From the IMG/VR virus record IMGVR_UViG_3300030099_001885, positions 1-41,128 of that record: a stretch of 41,128 nucleotides of DNA. One strand, written 5' to 3'. Shown here in pieces: positions 1 through 41,128 of the stretch. A program made the translations under genes and the position numbers. Source of the stretch: a virus. Below the pieces are notes generated by a model, which saw only the letters and a program-made list of their open reading frames with translations, was not told where the DNA came from and did no database searches. The first letter of the stretch is position 1. Every line of letters begins with the position of its first letter.

Positions 1-3000
1 CTTTATGAAGATTTTTCAGATGCTGTTGGAAGAGGATTAAATGCTCAATCAAAGGCAGCTCAGGCTAAAGCAGATGCTGCTACAAAACTACAACTCAAAA
101 ACAATTACATCAGGAATCCTAATACAACATTTGGTTTAGGTCACGGTTATGTTCCCAATGCAACTAATGCAACAGATCAAGCAAAAAATGATATGTTATT
201 TACTGTAGTAGGAGAAGCGGCACCTAATGCAGTTGCAGGTATTTTTAATCCTAACGGTGCTGCAGCCAATACCGTACAGGGAAGTCTTGTTGCGGCAGCA
301 ATTCCGGGTCTGAGCGATACTGATCCAAGTGGTAGATCTCTTCAAAACGGTTTAGCTAATTTTCAAGAGCTGTTAAAAACTGGAGATCCCCAAGCTCTGG
401 CTGATTTTGCAAAAAATAATCCCGGTATAGAACAAGAAACTTTAGATGACCTGCGGCTATTAATGGATCCTATGTCATTTATTCAATATGGTTTTAATCC
501 ATCCCAATATAAGACTCAAGTAGGTAGACTGGGAGCTGTTAGTATGGCTGCACAATTACTTGCATTAGATTCTGGTAATGATGCATTAACTACCCCAGAT
601 GGTGTTGTGTTTAATTTTAAATTAGATCCTAGTAGTAGAGATCAATTAAGAAACGCAATTCTTACAGTTCCAGAAGGTGCAGTTGCTGGAAAGTCGGCTA
701 CAGCAAGAAATGCATATCGCATGCGTAATATTGGCGTGGCTGCTGCTCAAATTCAAGCACATAGAAAAGGAATCGAAGCTCCTAAAGATAGGCAAGCACA
801 AGCACAGGTAAGATCAGGTGCTTTAGCTGGGACAGAAGACCTACCCCAAACAAGTGATTTTGTAAGAATCTTAGAGAAAGATTTAGGATTCTCAAGAGAT
901 GGTGCTTTAACTATGTCTGTCATGGGTACAATTATTCCTAATTTTGATTTAGATAGATTAACGCCTGAAATGAGAGACGGAGCTATGGATATTTTGCAAG
1001 GTTTAGCTTTTAGTCGAGAAGGTACTTTTCAAAATCCACTTGTTCAAGCAGAGTATACTGCTGCACAAAGTTTGTTTAGAAAAGATCCTACAGATGCAAG
1101 AGTGTCTGGTACTAGGCGTATTGAGCCCGATGAAGTAGGAAAAAAATTAAGATATTTTTTTGCATTAGGCAAAGGTTTAGGTACATCGGATGCTCTTGAC
1201 TATCAATATACAGACGAAGAACAAACAAGCTATGATGCTTTAATTTCATCTCTTGCTGCAGAAAATACTGATGAAGCTAAAAAAGAAGCAGAAGAAGGAT
1301 TAGCTCGTACTGTTCGCACCTTTGAGGTGGGTGATCAATCTATTGGTCTTAGTATGATGGCAGCTGTAAGAACTTTAGCATTAACAACAAATGATGGAAG
1401 AAATCCATCTCTTACTCCCGGTCAATTCTTTGGTATGGTTCGTATGCCTACTAATTTAGCTCCGGGTAGATCAATGATTGCAGAAGATGGTGGGCTTATT
1501 GTGCCTACTGCAGTTGCTGATTTAACTGGAGATTTATCTACAGCTGGTATTGATATTAAATTAAATACTACACAATCATTAGCAACATCAGCAGTTAATA
1601 ATGCTCGTTTAATGCAAGAATATGTTATTCATCCAGACAACTATGGTGAATATCAATTAAGCACTAGTGAAAGTGCTATGTTGTTTGATAGAGTACGATC
1701 ATTTGCTCAAGAATATGATACAGAATTAGCTGCCGGTCAAATTGATATGTTATCTGCAATTGTTTCTTCTGAATTAATTATGGAGCAAACTACAGGTCAG
1801 CCTAGTCCAATCATAGATGATTTACTTAGAGGACAAGCAGACATTAAAGGTGGTATAAAAAGAGAAGAGTTAATCCCACAGTCTAAAGATGGAAACCCAT
1901 TTAAGATGCCTCACTTGCCTACAATTCAAGTTCTTGTTGCTAATGTTCAAATGGCTGAACCTATGCCCGGACAGGGAGAAGATCAAAAGGATGCGGCGTT
2001 TGTAACTACTGTTAGCGGCGATCAAAAATTATTTGGTATTGAACGTGAAAATCCTATTGGAGACTTAACACAAAATCAAATTGCTGTTCAATTATTTGAG
2101 GAACATAGAAGAGTAGTGCCAGTACAGCGATTAGATATTAACGATCAAAATGTAGAATCATATATTAGTAATGGTACAGATACAAGCCAAGCATTAACAA
2201 GACAGGCTGTAGCTCGGCGTAATGCAGCTGGAGATAATATACCTATCGGTGCGTTATTAACCAGTAGAACCTCAGCTGGAGGTCACGCTACAACTGCAGC
2301 CACAAATCCAGCAGCACGTTTACAACAGTTTAATATTGAACGTGCTGATTATGTTACAAGATTAGGTGATGGTCTTGTTAACCTTGGTTTTGATGTACCT
2401 AAAAATGCTGAAGGTGTATATGACTTTGGCGGCTTTTCTAAGCATCCTCTTGTTAATGTAACATTAGATGGTAAGACAGCACAAATGCGACCCGTTGAAG
2501 CATTAGCATATGTACAGGCTGCTTTATATCCTCGACTTGCACATGCGGCACACTTGGCTGGTGTTGAAATAAGTCCTGAATTTACTGAAGCATTTGCATC
2601 TATTGAAGCAGGAGAAGTAGAAGGAATGGACGCAGGAGATCCCTTCAGAGTAGATCCTCGTATTGGGTCTGTTTTAGAAGCCAGTGATCTTCAGGCATTT
2701 AGTCGTTATGGTCAAAGTGGAATAGATGCTAGAGGGAGAAGGGGTGTTGTTAGAGAAGAACTAAGACCTACTGTAGATTATAGAGATGACGTTTATGGTG
2801 ATGATCCAGATGCAGAAGCTTTTGTAACATTTATGGTTGGTTCAGCTCTTCAACGTTTGCCTGATCCTAGATATGGAGGCAAAGTTAGTCACACAGCAGA
2901 TGCTGATGTAGCTATTGAAAGATATTATGATGTATTGCCTCCAGCACTTCAACGAGCAGAGTTTAGAAGAGTAAGTGGCGATAGTCCTGAATATTATGAT

Positions 3001-4308
3001 AGAAGTTTAAATGAACCCGCTTTTAATTTAGATGGTGTTTTAGCTACAGCTTTAGACGCTGCTGGAACAGTTGAAGGCAATTATCTTTTAAGCGGTGATT
3101 TTTTAATTGATGGTTGGAATTTTGTTGCAAGAGAAATGCTGCCAGATAGAATTTTTAAAGAAGGACATTCTGGAGATGATTTACAAATTGAAGCTGATAC
3201 TAGTGCGGCTAGTAGAGCAGCAGCTAGAGCGGTTTTGTATACACAAGCTGAAAGTATTAGACAAAGAGATGCTTTAAATGATTGGTGGGCATTTGAAGGA
3301 AATCCGAATATATATCCAGTTAATATCCATAACATTGATAAGCTAAGTCAAGGCACTTTTGGTGCAGATGGTAGACTTACCTTTGCTCAATCTGATATTA
3401 AACTTTCTCCAAAACAACCACCTGTAAGTAATCCGCCGGTTAAAATTGTAGATCCTTTAGATTTAACTGCACCAGCACCTAGACCTATAAGTACACCTGC
3501 AGATAAGCCAACATTGCCACCAAGTGGGACGCGTAAAGGCTTGCCAGTAAGTACACCTGACGATAAACCAATTGCAGGATTGCCTAAAGGTTTTGATGAT
3601 TTGCCGGGAACACAAGTAGGACCTGTTATAACTTTAGATCAATTAACCGATCAAGGTGGACCAAGAGGAACTACAATTACCAACTTTGTTGTTATGTCTG
3701 CACTGGGGGCTACTAATGGTTCTCTTCCAGATTATGTTAATTTAAATGGAATTAACCGATCTAAGGTTGGGCTTAAAAGAGATGGCAATAAGACCAGTCT
3801 ATTTATGCAGACACCTGTTGATTATCCTACATCTGATTTACAAAGAGAAATTGTAAGTAGTTTTAGAAAAGAATTAAAAGATTTTAGAAAATTAAATAAT
3901 GTTTTAAAATCTGAAGGTATTCAAGGTTTTAGTAAATTTGCACCAAAAGATCCAAGTAAATATTGGAAGTCTTATGAACCCGGATTTACTTCAGATACCT
4001 TTGATATTAGCATGATCTATGACTATAAGGGTTACTTTAGAGACTGGGGTAAAAATATTATTAAAGATGACTATCAAGGTGACTCAGGTGATCTGTTTGT
4101 TGATCGGACTAATAAACCTGCCCTTGATTATTTAGACACATCGCGAACCGATAAAACTTTTGGGGCTGCTATGATGAACCCTGATAATTGGGATATTAAT
4201 ATTGACTTAGATGCAGATGCTATTCTGCAAAATTTACAAGACGGTAATTATCGTAGAACTGATAATATTGGCTTCGGCTTTTCCTTTAACTTTACATGGG
4301 AGTTTTAA
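1..4308 (+). CDS. Large virion-type protein, 5' end outside window
   Basis: The frame is open from the first base, so the gene begins upstream; the first internal ATG (193) has no ribosome binding site and is not taken as the start. At least 1435 residues are visible. I recognise no catalytic motif. The body is Ala/Gln/Asp-rich and looks soluble. Around residues 1137-1206 a proline-rich linker contains two similar units (STPADKP and STPDDKP) and the motif PPVSNPPV. The C-terminus is aromatic and ends FNFTWEF. It stops 3 bp before the 5139-aa gene, and the two share Pro-rich linker motifs, which suggests they act in the same particle, for example as internal or ejected virion proteins. That role is inferred from size, position and neighbour. 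Codon use is AT-rich, with many TTA and AGA codons, like the next gene. Confidence 0.8.
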   Translation, partial: LYEDFSDAVGRGLNAQSKAAQAKADAATKLQLKNNYIRNPNTTFGLGHGYVPNATNATDQAKNDMLFTVVGEAAPNAVAGIFNPNGAAANTVQGSLVAAAIPGLSDTDPSGRSLQNGLANFQELLKTGDPQALADFAKNNPGIEQETLDDLRLLMDPMSFIQYGFNPSQYKTQVGRLGAVSMAAQLLALDSGNDALTTPDGVVFNFKLDPSSRDQLRNAILTVPEGAVAGKSATARNAYRMRNIGVAAAQIQAHRKGIEAPKDRQAQAQVRSGALAGTEDLPQTSDFVRILEKDLGFSRDGALTMSVMGTIIPNFDLDRLTPEMRDGAMDILQGLAFSREGTFQNPLVQAEYTAAQSLFRKDPTDARVSGTRRIEPDEVGKKLRYFFALGKGLGTSDALDYQYTDEEQTSYDALISSLAAENTDEAKKEAEEGLARTVRTFEVGDQSIGLSMMAAVRTLALTTNDGRNPSLTPGQFFGMVRMPTNLAPGRSMIAEDGGLIVPTAVADLTGDLSTAGIDIKLNTTQSLATSAVNNARLMQEYVIHPDNYGEYQLSTSESAMLFDRVRSFAQEYDTELAAGQIDMLSAIVSSELIMEQTTGQPSPIIDDLLRGQADIKGGIKREELIPQSKDGNPFKMPHLPTIQVLVANVQMAEPMPGQGEDQKDAAFVTTVSGDQKLFGIERENPIGDLTQNQIAVQLFEEHRRVVPVQRLDINDQNVESYISNGTDTSQALTRQAVARRNAAGDNIPIGALLTSRTSAGGHATTAATNPAARLQQFNIERADYVTRLGDGLVNLGFDVPKNAEGVYDFGGFSKHPLVNVTLDGKTAQMRPVEALAYVQAALYPRLAHAAHLAGVEISPEFTEAFASIEAGEVEGMDAGDPFRVDPRIGSVLEASDLQAFSRYGQSGIDARGRRGVVREELRPTVDYRDDVYGDDPDAEAFVTFMVGSALQRLPDPRYGGKVSHTADADVAIERYYDVLPPALQRAEFRRVSGDSPEYYDRSLNEPAFNLDGVLATALDAAGTVEGNYLLSGDFLIDGWNFVAREMLPDRIFKEGHSGDDLQIEADTSAASRAAARAVLYTQAESIRQRDALNDWWAFEGNPNIYPVNIHNIDKLSQGTFGADGRLTFAQSDIKLSPKQPPVSNPPVKIVDPLDLTAPAPRPISTPADKPTLPPSGTRKGLPVSTPDDKPIAGLPKGFDDLPGTQVGPVITLDQLTDQGGPRGTTITNFVVMSALGATNGSLPDYVNLNGINRSKVGLKRDGNKTSLFMQTPVDYPTSDLQREIVSSFRKELKDFRKLNNVLKSEGIQGFSKFAPKDPSKYWKSYEPGFTSDTFDISMIYDYKGYFRDWGKNIIKDDYQGDSGDLFVDRTNKPALDYLDTSRTDKTFGAAMMNPDNWDINIDLDADAILQNLQDGNYRRTDNIGFGFSFNFTWEF

Positions 4309-4311
4309 ATT

Positions 4312-7300
4312 ATGATACCAGATCCTCGACAAGACTTGTTTGATTTAGCAGATCAACAAGATATCTTTAGGCAATTGACGCGGCAGCAGTCGCCTCAGCC
4401 TACAACTACTCGGGGGGAAAGAGAGTATGCTGACTTCTTAGAAGATTTAGAAGTAAATGCTAATGTAGGTTCTATGAGTTTTAGTAGAGCAGAGGCTTCA
4501 CGACAGGCTGCTTTAGATAGAAGAACTTATGGCAAGTTAAAAGATAATGTACAAAATGCAGAGATGCTTGGTCATGATAATCCTAAGCATGCCTCTGAAT
4601 TATATGATTTTAACTTTAAGATTCAAACTCCTGATGCTCAGGGCAACCTTGTAATTAAAGATAGTAGAACTCTTGGGTGGGCAGATGCTAGTGAAGCTAG
4701 TTTTGCTATGGCTAATACTGAAGTGCAACGTGGTATTGTTTCGCGTAACGCAGCAGGTATGAATATCAATAAGAACTTAATGTTTGGTGGAGCTAGAGAA
4801 TTCTTTGAGAATAGAGGATTAAGTCAAAAAGATACTCCCTATGATCAAGAAGTAAAAGATATTACTGTAGCCAGTGATGGATTTAATATGGATCCTAGAA
4901 ACTGGAGAACTTCGTTTGATTTGTTTGGCTATATGGATAGTCCAGATACTAATGCACTGAAATGGGTTGATCCTAGTTTTAATGCTAAAGAATATTTAAA
5001 TGAAATTAATGCTCTTAAACCAGAGTATACCTCTCTATTAATGCGTAATGGTGTAGATATTGAAGCATTAAAAAAAACTACTAATGCTAATCAGTTTTGG
5101 ATGCAGATTAATAAACAACAGGTATTAATGTCAGCAGCTACATCTATTGCTATGTGGAAAGAAAAAGTTCCTGAGTATCAAGAGTGGGCAATGCTTACTA
5201 AAGATTTTATTAGAGATTCTTTAATCAATGACCCAGATTTTGCAGGTGAAATGGTTCTTACTGGTGCTCTTGGTATTCTTAGTGCTGGTACGGCTGTTCC
5301 CGGTTTAATGGCACTGTCAGTTGCTCGTAAGGGTGGCAGAGGTGTTAAAGTAGCCAAACATATGTTAAAAGCATCTAGAATGATTAAGAAGGCAGCACAA
5401 AAAGCTAATAATGCTTTGCCTCAAAACTGGGGATTAACCTTTGGTCATGCAATTAGAAATACACAAGTAGGTAAGTTCTTAAGTGTAACCAGTGATGACT
5501 TTATTGTAGACGGTGTGCGATTTGGTAAAACTCGAAAGTATGGCTCTAAGTTAGCTGGATATACTCTTGCAGAAGTACCTGCAGGTTTTATTGAAGAGGG
5601 TATTGCTGGTGCATACAATGCTTATACTATTAATCAACTTGATACAACTGAAGATAGAAGCTTATTTAAATCTTTTGTTAATGAAGGTATTCAAGGTTCT
5701 TTAGTTAGAGCTTTTGCTATTAATCCTTTACTTAGAGGATTTAACTTTGGTATTAGGTATGGCACTTCTAAAGCGGGCAATATCGCTTTAAATAATATTG
5801 GTTTCTTAGGTGGAGAAGCTGGCTGGGCTCAATCTCTTGGCGGTGCTTTTATGGAAGCACGACGTTTTGCTGATTTAGATGATGTTCAATTCTTAGATAA
5901 TGAGATTGATACAATCGAGGTTCTTGAAGCACTAAGATCTATGAAGATGAGAGAATCGGATCTTGTTGCAGAACTTGAAGGCACAACTTTAGAACAACTT
6001 GTGAATGAACATCCAGCTATGATTGCTATCTCAGAGATGCTTAAGTTTGATCAAGAGGGTAGAATTATTGGCAGAGATCCAGAAACTGGAGAGCTTAAGA
6101 TTGTATCACTTTTAAAAGAAGCTCGTCGTGAAGTAGCTAGAGCTAGAGTATTTAAATCAGAAGGTATTGAAGATCCTGATATTGATTTAGAAATTAGAGA
6201 TACTGATACAGATGTTGAGAAACAAAGAAAGAAAGAACTTAATGATCGTATTGAAGACGATATTAAAAACTCTGATGTAACTAATGATGAAATTAATCTA
6301 GCCATGTTGCATACTTTCTGGGGTAAACTGGATGCCGATGCTAAGAGCTCATATGAAGCTCAACAGATGAGAAACATGGCATACTTTAAAGTACAAGTTA
6401 GAGGTCTTGCTATTGAGCGTATGCGTGCTGCTCAGAAAGAAGGCAGGAAGTTAACTATTGAGGAAGCTCAACAGGAAGTCTTGCGGGATCCTGACTTACT
6501 CACCAAGATTGATTCTGGTGGTATTGCTACTGAGTTAGATCAGTTAATTGCTAAACAACATCCAGAATTGTTTGATGAACGACTTGTCTATAATGAAGAA
6601 ACAGGAGAACAAAGTGTTGTCTTTGTACCCAAGTCTATGGTTGTTGATAAAGACGGTACTGTTATGGCTGGTGAAGCTCTTACGGAAATGTTAAATAACA
6701 TTCGTCGTAATGTAAACTTTGATACACAACGTGCTGCAATTATGAACCACCGTAAGAAATTAGGCATGGTAAAGGATGTTAGATTTGCTATTGATGAAGC
6801 ATTAAATCAAAGGGTTGGAGAAATCTTTGGCAAGCTGCAAGGTAAAATTTCACATGGCAAGAACTTTGAAAGAGTACAAAATTTTGTTCGTCAAGAATAT
6901 GGTGCAGCTCAAAAAGGTACAGTTATTACCGTCGATGGTAAAAGAGGTACATTAAAAGATATTGATGATGCTGATATTATTGTACTTAGAACACAAGTTA
7001 GAGGCACTAAGACTACAGGTGAGTTAACATTTAAAGGTTACAATCTTGCAGATGGTACACTTGGTGATAAAGTTGTGATTGTCGAGATTAGTGCCTTTAC
7101 TATTGAACATGCAGAAACATTTAGAAACTTTTTAAATAGTCTTGAGGTTATTGATAAACTAGAAGTTGAAAAAATTCAAAACTCTGTAAGACCTGTAATT
7201 GTTAGAGGTTTGAATAGAACACTTAATCTTGATAATTTATCAGATACAGAATTAGATGAAGTATATGGTATTGTTACTTTAAATAGAGATCCATCTTTAC

Positions 7301-10300
7301 GATCTCCAGAATTAAGAGAAACAAGAGAAGGATTCCCTATTGTTGAAGAGCCTACAGCTAGACAGGCTAGACGGCAGCAACAACAAGAGCAGATCATAGA
7401 TGCATTAGCAGATATTTTAGTTGTTAGAGCAGTGTCTCAATTTGAAGGTGCTAGTGAAGTTCAAACCTCTATGCTTGCTAGAATTAATGGATTATTAAAT
7501 TTAGATGAAGGTAAAATTAATTCAATTGTTAGCAATCTTAGAAGATCCCAGTTTGGTCGTAGTTTATTACAAGATGTAGGTAATGTATTTGGTATTGAGC
7601 TTGCTCCTCTCGAAGGACTCCCTGTGCCTCCTACTGATACAGATGCCACAGACCGCCTCAGAGACGCTATGGGCGTTCCTAGAGATTCAGCCGTACCTCC
7701 ACAGGCTGACAGACCGCAGCCCCCTACAGAGGATCCTGACGCACCTCCTGCGGGTCCTGATACTCCTATTGGACCACAGCCATTTATTGGTCCTCAGCCT
7801 AGAGTGGGCAAAGCTGATCCAACACCTACACCACCTGCAGATATTGCTCCTACTCCTAAACCAGCCCCGCCAGCAGAAACTGCTCCTGTAACCGAGCCTG
7901 ATCCGGTAACTGAGCCTACGCCACCGGCAGAAACTAGTACAGAAGATAATGCAGAAGAGTTGGATAATGCTTTAGAATCTGCGGCTACAACTACAACATC
8001 CGATTCTGGTGATCAACTTAATCAAGCTATGGAAGATGCTGATACTGGTAAGATTGCTCAAGAAAAAGATACTGAGATGACTGGTGACTTGGCTAAAGCT
8101 GCCGAGCTTAGAAAAGAAGCCAATGCTATCCAAGAAAGAATTGCACAACGTAACTCTCAATTAGATTCTAGTGGTCAACGTGTTGTTAATAATGCTAGAA
8201 CACGCGGTGATGAAATTAGAACTGAACTAAAAGCATTAGAACAGGCTCGTACTGATATGCGTGCTAAAGATGATTTTAGTCCAGAAGATGGAGAGTATGT
8301 TAATAATATGCAAAGAACAGATAAGCTTGAAAAAGAGTTGCAAAAATTAGAGCAAGGTGCTGTAAAAGCACAGCTTAGAACTACTGAAAATAATAAAGAT
8401 GCAAACGAAGCTGATCTAAAACGACTGCAAGAAATTCAAGATGAAATGTCTAAGCTTGCTCCTGATACTCAGTTTACTGTAACGGAAGAACTGTGGGCTC
8501 AGGTAGAAGTGTTAAAAATGAAGCGTCAAAAGTATGACAAAGCATATAGGGCATTAAATAAATTAGTAGACCCTAGTAAAAAAGCTATGTTATCACAGAT
8601 TCAATCTGCTCTAGCTACTGCTGGTATTTATCAATCTAAAGATAAAATTGGTAAGGATATGCGAGATCAGATTAATAGAATTCTTAAGAATCAAAAGAAA
8701 GATCCATTACCTTCTTATAAAGATAATACAGAAGTCAATGTTAAATTATTTAATCAAGCTTTCAAGGCATATTCAAAAGGTATTTTAAGAATTGGCAAAC
8801 AGCCTTTAACCAAAGATGAGTTGGGTCAAGCATCTGTTATGGCTAAGATTGGTAAGTCTAAATGGAGCGATCTAAGTGATATGGACTCAGCTGATGCTAT
8901 TGCTGCATATCAGATTGATAGCAGTACAGATCCTTTAAGTATTACCGATAAACCTTTTACTGGTATAATGAAAGAATCATTTAATCCTCTTAATAGATTA
9001 ACAGGAGACTTAGAGGAAGACGAAAAAATTGCAGCGTTGGCTATTCAAAATAACTTAGAGTTTGTCAAAACTTTACAAAATAGTTTAATTAATGTTTTCA
9101 ATACTTTAAATAGAAGATTTGTAACAGCTGCTGAGCTAGCATCGTTTGCACTAGGCACTACTACTAGAGTGGGCAATGTAAATGTGGGTGCTGTATATGC
9201 CAAATTAAACTTTGATGTTATTTTCCCAAATGCTTTAAGAAAAGGTGATGATGGTAAGTCTGTTCAATTCTTTAGTGTAGAAACTTTATTAGATGAATTA
9301 GATATGCATCAAGCACGCTTAGAGTTTGCCATGCCTACTAAAGATGGTATTAAAGGCCAAAGAAATACTTTGCGTAAAATTGAAGCAGCTAGAGCTTTGT
9401 TAGAACGAGATGAAATGGTTCCCGATCCAGAACTTCTTATTGAAGAGGTAATTGAGTTGGCGGAAGGTGATGCAGAAGTCTTGAGAACTGTAGGTAAACA
9501 ATTGTTTGCTGAAGGGTCTACAGCTGGTAGATATTTAGTTGGTATTGATCGTAATGGCCAAATTATCTATAACACTGATTCTGAAGTATATGAATCTAAT
9601 ATTGATCAAGCAATCCTAACTAGATTGGAATCTTATAGTACAAATAGAATTGCTGTTAGAAATATTATTGATGAGTTGATTAGAGCAGAGATTATTCCTG
9701 AATCTGCTAGACAAATGAAAATCTTAGAAGACGATGATGTTTTAGAATTTAGAGAATATATTCGTGAATATCTTCTTAAGTATCCGGGCAATGAGTCTGG
9801 AACATTAGCGGCGTGGGGTAATGGAGAAGTATCGTATTCATTTGCTGACCAAGTTGGCATGGGTGTTGTTGATACTTTAGCTATGGTGCGTGAAGGCACT
9901 GAACATGAAAACATTGAATCATTTAACGATGAGTTTAAAGATGGTCGCATTGTAGATGTTGATAGAGTAAGAGAAGGCAGAGATCCTAATAAGTATCGCG
10001 GTGCTCCTCTGCGTATTAACATGGCAGAACCTATGACTGCTGGTAGATTACAAAAGCTTCGCGAAGATCATAGATTGATGCGTATTAATCAGTTTGTATT
10101 AGAGCAAGACTTAACTCCTGAGCAAGTAAGAGAAGTTTTTGACTGGGCAGATACTGGCAGCGAAGCAACAGAAGTTGTAACTGATGCTGCTGGATTTATT
10201 GCTGGTGAAAGACCAATGCCTAGAATCCTAGTGTCAGGTCCAGAACAAACATTGCGAGAGCGAGACAAAGTAATTGATGACATGCTATTAACTATGTCTG

Positions 10301-13300
10301 GTGTAGATCAAGTATTGGCATCTACTATTCATGATGCTTGGAATACTCAGACTAATGGTGTACAGCCCAATGGCGGTTTTATTGATGAAGGAGAGTTTAG
10401 AAAATTATCCGAAAAATTAGGAATGACTGCTGATGGTTTGTCAAGAGTTATGAGCAACAGAGAAGGTGCAGGAGCTGGTGCATACGGTGGTTTAGCTTCC
10501 GGTATTACTAGCTTTGGCACTGTAGCATTCCATGCAAACCGTGGCTGGGAAGCATTGTTCCCGATCTTTAGAGATGCAGCTATTGATTCTGTCGCATCTT
10601 GGGAAGCTCTTAACAAAGCTATTGCACAAGATCCAACTATTGAAATTAAAAGTCTTCAAGATATTCTTAGCAAAGAAACTTATTTTGATGGCAACTTTAA
10701 TGGTATTCATCATAAGATGGCTTTGTTATTCCAGTGGACAAACAAGCAAGTCTTTGATGGTGCTACTAGAGAAGAGATTAGAGCAGCTATTGAAGGCGAA
10801 GGAGATGCCTTTGATCAGTTCTTAGCTAAACAAATGGATAGGATTAATGAAGAGTTTAAGTCTTCAGCTGGACAAGATTATTATGCTAAGGTTGCTCACG
10901 ATGTTATGTTTAAAGTTTTGAATACAGCATATAATGGTTTAGGAGAAGCTAAGACTTCTGCACTTAAAACTGTAGAGTCTATGAAAGAAAGAGGACTGTT
11001 ACCAGAAACTATTAATCAAAATAACTATAAAGATATTCTTACTGTTGAAGCTATTGGTGACGAGTCTAATGCTGATCTTAATATTTTAAGAAAGTTATTT
11101 AAGAAACCTGTTATGGTGTATCTGTATGGTGCAGGATTTAACAAGATTAACAGCCAGTTTATTGACTTTATGCAAACTGAATTTGATATGTCAATGAGTG
11201 AAGCTACCGAGATTGCCTTGCCTTTGTCTCAAGTTGCTCATGGTTTTGGTATGAAAGAAAGACAAGTTGCCATGACTATGCTTGCTAAAGAGGAATCATC
11301 TCTTAGCGAAATCATTGGTGGTAGAAATCAAATGGAAGCTATCCTTGATGCCATGCGAAAACGTATGGATCAAAGAGGATTTAATTCGCAAGCTGTTCGA
11401 GATATTAACAATATTATTGCAACTATGACTGGATTGGATGATCTTGATAACATCCAATTTAATCATATTGCTTTCCAAATCCAAGCTCGCAATGCAATGA
11501 TTGAAGATCTTATCCAAGTTCGTTTAGGTTATGAGGTTGGTACACCTGAGTATAATGCTGTTAAGAAACAAATTAATAGTATGACCAAAGCAGCACAAGA
11601 CAAGCAAAGTCAAGCCTTACAAACTAGAATTCACAAGGGACTTGATTCTATTTCCGGCAAAGATCCAACAGGAGAGCGAGCACACTTTGCTGTTACAGAT
11701 CCAGCGGAGCGACAAGAATATGTTAATGCTATTGAGATTATTTTAACTAGAGATAGAAGTGAGTGGGCAACTCTTATCCCTGACTTTATTGATAAGGATG
11801 GTAATTTAAAGAGCAAGCCTTCAGGCAAAACTTTAGGAAAAGAAAATATTGCCAGCATTCTTAGATTAATTAGAACTGAACTTAGTCAACCAATCACCAA
11901 ATCGGAAGCTAGAGAAATTCAAGATGCTGCTATTAATGCATCAGGTATTGAAAGCGGTTTGTTTAAAGCTGTTAAAGCATTAAATCAAGTTGCTCGTAAA
12001 GCTGATATGCAAAGTCTTGAAGAGCTTATGGATTTTATGGGCGTTAGTTTATTAGAACCTAGTATGCGAGAAACGCTGTCACAATTCTATTCTGAAAACG
12101 AAACCTATCGAGGTATTGGTAGTGACTTGTATTCTGGTAGATTGTATGCCACAGAGCATACAGGATCTCATCAAGGACCCAAGGGTGCTCAAGATAAGGG
12201 TCAATCTGCAAGTGAGCCCCTGTTATCTATGGGTGTAATGGTTAAGACTAGACCTGAGTTGACTAGAGAAAAAGCTGAACAAATGTTTGCTAGATTTATT
12301 CTGGGTCGTTCTGCTAATGTAAAAACTGACAGTAATCATATTATTATTCAACTCGCAAAAAAACAAGGTAGAGATGATATTGTTGCTTTACTTACTCCTG
12401 AAAGTGAGTTAACAGAACAACAGGTTGCAGAACGTGATGCACAGTTTGTTAAACAATGGTTAACAGAATATAGTAAGTTAAAAGATATTGAAAGAACTTT
12501 CCAACAGAAACGTAATGCTGCAGAAGCAATGGGGCATGTCTTAGATCCTGATGGTGTCTTAGCACAGAAGATTAAATTATCTGCTGGATTGCAAGCTGCT
12601 ACCCAAGGTACTTTAGATATGGGTGAATCAGCTCCATCTGAAAGCATTGATCAATTAATTGATAGACAAATTCAAGTTGGAGTAAACTATGGTTTATTCT
12701 CCAGTAGAGCTCAAGTATTTGATACTAGCTTCCGCGATCTTGGTGTACCTGAATTAAAAGTGTCAAGAGAAAAACGTAAATTAGGATTAAGTGCTAAACA
12801 AAGAATTGAAGATGTTAAACAATTCCAAGATGAGTATACAGGATTTGATGTAGATGATGCACGCGTAATCAAAGAAGAGCATGTTAATAACGTGTTAGAA
12901 AATTCTTATGAGACTGATCCTAATAGTTTATTACACGAACATCGTGAACGGTTAATGCAAAATGGATTAAGAGCAAGAGTAGGACACAGAACTATTCAAA
13001 GAGTTTCTTTCCAATTAGAAGATAGTCTTATTAACTTTGCTGCTGAAAATGGTTTAATTAATTTGGTTAAATCAAATGATTGGCAAACATTAGACTATTT
13101 GCGACAGGCTTTTATTATTCGTGAGAAGAATGCTAGATTACAAGCAGAAGAAGTGCAGATTATTATGCAAGATGTTTCTAAGCCAAATGATGTTCGTAAT
13201 AGAGAAATCGAAGCTCGGATTCATTATTGGAGAAGAATGACTGATCTTGAGATCAGAGCTATTAATCAAAGGTTTATTGATAACAACGAGGCTCGAAGTT

Positions 13301-16300
13301 ACACAACTGAATTAACTCCAGCTGGTAACATGGGTATTGTTACTAAGAAAATTCTTCAAGATAAAGATGGAAATGATCGACCAGTTGGACAAATCTTAGC
13401 TGCTCTCTCTAATGATTTAAATAACTTACAATCTATGGGGGCTTTTGCAATAGTACCCGGTGTTGCTTTCCATGAAAGAACTAGAGGTAGATTTGATATC
13501 AGCGAAAACAGAGATCAACCTAGAGTGGTTCATGCTCACGATGTGGCTCATATTTTAACAACCGTTTATGATTTTAAAATTACAAGAGACTATTTGTTAA
13601 ACAATGAAGACTATACTCAAACATTAATTGAGCGTAAAGGTTTAGACATGACTGTTAAAGAGTTTGTTGAAAACTTAACTGTAACTGGCATGGAATTAGA
13701 TCTTGTAGAAATTGCTGATTTATTAGATAGAATTGAAGCAGCTAATCCTACCTTAGCTGAGACTGTTGTCTTCTCTAATGTTGGCGAAGCCTTTATGGGT
13801 AAAGTTAGTGAGACAGAAACTGCAGCTGCATTAAATAATGATACGCGTCGTAGCGTTGCTCAAGGTATTGGTAAAGTACAAGAAGAACAAAAAGTTATTG
13901 GTACTACAGCTAGATTTAGATTAACCTTGGGTCAAGCCAAAGAAGCATTGTTAGCTCTTCGTAATGCTCCCGTCTTAGATATTGTTTCAGATGTTAAGTA
14001 TACTGGTATTAGCGGCATCAACCGACCACGATCTAGATCCTCTCGTCTTGAGGTTGATCATGTTACGGGTCAACGTGTAACAGATATTCGGTTACGCGAT
14101 GAGCTTCATGCAGAAGCATTGCAAGCTATTGTAGATCGTAATTATATTAGAACTACTAACCGATCTGATCTGCCTAGCAGCACTAAAATTCGTACAGTTA
14201 TTGGTGGTCGTGATAGATCTATGTTAAGTAGACTTGAGCGAAGAAATAGAAGACTTCCTAAGTTAACTAAACTTGGTAAGCGGCAAGAGCAAGCTATTTA
14301 TTTAGATTATACTAATGTGTCCGGTACAACATCTAGAGGTAGAACTCTTTATGATACTGGATTAAATGCAGTAATTGCAGCATATCAAAAGAATAATATT
14401 GATCTTTCTAGTCCTCTAAGAAAAGAAATTGTTTCTCTTACAACTAATCCAAAATTAAACAAGACTAAAGCACAAAGAAAAACTGTTCTGGGTTATTTAC
14501 TTCAACACTTTGAACCTACTGGTATTCGTGTTCCCGGGCATACAGATGTTGAAATTGCTGTAGCTTTGGCCTACATTAATCTTGGCTATGGTGATAACTT
14601 TGCTGATGGCACCTATGCAACTTTGCAAGAAGAATTAAAAACTACTAAGGTTCAGAATACTGCCAAGTTAATGCAAGAGCTTATGACGTTAAACCATACT
14701 GTTATTAGCGGTGAAGCTAATCCATTCTTCTATGATGCTAGAGGATTTGTTGCCAACTTAAATGTTAGCAAGGTAGATTTAGATACTGATGTAGAATTGT
14801 TTGATGTCTTCCAACAGTATCTTAAAGAACAAGTTGGTGATGAGTTTGATATTACTAATAAGAATGATGTTGATACAGCACGCAAAGCTTTAGAAGAAGC
14901 TTTGGTATCTACGGATCAACATATGAATAGCTATGAATTTACTGATAAAACTGTGTTGCAAATTCAAACACCAGAAGAAGTATCTCTTGGTTTTGATCTT
15001 AACCCAACCACTGCATTATTAAAAGAAACATTAAATAATGCTGTAGAAAATGGTCACATGGCTGCATCTACTAGAGATATTGTTGCAACTGTAATTGGTA
15101 GAATGGCTGCATTAAATCCTGATTTATTAAATGATCTTAGATTTAATATTGGTAGAGATGCAGAAGGTAATGTAATTGAAGAAAGCCGTGCCATGACAAT
15201 TCCAGAAGACGATGGCTATCTGGTTGAACTTAGTGGTAGAGATGCTAAGAAGGCACCACTGGAAGCTGCTAAGATTTTAATTCACGAGATTATTCACATT
15301 GGTACTTTTAAGTATTATGATCTTGATAGCTCATCGCAAGAGTTGCGAGATATCAAAGGTTTAATGGGTCAACAAAGTGTTAGCCGTTTAACTTATCGTC
15401 TTACTAAAGCTATGCATGGTAGGTTAAGTGATGGCGAAGCACTTGCACGACATAGACACTACAACAATAACCCAGAAGAGTTTATTGCCGAAACTGCAGC
15501 AATGTACTTTATGTCTGAAGCTGCTGAAGATATTGATTTAATTCTTAAAGAAGAAGCAGAGAAGGCAGAAGCTACCGATGTAGAAACTACTGAGAAGCGT
15601 ACTTTTATTGAGAAGTTTACTGCTGCATTTACTCGTATGCTGCAAAATGCAAGAGTACAAATTAATCAAATGGCTGCAATCTTAAAACAATACTCACAAC
15701 GAGAGGAGTACAAACAATCATTTGATACCATGCAAAAGCTTGCTTATCGTGCTGCCGGTATTGTTGTTGCCGATGGTAGACAAGATGCTACAGTTGTTCG
15801 TAAGCCAAACCTGCAGAGCTACATGAGGCATCATGAAGAATCAGAAATACCAACAACAGAATCTATATCTGATATACAGTTTACAAACATGCAAATTAAA
15901 CATGCACAACTAGAAGCTAAGTTAAATGCAGCTACTACAGATGATAGATTATCACCAGAAGATTTTGGGGGAGAGATTCCTACTACATTATCTGAGGCTG
16001 AGATATCTGAAATTATTGATCAACTAGCTGATCTTGAAGCTCAAATTCAAAAGCATGATGTTGTTGATGACTTTGAAGTTAAGAGAAGTGCAAGACTGTT
16101 AGCTGAACAAAGATTAATTGAAGCTGCAGAGGTTGATGATAAGGGTGTATCTAAAGCCAATATTAAAGATATGTTAAGAGAAACACCAGCACTTGCTATG
16201 TCTATTATGATGAATAATCTTAGGATTAACAAAGGTGCTATTCATAGAACTTTCATAGAACGTAGAGCTCAATCAGCAAGCGGTCGTGCAGCATTAGCAA

Positions 16301-19300
16301 TTGCTAGTGATCATGCACAAACTAATAATACTATTGATTCTATTTTTGATATGGTTGTAAGGTTGTCATTGGTTATTGATAGTCAAGCTTTGATAACAGA
16401 ACACATGGTTAGTGGCGAAGGGTCACATGACTTATTGCGAGCTAAGCAACAAGTTGATAATGATATGGCATTCTTGCGTAGTCAATTAAGAACTCTTAAG
16501 CCACAAGATCATCCTACTGTTATGGAGTATCTTGCTGATGAAACACTTGAAGTTAGAGAAGGCGAAGAAGCTATTAAACGAGTTGCGGATCTTACCCGTA
16601 GCTCAATGAGTGGCATTATTCAACTAGCTAAAGATACAGGCATCTTGTTTGAAAACTTAGAATACAATCCTACTCCTATGAAAATTAATGAAACTAAGTT
16701 GGCACAAAATGAAGCAGGTGCTCTTACTCATCTTTCTGAATTAATTGGTAAGAAAGTAGTTGGCGAATTAAGTCGAGATAATATTGATCCATTGACTTTA
16801 ATGAACTCAGGTATTCTTCCGCCGTTGTTAATTACGGATAGATCTGCTAATGTAGACAAGCTGCACATTAATGATCAAGATAGATTTATTGAACATATTG
16901 TAGAACTGGCTAAAACAGATGAAGGCATTGCAGCAATTCGAGATATTATGCATGCCGACTTTATGCCTGTAGGTACTCGTAAGCAATTAGCTGATTTAGA
17001 TCCTAGCGAGATTGCAAACTATAATCCAGATTTATTAACTAATGAGTGGAGTAAAAATGATTTGCTTTCACTGCAATATGGATTGCGTAACCTGTACAAA
17101 AAGGGTTTCCAACGTCAAGGTATGAAGAGAAACGTAGATGGCATTCTTGCTTTAGTTAAGTCTAGATCTGATGAGTATCGAGGTGCGGTTACTAAAGCAT
17201 TTGATTCTATGGATATTGAAATCTTTAGAGCAAATAGAGATTTCCATCTTAATTTAACTAAACCTTCTCTTGATCACGGTGAAGCAACTATGCGAGAAGA
17301 GTTCCAGAATGCTAATACTCCTGCATTGTTTAGAGCTAGAATGTTCTTGGGTGAAACACAAACAGGTGCTAGATTCTTAGCTAAAGATAAAAACTTTGAC
17401 CCATCTCCTGCAGAGTTGATGGCAAAATCTAGAGGCGATGTGGCTGGAGATATTGACAATCCCTTGTATGGTATCTTTGTTGTAGATCCCAATACTTTGT
17501 TTGATGCTGTTTCAGTAGGTCTTGGATTTGATGCAGTGGCTTCTGAAGCATTAGGCAACGCTCTTGGTGGTGATAATTATAAAATTACCGGAATTAGATT
17601 TGATGATATTCTTACTGCGTTAATGGCAGAAGGTTCTGATCAGATTGTTAAAAACTTTAAGGGCATTGATGGATTAAGTTCTACTCTTAAGGGTCGTAAG
17701 AATATGAGTACATTGCGTACTGATTTAGAAGTTTTGCAAAATAAATATAACGCACTTGCTGGTCGACGTATGAGAATTGATCCTACTCAAGCTGGTGGCA
17801 TTACAAATAAATTAGCTGCTGTTGGTGGTGACTTAGTTCTTGCTATGTATGGTGGTAACTTAACCATGGCTACTTCTATTGTAGAAGGAACGTTAGCTGG
17901 TCTTCAAATGATGGGTCGAGGTGATATGCTTTTGGGTCCTGCTAGATTAATGACTTCTATTATTAAGAGTGCCTTGCAAGGAACAATTAGTGGTGCTGGT
18001 AAGTTTGCTCAAGAGGTAGGATTTAGAGGAGATGTATCTAAAGGTGTTGCTGAGTTTGGAATGCGTAACAGTTTAACAGAGCTAGCATTTGCACACCAGC
18101 ATGCAACTGTGCGTGGCATGGAAGCCTCAGAATCTGAAGGCAGTTTGGTTACTGATTCTACCTTAAATAAAATTGGTAATGTTATTGGCAAGCTTCCTAG
18201 AGCTGCTGCTAAGATGTCTACTAGTGCTTCTGGTGGTGTGCAAAATGCAATTAAATTCCATGTTGAGGGTATGGCAATTAATACATTAGATCGTCTTATT
18301 AAGAGTGGTGCTATCTTTAAATTATCTAATTTCTTATCTGATCCTGCTAATGCCGAGTTATTAGATATTAATTTAGATGATGGTCGATATACAATTCTCC
18401 ATAAAAAGATTAAGAGAATCTTGCGAGAATCTGGAGTACAAGACTTTAATTTCTTGGGTAAACAGGATGTTAAAATTATTATGGCTCTTATGCAATCAGG
18501 TGCTTTTAAACCAGAGTTCTTGGTTTCTCTTAATGAATTATTACAAAAAGCTGGTCTTGGCAAGTATGAATTTGATGGAACTAGAAAGAAGTATGATCCC
18601 GAGTTTAGCCCGTTATCACAAATCGCTAGATTGCAAGAAGTTGCACTGATGGATCCTGATCCCAAGAAGCGTAAAGAATATAATGATACTATCAATGTTA
18701 TTAAAGAATATGTAAATAGAGAGATTGAAGCCCGGTTTGTGGGAGCTAATCCTTTGCATATGGATACTATGAATAGTGGTTTTGGTGTTCTTCTTAAAGT
18801 GTTTAGATCCTACCCCACTCTGTTCTTCAATCAGAGAATTAGACAGGATATGAAATACTATAGTCCTATTCAAAATGCTACGAGGCTTACAGCATTAATG
18901 GCTTTGGATATTGCATATATGGTTGCTCTTGAGTTTATTAAGAGTGGATTTGAAGAAGATCGTCTTGAACAACTTATGGAAGAACTCCAACAGAAAGAAT
19001 CGTTAATGCGTCTGATGGCGAGAACTCCAACCTTTGGTGTTTGGGGTGGCGTGATTGCTAACGGTATTGCTGAAAGTGTAATTCACATTTCTGGTAGAAA
19101 GGGCTATACACAAAACCTTTTGAATCAAGCCTTTATGCCTGTGCCATTTACTAGGGCTCAGAATATTTACAAAGATGTTATGGATCTGGCTAAGTATGGA
19201 TTCTCAGATGATGCAACTGATGCGGCTCGATTTAACCTAGCATTGCTTAATCTGAGCACTGCTTTGCCCGGAACTCAAGAAGCATTTATCAAAGCAGCCG

Positions 19301-19731
19301 CCATGCACTATCTGACCAATGATGAGATGGATGATATCTTATTACAGAAAATGCGAAGAAGAATTCCGGGTGGTGGTGGTGGAGGCACTAGCTTGCCATT
19401 ATATTATCAAAATCCAAATGACCCTCTCAATAATCCGGGGGTTGTAGATTATGCAGCCGCTAGAAACATGTGGCCTGATGATATGCTTCACTTCGATATT
19501 ATGGCAAATCTTGCGCATCAGCCATTGCGGAGCCTGATGGGGCCTGAGATGCCTTCGGCTGAGGAACTAAGGGCAGAGGCCATAGAAAGATCTCAACCCT
19601 CTCAGACGGCGGCTGCGTCCCCGCAACAGCCTGTTAGCAATCCGCCGCTGGCTACGAAGCCTGCTGTGCCTACTCAGGCAGGGTCTACCCCTAGTGCTAG
19701 ATTGGCTCAAGCTTTGGGAAGCACGCCATGA
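4312..19731 (+). CDS. Giant virion RNA polymerase-like polyvalent protein (5139 aa)
   Basis: The best call is a phage N4-type virion RNA polymerase embedded in a giant ejected protein. Near the centre, FDGNFNGIHH (D2126) matches T7 polymerase motif A (FDGSCSGIQH, D537), and RKLFKKPVMVYLYG has R2260, K2264, Y2272 and G2273 at exactly the T7 motif B spacing (R627, K631, Y639, G640). A possible motif C is HAHD (D3077), but it lies about 810 residues after K2264. Other parts: a hydrophobic segment near 308-340; a Pro/Glu/Thr-rich linker at about 1095-1225, then a charged helical stretch; a zincin site HEIIH (3658-3662) with possible glutamate ligand E3723 or E3727; hydrophobic stretches near 4500-4600; an FRSYP segment near 4831 resembling the C-terminal part of podophage internal virion proteins; six glycines near 5020; and a Pro/Ala-rich tail. 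The start has GGGAG upstream. Confidence 0.75.
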   Translation: MIPDPRQDLFDLADQQDIFRQLTRQQSPQPTTTRGEREYADFLEDLEVNANVGSMSFSRAEASRQAALDRRTYGKLKDNVQNAEMLGHDNPKHASELYDFNFKIQTPDAQGNLVIKDSRTLGWADASEASFAMANTEVQRGIVSRNAAGMNINKNLMFGGAREFFENRGLSQKDTPYDQEVKDITVASDGFNMDPRNWRTSFDLFGYMDSPDTNALKWVDPSFNAKEYLNEINALKPEYTSLLMRNGVDIEALKKTTNANQFWMQINKQQVLMSAATSIAMWKEKVPEYQEWAMLTKDFIRDSLINDPDFAGEMVLTGALGILSAGTAVPGLMALSVARKGGRGVKVAKHMLKASRMIKKAAQKANNALPQNWGLTFGHAIRNTQVGKFLSVTSDDFIVDGVRFGKTRKYGSKLAGYTLAEVPAGFIEEGIAGAYNAYTINQLDTTEDRSLFKSFVNEGIQGSLVRAFAINPLLRGFNFGIRYGTSKAGNIALNNIGFLGGEAGWAQSLGGAFMEARRFADLDDVQFLDNEIDTIEVLEALRSMKMRESDLVAELEGTTLEQLVNEHPAMIAISEMLKFDQEGRIIGRDPETGELKIVSLLKEARREVARARVFKSEGIEDPDIDLEIRDTDTDVEKQRKKELNDRIEDDIKNSDVTNDEINLAMLHTFWGKLDADAKSSYEAQQMRNMAYFKVQVRGLAIERMRAAQKEGRKLTIEEAQQEVLRDPDLLTKIDSGGIATELDQLIAKQHPELFDERLVYNEETGEQSVVFVPKSMVVDKDGTVMAGEALTEMLNNIRRNVNFDTQRAAIMNHRKKLGMVKDVRFAIDEALNQRVGEIFGKLQGKISHGKNFERVQNFVRQEYGAAQKGTVITVDGKRGTLKDIDDADIIVLRTQVRGTKTTGELTFKGYNLADGTLGDKVVIVEISAFTIEHAETFRNFLNSLEVIDKLEVEKIQNSVRPVIVRGLNRTLNLDNLSDTELDEVYGIVTLNRDPSLRSPELRETREGFPIVEEPTARQARRQQQQEQIIDALADILVVRAVSQFEGASEVQTSMLARINGLLNLDEGKINSIVSNLRRSQFGRSLLQDVGNVFGIELAPLEGLPVPPTDTDATDRLRDAMGVPRDSAVPPQADRPQPPTEDPDAPPAGPDTPIGPQPFIGPQPRVGKADPTPTPPADIAPTPKPAPPAETAPVTEPDPVTEPTPPAETSTEDNAEELDNALESAATTTTSDSGDQLNQAMEDADTGKIAQEKDTEMTGDLAKAAELRKEANAIQERIAQRNSQLDSSGQRVVNNARTRGDEIRTELKALEQARTDMRAKDDFSPEDGEYVNNMQRTDKLEKELQKLEQGAVKAQLRTTENNKDANEADLKRLQEIQDEMSKLAPDTQFTVTEELWAQVEVLKMKRQKYDKAYRALNKLVDPSKKAMLSQIQSALATAGIYQSKDKIGKDMRDQINRILKNQKKDPLPSYKDNTEVNVKLFNQAFKAYSKGILRIGKQPLTKDELGQASVMAKIGKSKWSDLSDMDSADAIAAYQIDSSTDPLSITDKPFTGIMKESFNPLNRLTGDLEEDEKIAALAIQNNLEFVKTLQNSLINVFNTLNRRFVTAAELASFALGTTTRVGNVNVGAVYAKLNFDVIFPNALRKGDDGKSVQFFSVETLLDELDMHQARLEFAMPTKDGIKGQRNTLRKIEAARALLERDEMVPDPELLIEEVIELAEGDAEVLRTVGKQLFAEGSTAGRYLVGIDRNGQIIYNTDSEVYESNIDQAILTRLESYSTNRIAVRNIIDELIRAEIIPESARQMKILEDDDVLEFREYIREYLLKYPGNESGTLAAWGNGEVSYSFADQVGMGVVDTLAMVREGTEHENIESFNDEFKDGRIVDVDRVREGRDPNKYRGAPLRINMAEPMTAGRLQKLREDHRLMRINQFVLEQDLTPEQVREVFDWADTGSEATEVVTDAAGFIAGERPMPRILVSGPEQTLRERDKVIDDMLLTMSGVDQVLASTIHDAWNTQTNGVQPNGGFIDEGEFRKLSEKLGMTADGLSRVMSNREGAGAGAYGGLASGITSFGTVAFHANRGWEALFPIFRDAAIDSVASWEALNKAIAQDPTIEIKSLQDILSKETYFDGNFNGIHHKMALLFQWTNKQVFDGATREEIRAAIEGEGDAFDQFLAKQMDRINEEFKSSAGQDYYAKVAHDVMFKVLNTAYNGLGEAKTSALKTVESMKERGLLPETINQNNYKDILTVEAIGDESNADLNILRKLFKKPVMVYLYGAGFNKINSQFIDFMQTEFDMSMSEATEIALPLSQVAHGFGMKERQVAMTMLAKEESSLSEIIGGRNQMEAILDAMRKRMDQRGFNSQAVRDINNIIATMTGLDDLDNIQFNHIAFQIQARNAMIEDLIQVRLGYEVGTPEYNAVKKQINSMTKAAQDKQSQALQTRIHKGLDSISGKDPTGERAHFAVTDPAERQEYVNAIEIILTRDRSEWATLIPDFIDKDGNLKSKPSGKTLGKENIASILRLIRTELSQPITKSEAREIQDAAINASGIESGLFKAVKALNQVARKADMQSLEELMDFMGVSLLEPSMRETLSQFYSENETYRGIGSDLYSGRLYATEHTGSHQGPKGAQDKGQSASEPLLSMGVMVKTRPELTREKAEQMFARFILGRSANVKTDSNHIIIQLAKKQGRDDIVALLTPESELTEQQVAERDAQFVKQWLTEYSKLKDIERTFQQKRNAAEAMGHVLDPDGVLAQKIKLSAGLQAATQGTLDMGESAPSESIDQLIDRQIQVGVNYGLFSSRAQVFDTSFRDLGVPELKVSREKRKLGLSAKQRIEDVKQFQDEYTGFDVDDARVIKEEHVNNVLENSYETDPNSLLHEHRERLMQNGLRARVGHRTIQRVSFQLEDSLINFAAENGLINLVKSNDWQTLDYLRQAFIIREKNARLQAEEVQIIMQDVSKPNDVRNREIEARIHYWRRMTDLEIRAINQRFIDNNEARSYTTELTPAGNMGIVTKKILQDKDGNDRPVGQILAALSNDLNNLQSMGAFAIVPGVAFHERTRGRFDISENRDQPRVVHAHDVAHILTTVYDFKITRDYLLNNEDYTQTLIERKGLDMTVKEFVENLTVTGMELDLVEIADLLDRIEAANPTLAETVVFSNVGEAFMGKVSETETAAALNNDTRRSVAQGIGKVQEEQKVIGTTARFRLTLGQAKEALLALRNAPVLDIVSDVKYTGISGINRPRSRSSRLEVDHVTGQRVTDIRLRDELHAEALQAIVDRNYIRTTNRSDLPSSTKIRTVIGGRDRSMLSRLERRNRRLPKLTKLGKRQEQAIYLDYTNVSGTTSRGRTLYDTGLNAVIAAYQKNNIDLSSPLRKEIVSLTTNPKLNKTKAQRKTVLGYLLQHFEPTGIRVPGHTDVEIAVALAYINLGYGDNFADGTYATLQEELKTTKVQNTAKLMQELMTLNHTVISGEANPFFYDARGFVANLNVSKVDLDTDVELFDVFQQYLKEQVGDEFDITNKNDVDTARKALEEALVSTDQHMNSYEFTDKTVLQIQTPEEVSLGFDLNPTTALLKETLNNAVENGHMAASTRDIVATVIGRMAALNPDLLNDLRFNIGRDAEGNVIEESRAMTIPEDDGYLVELSGRDAKKAPLEAAKILIHEIIHIGTFKYYDLDSSSQELRDIKGLMGQQSVSRLTYRLTKAMHGRLSDGEALARHRHYNNNPEEFIAETAAMYFMSEAAEDIDLILKEEAEKAEATDVETTEKRTFIEKFTAAFTRMLQNARVQINQMAAILKQYSQREEYKQSFDTMQKLAYRAAGIVVADGRQDATVVRKPNLQSYMRHHEESEIPTTESISDIQFTNMQIKHAQLEAKLNAATTDDRLSPEDFGGEIPTTLSEAEISEIIDQLADLEAQIQKHDVVDDFEVKRSARLLAEQRLIEAAEVDDKGVSKANIKDMLRETPALAMSIMMNNLRINKGAIHRTFIERRAQSASGRAALAIASDHAQTNNTIDSIFDMVVRLSLVIDSQALITEHMVSGEGSHDLLRAKQQVDNDMAFLRSQLRTLKPQDHPTVMEYLADETLEVREGEEAIKRVADLTRSSMSGIIQLAKDTGILFENLEYNPTPMKINETKLAQNEAGALTHLSELIGKKVVGELSRDNIDPLTLMNSGILPPLLITDRSANVDKLHINDQDRFIEHIVELAKTDEGIAAIRDIMHADFMPVGTRKQLADLDPSEIANYNPDLLTNEWSKNDLLSLQYGLRNLYKKGFQRQGMKRNVDGILALVKSRSDEYRGAVTKAFDSMDIEIFRANRDFHLNLTKPSLDHGEATMREEFQNANTPALFRARMFLGETQTGARFLAKDKNFDPSPAELMAKSRGDVAGDIDNPLYGIFVVDPNTLFDAVSVGLGFDAVASEALGNALGGDNYKITGIRFDDILTALMAEGSDQIVKNFKGIDGLSSTLKGRKNMSTLRTDLEVLQNKYNALAGRRMRIDPTQAGGITNKLAAVGGDLVLAMYGGNLTMATSIVEGTLAGLQMMGRGDMLLGPARLMTSIIKSALQGTISGAGKFAQEVGFRGDVSKGVAEFGMRNSLTELAFAHQHATVRGMEASESEGSLVTDSTLNKIGNVIGKLPRAAAKMSTSASGGVQNAIKFHVEGMAINTLDRLIKSGAIFKLSNFLSDPANAELLDINLDDGRYTILHKKIKRILRESGVQDFNFLGKQDVKIIMALMQSGAFKPEFLVSLNELLQKAGLGKYEFDGTRKKYDPEFSPLSQIARLQEVALMDPDPKKRKEYNDTINVIKEYVNREIEARFVGANPLHMDTMNSGFGVLLKVFRSYPTLFFNQRIRQDMKYYSPIQNATRLTALMALDIAYMVALEFIKSGFEEDRLEQLMEELQQKESLMRLMARTPTFGVWGGVIANGIAESVIHISGRKGYTQNLLNQAFMPVPFTRAQNIYKDVMDLAKYGFSDDATDAARFNLALLNLSTALPGTQEAFIKAAAMHYLTNDEMDDILLQKMRRRIPGGGGGGTSLPLYYQNPNDPLNNPGVVDYAAARNMWPDDMLHFDIMANLAHQPLRSLMGPEMPSAEELRAEAIERSQPSQTAAASPQQPVSNPPLATKPAVPTQAGSTPSARLAQALGSTP

Positions 19732-20177
19732 TATCAGCGTTTCTTAATCCTGAAATGTTATCCCTGCTGACGGGAAGTGTCACAGGGTTTATTTTTAAGA
19801 GTATGGCGGAGAAAAGAAAAAATGATCATGAAAAATTTATGCGAGCTATGCAGGCTCAAGAAGCATCGGATGACTCAGCGAATCAAGCTGCTCAAAGAGT
19901 TAGTGATGCGGGAGGCAAACTGGTTAGGCGTTGTATTGTTATATGTATTCTTTTCGCTACTATCGTTGCTCCTTTTATCATTGCATTCAATGACGGAATA
20001 ACTACAGTAGTGGAGCATACTGAGACAGTGTATGATTGGTGGGATATATTTAAATTATTTCCTGAGGAAAAGACTTTGTTTACTGAGGTAGACGGATTCT
20101 TATTTACTCCTGAGAATAGAAATATTCTAGTAACTATTGTTGGGTTCTACTTTGGACAGGCTGTGAAAAGTCGATAG
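19728..20177 (+). CDS. Small membrane protein, candidate holin
   Basis: 149 aa. The start overlaps the stop of the giant gene (ATGA) and has GGGAAG seven bases upstream, so the two are translationally coupled. There is a clear transmembrane segment at about residues 66-86 (CIVICILFATIVAPFIIAF), a weaker hydrophobic N-terminus (MLSLLTGSVTGFIF) and a short hydrophobic C-terminal stretch ending GFYFGQAVKSR. A charged, Ala/Gln-rich helix lies between the first two. This layout resembles three-segment phage holins of the gene-transfer-agent type, and the place after the virion genes fits a lysis role. No endolysin gene is recognised beside it. It could also be a small membrane-bound virion protein. 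Confidence 0.6.
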   Translation: MISAFLNPEMLSLLTGSVTGFIFKSMAEKRKNDHEKFMRAMQAQEASDDSANQAAQRVSDAGGKLVRRCIVICILFATIVAPFIIAFNDGITTVVEHTETVYDWWDIFKLFPEEKTLFTEVDGFLFTPENRNILVTIVGFYFGQAVKSR

Positions 20178-20343
20178 GGGTCACGAATTTGTAAGCGGGC
20201 TTGTAGTACATTGTCTTTGTGGTTGCCCCCGGTACCCCTTGTTGTGACAGTGTTGTGCATACAGCGTTGCGTGTTCTGCTCGTGGCGTTGTGCTCTATAG
20301 GCATTCTGCAGCCTGCAATGCAGTAACCAAAGGAGGAGCCACC

Positions 20344-20574
20344 ATGCTCCGATATACTTCTAGAGTTCTTATGATTATCTATTGTGTTCTTGCTTTTATT
20401 GCTACGGCAGTAATCGCTGGTGAATATGATGGAGGGCTGGAACGTTGGCAGACAGGAATCTTGATGGGCATCAGCTTTATCATGATGTCGTTTGCTATCA
20501 GCTCTATGCTTGAAACTCTTCAGGATGAGATCAATATCTACCTGAAGGCTAAGCGTGATCGTCAAGAACGATAA
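20344..20574 (+). CDS. Small two-segment membrane protein, unknown function
   Basis: 76 aa. I chose ATG 20344 because AAGGAGG lies seven bases upstream; an upstream in-frame ATG at 20290 lacks such a site. Two hydrophobic segments are visible, about residues 7-25 (VLMIIYCVLAFIATAVIAG) and 36-53 (TGILMGISFIMMSFAIS), followed by a charged tail (KAKRDRQER). It could be a second holin, an antiholin or an early membrane-acting protein. It is preceded by 166 bp of non-coding DNA and followed by a highly structured non-coding stretch, so it may be the first gene after the late operon. No family is recognised. Confidence 0.65.
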   Translation: MLRYTSRVLMIIYCVLAFIATAVIAGEYDGGLERWQTGILMGISFIMMSFAISSMLETLQDEINIYLKAKRDRQER

Positions 20575-20888
20575 CCTGCTGGGCTACCTCGAAAGGGGTA
20601 GCTCCGCATTCCCTAGTCACATGACGGTTGCGGCGTGTGGATGGAAACTAGGGTAGCTGCCACTGCGGGAAACTGCAGTGGTAGCAGTCTGCGATGCTTG
20701 TCGCAATATGGTGAAAGGAGATCACAAGCGAATAGCCATGGAGCTGAGGAGCCAAGGCGTATCGCAGGACAATTGATCCGATGAGGATTACCGTCCTCAT
20801 TCGGGCAGTCCTCAAGCTTATAGCTTGGGTACTTTGTGTGGCGTGGTAGTGTCCAATACTAACTACTAATTACGAAAGATATAAAATT
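20575..20888 (+). ncRNA. Structured non-coding region, candidate RNA with at least six hairpins
   Basis: 314 bp without a credible gene, packed with consecutive stems: an 8-bp stem closed by a GAAA tetraloop (20583-20602); CCCTAGT 20611-20617 with ACTAGGG 20647-20653, enclosing CACATG/CGTGTG; an 11-bp stem 20656-20666/20675-20685; CTGCGAT 20689-20695 with ATCGCAG 20761-20767, enclosing GCTTGT/ACAAGC; a 10-bp stem with one bulge 20778-20787/20794-20804; and a 6-bp stem with a 3-base loop 20813-20827. The region is GC-richer than the virion genes. It ends just before a protein gene, so it may be a long structured leader or an independent RNA. I do not recognise the class. Confidence 0.5.
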
Positions 20889-21431
20889 ATGAAGTTTGAC
20901 TTTACTTCTAACAAAGCAGCTAAGGCTGCTCGTGATGCTATGATGACTATCATCAGCATCGTAACCCTCTCGTTCAACACCAAAGATGGCTGGTCAGTCT
21001 TGGCTACCACCATCTTGGGTGGTGGTGCAACTCAGAACAAGAACCTCTTGGGCTTCAAGTTCTCTGCTGCTCAGCTCACCAAGGCTATCAAGGAAGGTCA
21101 CGCCCGTAACAAGCGTATCCAACCAATGGTTTCCTCCGAGCGTACCACTCCCTGCTACGAGTACTCCGTCGTTGATGGCGTGCTCAATGTTGTGCCTGTC
21201 TTCCCAGATGAGATTGTTCCTTTTCACGAAGACGCACTCGACGGCTTCCGAGTGAAGCTTTCTCACCCTCAAGGGACGGATGCCTCCGCCTTGGAGATCG
21301 TCAATGCTCTTCGCAAGTACGACCCCAAGGGTATGGACTACTCCAACCCACCCAAGGGTACTCTTATCTTCTCGTTGCACTGCGTCTACAACGCACGGCA
21401 ACTCAATGCTCTCGCCTCAGTTAATGCGTAA
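20889..21431 (+). CDS. Unknown 180-aa protein, GC-rich early-type gene
   Basis: 180 aa with no recognised domain. The N-terminus is Lys/Ala-rich with a moderately hydrophobic stretch (MMTIISIVTLSF, about residues 18-29), then a compact soluble-looking protein. The upstream ribosome site is weak (GAAAGAT). Codon use differs sharply from the virion genes: many C-ending codons (ATC, AAC, CTC, TCC) and few TTA or AGA. It sits alone between a structured RNA region and two hairpins resembling terminators, which looks like a separately controlled and perhaps strongly expressed unit. A role in early host takeover is possible but is only inference. Confidence 0.75.
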   Translation: MKFDFTSNKAAKAARDAMMTIISIVTLSFNTKDGWSVLATTILGGGATQNKNLLGFKFSAAQLTKAIKEGHARNKRIQPMVSSERTTPCYEYSVVDGVLNVVPVFPDEIVPFHEDALDGFRVKLSHPQGTDASALEIVNALRKYDPKGMDYSNPPKGTLIFSLHCVYNARQLNALASVNA

Positions 21432-21460
21432 CAGCTGAGGCAGCTGCCCGCCACACACAG

Positions 21461-21493
21461 CCTCGGTCCTCCTAGCGGGGGACTGAGGTCTTT
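21461..21493 (+). terminator. Hairpin, likely intrinsic terminator
   Basis: CCTCGGTCCTCC pairs with GGGGGACTGAGG (12 bp, two G-U pairs) around a TAGC loop, followed by TCTTT. The T-tract is short, so termination strength is uncertain. It lies 29 bp after the 180-aa gene. Confidence 0.6.
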
Positions 21494-21507
21494 GCCAACC
21501 ACTGTCC

Positions 21508-21543
21508 CACTGGGACGCTAGCCACTGGGCTGGTATCACTGGG
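21508..21543 (+). repeat. Three CACTGGG repeats at 14-15 bp spacing
   Basis: CACTGGG occurs at 21508, 21523 and 21537. The first copy lies in a 5-bp hairpin with a 3-base loop (GTCCC-ACT-GGGAC); the second is in a 6-bp hairpin with a 4-base loop. Possible protein binding sites or part of a structured leader; function unknown. Confidence 0.5.
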
Positions 21544-21630
21544 AATCTGGGCTACTAACTCGGGTAACTGGTGTGGTGGGTGGTGACTGTGGGGTCTAAC
21601 CGTGGCCAACCCACAGAAATCTGCCACAAT

Positions 21631-21670
21631 CAGGGTCTAGGTCTGTCTGTACCTAGGCACCTGCTTTTTT
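21631..21670 (+). terminator. Intrinsic terminator
   Basis: CAGG...CTAGGT pairs with ACCTAG...CCTG (10 bp with a small internal loop) around CTGTCTGT, followed at once by C and six T. It closes the non-coding stretch before the 106-aa gene. Confidence 0.75.
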
Positions 21671-21695
21671 CCACAGACAATTAAGGATATCATTA

Positions 21696-22016
21696 ATGAA
21701 TGATAAGAAGCGAGTTTACAGTTTCAAAACTCCTCACAACTTGTACCCTATGGGGTATGAGTACATTAAGATAGCTTGGAATGATCGTCATGAAGATGAT
21801 CAGTTTGATAGCCGTCAGGCTGTAGAACATGCTGTCAAGCGTGCTGAGTTTGCATTTGTAAAGGCTTTGAGCAATGACCCTTACGTTAGGGACATCTTAG
21901 AAGCTACCGTTCCTGTACCTAATCCAACTGACCAGCAGCGTAAGCTGACCCGGATAGTTGGGCTTAGTGAGGGGATGCCTGAATCGTGGAATCAGTTTAA
22001 GAGAGGTGAATTCTAA
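21696..22016 (+). CDS. Unknown 106-aa protein
   Basis: 106 aa, soluble, no recognised domain. The start has AAGGA about eight bases upstream. The sequence is rich in charged and aromatic residues at the N-terminus (YEYIKIAWNDRHEDD) and has a long helix (about 35-60). Its last base is the first base of the next gene (TAATG), so the pair is translationally coupled. It follows an intrinsic terminator and therefore probably needs its own promoter nearby. Function unknown. Confidence 0.75.
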   Translation: MNDKKRVYSFKTPHNLYPMGYEYIKIAWNDRHEDDQFDSRQAVEHAVKRAEFAFVKALSNDPYVRDILEATVPVPNPTDQQRKLTRIVGLSEGMPESWNQFKRGEF

Positions 22017-22231
22017 TGGCTGATAAATTATCTCATAATGAAGTTGTTGAGCTTAGAGAGCTTAGGTTAGATAGGTCTGCTTATCTAGATAAGATCAGAC
22101 AGCTTGAGAACAAGAATCGTAGTATGAAGATTGAGATTAACTGTCTTCGTGCTAAGGTTGAAGCCTATCATTTGACTGATAAAGAAATTGTTGCTGAAAC
22201 AATTCGCAGATTGAAGGAAGGCTTGTCTTAA
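22016..22231 (+). CDS. Small coiled-coil protein, unknown function
   Basis: 71 aa. The start overlaps the previous stop. Residues about 10-50 form a highly charged helix with heptad-like leucines (ELRELRLDRSAYLDKIRQLE), predicted by eye as a coiled coil, so it is likely a small oligomeric protein. It is followed 19 bp later by an intrinsic terminator, so it ends a two-gene unit. No family recognised. Confidence 0.7.
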   Translation: MADKLSHNEVVELRELRLDRSAYLDKIRQLENKNRSMKIEINCLRAKVEAYHLTDKEIVAETIRRLKEGLS

Positions 22232-22250
22232 AGCGGAGAGTTGAAGAGAT

Positions 22251-22284
22251 GGATGGCACTGGGGAAACCTAGTGTCATCCTTTT
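22251..22284 (+). terminator. Intrinsic terminator
   Basis: GGATGGCACT pairs with AGTGTCATCC (10 bp) around GGGGAAACCT, followed by TTTTACTTT. It closes the unit 21696-22231. Confidence 0.8.
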
Positions 22285-22297
22285 ACTTTCTCCTCGT

Positions 22298-22363
22298 GAC
22301 CTGTCTCCGGCAAGAGGCAGGTCGCCTTTGGTGTCACTCTGGCACCAACCCTGTTACGGGTTA
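22298..22363 (+). other. Hairpin cluster in the leader of the 590-aa RNA polymerase gene
   Basis: A 10-bp stem (22298-22307 with 22314-22323), an 8-bp stem TTGGTGTC/GGCACCAA (22328-22348) and a short AACCC/GGGTT stem follow one another before the polymerase gene. Possible RNA processing site or translational control element; the T-tracts are too short for strong terminators. Confidence 0.5.
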
Positions 22364-22393
22364 GTAACAATTACTTAAATAAGGAATCTACTT

Positions 22394-24166
22394 ATGCAAA
22401 AGTGGATGACTGACCTCATCTCCCGTGTGGAGGATGAGTGTGGGATCTCTGTCACCACGGAGATCAAGAACATGTTGTGGGATGGCCGGACTAAGGCTTA
22501 CATCGTCAACGCTCTGCGTAAGACGGTGATGGTCCACTGCTCCGGTAAGTACGCACAGGATCCGTCCTATGCCGAACGAGCACTGTTTGCCACCATGGTT
22601 ACTAATGGGCTGACAAGTCCTGAGGAACGCCGTGAGGGTCGTGTGCTCTTTGATCCCCCTGAGCTGGCTGAACGCCGTGCTCTTGTGTCTAAGAACGTAC
22701 ATGTCAATGTGCCGGATGCCTATCGTGAGTCTCTTGCGTGGGCTCAGGCTACCCCTTACCGGGTGAACACTGACATGCTTGGACTGCTCATGGAGGCTAA
22801 CCTGCTCGAAGAGTGGGAAGCTGAAGAAGCAATGCGTGTTGTCGCTGAGAACGATGGTATCTTCTACCTCGATTGCTTCATGGATTTCCGTGGTCGTACC
22901 TATACGAATCACTATGGCAGCCTGTCTCCTCAGGCTAACCAGAACGTTCGTGCTCTGGTCGACTTTGGTTACGAGACTCCTGTTGGATTGTGCAATGACA
23001 ACTACAACATGCTGATGGGTGTGTTGGAGGAAGAGTATGATGTCAACTGGGATAACTACACCAAGATCCTGCAAGATGCAAAGTCAATCCTTGCTAACAA
23101 GACATATGGTAAGAAGAGTGCGGGTGTGGTCCGTGCTGCTATGTGTCTCAAGGAGATTGCTACGACTGGCAAGTCTGCGTACATTGTACAGCAGGATGCT
23201 ACTTGCTCTGGCTTCCAGCACATGGCTGCGATTCTTCGTGATCGTGATCTGGGTAGTCTGGTCAACTTAACAAGTGGACCTCGTAGTGACTTGTACATGG
23301 CTGCTACTGAATTCCTGTGTGAACAGGGAACAGCAGTGGGTGTGTTCTTAGCTGACCACAACCCTAAGGTTGTGAGATCTGAACTCGCCAAGCCAACTGT
23401 CATGCTTACAGGCTATGCCTCTACTGCTGAGGCACTGGCTCTGTCATACCTTGGGTATGATGGCAAGGCAGAGTACATGGACAAGTCTGGCGAACCTGTG
23501 GTTGCCACAAGGTTCAAGGATGTGAAGCAGGCACTCAAGCAAGGTGCTGATGTTAACTTCAATCCTGATTCAATTATGACTGAATGGTTGAATGGTCGGA
23601 CTGGTGAGAAAGCTATGTATGCTGCTCTCACCTTTGCTCGTGAGTTTCAAGAGGCACTGTTCACGCTGTGTCCTTCAGTCAAGGAACTCATTACTTCAAT
23701 CAAGGGTGCTGCATTGTCGCACTTTAGTAAGACTGGTACTACGTTTGCGTGGGTTACACCACTCGACTTGTACATTGAACTTTCCCCTTGGAAAGTCATG
23801 GAAGATACACACACTGTGTCCTTCCAGTCTGCTGGAGTACGCAAGTCCATGAAAGTCTTGTCTCTCAAACTAGACCAAATGGGTGGTGCCGCTGGGGCTC
23901 TCCCCAACTTGATTCACTCACTGGATGCTTGCCTTGTTCATATGGTGAACCTTGCCCGTGTCGGGCTAGGTATGCCATGGGCTGACATCCATGACTCCTT
24001 TGGCTCCACTGTTGGAGATGTAAAGCGGACTGTTGAACTAGTCAATGACGCTTTCACGCAGGTTCACACTGAGTTTGACGTTAACAATGTCTTGCGTCTT
24101 CACGCTAGACCTATCTTGTCAAAGGGTGATCTCTGCCTGAGTGAGCTCGAACAGATCGTCTTCTGA
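22394..24166 (+). CDS. Single-subunit (T7-family) RNA polymerase 1, 590 aa
   Basis: DNA-directed RNA polymerase of the T7/mitochondrial family. All core motifs are present: DFRGR (D164-R168); motif A QQDATCSGFQH with catalytic D268; motif B with R328, K333 and Y341 in KPTVMLTGYA; HSLD (508-511); and motif C IHDSFG with catalytic D534. T7 glycine 640 is replaced by alanine, and one extra residue separates R328 and K333. At 590 aa against 883 in T7 it has only about 160 residues before DFRGR, so most of the N-terminal promoter-binding domain is missing. N4 RNA polymerases I/II are similarly minimal and rely on helper proteins. The start has AAGGA. Codon use is GC-richer than in the virion genes. 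It is a stand-alone unit between structured leaders and a terminator-like hairpin. Confidence 0.92.
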   Translation: MQKWMTDLISRVEDECGISVTTEIKNMLWDGRTKAYIVNALRKTVMVHCSGKYAQDPSYAERALFATMVTNGLTSPEERREGRVLFDPPELAERRALVSKNVHVNVPDAYRESLAWAQATPYRVNTDMLGLLMEANLLEEWEAEEAMRVVAENDGIFYLDCFMDFRGRTYTNHYGSLSPQANQNVRALVDFGYETPVGLCNDNYNMLMGVLEEEYDVNWDNYTKILQDAKSILANKTYGKKSAGVVRAAMCLKEIATTGKSAYIVQQDATCSGFQHMAAILRDRDLGSLVNLTSGPRSDLYMAATEFLCEQGTAVGVFLADHNPKVVRSELAKPTVMLTGYASTAEALALSYLGYDGKAEYMDKSGEPVVATRFKDVKQALKQGADVNFNPDSIMTEWLNGRTGEKAMYAALTFAREFQEALFTLCPSVKELITSIKGAALSHFSKTGTTFAWVTPLDLYIELSPWKVMEDTHTVSFQSAGVRKSMKVLSLKLDQMGGAAGALPNLIHSLDACLVHMVNLARVGLGMPWADIHDSFGSTVGDVKRTVELVNDAFTQVHTEFDVNNVLRLHARPILSKGDLCLSELEQIVF

Positions 24167-24186
24167 TCTGAACCCTCACTCTACTG

Positions 24187-24219
24187 GGGTGCTAGTACTA
24201 ACGTGCTAGTACCCTATTT
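24187..24219 (+). terminator. Long hairpin, probable terminator of RNA polymerase 1 gene
   Basis: GGGTGCTAGTAC pairs with GTGCTAGTACCC (12 bp including two wobble pairs) around TAAC, followed by TATTT. GTGCTAGTAC also reads as a direct repeat. The T-tract is weak. Confidence 0.6.
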
Positions 24220-24433
24220 GCCAACTAATATACTATTACACTAAATTCTAATAACTGTGGTGGTAACGTGGGTAGTGTGGTGTGGTTTGTGGTTATCTAC
24301 GGACGCAGGAATCCCGTGAGGGTCCCCCCCGCTATCGCGGGTCCCCCCCAAGCAACCCCGGGATATCCAGCGTCCTAGGCGACCCGCCCGGATGGGCCGG
24401 TGGGGGTCAAGTCAACTTCATAGGAGACTAAAC
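24220..24433 (+). other. Non-coding stretch with G/T-rich segment and C7 repeats
   Basis: No gene seen. 24255-24295 is G/T-rich on the + strand (repeated TGTGG). GGGTCCCCCCC occurs twice, at 24320-24330 and 24339-24349; between and overlapping them is a CCCGC-TATC-GCGGG hairpin (24328-24341). The composition is strikingly unlike the AT-rich surroundings. It may hold a promoter, a protein-binding site or a G-rich structure on the other strand. Confidence 0.5.
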
Positions 24434-24721
24434 ATGAAGGTGAATGTTATGGATACTCGTTCCAAATACGAGACTATGGTGGCTGAAGGCAAGGCTGCTG
24501 TGGTGAAAGGTATTGCCTGTGGTCCCACTGGGGCTAAACAACAAGTAGCCAAGCAAGTGTGTGAGGCTAATGGAATCTCACTGGAGAAAACAGTGAAGAA
24601 GATGAAAGACTACACCAAGATGGATGATGCTGTGTTGGCAAACATTCTGTCGATGGATCATGTCAGTGATGACAAGAAAGCCGCTGTGCAAGCAGAGGTT
24701 GATCGGAGGGCAAATGCCTAA
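24434..24721 (+). CDS. Unknown 95-aa basic protein
   Basis: 95 aa. ATG 24434 is chosen because AGGAG lies eight bases upstream; an earlier in-frame ATG (24392) falls in the C-rich non-coding stretch. The protein is Lys/Ala-rich and probably helical, with a segment (TGAKQQVAKQVCEANGISLEKTV) that might be a helix-turn-helix, although no clear match is visible. The gene overlaps the next HTH gene by 8 bp. It lies after a terminator-like hairpin and GC-rich stretch, so it probably starts a new unit. Function unknown. Confidence 0.7.
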   Translation: MKVNVMDTRSKYETMVAEGKAAVVKGIACGPTGAKQQVAKQVCEANGISLEKTVKKMKDYTKMDDAVLANILSMDHVSDDKKAAVQAEVDRRANA

Positions 24722-24944
24722 GTCAACACTATCGGATGCACGGATAGATTATCTGTATTATGAACAGGGTCTATCAACTAATCAAGTAGCAGCATGCCTT
24801 GGTTGTAGTGGTAATACTATTCATAAGAATCTTAAACGACGTGGTAAGAAACTACGTCCAACAGGTCGCCATGTAATACGGACAATCAACTTGTCTGGTG
24901 ACTGGCGTAAACAACTGAACTCATACTTACGCAAGAGTAAGTAA
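24714..24944 (+). CDS. Small helix-turn-helix DNA-binding protein
   Basis: 76 aa. ATG 24714 has GGAGGG upstream, which decides this start over the longer frame. Residues about 5-40 form a homeodomain-like helix-turn-helix of the resolvase/sigma-region-4 type: an acidic-aromatic first helix (ARIDYLYYEQG), LSTNQVAACLGCS, then a recognition helix (GNTIHKNLKRRG). The C-terminus is basic. It likely binds DNA, for example at promoters of the adjoining non-coding regions or on host DNA. It is translationally coupled to the previous gene and followed by 689 bp of non-coding, structured DNA. Confidence 0.7.
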   Translation: MPKSTLSDARIDYLYYEQGLSTNQVAACLGCSGNTIHKNLKRRGKKLRPTGRHVIRTINLSGDWRKQLNSYLRKSK

Positions 24945-25300
24945 TAAACTATTTCACTAGCCTAATTAACTAGTGACTAGCCGTGGCGGAATAACTCTTT
25001 AACAGAGGAGTAACGCACAACTACCAAGAGAGTGACCTCTCTAGCAGAGTCCAATCGGATGAGCTAACCTTAGTCAGGTTCGTGTAGGTGGTACAAAGTA
25101 GGGATACTAGAACTTGATCTGTTCCTGAAACGTTGTGGGTAAACAAGCAATCCCACCGGCACCAAACTACTAGACAAGATGCCCACCCTTGGGACAGTGC
25201 GGATTGTCAAACATTTGATAACATTATCACCCGGACTGAAATGTTCGCGTTAACATGTGTGCTGTTATCAACGCCTTACCCCACAGGTGTAAAGAGGTGG

Positions 25301-25338
25301 GTAGCAGGGGTGCGATTCTGCTAAACCAACGCACAACA
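25301..25338 (+). repeat. Pseudoknot-forming repeat, copy 1
   Basis: Begins GTAGCAGGGGTGCG and ends CCAACGCACAACA. AGCAG can pair with CTGCT and GTGCG with CGCAC, in interleaved order, which is the layout of an H-type pseudoknot. Confidence 0.6.
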
Positions 25339-25407
25339 GATTAAATCTCAAATTGACGAAATGGAAGCCTTGTGTGTCCTTGACGACCTTGCTGATGTCT
25401 TTCTTGA

Positions 25408-25443
25408 GTAGCAGGGGTGCGTCTGTTTAGCCAACGCACAACA
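25408..25443 (+). repeat. Pseudoknot-forming repeat, copy 2
   Basis: Same ends as copy 1 (GTAGCAGGGGTGCG ... CCAACGCACAACA), starting 107 bp later. In the middle CTGCT is replaced by CTGTT, which still pairs with AGCAG through one G-U pair, so the interleaved pairing is kept while the sequence and loop lengths change. Confidence 0.6.
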
Positions 25444-25534
25444 AACTATGGGGCTGGTATAGTGCATGATTAACCCCCAAACAGGTACGCTGGGACCTGC
25501 TACCAAAACACAGCATTCAACAAGGTAATTGTGG

Positions 25535-25592
25535 AAACACTAGTAACTTGAGTGATCAACACTTGAGTTGCTAGTGTTTTATTTTTGTTTTT
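25535..25592 (+). terminator. Very strong intrinsic terminator
   Basis: A 20-bp stem starting at AAACACTAG (25535), closing around ATCAA and ending CTAGTGTTT, is followed by TATTTTTGTTTTT. It is the strongest terminator in the window and separates the structured non-coding region from the small-gene cluster. Confidence 0.9.
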
Positions 25593-25633
25593 GGGGGTAT
25601 TTAGTGTGGCTACTGTGGTCACAAGGAGATAAC

Positions 25634-25720
25634 ATGTACCCAATCGAAGACGATTTCGATGATATTCAATGTGAAGACTTTTATGGAGATGAACATGAGG
25701 CCGTGGAAACTGACTCTTGA
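25634..25720 (+). CDS. 28-aa acidic small protein
   Basis: A short ORF with a good ribosome site (AAGGAGAT, three bases between it and ATG). The product has ten Asp/Glu residues and no basic residue. It overlaps the next gene by 26 bp in another frame, so it may serve mainly as a translational leader for that gene, or be a small acidic (DNA-mimic-like) protein. No family recognised. Confidence 0.5.
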   Translation: MYPIEDDFDDIQCEDFYGDEHEAVETDS

Positions 25721-26054
25721 TATCGACGCTACCCATAAGTATGATGGTGAAGGTAGTGGCACAAAGGTTGCATACTTTGTAGATACTATGGCTAGTAAAG
25801 CTTGGTGTCAAACTATTACATCATACAATATCAATGTGACTAGAAAGTATGGTTATCAACAGAACTATGATGATTCTTTCAAACGCTTTGAACTTGTAAT
25901 TAATGGTGAATTTCTAGACAAAGCATTGGAACAATGCCGTACAATTATGCGTTCATTGTCCGTTACATCTTACCTGAACTACTGTCAAGTAGAAAGAGAG
26001 TATCATAATGGAACGGAAGCAGAAGAAGAAGCCGAAGTTTCCCCGCCGTATTGA
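25695..26054 (+). CDS. Unknown 119-aa protein
   Basis: 119 aa. ATG 25695 is preferred (GGAG six bases upstream); earlier in-frame ATGs at 25659, 25683 and 25689 lie inside the 28-aa ORF without better sites. The protein is soluble, rich in Tyr/Asp and predicted alpha/beta (KLTLDIDATHKYD; RFELVINGEFLDKALEQC). It lies first in the small-gene chain after the strong terminator, so it probably belongs to an early or middle operon. No family recognised. Confidence 0.7.
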   Translation: MRPWKLTLDIDATHKYDGEGSGTKVAYFVDTMASKAWCQTITSYNINVTRKYGYQQNYDDSFKRFELVINGEFLDKALEQCRTIMRSLSVTSYLNYCQVEREYHNGTEAEEEAEVSPPY

Positions 26055-26166
26055 TTCGGATGGGGAAGTACGCCGCCCTAAGTCTAAGACTTGGGGTGGA
26101 GAACAACGTAGGTCTAACAGACAACAACAAAAAAGGAGACTCCGTGATGGAGACTACGACATTTAG
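26008..26166 (+). CDS. 52-aa highly basic protein
   Basis: A small ORF that bridges two accepted genes, overlapping the end of the 119-aa gene by 47 bp and the start of the next by 20 bp. Without it about 90 bp would be empty in a tightly packed cluster. The product begins MERKQKKKPKFPRR and contains QQQKRRLR; it is strongly positive and probably binds nucleic acid. The ribosome site is weak (AGAGAG). No family recognised; moderate doubt remains that it is translated. Confidence 0.5.
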   Translation: MERKQKKKPKFPRRIDSDGEVRRPKSKTWGGEQRRSNRQQQKRRLRDGDYDI

Positions 26167-26467
26167 GTATGACTGTACCCTTGAGGCAGATCATATTATT
26201 AAACAAGAGGTTCACTTTATTGAAGGACAATATTTCTTGGTTAGTAAGATTGATGGGCCTGAGACTATGGTCTTTCATTGTACTGAGGCAGGTAATGTCT
26301 TAGATTGGGGTGGAGAGTTTGCAGTCTATGAAGATATAGATATTGCAGAAACAGTGAAGAGATTCAAAGCTAAGGTTTGGAAACACAATATTATTAAGTT
26401 ATCAGATGAGCTGAAGGCTGAAGCCAATGCTTGTAACGAAAGGTTTAGACAAAGTGATGGGGAGTAG
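26147..26467 (+). CDS. Unknown 106-aa protein
   Basis: 106 aa. ATG 26147 is chosen for AGGAG eight bases upstream; the longer frame from 26051 would duplicate the basic ORF region in another frame. The protein looks like a small beta-rich domain (FRYDCTLEADHIIKQEV; GQYFLVSKIDG; GNVLDWGGEFAVY) with a helical C-terminus. Its end overlaps the lipoprotein start by 11 bp. Function unknown. Confidence 0.7.
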   Translation: METTTFRYDCTLEADHIIKQEVHFIEGQYFLVSKIDGPETMVFHCTEAGNVLDWGGEFAVYEDIDIAETVKRFKAKVWKHNIIKLSDELKAEANACNERFRQSDGE

Positions 26468-26639
26468 ACTCTTATTGTTTTTTCTTTGTGGCTGCTCGGC
26501 ACAACCCGTATTCGATCAGCCTGACATCAAGTTTAATGAACCTGCCGCCCTATACGGAGCTGGTGATCAGCTTGGTTATGATACTTTTATGGACTATGAA
26601 ATGATGGAGGCATTCAATGTCAGATTCATTTACGATTGA
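26457..26639 (+). CDS. Small lipoprotein (60 aa)
   Basis: 60 aa. The N-terminus MGSRLLLFFLCGC is a short lipoprotein signal: one Arg, a hydrophobic run, and a lipobox LCGC with lipidation Cys at residue 13. The mature part is short, acidic and has no further membrane segment. Family knowledge: small phage lipoproteins include Rz1-type spanins (Pro-rich, lysis) and lytic-conversion or superinfection-exclusion lipoproteins such as T5 Llp. The position in the early/middle small-gene cluster favours exclusion over lysis, but this is inference. The start overlaps the preceding gene. The ribosome site is weak (AAAGG, rather far away). Confidence 0.55.
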   Translation: MGSRLLLFFLCGCSAQPVFDQPDIKFNEPAALYGAGDQLGYDTFMDYEMMEAFNVRFIYD

Positions 26640-26853
26640 GGTTGAAGTAACTTCTCAATATTATGAGACTGTACAGTTTACATTCTCACAAGAAACACTT
26701 GACGTACTTAACTGTAAGAACAAAGATGAGCTTCTTGAAAAGATTCAGAACGAAGACATTGATGCTTGGGATTACTCAGAAGAAGAACACTGGGACTCTT
26801 ATGACAGTGAAGTAAAACAAATCTATTGGCAGGATGCCAAGCATGTTGTATAA
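26617..26853 (+). CDS. 78-aa acidic protein, unknown function
   Basis: 78 aa. GGAGG lies six bases before ATG 26617. The N-terminal half looks like beta strands (FTIEVEVTSQYYETVQFTF), the C-terminal half is rich in Asp, Glu, Trp and Tyr (EDIDAWDYSEEEHWDSYDSE). The strong negative charge could fit a DNA-mimic or protein inhibitor, but no family is recognised. It overlaps both neighbours by about 20 bp, so it is part of a coupled chain. Confidence 0.7.
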   Translation: MSDSFTIEVEVTSQYYETVQFTFSQETLDVLNCKNKDELLEKIQNEDIDAWDYSEEEHWDSYDSEVKQIYWQDAKHVV

Positions 26854-27397
26854 TTATGAGGATATCACGCCTGATCAATGGCTAGATATCAATATGCAAC
26901 ACGATATGAACAAAGAACAGGAACTAATAATGCCAACTAATCGTGCAGTCTACTGTGCAGATGGAGAACAAATGCCTAACTGGTGTATGAATGAAGTAAG
27001 TATGAGCGGTGGTAAGTCTGATATGGAAGACTTCCTCGCTGAATTTTGTGAACAAGATCCAAGCGAGCCAACTCGCTATCGTTTCTTGTATGAAAAGATC
27101 TCGCCTATTGGTGAGTATGAACAAGATGATACCAATTGGAATCAAATCCAAGCTCAACGTGATGCTTGGGGTTGCAAGTGGGATATGACTGATTATGCTT
27201 TTACTACCTATACAGAAGAGTGGAATGACAAAGAGTGGATTCACCTTGACGGTAACTATGATACCCCATGGGGTCCACCCTACAAGATCTACGACAGGAT
27301 TGTAGAGATTATTGAAGAGCGTGACTGGGACATTGAGTTCAATGAATGGTTCTTCAAAGAACCCGGCATGCAACTTGCAGGGTGGTTGCCAGAATGA
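26834..27397 (+). CDS. Api92/YubB-like (DUF1281) protein
   Basis: 187 aa. The segment MPNWCMNEVSMSG (about residues 47-59) is the hallmark opening of Api92-like/DUF1281 proteins of phages and plasmids, and later WGCKWDM and TPWGPP match the conserved Trp-containing motifs of the family (ferredoxin-like fold). The function of the family is not known. In most members MPNWC is at the very N-terminus; here an extra 46 residues precede it. Translation could start at ATG 26834 or 26843, or at ATG 26930 (AGGA upstream), which would leave a 14-residue extension. It overlaps the previous gene by 20 bp. Confidence 0.7.
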   Translation: MPSMLYNYEDITPDQWLDINMQHDMNKEQELIMPTNRAVYCADGEQMPNWCMNEVSMSGGKSDMEDFLAEFCEQDPSEPTRYRFLYEKISPIGEYEQDDTNWNQIQAQRDAWGCKWDMTDYAFTTYTEEWNDKEWIHLDGNYDTPWGPPYKIYDRIVEIIEERDWDIEFNEWFFKEPGMQLAGWLPE

Positions 27398-27612
27398 AGT
27401 TCTATCACCACCTTACATTGGATGAAGCAACTGCTAGACATGGCTCATGCGAAGACTTTCGCTTCTGTTTTGCAGAGGATGTTGCACCTAAGATTCGTTC
27501 AGTTGATATCCCTCGTATCATTGAACGTTTGCAGTATCACTATGAGTCGTATCAGATCCTAGAACAAGAGCACTGGGATAAGATGCAGCACAATCATGGA
27601 GATGAAGAATGA
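27394..27612 (+). CDS. Unknown 72-aa protein
   Basis: 72 aa. ATG 27394 overlaps the previous stop (ATGA), which supports this start over the longer frame from 27346. The protein is helical, rich in His, Glu and aromatic residues (RIIERLQYHYESYQILEQEHW). Coupled to the next gene by another ATGA overlap. No family recognised. Confidence 0.7.
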   Translation: MKFYHHLTLDEATARHGSCEDFRFCFAEDVAPKIRSVDIPRIIERLQYHYESYQILEQEHWDKMQHNHGDEE

Positions 27613-27812
27613 AAGTTGAGAATAAGAATGCTCACCAATCTGCTAACAAAGTGTATTACTATGCTACCTGCGTGGATGAGGTGGGTAAAATTAAACACCT
27701 GCTTCTTACAGAATCTGAGCTGGATAAATGTGAAGATCGGGCAAAGAAAAACCGTGAAGATTTACCGAGCGGGTTCACTGCTATTTATGTTCAGCGTAAT
27801 ACATTCTGGTAA
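27609..27812 (+). CDS. Unknown 67-aa protein
   Basis: 67 aa, start coupled to the previous stop (ATGA). The sequence suggests a small alpha/beta domain: a beta hairpin (KVYYYATCVDEVGKIKHLLL), a charged helix, then a C-terminal strand (GFTAIYVQRNTFW). The frame starting at 27616 is a shadow. No family recognised. Confidence 0.65.
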   Translation: MKVENKNAHQSANKVYYYATCVDEVGKIKHLLLTESELDKCEDRAKKNREDLPSGFTAIYVQRNTFW

Positions 27813-27855
27813 AAAATAAATTAATTAACACAACCTTAACTTGAAAGGAAGTATA

Positions 27856-27999
27856 ATGTGCATGTTGCCTGACGATAATGATGATCTTGAAGATGATGTT
27901 CACTGCTATAATTTAGATGATATAGACGATAATAATATTATCTTTCAAGAAGAAGTTGACAGACTAGATTATAATACTTATAATATAGAGGAAGAATAA
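27856..27999 (+). CDS. 47-aa very acidic protein
   Basis: A small ORF with AAAGGAAG five bases upstream of ATG 27856. Nearly half of the residues are Asp or Glu (DDNDDLEDDVH; EVDRLDYN), with only one Arg. Such composition is seen in DNA-mimic inhibitors, but the protein may also be disordered and of other function. Its stop overlaps the next start (TAATG). Confidence 0.6.
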   Translation: MCMLPDDNDDLEDDVHCYNLDDIDDNNIIFQEEVDRLDYNTYNIEEE

Positions 28000-28175
28000 T
28001 GAACTATATTGATCTTGCTATTCCAGAAGATGATGACATTCGTGATGAATGTATGTCAGTCATTGAAGACTGGATGATGAATGAAGAAGACATGGAAAGA
28101 TTTGCCAAGTATATCTTCCCATATCTTAAACCACACTTGGACAAATTGAAAGACGAGGAGACTAATCGTGCATGA
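27999..28175 (+). CDS. 58-aa acidic helical protein
   Basis: A small ORF coupled to the previous gene by TAATG. The product is acidic at the N-terminus (EDDDIRDECMSVIEDWMMNEE) and probably all helical. It overlaps the DUF932 gene by 8 bp, and its end carries the GAGGAG site used by that gene. Function unknown. Confidence 0.6.
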   Translation: MNYIDLAIPEDDDIRDECMSVIEDWMMNEEDMERFAKYIFPYLKPHLDKLKDEETNRA

Positions 28176-29154
28176 AATGTATGAAAATGATTCGGCTATG
28201 TATGCTGGTAGTTCCGCTTGGCATGGCTTGGGTACTGTTGTGGCTGATGCCCCTAGTCCTTACGATGCGCTTAGACTTGCTGGCTTGGATTGGCGAGTCA
28301 TCCCTTCGCACAGCATTGGCTGTAATTACATGCGGGGGGATACTGAGCATACCACTGTTACCTCTGAAAAGGTAGCCAACATCCGTGAAGACACTGGTGA
28401 TGTGCTTGGTTGGGTTGGTCCCAACTATAAGCGTATCCAAAACATTGACGTAGCCGAGCTGGCTTATGCCGTGGCTGGTAATGACACCAAGGTAGAGACT
28501 GCTGGTAGTCTTCGCAATGGTGCTCGTACTTACTTCTTGTTGAAGTTCAACGAGTTCTCTACGCAACATAGTGATGATGTAACCAATGAGTATCTGTTGC
28601 TTGCTAACGGACACGATGGTTTGATGGCATTCAATGCTATCCCAACTGCTATCCGTGTTGTCTGTGCTAACACCTTGGCTATTGCCATGGCTCAAGCAAA
28701 TGCCTATCGTATTGCCCACAAGGGTAACATGGAAGATAAGCTTGCTGACCTGTACGATGCTATCGTTGCAGCCAAGCAAGACAGTCGTGTCTTTGAAGAT
28801 AAGGTTCGACACCTTGCTAATCAAGGCATGACTCGTCACACACTGAAAGATTACTATGATCTGATGTACAACAAGTACTTCAATCAAGTCGATGATAAGT
28901 CATCTGACCGTGATTGGAAGAAGAAAATTGAAACCACTTTGAAGTGGGAGAATAGATTTGAGATTGAAGCTAGTACTGCAGGTAACAACCTGTGGAATGC
29001 ATTCAACTCTATCACCTACTTTGTTCAGCACACCCTGCCAACGCGTGGTCGTACTGAAGCACAACGTCGAGAGAATCGACTACATACAAACATGTTCGGA
29101 ACCTCTGGTTCTCTGAAGACTAAGATCTTTGAGAACACTTTGGAACTGATCTAA
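28168..29154 (+). CDS. DUF932 phage/plasmid-like protein
   Basis: 328 aa. The N-terminal SAWHGLGTVV, the following LDWRV, and the internal pattern YLLLANGHDGLMAFNAIPTA-VCANTL match the DUF932 / phage-plasmid-like protein family (TIGR03299), about 330 aa long. The molecular function is unknown; members occur widely in phages and plasmids, often near replication or recombination genes. The start is GTG 28168 (GAGGAG seven bases upstream); ATG 28177 would be too far from the site. The gene ends the small-gene chain and is followed by an intrinsic terminator. Confidence 0.85.
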   Translation: MHEMYENDSAMYAGSSAWHGLGTVVADAPSPYDALRLAGLDWRVIPSHSIGCNYMRGDTEHTTVTSEKVANIREDTGDVLGWVGPNYKRIQNIDVAELAYAVAGNDTKVETAGSLRNGARTYFLLKFNEFSTQHSDDVTNEYLLLANGHDGLMAFNAIPTAIRVVCANTLAIAMAQANAYRIAHKGNMEDKLADLYDAIVAAKQDSRVFEDKVRHLANQGMTRHTLKDYYDLMYNKYFNQVDDKSSDRDWKKKIETTLKWENRFEIEASTAGNNLWNAFNSITYFVQHTLPTRGRTEAQRRENRLHTNMFGTSGSLKTKIFENTLELI

Positions 29155-29188
29155 TGAATCACGCGCACGCCCTCTCAGCGTGAACCCC

Positions 29189-29224
29189 GAATACTACTCA
29201 GGAAACTGGGTAGTATTCTTTTTC
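29189..29224 (+). terminator. Intrinsic terminator after the DUF932 gene
   Basis: GAATACTACTC pairs with GGGTAGTATTC (11 bp, one wobble) around a short A-rich loop, followed by five T. It separates the small-gene cluster from RNA polymerase 2. Confidence 0.88.
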
Positions 29225-29241
29225 CAACATAAGGAGTATGC

Positions 29242-31680
29242 ATGCTTTGGGATAAACTGTCTTATGAAGAACAGCAAAGAAGAATTGATGTTGAATCTAC
29301 TATGGAAGAGGAGACATTGTTATCCTCTATCCAAAAGTATTGGGATGATTACGACAGGGCTCCTGATGAAGGTATCCCTGAACAAAAACTGTTAGATGAT
29401 TTTATTGAGGATCTAGCACCGCAGTATCAAGAATGGATTGATAAGGTATCTAATAGTCCTAAGTGTCCGCAGTGGGTCTACCCATTGTTTGCTCTTGGTG
29501 CTCACAAGATGGCTGATCTAACACTTAGATCTGTCATGCGACTGTGGTTAAATAGTAGTGCATTCAAAGAAGATAATGATGGTATTATCCATCCACCACT
29601 AGCACAGCATGTGGTTAGAATGATTGCAAAGGATGCTGTCAATATTATTTCTTATCAGTTTGCTAAAGATGAATTCAAACAGGACTGGCAACGACAGTCA
29701 AAGTTTATTAAAAACTGGTCAGAGAAAAGATGTATTGCTTTTGCTACCAAGATGGCAAAGATACCAGAGATGACTTTAAAACAGAAGGATGACTTTGGTC
29801 ATCACATGTTGCGTATTGCAGAAGCATCAGGTGCTATTCAAACTACAAAGAGAAGCAAACGTAGAGGCAGGGGCTGGACTCATGCACTACATGTAGAGTT
29901 TAGTCCTTCTCTCCTAGCATATCTAAATGAAAGACATAAGTTGATGGAGACATCTATGCTTGTGTATCGCCCTATGATTATACCACCTGTAGATCATCAG
30001 ATAGATAACTCGGGTGGATACTTACATCACTGGATTAGAAAAGAAGTTGTACACAGATATGTATCTGAGTATGCAGAAGACAAAGCTATTCACCAGAAAC
30101 ATTCAGAGCCATCACAGTTTGTACTTGATGGTGTTAATGCTATGATGCAGACTGAGTGGGCTGTAAACTCTAGAGTCTTAGATGTAATGGAGAACATGTT
30201 CAAATCAAATAACAGGCAGGCTAATCTACCAGCCTATGACTTTGATGAGTTTAAGTTCTCCGATCCATATCCTGAAGATGCACCTAAAGATATACAAGCT
30301 AAGTGGTGTCAACGTAGAGAAGAGATGTATAGTGATTGGTTTAAACAAGAGCAGGCTAGAGCTAGAATGTTAGTTCGCCTATCTCTTGCTAAGAAGATGC
30401 AGAAGTATCAGTTCTTTTACATGCCTATTACGCTTGACTTCCGGGGGCGAGCGTATACTACATGCGAGCTGCTGTCTCATCAGAGTTCTGATTTTGACAA
30501 AGCATTGATTCATTTTGCTGAGCCTGTTAAACAAACAGAGCGTGGTTTATATTGGGTTAAAGTGCATGTGGCTAATCTGTTTGATCAAGATAAACTATCA
30601 TTTAATGATCGTGTTAAATGGGTAGATGATAACATGGATATGCTGCAACGTATTAATACAGATCCATACGAAAACAAAGAATGGATTTCAGATAAAAAGA
30701 AAAAGAACCCATCATTCCAAAGACTTGCTGCTGTGTTTGAGTTGTGTCGTACAGATGGATTGACGCAGCTTGCACCGCAGATGGACGGGGCTTGTAATGG
30801 GTCGCAGCATTGGGCTGCTATTATGGGGGATGAGGTTATTGGTACGCTTACTAATGTACTACCTGAAGATAAACCTCAAGACTTGTACCAGTTTATTGCA
30901 GACAAGGCTACAGAGTATTGTAAACTAAATACAAAAGATATACCATGGTGTGAAGACTTCCTAGAATACTGGCCTGACGGTATTGATCGTGCTGTAACTA
31001 AACGACCTACCATGTGTGATGCATATGGACTTACGTTTTATGGTATTCAAAAGTATATTAAGATTGAAGGTCATGTTGACTGGGTGCCAAAAGATAAACA
31101 GGGTGGGGCTATTGTAGAGCTGGCTCGTGCTATCCAAGCAGGGCTAGGCGAAGCATTGCAAGAACCTAATCGTGGTAAAGAATGGCTCAAAGAATGTGCT
31201 GAGATTTGTGGCAATGCTGAGATGCATCTGGAATACACTGTGCCTAGTGGATTTAAAGTGGTGCATGCATATTATCAAATCAAAAAACGTCGTTCACTAG
31301 CGTCACTCTTTAACCACAAAGAACTTATATTCTGGAATGTCTCTAAAGATGTGCATAAAGATAAGGCAATGTTAGGTATTCCGCCTAACTATATACATTC
31401 ACTAGATGCTAGTCATATGTTCTGCACTATTAAACAAATGATTAATGCAGGTATTGAAAGATTTAGTATGATACATGATTCATATGGTTGTCCTGCACCG
31501 TATGTGGATATGATGAATCAATTTATTAGAGATGAGTTTTTAAAAATGCACAAGGAGAATCAACTTGAAGTATTCAAACGATGCGTCGAAGCAACCACGG
31601 GTGTCACACTCCCTGATGTCCCAGAACGAAGAGACATGGATCTCACAGGAGTCTTGGACTCCAAGTACTTCTTTTCCTGA
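29242..31680 (+). CDS. T7-like RNA polymerase 2, 812 aa
   Basis: Single-subunit DNA-directed RNA polymerase, close to the T7 layout (883 aa). Motifs in order: DFRGR (D399-R403); motif A PQMDGACNGSQH with catalytic D515; motif B DRAVTKRPTMCDAYG with R583, K587, Y595 and G596 at the exact T7 spacing; PPNYIHSLDASH (715-725); and motif C IHDSYG with D746. About 398 residues precede DFRGR, so a full N-terminal domain for promoter recognition is present, unlike the 590-aa polymerase upstream. It ends KYFFS, similar in nature to the aromatic foot of T7 polymerase. AAGGAG lies five bases before the ATG. It follows a terminator and begins the middle/replication block, so it likely drives later genes from its own promoters. 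Confidence 0.95.
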   Translation: MLWDKLSYEEQQRRIDVESTMEEETLLSSIQKYWDDYDRAPDEGIPEQKLLDDFIEDLAPQYQEWIDKVSNSPKCPQWVYPLFALGAHKMADLTLRSVMRLWLNSSAFKEDNDGIIHPPLAQHVVRMIAKDAVNIISYQFAKDEFKQDWQRQSKFIKNWSEKRCIAFATKMAKIPEMTLKQKDDFGHHMLRIAEASGAIQTTKRSKRRGRGWTHALHVEFSPSLLAYLNERHKLMETSMLVYRPMIIPPVDHQIDNSGGYLHHWIRKEVVHRYVSEYAEDKAIHQKHSEPSQFVLDGVNAMMQTEWAVNSRVLDVMENMFKSNNRQANLPAYDFDEFKFSDPYPEDAPKDIQAKWCQRREEMYSDWFKQEQARARMLVRLSLAKKMQKYQFFYMPITLDFRGRAYTTCELLSHQSSDFDKALIHFAEPVKQTERGLYWVKVHVANLFDQDKLSFNDRVKWVDDNMDMLQRINTDPYENKEWISDKKKKNPSFQRLAAVFELCRTDGLTQLAPQMDGACNGSQHWAAIMGDEVIGTLTNVLPEDKPQDLYQFIADKATEYCKLNTKDIPWCEDFLEYWPDGIDRAVTKRPTMCDAYGLTFYGIQKYIKIEGHVDWVPKDKQGGAIVELARAIQAGLGEALQEPNRGKEWLKECAEICGNAEMHLEYTVPSGFKVVHAYYQIKKRRSLASLFNHKELIFWNVSKDVHKDKAMLGIPPNYIHSLDASHMFCTIKQMINAGIERFSMIHDSYGCPAPYVDMMNQFIRDEFLKMHKENQLEVFKRCVEATTGVTLPDVPERRDMDLTGVLDSKYFFS

Positions 31681-31954
31681 ACGTGTGGAGATATGGTGGC
31701 ATGATGCGGAAACTTGTGGCGGTCCCGGTTGGGTTGATAGGAATGATGCTGATGATTATATATTTAGTAATCTTCCTATTATTAAATCTGTTGGCTTTCT
31801 TTGTGCTATTACCGATACTCATTATTCTATTACCGATAATGTGGGTCACGACCAAATTGGCGGGGTCACAAAGATACCTATAGGTATGATACAAAATGTT
31901 TACTATTTAGAAAGGACTAATAATGACACATCTAGTAATCAATTCAGAGGGTGA
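31565..31954 (+). CDS. Small conserved-type phage protein (up to 129 aa)
   Basis: The core (VEIWWHDAETCGGPGWVD ... SVGFLCAITD ... GGVTKIPIGMIQNVYYLE) follows a pattern I know from small phage proteins: W-D...GGW...SVGF...IPKG-I...L. No function is known. The start is uncertain: TTG 31565 has AAGGAG seven bases upstream but lies inside the polymerase gene; ATG 31616 and GTG 31685 lack a site. A competing frame (31701-31883) encodes a hydrophobic 60-aa peptide, which I regard as a shadow. The stop overlaps the next gene by 32 bp. Confidence 0.55.
   Translation: MKYSNDASKQPRVSHSLMSQNEETWISQESWTPSTSFPERVEIWWHDAETCGGPGWVDRNDADDYIFSNLPIIKSVGFLCAITDTHYSITDNVGHDQIGGVTKIPIGMIQNVYYLERTNNDTSSNQFRG
31874..31887 (+). 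promoter_or_regulatory. 14-bp perfect palindrome with CTATAGG core
   Basis: ATACCTATAGGTAT is a perfect inverted repeat near the end of the preceding small gene and 36 bp before the next start. It could be an operator or, since CTATAGG resembles the initiation part of T7-type promoters, a phage promoter. A similar CTCTATAGGCA occurs upstream of the gene at 20344. Confidence 0.3.
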
Positions 31955-32180
31955 TATGGAGAAAGGTATTACAGAAGCTGTTACTCTAGCAAAGATTGAT
32001 GGCTCTAATCTAACAATAGAATTACCTTCAGAAAATTTTGCAAAATTATTTATGGAAAATATGTTCGTTGCCTTTGTTGAGGCAGGTGTAAAGAAAGAAA
32101 CCGATATGCAGTTGAACGTAATGTTCCCTGTAGAGGAGGATAATGATGAAGAAGAAAGCGATGGAGCAGGCAAAGAGTAA
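31923..32180 (+). CDS. Unknown 85-aa acidic protein
   Basis: 85 aa. AAAGGA lies seven bases before ATG 31923. It looks like a small alpha/beta domain (GSNLTIELPSENFAKLFMENMFVAFVEAG) with a very acidic C-terminal tail (EEDNDEEESDG). No family recognised. It overlaps the next gene by 38 bp, which suggests coupled translation. Confidence 0.7.
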   Translation: MTHLVINSEGDMEKGITEAVTLAKIDGSNLTIELPSENFAKLFMENMFVAFVEAGVKKETDMQLNVMFPVEEDNDEEESDGAGKE

Positions 32181-32481
32181 GCCTGCCGCTAAGTTCTTTC
32201 ACAAAGGAGAATGGTTTGACGTTCTCGAAGTGAAAGAGTATAATTACGATGAGCTTAATGCTCTGCAGCGGTTGCATATTGATGGTCTTGTTGACCTGTA
32301 TGCACCGCGTCGTGCTGAAGCTTGTAAGTACAAGCATAATGCTGATGAGAAAGGTCAGTTCATTTCAGCTGAGTATATCGAGGGCTCAGAAAGAATGGTA
32401 GATCTTCCCTCCCATGTTGATCAATGGAAGGATGACTACAAACGGAGATTTAGAAATGGCAAGAGTACTCGTAATAGGTGA
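32143..32481 (+). CDS. Unknown 112-aa basic protein
   Basis: 112 aa. The start ATGATG (32143 or 32146) has AGAGGAGG just upstream. The N-terminus is Lys-rich (KKKAMEQAKSKPAAK), then an acidic-aromatic middle and a basic C-terminus (KRRFRNGKSTRNR), so it may bind nucleic acid. It overlaps the metallophosphoesterase gene by 26 bp. No family recognised. Confidence 0.7.
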   Translation: MMKKKAMEQAKSKPAAKFFHKGEWFDVLEVKEYNYDELNALQRLHIDGLVDLYAPRRAEACKYKHNADEKGQFISAEYIEGSERMVDLPSHVDQWKDDYKRRFRNGKSTRNR

Positions 32482-33136
32482 TACCCACTGTCCAGCCATG
32501 GACCTTGGGTATCCAAACTTCCTAGAAGAAATGGCTGATCAGTGGGAGATTGATACCGTAGTTCATATCGGTGATGTCGTAGACTGGGCTAGCATTTCCT
32601 ACCACGAGAAGATGCCCGGCTTTGATAGCCCAGCCTTGGAATACCAGAAAGCTCTGGATCAAGTGCAAATGTTGTATAAGTTATTTCCTAAGGCTACTGT
32701 CATGACGGGTAATCATGATGACCTACCCCGGAGACAAATGACTACTGTTGGCTTGCCTGAAGAGTGCTTAGTTGACTACAACTATCTGTGGAAAACTCCG
32801 GGCTGGGATTGGAGGCCAAGATATGCTACTCACAATTTGGATGGTGTGTTATATCGGCATGGCGATAGCGGTCGTGGTGGCAAGTATGCGGCACTAAATA
32901 ATGCTATGGATAACTTTAACTCTTATGTGCAAGGGCATACTCACTCACTAGCTGGTGTTAATTACTATCGTAATGAAGGTGGTAGAGTCTTTGGTATGAA
33001 CGTAGGCTGTGGTGTAGACCACGATCAATTAGCTATGTACTATGCACGGAGATACAATGCCAAACCTATCTTAGGCTGTGGTATTGTATTGGATGGCAAG
33101 TATGCATACTGGGAACCATACAATGGCATTGCGTGA
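32456..33136 (+). CDS. Calcineurin-like metallophosphoesterase
   Basis: 226 aa. Two-metal phosphoesterase with the complete motif set: GDTH (D9, H11), GDVVD (D40, D43), GNHD (N86, H87), H135 and GHTH (H161, H163). Such phage enzymes hydrolyse phosphomono- or diesters; the substrate here (nucleotides, cyclic nucleotides, DNA or RNA ends) cannot be told from sequence. ATG 32456 is preferred because it starts directly before the first strand (ARVLVIGDTH) and has GGAG nine bases upstream; the frame from 32414 would add 14 unlikely residues. It lies between RNA polymerase 2 and the SSB-like gene. Confidence 0.9.
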   Translation: MARVLVIGDTHCPAMDLGYPNFLEEMADQWEIDTVVHIGDVVDWASISYHEKMPGFDSPALEYQKALDQVQMLYKLFPKATVMTGNHDDLPRRQMTTVGLPEECLVDYNYLWKTPGWDWRPRYATHNLDGVLYRHGDSGRGGKYAALNNAMDNFNSYVQGHTHSLAGVNYYRNEGGRVFGMNVGCGVDHDQLAMYYARRYNAKPILGCGIVLDGKYAYWEPYNGIA

Positions 33137-33386
33137 TGACTTAAGAGAAAAATGGTTTAAGAATAATAGTCGTAGTTATAAAGACCGCGATGTAAAATTT
33201 GGTAGAAAAAATAAAAACAAGTGGTATCCTACTAACATGAATGAACAAGGCAAGGGATCAGCACCACGAAATAAAAATATTTCTTATGCTGAAGAAGACT
33301 TGCGTTGGAAGCTCGCTTTTGGTAAAATATCCGAACAAGAATTCAATGAAGCCATGGAGAAATTAAATGGCAAAGAATCAAATTGA
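33123..33386 (+). CDS. Unknown 87-aa basic protein
   Basis: 87 aa. ATG 33123 overlaps the end of the phosphoesterase gene by 14 bp. The N-terminal half is very rich in Lys, Arg and Asn (KNNSRSYKDRDVKFGRKNKNKWYP), the C-terminal half is helical (EEDLRWKLAFGKISEQEFNEAMEKL). It may bind nucleic acid. It overlaps the following 37-aa ORF by 20 bp. No family recognised. Confidence 0.65.
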   Translation: MALRDDLREKWFKNNSRSYKDRDVKFGRKNKNKWYPTNMNEQGKGSAPRNKNISYAEEDLRWKLAFGKISEQEFNEAMEKLNGKESN

Positions 33387-33480
33387 TAGTAGTATTGTTG
33401 CCCGTATGAAGAAGGCGGGAAGAACTCGTCGGCAACATAAGAACAAGTATGGTCAGCGTAAGGCTGGCAGAAAGAATTGA
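33367..33480 (+). CDS. 37-aa very basic small protein
   Basis: A short ORF from ATG 33367 with GGAG upstream (ATGGAGAAATTAA). The product has 13 Lys/Arg residues (RMKKAGRTRRQHKNKYGQRK) and fills the space between the preceding gene and the SSB-like gene. Probably nucleic-acid binding if translated. No family recognised. Confidence 0.5.
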   Translation: MAKNQIDSSIVARMKKAGRTRRQHKNKYGQRKAGRKN

Positions 33481-33489
33481 GGTAATCAT

Positions 33490-34005
33490 ATGAATGATCC
33501 TACTAAAGTGTTTAACACTCACACCCTAGATGTGAAATGGTCACATCTGCATCGTCCTGATGATAAGTTTGGTGCTCCCGGCAACCATAACGTAAGCGTC
33601 GTTGTTGACGATCAGCTTCAGACGCAGCTCAGTGAGATCCAAACTGCCCTTGGTGGTAAGAAGATCAATGGTATGTATGAACAAGAAGATGCTCAGATCC
33701 TTAAGGTCAAGTCTACCTTGTTTACTAACCCACCAGAGAATGGCGGAGAGAAGAAAGATATCTACCCATGTGTAGATGCTAACACCAAGCCTACCAAGGC
33801 TGTGCCTATGGGCGGTGACAAGGTTCGGCTTCGTCTTAAGCCTATGCTTCTCAAGCGTGATGGCTCTGTATCATTCTTCTTAAATGGTGTCCAGATCATT
33901 GAGAAGGGTGAACAACAGCAGAGCAGCGGCTTTGATAAGACTGAAGGATTCGATGGCTCTGAAGCCATGGCTCCTGAGGTTGAGACTCAAGACACCCCGT
34001 TCTAA
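33490..34005 (+). CDS. Single-stranded DNA-binding protein, T7 gp2.5-like
   Basis: 171 aa. The likely role is coating single-stranded DNA and organising the replisome. Support: a beta-rich body (TLDVKWSHLHRPDDKFGAPGN; DKVRLRLKPMLLKRDGSVSFFL), then a flexible Gln/Ser/Gly stretch and an acidic tail ending EVETQDTPF with a terminal phenylalanine, which is the pattern of T7 gp2.5 and similar SSBs; and a position among replication genes next to a resolvase. DUF2815-type proteins have a similar look. The start has GAGGTAAT upstream. The last base of the stop is the first base of the RusA-like gene. Confidence 0.7.
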   Translation: MNDPTKVFNTHTLDVKWSHLHRPDDKFGAPGNHNVSVVVDDQLQTQLSEIQTALGGKKINGMYEQEDAQILKVKSTLFTNPPENGGEKKDIYPCVDANTKPTKAVPMGGDKVRLRLKPMLLKRDGSVSFFLNGVQIIEKGEQQQSSGFDKTEGFDGSEAMAPEVETQDTPF

Positions 34006-34385
34006 TGGAGTGGTCCTTTCCCATTAGTCCTGTTGCGGCTAGTAGACCTCGTGTGTCAAAGCACGGGGCCTACTTTGCCGGACCCTATAAAAACTTTCGA
34101 CGCGAAGCAGCGGAGATTGTAGACGATGTATTGGGAGAATGGGAACCGCTGTCTGGTCCATTGACTGTAGATCTTGAACTGTTTATTGGCAGACCAAAGA
34201 CTACTAAATTAGATGCACCAAAGGCGGACATTGATAATTTTGTAAAGGCTATCTTTGATGTCATGAATGGTAGACTATGGGATGATGACTCACAAGTAAT
34301 TAAACTATACGCTACAAAGCAGTGGGCTGAAGATGCAAATGGATATTTTGTTTTGGGAATTAACAAGGAGAAACCCAATGAGTGA
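34005..34385 (+). CDS. RusA-like Holliday junction endonuclease
   Basis: 126 aa, usual RusA length. Family features: N-terminal strand with PVAASRPRVSKHG, Y-rich segment, then PKADIDNFVKAIFDVMNG with the catalytic aspartates D75 and D77, N78 and K81, and WDDDSQV with D93-D95. RusA enzymes cut four-way junctions as dimers; in a phage the job would be resolving recombination and replication intermediates before packaging. The start is coupled to the SSB-like gene (TAATG). Confidence 0.88.
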   Translation: MEWSFPISPVAASRPRVSKHGAYFAGPYKNFRREAAEIVDDVLGEWEPLSGPLTVDLELFIGRPKTTKLDAPKADIDNFVKAIFDVMNGRLWDDDSQVIKLYATKQWAEDANGYFVLGINKEKPNE

Positions 34386-34623
34386 TTGTAATGAAACTAA
34401 ATGCAGTGTTGAAGACTGCGTGACTCAAGCTGCCGCTTACCTGTGTCAGTTTGATACTGTTGATAATGATCTTTATATTAACAAGATTGCTAATGGTTAT
34501 CTTGTAAAGATTGATGGACAAGATCACAATGGTAATTGGATTGGTCGGCAGTTTGCTATGCCAAATATTTCATGTGTTGAACAAACCTTTGTCGCATGGG
34601 CAGAGCACAAGCGGGACAACTAA
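34378..34623 (+). CDS. Unknown 81-aa protein
   Basis: 81 aa. ATG 34378 overlaps the previous stop and has AAGGAG seven bases upstream. Five cysteines lie in the first half of the protein (C4, C9, C14, C24 and one later), followed by a beta-rich part (YINKIANGYLVKIDGQDHNGNWIG). A metal site is possible, but the spacing fits no known zinc finger. It ends just before the tRNA genes. No family recognised. Confidence 0.65.
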   Translation: MSDCNETKCSVEDCVTQAAAYLCQFDTVDNDLYINKIANGYLVKIDGQDHNGNWIGRQFAMPNISCVEQTFVAWAEHKRDN

Positions 34624-34628
34624 CCGCA

Positions 34629-34701
34629 GGCTCCATAGCCCAATGGCAGAGGCAGTGGACTTAAAATCCATCCAGTCCGGGTTCGAGTCCCGGTGGAGCT
34701 A
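34629..34701 (+). tRNA. tRNA-Leu(UAA) with short variable loop
   Basis: Cloverleaf by eye: acceptor GGCTCCA/TGGAGCT (first pair G-U), D-arm GCC...GGC, anticodon stem GTGGA/TCCAT with loop CTTAAAA, so anticodon UAA (reads UUA), variable loop CCAGT, T-arm CCGGG-TTCGAGT-CCCGG, discriminator A. CCA is not encoded. A 5-base variable loop is odd, since bacterial leucine tRNAs have a long variable arm. Confidence 0.8.
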
Positions 34702-34704
34702 TTG

Positions 34705-34778
34705 GCTTTCGTAGCTCAATTGGATAGAGCAACTGCCTTCTAAGCAGTAGGTTGCAAGTTCGAGTCTTGCCGAGAGCG
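34705..34778 (+). tRNA. tRNA-Arg(UCU)
   Basis: Cloverleaf by eye: acceptor GCTTTCG/CGAGAGC, D-arm GCTC/GAGC, anticodon stem ACTGC/GCAGT with loop CTTCTAA, so anticodon UCU (reads AGA), variable loop AGGTT, T-arm GCAAG-TTCGAGT-CTTGC, discriminator G. CCA is not encoded. AGA is the favoured Arg codon of the AT-rich virion genes. Confidence 0.92.
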
Positions 34779-34780
34779 TT

Positions 34781-34817
34781 ATGTGTCACCCAGTCGGTAG
34801 GGTGGCACATTTATTTT
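34781..34817 (+). terminator. Intrinsic terminator after the tRNA genes
   Basis: ATGTGTCACCC pairs with GGGTGGCACAT (11 bp, one wobble) around AGTCGGTA, followed by TTATTTT. It would end the transcript carrying the tRNAs, just before the PEP-CTERM-like gene. Confidence 0.75.
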
Positions 34818-34829
34818 AGGAGATAACGT

Positions 34830-35273
34830 ATGTTATTAGAATTATTGTTAGCTGGTCTTGCAGGACCAGACTATACTGAGCAAACCTATGTAGGTGATGC
34901 TGGTGAAGATTTTCAGTGGACAGGTAGCTTTGTTGCTTCATACTTCTTAGATGAAGAAGCAAACTCAGAGCTGTTTGTTTATACATTCTCAAATGATGCA
35001 ACATCTGATATTGCTATCTTCGATCTTGTTATTGATGATACTGTCACTTGGAATGTAGAAGTTAGTCCCGGTGAAACCGTTAGCTACAGCTACACTACTG
35101 ATGAAGCGTATGGCTATGAGTTTCAACAAGCTGTTCTCTTTAATGCAGAAGAAGGATCTTATGACTTCTTCACTACCATTGGTACTCAGTTTGACGGAAA
35201 CTTAATTCCTGCCCCCGGTGCTCTGGCTATGCTTGGGCTCGCTGGCCTTGGTAGGAGAAATAGAAAGGAATAA
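34830..35273 (+). CDS. PEP-CTERM-like protein, possible exosortase substrate
   Basis: 147 aa. The C-terminus is a three-part sorting signal: IPAPG, a short hydrophobic stretch ALAMLGLAGLG, then RRNRKE. This is the layout of PEP-CTERM signals (P-x-P motif, transmembrane segment, basic end) cut by exosortases of Gram-negative bacteria. The PAPG-A-L-A form is, from memory, common in Planctomycetota. The N-terminus MLLELLLAGLAG is hydrophobic but lacks the usual positive charges of a signal peptide. The body is acidic and predicted beta-rich, like many secreted PEP-CTERM proteins. AGGAGAT before the ATG fixes the start. The gene sits between the tRNA terminator and the primase gene. Possible roles include changing the host surface; inference only. 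Confidence 0.6.
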   Translation: MLLELLLAGLAGPDYTEQTYVGDAGEDFQWTGSFVASYFLDEEANSELFVYTFSNDATSDIAIFDLVIDDTVTWNVEVSPGETVSYSYTTDEAYGYEFQQAVLFNAEEGSYDFFTTIGTQFDGNLIPAPGALAMLGLAGLGRRNRKE

Positions 35274-35275
35274 GT

Positions 35276-36961
35276 ATGAGTGTTTGTACTCATCACGAGC
35301 CCTGTCCCCAGTGTAGGGGGCAGGGTCGTGATACAAAAGGAGACAACCTTGCGATCTATGATGATGGTCACAAGTATTGTTTCGCATGTGGATATTGGGA
35401 AGGAGATAAACCTATGCATGATATAAAACCAGAACCTGTTTATGATGAAGATTGGAAACCTTACAGGGGTGCTTGCCAAGTTCTCTCTCATCGTGGCATC
35501 AAAGAAGATGTTACTAAGAAGTTTGACTATCAATCTGCAAACATGAACGGTAAAGATGTAGAGATTGCTAACTACTACAGAGATGGAGAGCTGATTGCTC
35601 AGAAGTTGCGTGGTCCTGATAAGCAATTTAAATGGGTAGGCAAAGCACATAACCTTCCGTTGTATGGACAATGGCTGTGGCCATCCAAGGGTGGCAAGAA
35701 ACTTGTCATTACCGAGGGTGAAGTCGATGCGATGACTGTCTGCCAAATCAATGGCGGCTGGCCTGTAGTCTCATTACCAACGGGAGCACAAGGTGCTTTG
35801 AAATCTATCAAAGATAACTTGGAGTTTGTTAACTCGTATGATGAAGTTATTCTTATGTTTGATGAGGATGAAGCTGGTCGAGAGGCAGCAAAGAGAGTAG
35901 CTGAGACACTGCCTCCGGGTAAGTGCAAGATTGCTAACCTGCCATTCAACGACCCAAACGATTGCCTGCTTGCAGGTAAGAGTAAAGAAGTTATGACTGC
36001 TATGTGGAATGCACAGCACTATAGCCCAGATGAAATCTTGCACATCTCTAATATTAATCTTAATGAAGATACAGAACAGAGTGTGTTCTCTTATCCTTGG
36101 GGTAACATGAACAAGTTCTTGATTGGTCAAAGATCAGGAGAGATTACTCTTTGGACATCGGGTACTGGCTCAGGTAAGTCTACTATCATTCGTGAAATCA
36201 TTTGGGATCATCTCAAGCGAGGACGCAAGTGCGGTGCTATCATGCTAGAAGAATCACCCAAAGAAACTATAGAAGATATTATCTCTTTGATTATCAACAA
36301 GCCTGTTCGATCTATCCGTGCAGAACGATTGATGCATAAGCTGATGGAAGAAGAGGGTCAGAATGTTCTGTCAACAAATGAGATTGACACATTCAATGAT
36401 GCAGAGTATCATGATGCCTTGGGTAAACTAAGCAAGACTGGATTCTATATCTATGATCACCTTGGTAACAATGGTGTAGAGAATCTTGTGCAACGCCTAG
36501 AGTTCATGGCTGTGTCTCTTGGCATTGAGGTTATTGTTCTTGACCACATTACTGCTGCCGCTACTGGTATGCTTGGGTCTATGAATGACAACGAACGACT
36601 GTTGATTGACAGTCTTATGAAAGAGTTGCGATCACTTGTATCACGCACTGGCGTACACATTCACATCGTATCTCAGCTTGTCAAGAATGGCAAGGCATTT
36701 GAAGAAGGCGAACGTATTACCATGCAGGATCTTAGAGGCTCAGGCTCTCTTGCTTCTGTACCCAATACTGTTATCGCATTGGAGCGTAACCGACAAGACC
36801 CAGACGAGGTGGTTAAGAATACAACTACAGTTCGTGTTCTGAAGAACCGCCTAACTGGTAAGTGTGGTATAGCTTCAGCTCTCTACTACAATCACAACTG
36901 CGGTAGACTGGAGGAAGTCGAGTATCAGGAATCTGATGCAGGCAATGTAACGTTTAACTAA
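35276..36961 (+). CDS. T7 gp4-like primase-helicase
   Basis: 561 aa (T7 gp4 is 566). Order of parts: zinc-binding domain with C10, C13, C35 and C38; TOPRIM primase core with ITEGEVDAM (E148) and FDEDEAG (D196, D198); then a RecA-type hexameric helicase with Walker A SGTGSGKST (K301), Walker B VIVLDH (D423), SQLVKN and the C-terminal KNRLTG segment carrying the likely arginine finger. It unwinds the fork and makes RNA primers for the T7-like polymerase next to it. The start is 3 bp after the preceding stop, with AAGGAA upstream. Confidence 0.95.
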   Translation: MSVCTHHEPCPQCRGQGRDTKGDNLAIYDDGHKYCFACGYWEGDKPMHDIKPEPVYDEDWKPYRGACQVLSHRGIKEDVTKKFDYQSANMNGKDVEIANYYRDGELIAQKLRGPDKQFKWVGKAHNLPLYGQWLWPSKGGKKLVITEGEVDAMTVCQINGGWPVVSLPTGAQGALKSIKDNLEFVNSYDEVILMFDEDEAGREAAKRVAETLPPGKCKIANLPFNDPNDCLLAGKSKEVMTAMWNAQHYSPDEILHISNINLNEDTEQSVFSYPWGNMNKFLIGQRSGEITLWTSGTGSGKSTIIREIIWDHLKRGRKCGAIMLEESPKETIEDIISLIINKPVRSIRAERLMHKLMEEEGQNVLSTNEIDTFNDAEYHDALGKLSKTGFYIYDHLGNNGVENLVQRLEFMAVSLGIEVIVLDHITAAATGMLGSMNDNERLLIDSLMKELRSLVSRTGVHIHIVSQLVKNGKAFEEGERITMQDLRGSGSLASVPNTVIALERNRQDPDEVVKNTTTVRVLKNRLTGKCGIASALYYNHNCGRLEEVEYQESDAGNVTFN

Positions 36962-36977
36962 TAGGAGGAAGAGTCTC

Positions 36978-38669
36978 ATGAACCGACTCGTACTAGACAT
37001 TGAAGCCAACGGCTTAAACGAAATTAATTTAAATACAAAAGGCGATGTAATACCTGAGGTAACTCAGGTTCATTGCCTTGTTATCAAGGACGTAGATACA
37101 AATGAAATTAAAACTTATACTGGTATGGATATTAGATCTGGTGTTGATGTGTTGCGCAATGCCGACTGTCTTATTGGCCATAACATTACGATATATGACA
37201 TTCCTGTGCTCGAAAGGTTCTACGGTCCTATTCACACTGAGCAACAAGATACTCTCGTTATCTCCCGAATGATGTACCCTGAGCGTAGTGATCATCCTCT
37301 GGGTGGTAACTCGCTTCAGTGTTGGGGGCAACATCTTGGCTGTCATAAACAAGACTATCAAGGTGGCTGGGAAGAATACTCAGATGAAATGCTAGAGTAT
37401 TGTATTCAAGACGTAGAAGTTTCCCATAAAATTTGGGCAGCACAACAGGAGTTTATTAATGCAAATTCCAAATCTGTTTGGCTTGAGCAGCAAGTTACAA
37501 GAATTATTGCTAATCAAATTGCTAACGGCTTTTGCTTTGACATTGATGCTGCATACGATTTGGAAGAAGAGTTGCAGTACAATAAGATTTCTATTGAAGA
37601 TGAAATGAGACAATCATTTCCACCTATTACTGAAGAACGTTGGTCCGAGAAAACAGGACGGCGACTTAAAGATAAGGTAACAGTCTTCAACCCGGGTTCC
37701 CGCAAACAGATTGCGGAGCGGCTTAGTGCCAAGTATGGTTGGGTTCCCCCATTGACCGACAAGGGTAATCCAAAGGTTGACGAAGCTGTGCTTAGAGAAC
37801 TCAAGTATCCAGAAGCTCAGGTACTTATCAAGTACTTTGATACTATCAAGCTACAGGGTCAAGTATCTGACTGGATTAAACGGGCTTACCATAGCCGTGA
37901 TGGTAAGATTCACGGCATGGTAAACCCACAGGGTACGGTGACTGGTCGTATGACTGCATCGCAACCAAACCTGCAACAGGTATCAGGAGACAAAAGAGCA
38001 CGAGCATTATTCAAACCTTCCGCTGGTAATGTACAAGTCGGTATTGATGCTAGTGGTCTTGAAGCACGCATGCTTGCATCCCGTATGGCTAAGTATGATA
38101 AGGGAGCGTATGCGAAGATTATCTTAGAGGGAGACATTCACTCTGAGAATCAACATGCTGCTGGATTACCAACAAGAAACGATGCTAAGACTTTCTTCTA
38201 TGGTTTCTTGTATGGTGCTGGCAATGTAAAGATTGGCAAGATTATTGGCAAGAATGCTAATGCTGGTGCTGCTCTTAAGAAAAAGTTCTTGACTCGTCTG
38301 CCAGCTTTAAAGAAAGTTATTGATGATGTCAAGGCACATGTAGATCGTACTGGTAAAGTTAAACTGCTTGACGGCAGGCTTGTACCGTGTAGGTCACAAC
38401 ACGCTGCACTTAATGTGCAACTGCAAGGTGATGGTGCTATTGTTATGAAGGTAGCACAAGTTCTTCTTGAACGTAAGATCAAGGACATGCCTGTTAAGTT
38501 TATGGCTACAGTGCATGATGAGTGGCAGCTTGAATGTCCAGAAGATATTGCAGAAGAAGTAGGAAAGCTTGGTGTACAGGCTCTACTAGAGGCAGGTGAA
38601 AAATTAGATTGTAAGATGCCCATTGATGGTGAGTATCAAATCGGAAAGGACTGGTCAGAATGTCACTGA
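36978..38669 (+). CDS. T7 gp5-like family A DNA polymerase
   Basis: 563 aa. N-terminal 3'-5' exonuclease with LDIEANG (D7, E9), HNITIYD (D74) and YCIQD (D145); polymerase motifs A IDASGLEARM (D357), B RNDAKTFFYGFLYGAG (R400, K404, Y408) and C VHDEW (H513, D514). The end, DWSECH, parallels the T7 end NWAICH. It is about 140 residues shorter than T7 gp5 (704). Just before FNPGSRKQI, where T7 has its roughly 76-residue thioredoxin-binding insert, only about 20 residues are present, so processivity probably does not depend on host thioredoxin in the T7 manner. AGGAGG precedes the start. It overlaps the next gene by 10 bp. Confidence 0.95.
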   Translation: MNRLVLDIEANGLNEINLNTKGDVIPEVTQVHCLVIKDVDTNEIKTYTGMDIRSGVDVLRNADCLIGHNITIYDIPVLERFYGPIHTEQQDTLVISRMMYPERSDHPLGGNSLQCWGQHLGCHKQDYQGGWEEYSDEMLEYCIQDVEVSHKIWAAQQEFINANSKSVWLEQQVTRIIANQIANGFCFDIDAAYDLEEELQYNKISIEDEMRQSFPPITEERWSEKTGRRLKDKVTVFNPGSRKQIAERLSAKYGWVPPLTDKGNPKVDEAVLRELKYPEAQVLIKYFDTIKLQGQVSDWIKRAYHSRDGKIHGMVNPQGTVTGRMTASQPNLQQVSGDKRARALFKPSAGNVQVGIDASGLEARMLASRMAKYDKGAYAKIILEGDIHSENQHAAGLPTRNDAKTFFYGFLYGAGNVKIGKIIGKNANAGAALKKKFLTRLPALKKVIDDVKAHVDRTGKVKLLDGRLVPCRSQHAALNVQLQGDGAIVMKVAQVLLERKIKDMPVKFMATVHDEWQLECPEDIAEEVGKLGVQALLEAGEKLDCKMPIDGEYQIGKDWSECH

Positions 38670-39241
38670 TTAGTGTAGACTTTTATGAATTCAAAAACGA
38701 TCCAGTTGCTAACATGGTATGGCTTACAACTAAGCCTTTGTTTACAAAGACACCGTATCAAATTACTCATTGCAATCTTGTATTAGAGTTTGGTGGCAAT
38801 AAATATACTGTTGTAACTAGTGATAAGTTTTCAGCTAGAGTATGTGATAGAGATAAATTTAATGAGTTGTATGAGCCACCTGTGTACAGTCATGTATTTG
38901 GTGAAACTAATCTTACTTACAGTACACTGTGTAAACTAGTCACTGGTTATCAGGGTAGTATTTTAGAAACTGCATGGTGGCGATTGACTGGCTACTATTT
39001 AGGATGGAAGCCAAGATTGTGTACAATTCTTGCACAAGAAATTTTACGAAGCAGTGGATATATGGTAAAATATAATCATAAACCTATTGAGTTTTACAAG
39101 GAGTTGAAGAATGAAAACTATTATGTTCTCAGGCAAAGCAAGGGTTGGGAAGACCCACGCTGCGAATCTGATTGCAGAGCTCGCATTTGCGGACGGTCTG
39201 AGGCCAGTATTTCTGCCCTTCGCCAAGCCTATCAAAGATAG
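38660..39241 (+). CDS. Possible permuted papain-like (YiiX/LRAT-type) protein
   Basis: 193 aa if the frame is read to its stop. An N-terminal ITHCNLVLEFGGNKYTVV offers a candidate catalytic His (H37) in a strand, and a later PRLCTILAQEILRSSGY offers a candidate Cys (C121) at the start of a helix; His first and Cys later is the order in circularly permuted NlpC/P60 proteins (YiiX, LRAT). This is a weak fold guess, not a family match. The last 43 codons overlap the kinase gene by 131 bp in another frame, which is unusual here; the C-terminus may be a read-through of a shorter gene, or the overlap may be real. The start is inside the polymerase stop region. Confidence 0.6.
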   Translation: MSLISVDFYEFKNDPVANMVWLTTKPLFTKTPYQITHCNLVLEFGGNKYTVVTSDKFSARVCDRDKFNELYEPPVYSHVFGETNLTYSTLCKLVTGYQGSILETAWWRLTGYYLGWKPRLCTILAQEILRSSGYMVKYNHKPIEFYKELKNENYYVLRQSKGWEDPRCESDCRARICGRSEASISALRQAYQR

Positions 39242-39782
39242 GGCAAAGGCTGAAGGTTATACTAAAGAAGATAATCCTCAAGAGTATAGATCTTATTGTC
39301 AACTAATGGGAGAAACTGCTAGAGAAATAGATCCTGATCACTGGATTAAAGCTTGGCAGACAGAGTTTGAATCTTTTCAAGATAGAGAATTTAATCTTAT
39401 TAAACAAGATAAGAAACACTGGGAGCATCTTATTATTGTAGATGACTGTCGATATTTAAATGAGATTGCATTATGTAAAGAGATTGATGCACATCTTTGT
39501 TTTGTAGCACACGGTCCTCGAGAACTAGAGGATCATCATGGAGATTGGAGAAATCATGAGTCTGAAGAATGGGCTAATGAAGTTGAGAAGAATGGTCAAG
39601 ATTACGATGTGGAACATTGGATCGAAAATTATAATGGCATCAAGACGTATGAAAGGATGATCAAGGAAGTTTACTATCAGGTCAGTAAGGCTGAGGCTTT
39701 CTCTATTGCTAATATGAAAAAGAATATTAAGAAGTTAATGGATTTATTAGACGATGAAGAAACCAAAGACAGCAGTAATTGA
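39111..39782 (+). CDS. Deoxynucleoside monophosphate kinase
   Basis: 223 aa. P-loop GKARVGKT (residues 8-15) directly after the first strand (TIMFSG), then the helix THAANLIAELA and, later, the LID-like and aspartate-containing segments typical of phage dNMP kinases (T4 gp1 / T5 dnk type): GETAREIDPDHWIKAW and LIIVDDCRYLNEI. It would phosphorylate dNMPs from degraded host DNA to dNDPs for phage replication. AAGGAG eight bases upstream fixes the start. It overlaps the previous ORF by 131 bp and the exonuclease gene by 29 bp. Confidence 0.8.
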   Translation: MKTIMFSGKARVGKTHAANLIAELAFADGLRPVFLPFAKPIKDRAKAEGYTKEDNPQEYRSYCQLMGETAREIDPDHWIKAWQTEFESFQDREFNLIKQDKKHWEHLIIVDDCRYLNEIALCKEIDAHLCFVAHGPRELEDHHGDWRNHESEEWANEVEKNGQDYDVEHWIENYNGIKTYERMIKEVYYQVSKAEAFSIANMKKNIKKLMDLLDDEETKDSSN

Positions 39783-40521
39783 TGGTGATATCCTAATATA
39801 TCGTGCCTCATTCTGGGCAGATGTAGAGGGTATTGACGAGCTTCCTGTGCGTCTTAAGCATGATGTAAAGCGATGGACACCACGGGGCTGCAAGCCTATT
39901 GTAGCCCTGTCTTGTCCCCGCAAACAGAACTTTAGGCGTAGGGTTTGGTCTGAGTACAAAGCTCACCGTGATGATACTAATCAGCCTGATTGTATTAATT
40001 ATGCAGTTGAAATTATAGTTGATGACTTTGATATTGTTAAGTATCCCCAGCTTGAGGCTGATGATATTATGGGTATTGAAGCATCGTCTGGTAATGCTAT
40101 CGCTGTAACTATTGATAAAGACTTACGTTGTGTCCCCGGCTGGCACTGGAATCCTGATAAAGAAAAGAAACCTATCTGTGTATCCGAAGAGGAAGCAGAT
40201 AGGTTTTTTTATGAGCAGTGGATGACTGGAGATATGACCGATAATATTCCGGGTCTGTGGAAAGTAGGTCCCAAGAAGGCTCAAAGGTTCTTAGATAATA
40301 CTCCACAAGAAGATTGGGTAAAAGAGATCCTAGAAATGTATCGTGTCGAAGAGAGGCCAGAACATAGGGGTCGAGCAGGTTTAGATCCTATAAGATTTGG
40401 TAAGGCTATGGCTTGGTGTGTTAGAATCCTTCGTCATGAAGAATATGATAAGTCTAGTCAGCTCATAAACTTATGGAACTTTGGGTATAAAGGAGATAAG
40501 AATGCATTCCAAATGTTCTAA
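39754..40521 (+). CDS. T7 gp6-like 5'-3' exonuclease (FEN family)
   Basis: 255 aa. Flap/5'-nuclease motifs: VIDGDIL (D10, D12), RVWSEYKAHRDD, LEADDIMG (E101, D103, D104), TIDKDL (D121, D123) and GDMTDNIPGLWKVGPKKA (D160, D163 and the helix-hairpin-helix). It removes RNA primers and degrades duplex DNA from 5' ends. The start lacks a strong ribosome site and overlaps the kinase gene, so translation is probably coupled. Confidence 0.92.
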   Translation: MKKPKTAVIDGDILIYRASFWADVEGIDELPVRLKHDVKRWTPRGCKPIVALSCPRKQNFRRRVWSEYKAHRDDTNQPDCINYAVEIIVDDFDIVKYPQLEADDIMGIEASSGNAIAVTIDKDLRCVPGWHWNPDKEKKPICVSEEEADRFFYEQWMTGDMTDNIPGLWKVGPKKAQRFLDNTPQEDWVKEILEMYRVEERPEHRGRAGLDPIRFGKAMAWCVRILRHEEYDKSSQLINLWNFGYKGDKNAFQMF

Positions 40522-40600
40522 CTGTGGTTCAAGTAATATGGTTCAAGCGGGTGTGTGTACTGTATGTACTAATTGCGGATCAACTAGTGGTTGTTCGTAA
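40502..40600 (+). CDS. 32-aa zinc-ribbon protein resembling the ribonucleotide reductase tail
   Basis: A minigene with an excellent ribosome site (AAAGGAG, six bases to ATG), starting inside the end of the exonuclease gene. The product contains CSNCG ... GVCTVCTNCGSTSGCS, two knuckles of a zinc ribbon. The pattern C-x2-CG...G-x-C-x2-C-x2-CG-x-S-x-GC closely resembles the zinc ribbon at the C-terminus of class II ribonucleotide reductases. No reductase gene is in the window. It could be a stand-alone partner of a reductase or an unrelated small zinc protein. Confidence 0.65.
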   Translation: MHSKCSNCGSSNMVQAGVCTVCTNCGSTSGCS

Positions 40601-40628
40601 TATATTTTAAAAATAATGGAGAATATAC

Positions 40629-40841
40629 ATGCCTTATGTAAAAGAAACAATCCTCAACAAAGCCCAGAAAGCCGTGGCATTATCACCGGCTGAATTATCT
40701 ATTGTTTTAGGACACATGCTTGAAAAGATTGAGGAGTTAGAAAATGAAGTCAAAGAGCTTTCCAAGAATCGACAACCTCGTGCCAAAGCTGCTAAACGAA
40801 ATGTACCCACCACTGGAGTATCAGGAGAAAGTGACTCGTGA
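40629..40841 (+). CDS. 70-aa coiled-coil protein, unknown function
   Basis: 70 aa. GGAG seven bases upstream of ATG 40629. The middle (LGHMLEKIEELENEVKELS) is a clear heptad-like helix, the C-terminus is basic and disordered (RQPRAKAAKRN). Probably a small oligomeric protein. It overlaps the next ORF by 98 bp in another frame. No family recognised. Confidence 0.65.
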   Translation: MPYVKETILNKAQKAVALSPAELSIVLGHMLEKIEELENEVKELSKNRQPRAKAAKRNVPTTGVSGESDS

Positions 40842-40926
40842 AGAGTGGGCTTTTCGTGGCGGTCAACGAGATATTATTAGAAAATTAGAAACAATTATTA
40901 AACAGCAAGAGAAAGGGGGCCGATGA
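40744..40926 (+). CDS. Unknown 60-aa basic protein
   Basis: 60 aa. GAGGAG seven bases before ATG 40744 supports this start despite a 98-bp overlap with the previous gene; ATG 40801 has no site. The C-terminal half is helical and basic (GGQRDIIRKLETIIKQQEKGG). Its stop overlaps the next start (ATGA). No family recognised. Confidence 0.55.
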   Translation: MKSKSFPRIDNLVPKLLNEMYPPLEYQEKVTREEWAFRGGQRDIIRKLETIIKQQEKGGR

Positions 40927-41128
40927 TGCCACATTCACCATTTCACAGGGAAACTCCAGAGGAAATTCAACTAAGACGAGAAGCAGAAAGACGAGCTGCA
41001 ATGGAAGAGGGTGGATACGGTAGCGGTAGATTTTCTCGGGCATTGTATGGAAAAGAAACAGGTTCACCACAAAGAGGTGGTGGTCCTTTTTCTGGAATGT
41101 TTTCACCTCAAATAGATAAAACTGTGGA
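40923..41128 (+). CDS. Unknown protein, 3' end outside window
   Basis: The frame is open to the last base. It starts at ATG 40923 or 40926, with AAAGGGGG upstream and overlap with the previous stop. The visible 68 residues are charged at first (TPEEIQLRREAERRAAMEEGG), then Gly/Pro/Ser-rich and likely disordered. No family recognised; it could be the first gene of the structural block. Confidence 0.6.
   Translation, partial: MMPHSPFHRETPEEIQLRREAERRAAMEEGGYGSGRFSRALYGKETGSPQRGGGPFSGMFSPQIDKTV

Follow-up and report, generated by a model that had tools for sequence, protein, structure and literature searches.

The virus record IMGVR_UViG_3300030099_001885 encodes a giant protein of 5139 residues that is, in our judgement, probably an ejection protein with a single-subunit RNA polymerase (RNAP) domain at about residues 1990-3090, used in the manner of N4 gp50. 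We analysed bases 1-41128 of this 67,272-base record (the window, to which all coordinates refer), where the giant ORF, a proposed ejected virion RNAP with orthologs in the contigs L007 and L008, occupies 4312..19731 on the + strand. An earlier note had recognised polymerase motifs A and B in this protein, and that observation is confirmed. FDGNFNGIHH starts at residue 2125 (nucleotide 10684) with its aspartate at 2126; R2260, K2264, Y2272 and G2273 lie where they had been placed, with a spacing that we checked on the T7 sequence, and D2126 is 138 residues from K2264. The corresponding positions in N4 mini-vRNAP are a DG motif at 559 and R/K/Y/G at 666/670/678/679. The A-B/fingers region of the giant is homologous to single-subunit RNAPs. 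PHROG matches, predicted fold, motif scans, conservation, the lack of cysteine, a linker with a gene split, and synteny support our explanation; against it stand a Pfam score below its cut-off, poor models outside the fingers and the lack of a canonical motif C.

Motif profiles were built from nine T7-type polymerases, the phage's own two included, and used for a blind scan of a three-ortholog alignment along its full 5139 columns, with scores averaged over the orthologs and P values obtained by column shuffles. The best sites were 2125 for motif A (10.8 bits; runner-up 0.2), 2187 for the QDxY motif (13.2 bits; runner-up at most 0.2), 2260 for motif B (24.7 bits; runner-up -1.9), 2608 for DxxGR (10.5 bits; runner-up -2.8) and 3070 for the H784 motif (21.5 bits; runner-up at most 0.2), each at P < 1/3000, a value that holds for single motifs. 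The extended DxxGR block was seen by eye first and tested later, and an unbiased scan, in which each block of 16 residues in the family profile was used in turn, is the fairer test. This gave z-scores of 15.8 for B, 13.5 for H784, 8.6 for A, 8.5 for DxxGR and 7.8 for QDxY; as noise begins at z 7.3, no doubt attaches to B and H784, A and QDxY are good sites given their context, and DxxGR is good while lying near noise. Alignment with hhalign returned the same sites. Motif A, with the candidate catalytic residue D2126, spans 10684..10713 (+) and motif B, RKLFKKPVMVYLYGAGF, spans 11089..11139 (+); between them GQDYYAKVAHDVMFKVL (residues 2187-2203; 10870..10920, +) resembles the QDxY stretch of T7, QDIYGIVAKKVNEIL. 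Motifs A and B are unchanged in both relatives, and 16 consecutive residues at and around motif A are invariant among proteins that are about 42% identical.

Family profiles agree with these placements. Residues 2177-2295 matched PHROG 414, the T7-type RNAP, in all three orthologs (E 2e-5, 3.7e-6 and 1.9e-5) and PHROG 2206, the N4 virion RNAP, at E 8.6e-6, 6.5e-6 and 0.14. This second match bears on the kinship with N4 gp50 claimed in the earlier note, but covers approximately 110 residues only; searches found no sequence similarity to N4 gp50 outside the A-B region. Pfam RNA_pol reached E 0.02-0.04 against the giant, under its cut-off, and no PHROG match was found in the flanks. Apart from chance matches, searches of PDB sequences with the giant returned just a pentatricopeptide artefact, located in an insert.

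The predicted fold points to the same family. Two AlphaFold models, covering residues 1640-2760 and 1940-2335 and made with only three sequences in the input, had a mean pLDDT of 44 and 48, rising to 70-91 over most of residues 2188-2319 (10873..11268, +), where the fingers subdomain of a single-subunit RNAP fold is predicted. Comparison of these fingers by VIA-align placed mitochondrial RNAPs on top (Z 10.0-10.5 over 91-97 residues at 2.2-2.9 Å); the best unrelated chain scored Z 4.4, and N4 mini-vRNAP was among the matches of the first model (Z 5.8). Foldseek with the first model returned nothing at E 0.001 or better. Of the right-hand fold that the earlier claim implied, the fingers were recovered and the palm was not: pLDDT in the palm region was below 50 and no palm was predicted, both models being confident mainly in the fingers and in some helical stretches.

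Relatives of the giant are few. Searching any third of it by tblastn against 50,697 phage genomes gave no match, and further viral and genome scans returned only two IMG/VR contigs, whose proteins are 41-47% identical to it; two other contigs share the phage's 590-residue RNAP and nothing else. The counterpart of the giant in a close relative is UniProt A0A218MKS1, an entry for an uncultured virus with 91% identity to the modelled region where the two align; it is listed under no name but uncharacterized protein. A Pro/Thr/Glu-rich linker (residues 1100-1230; 7609..8001, +) divides the N-terminal region from the rest. L007 encodes each side separately, as genes at 3571-8130 and 8141-20278 with the break in the linker region and an AAGGAG ribosome-binding site just upstream of the ATG of the second gene, and this break looks like a natural split of the gene at a domain boundary. 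In N4 gp50, a low-complexity linker at 907-1006 likewise joins the N-terminal domain and the RNAP (PMC12633501). Further downstream, residues 3655-3730 (15274..15501, +) hold a zincin-like HExxH (3658) and EEFxAE (3722), kept in 3/3 orthologs and with no Pfam match; at a guess, this motif could cut the ejected chain.

By gene content the phage is a T7-like podovirus, with portal, scaffold, capsid, tail tube, nozzle, T7-type terminase and T7-type primase-helicase, and the closest relatives of its terminase, at about 39% identity, are from phages of Limnohabitans, Pelagibacter, Roseobacter and Rhizobium relatives. Where the contig begins and ends is arbitrary: its last and first ORFs, at record base 67272 and window base 1, fuse into an uninterrupted frame 2156 codons long, and a single ORF spans the corresponding place in a relative. 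The record lacks a repeat at its ends; because these abut inside one open gene, the genome is probably complete and circularly permuted. Besides the giant, the phage has genes for two canonical T7-type RNAPs, of 590 residues (22394..24166, +) and 812 residues (29242..31680, +), which are only 21% identical to each other; these, the H784 motif, the DxxGR-like block and the unusual motif order had been missed by the earlier note. The 590-residue enzyme lacks most of the N-terminal domain, like N4 RNAPII, with which it does not group firmly. Beside the gene for the 812-residue enzyme lies one for a DUF932 protein (28168-29154), and two adjacent tRNA genes, Leu(TAA) and Arg(TCT), occupy 34629-34778. 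A simple promoter scan of the non-coding DNA turned up 5 perfect hairpins, each isolated, with no common consensus or repeated motif.

With the ends joined, the gene order is terminase, 211-residue protein, 2156-residue protein, giant; the 3' part of the 2156-residue protein, which crosses the contig ends and adjoins the giant, is at 1..4308 (+). The giant has 0/5139 cysteines, whereas the cysteine content of the phage's other proteins predicts 69 (P 1e-30 on the assumption of independent residues); the other proteins sampled average 1.34% cysteine, and some structural ones (scaffold, tail tube) are also cysteine-free. Both the 2156- and the 211-residue neighbours have zero cysteine, as does N4 gp50 (0/3500), and the absence of cysteine has previously been treated as a clue to an N4-type vRNAP (PMC10747016). 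The giant and the two other cysteine-free proteins beside the terminase form a probable ejection module. Between this phage and the relative carrying L008, the giant is 42-47% identical, the 2156-residue protein about 25% and the 211-residue protein 63%, as against 90-91% for the terminase and the other two RNAPs. Such divergence is unusual for a catalytic domain and counts against our explanation; the whole ejection module diverges likewise. Between these two phages, compared at L008, L032 and L046, the ejection-type module thus shows strong local divergence.

The earlier view of an N4-like RNAP domain in the middle of the giant stands as regards motifs A and B, the fingers fold and the N4-like ejection features; it finds no support as a plain copy of the N4 or T7 enzyme, since motif C was not recognised at its canonical position and the DxxGR-like block follows B rather than preceding A. 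The T7 order is DxxGR (421), A (537), B (627-640), H784 and C (812), whereas in the giant A (2126) and B (2260) are followed by DxxGR (2610) and H784 (3074). Scans and hhalign place the DxxGR-like block LYSGRLYATEHTGSHQGPKGA at residues 2608-2623 (12127..12189, +), 3' of motif B; its D/T (TxxGR in N4) is replaced and R2610 is kept, and no DxxGR block was found upstream of motif A in the giant. By the same methods the H784-type motif QPRVVHAHDVAHILTTVY (H3074; 13516..13569, +) reads PRVVHAHDVAH at 3070, in a block at 3070-3085, and resembles T7 PNFVHSQDGSH. VHAHDVAH (3072) is the H784 motif and was ruled out as motif C. Neither profile nor hhalign gave a match for motif C beyond 3085 in the giant. 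In N4-type vRNAPs used for calibration, the motif scan found D, A, QDxY and B in canonical order and mostly missed H784 and C; failure to find C is therefore not strong evidence of its absence.

A tentative candidate for motif C lies upstream of A, at TIHDAW (residues 2005-2010; 10324..10341, +), which reads IHDS in both relatives. Its IHD (2006-2008), 118 residues upstream of motif A, is the best C-like site, with an invariant His-Asp; it has P 0.0007 with a 12-column profile and is the second hhalign match in its segment, ranks third with 16 columns, and falls to P ~0.1 with 20. AlphaFold places it in a helix at pLDDT ~30. Conservation of the remaining catalytic residues leads one to expect a motif C somewhere, and the odds for IHD rise accordingly. 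We lean towards a downstream move of the DxxGR block and, given that move, regard an upstream move of motif C as roughly an even chance. A simple circular permutation (C-D-A-B-H) found no support, the DxxGR-like block coming after B. We therefore hypothesise an order C?-A-B-DxxGR-H784 as against the canonical D-A-B-H784-C, its weakest part being the assignment of C, and the palm would be built from segments in this altered chain order. The full proposal, an active and internally permuted T7-family enzyme with palm order C-A-B-DxxGR-H784 inside a tail-threaded protein, in a phage with three single-subunit RNAPs that might not need the host polymerase, is one that we hold tentatively, as possible and short of probable.

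The drop of IHD in the longer profiles and its poorly modelled helix would also fit an active polymerase in which only DxxGR has moved, IHD is a chance match and motif C goes unrecognised after H784, for example at the invariant QAIYLDY (~3325-3345). We consider this somewhat doubtful: C profiles of the T7 or N4 type give no score at 3325-3345, and QAIYLDY lies about 255 residues from H784 compared with about 28 in T7. Canonical order could equally have been retained, with the DxxGR-like site at 2608 and IHD at 2006 both arising by chance and the true elements diverged past recognition. The closeness of DxxGR to the noise of the unbiased scan (z 8.5 vs 7.3) and its weak single-sequence HMM support are consistent with this. 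That block is nevertheless the top site in the giant (10.5 bits vs -2.8, P < 1/3000), with exact GRxY...Q spacing, and falls where the RNAP region is most conserved, which makes retention of the canonical order likewise somewhat doubtful.

Conservation bears on whether the domain is still an enzyme. The missing canonical motif C, the unpredicted palm and the presence of two other complete RNAPs in the phage could all be read as signs of an ejected protein with a decayed polymerase, whose fingers, A, B and H784 are relics retained for structure or DNA binding, with no motif C and no catalysis. In the relatives, however, the equivalents of T7 R425, D537, R627, K631, Y639, G640 and H784 are invariant at about 42% identity, and since relics would shed such catalytic residues first, we regard decay as improbable. 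That the giant is no polymerase at all, being a helical ejection protein with motifs by chance, draws on its mostly helical prediction, its low-complexity parts and the lack of anything above the Pfam cut-off, and is very improbable given profile, fold and conservation evidence that are mutually independent.

These data allow us to suggest how the giant may act, and the likeliest role is that of an early, N4-like ejected polymerase serving a T7-like phage. Its presence in the virion, ejection, enzyme activity and timing we infer by analogy, the steps beyond the sequence being modelled on N4 (PMC4496689, PMC12633501). The giant would be packed in the phage head, accompany the DNA through the tail in unfolded form and refold inside the host cell, where its central domain would transcribe the first phage genes, the 590-residue polymerase gene among them; the 590- and 812-residue enzymes would take over transcription later. 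As a canonical motif C was sought and not found, we do not class the giant as a standard family member, and propose that it may be a variant form, working like the N4 virion polymerase without the standard placement of motif C. If true, the N4 strategy of carrying a polymerase in the particle reaches a T7-like lineage with two T7-type polymerases of its own. In addition, the giant may represent a T7-family polymerase whose palm motifs have been rearranged; we know of none such, and no permuted T7-like polymerase was found in the literature searched.

Among known systems, N4 gp50 (Schitoviridae, PHROG 2206) resembles the giant in being large and cysteine-free, in its layout of N-terminal domain, low-complexity linker, RNAP and C-terminal domain, in motifs A and B and the fingers, and in its ejection-type neighbour genes; the motif B of the giant, KxPxxxxxYG, is N4-like. 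The two differ in that there is no BLAST-level similarity, the giant has 5139 residues vs 3500 and its phage is T7-like rather than a schitovirus; the giant also has an H784 motif, which the T7 profile misses in N4, and a DxxGR-like block after B, with no motif C recognised after B. With the T7 RNAP family (Autographiviridae gp1 and mitochondrial RNAPs) it shares A, B, the QDxY helix, H784, a DxxGR-type block and a fingers fold at Z 10-10.5, but here the domain lies within a giant ejection-type protein, the block order is altered, and the gap from B to H784 is about 800 residues vs about 140. T7 has three ejection proteins, gp14, gp15 and gp16, largest last, in its structural gene cluster. From general knowledge rather than sequence, the three-protein module described here, also largest last, can be likened to these internal core proteins, except that its largest protein bears a polymerase domain. 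The candidate motif C upstream of A recalls the RNA-dependent RNA polymerases of Birnaviridae and Permutotetraviridae, in which motif C precedes motif A in an active palm (PMC8310298); those enzymes are RNA-dependent and unrelated, and in the giant DxxGR would also be relocated. If the rearrangement is true, the T7-family palm tolerates re-ordering as the palm of the permuted RdRps does, and this could explain the different wiring of a chain that must unfold, be ejected and refold.
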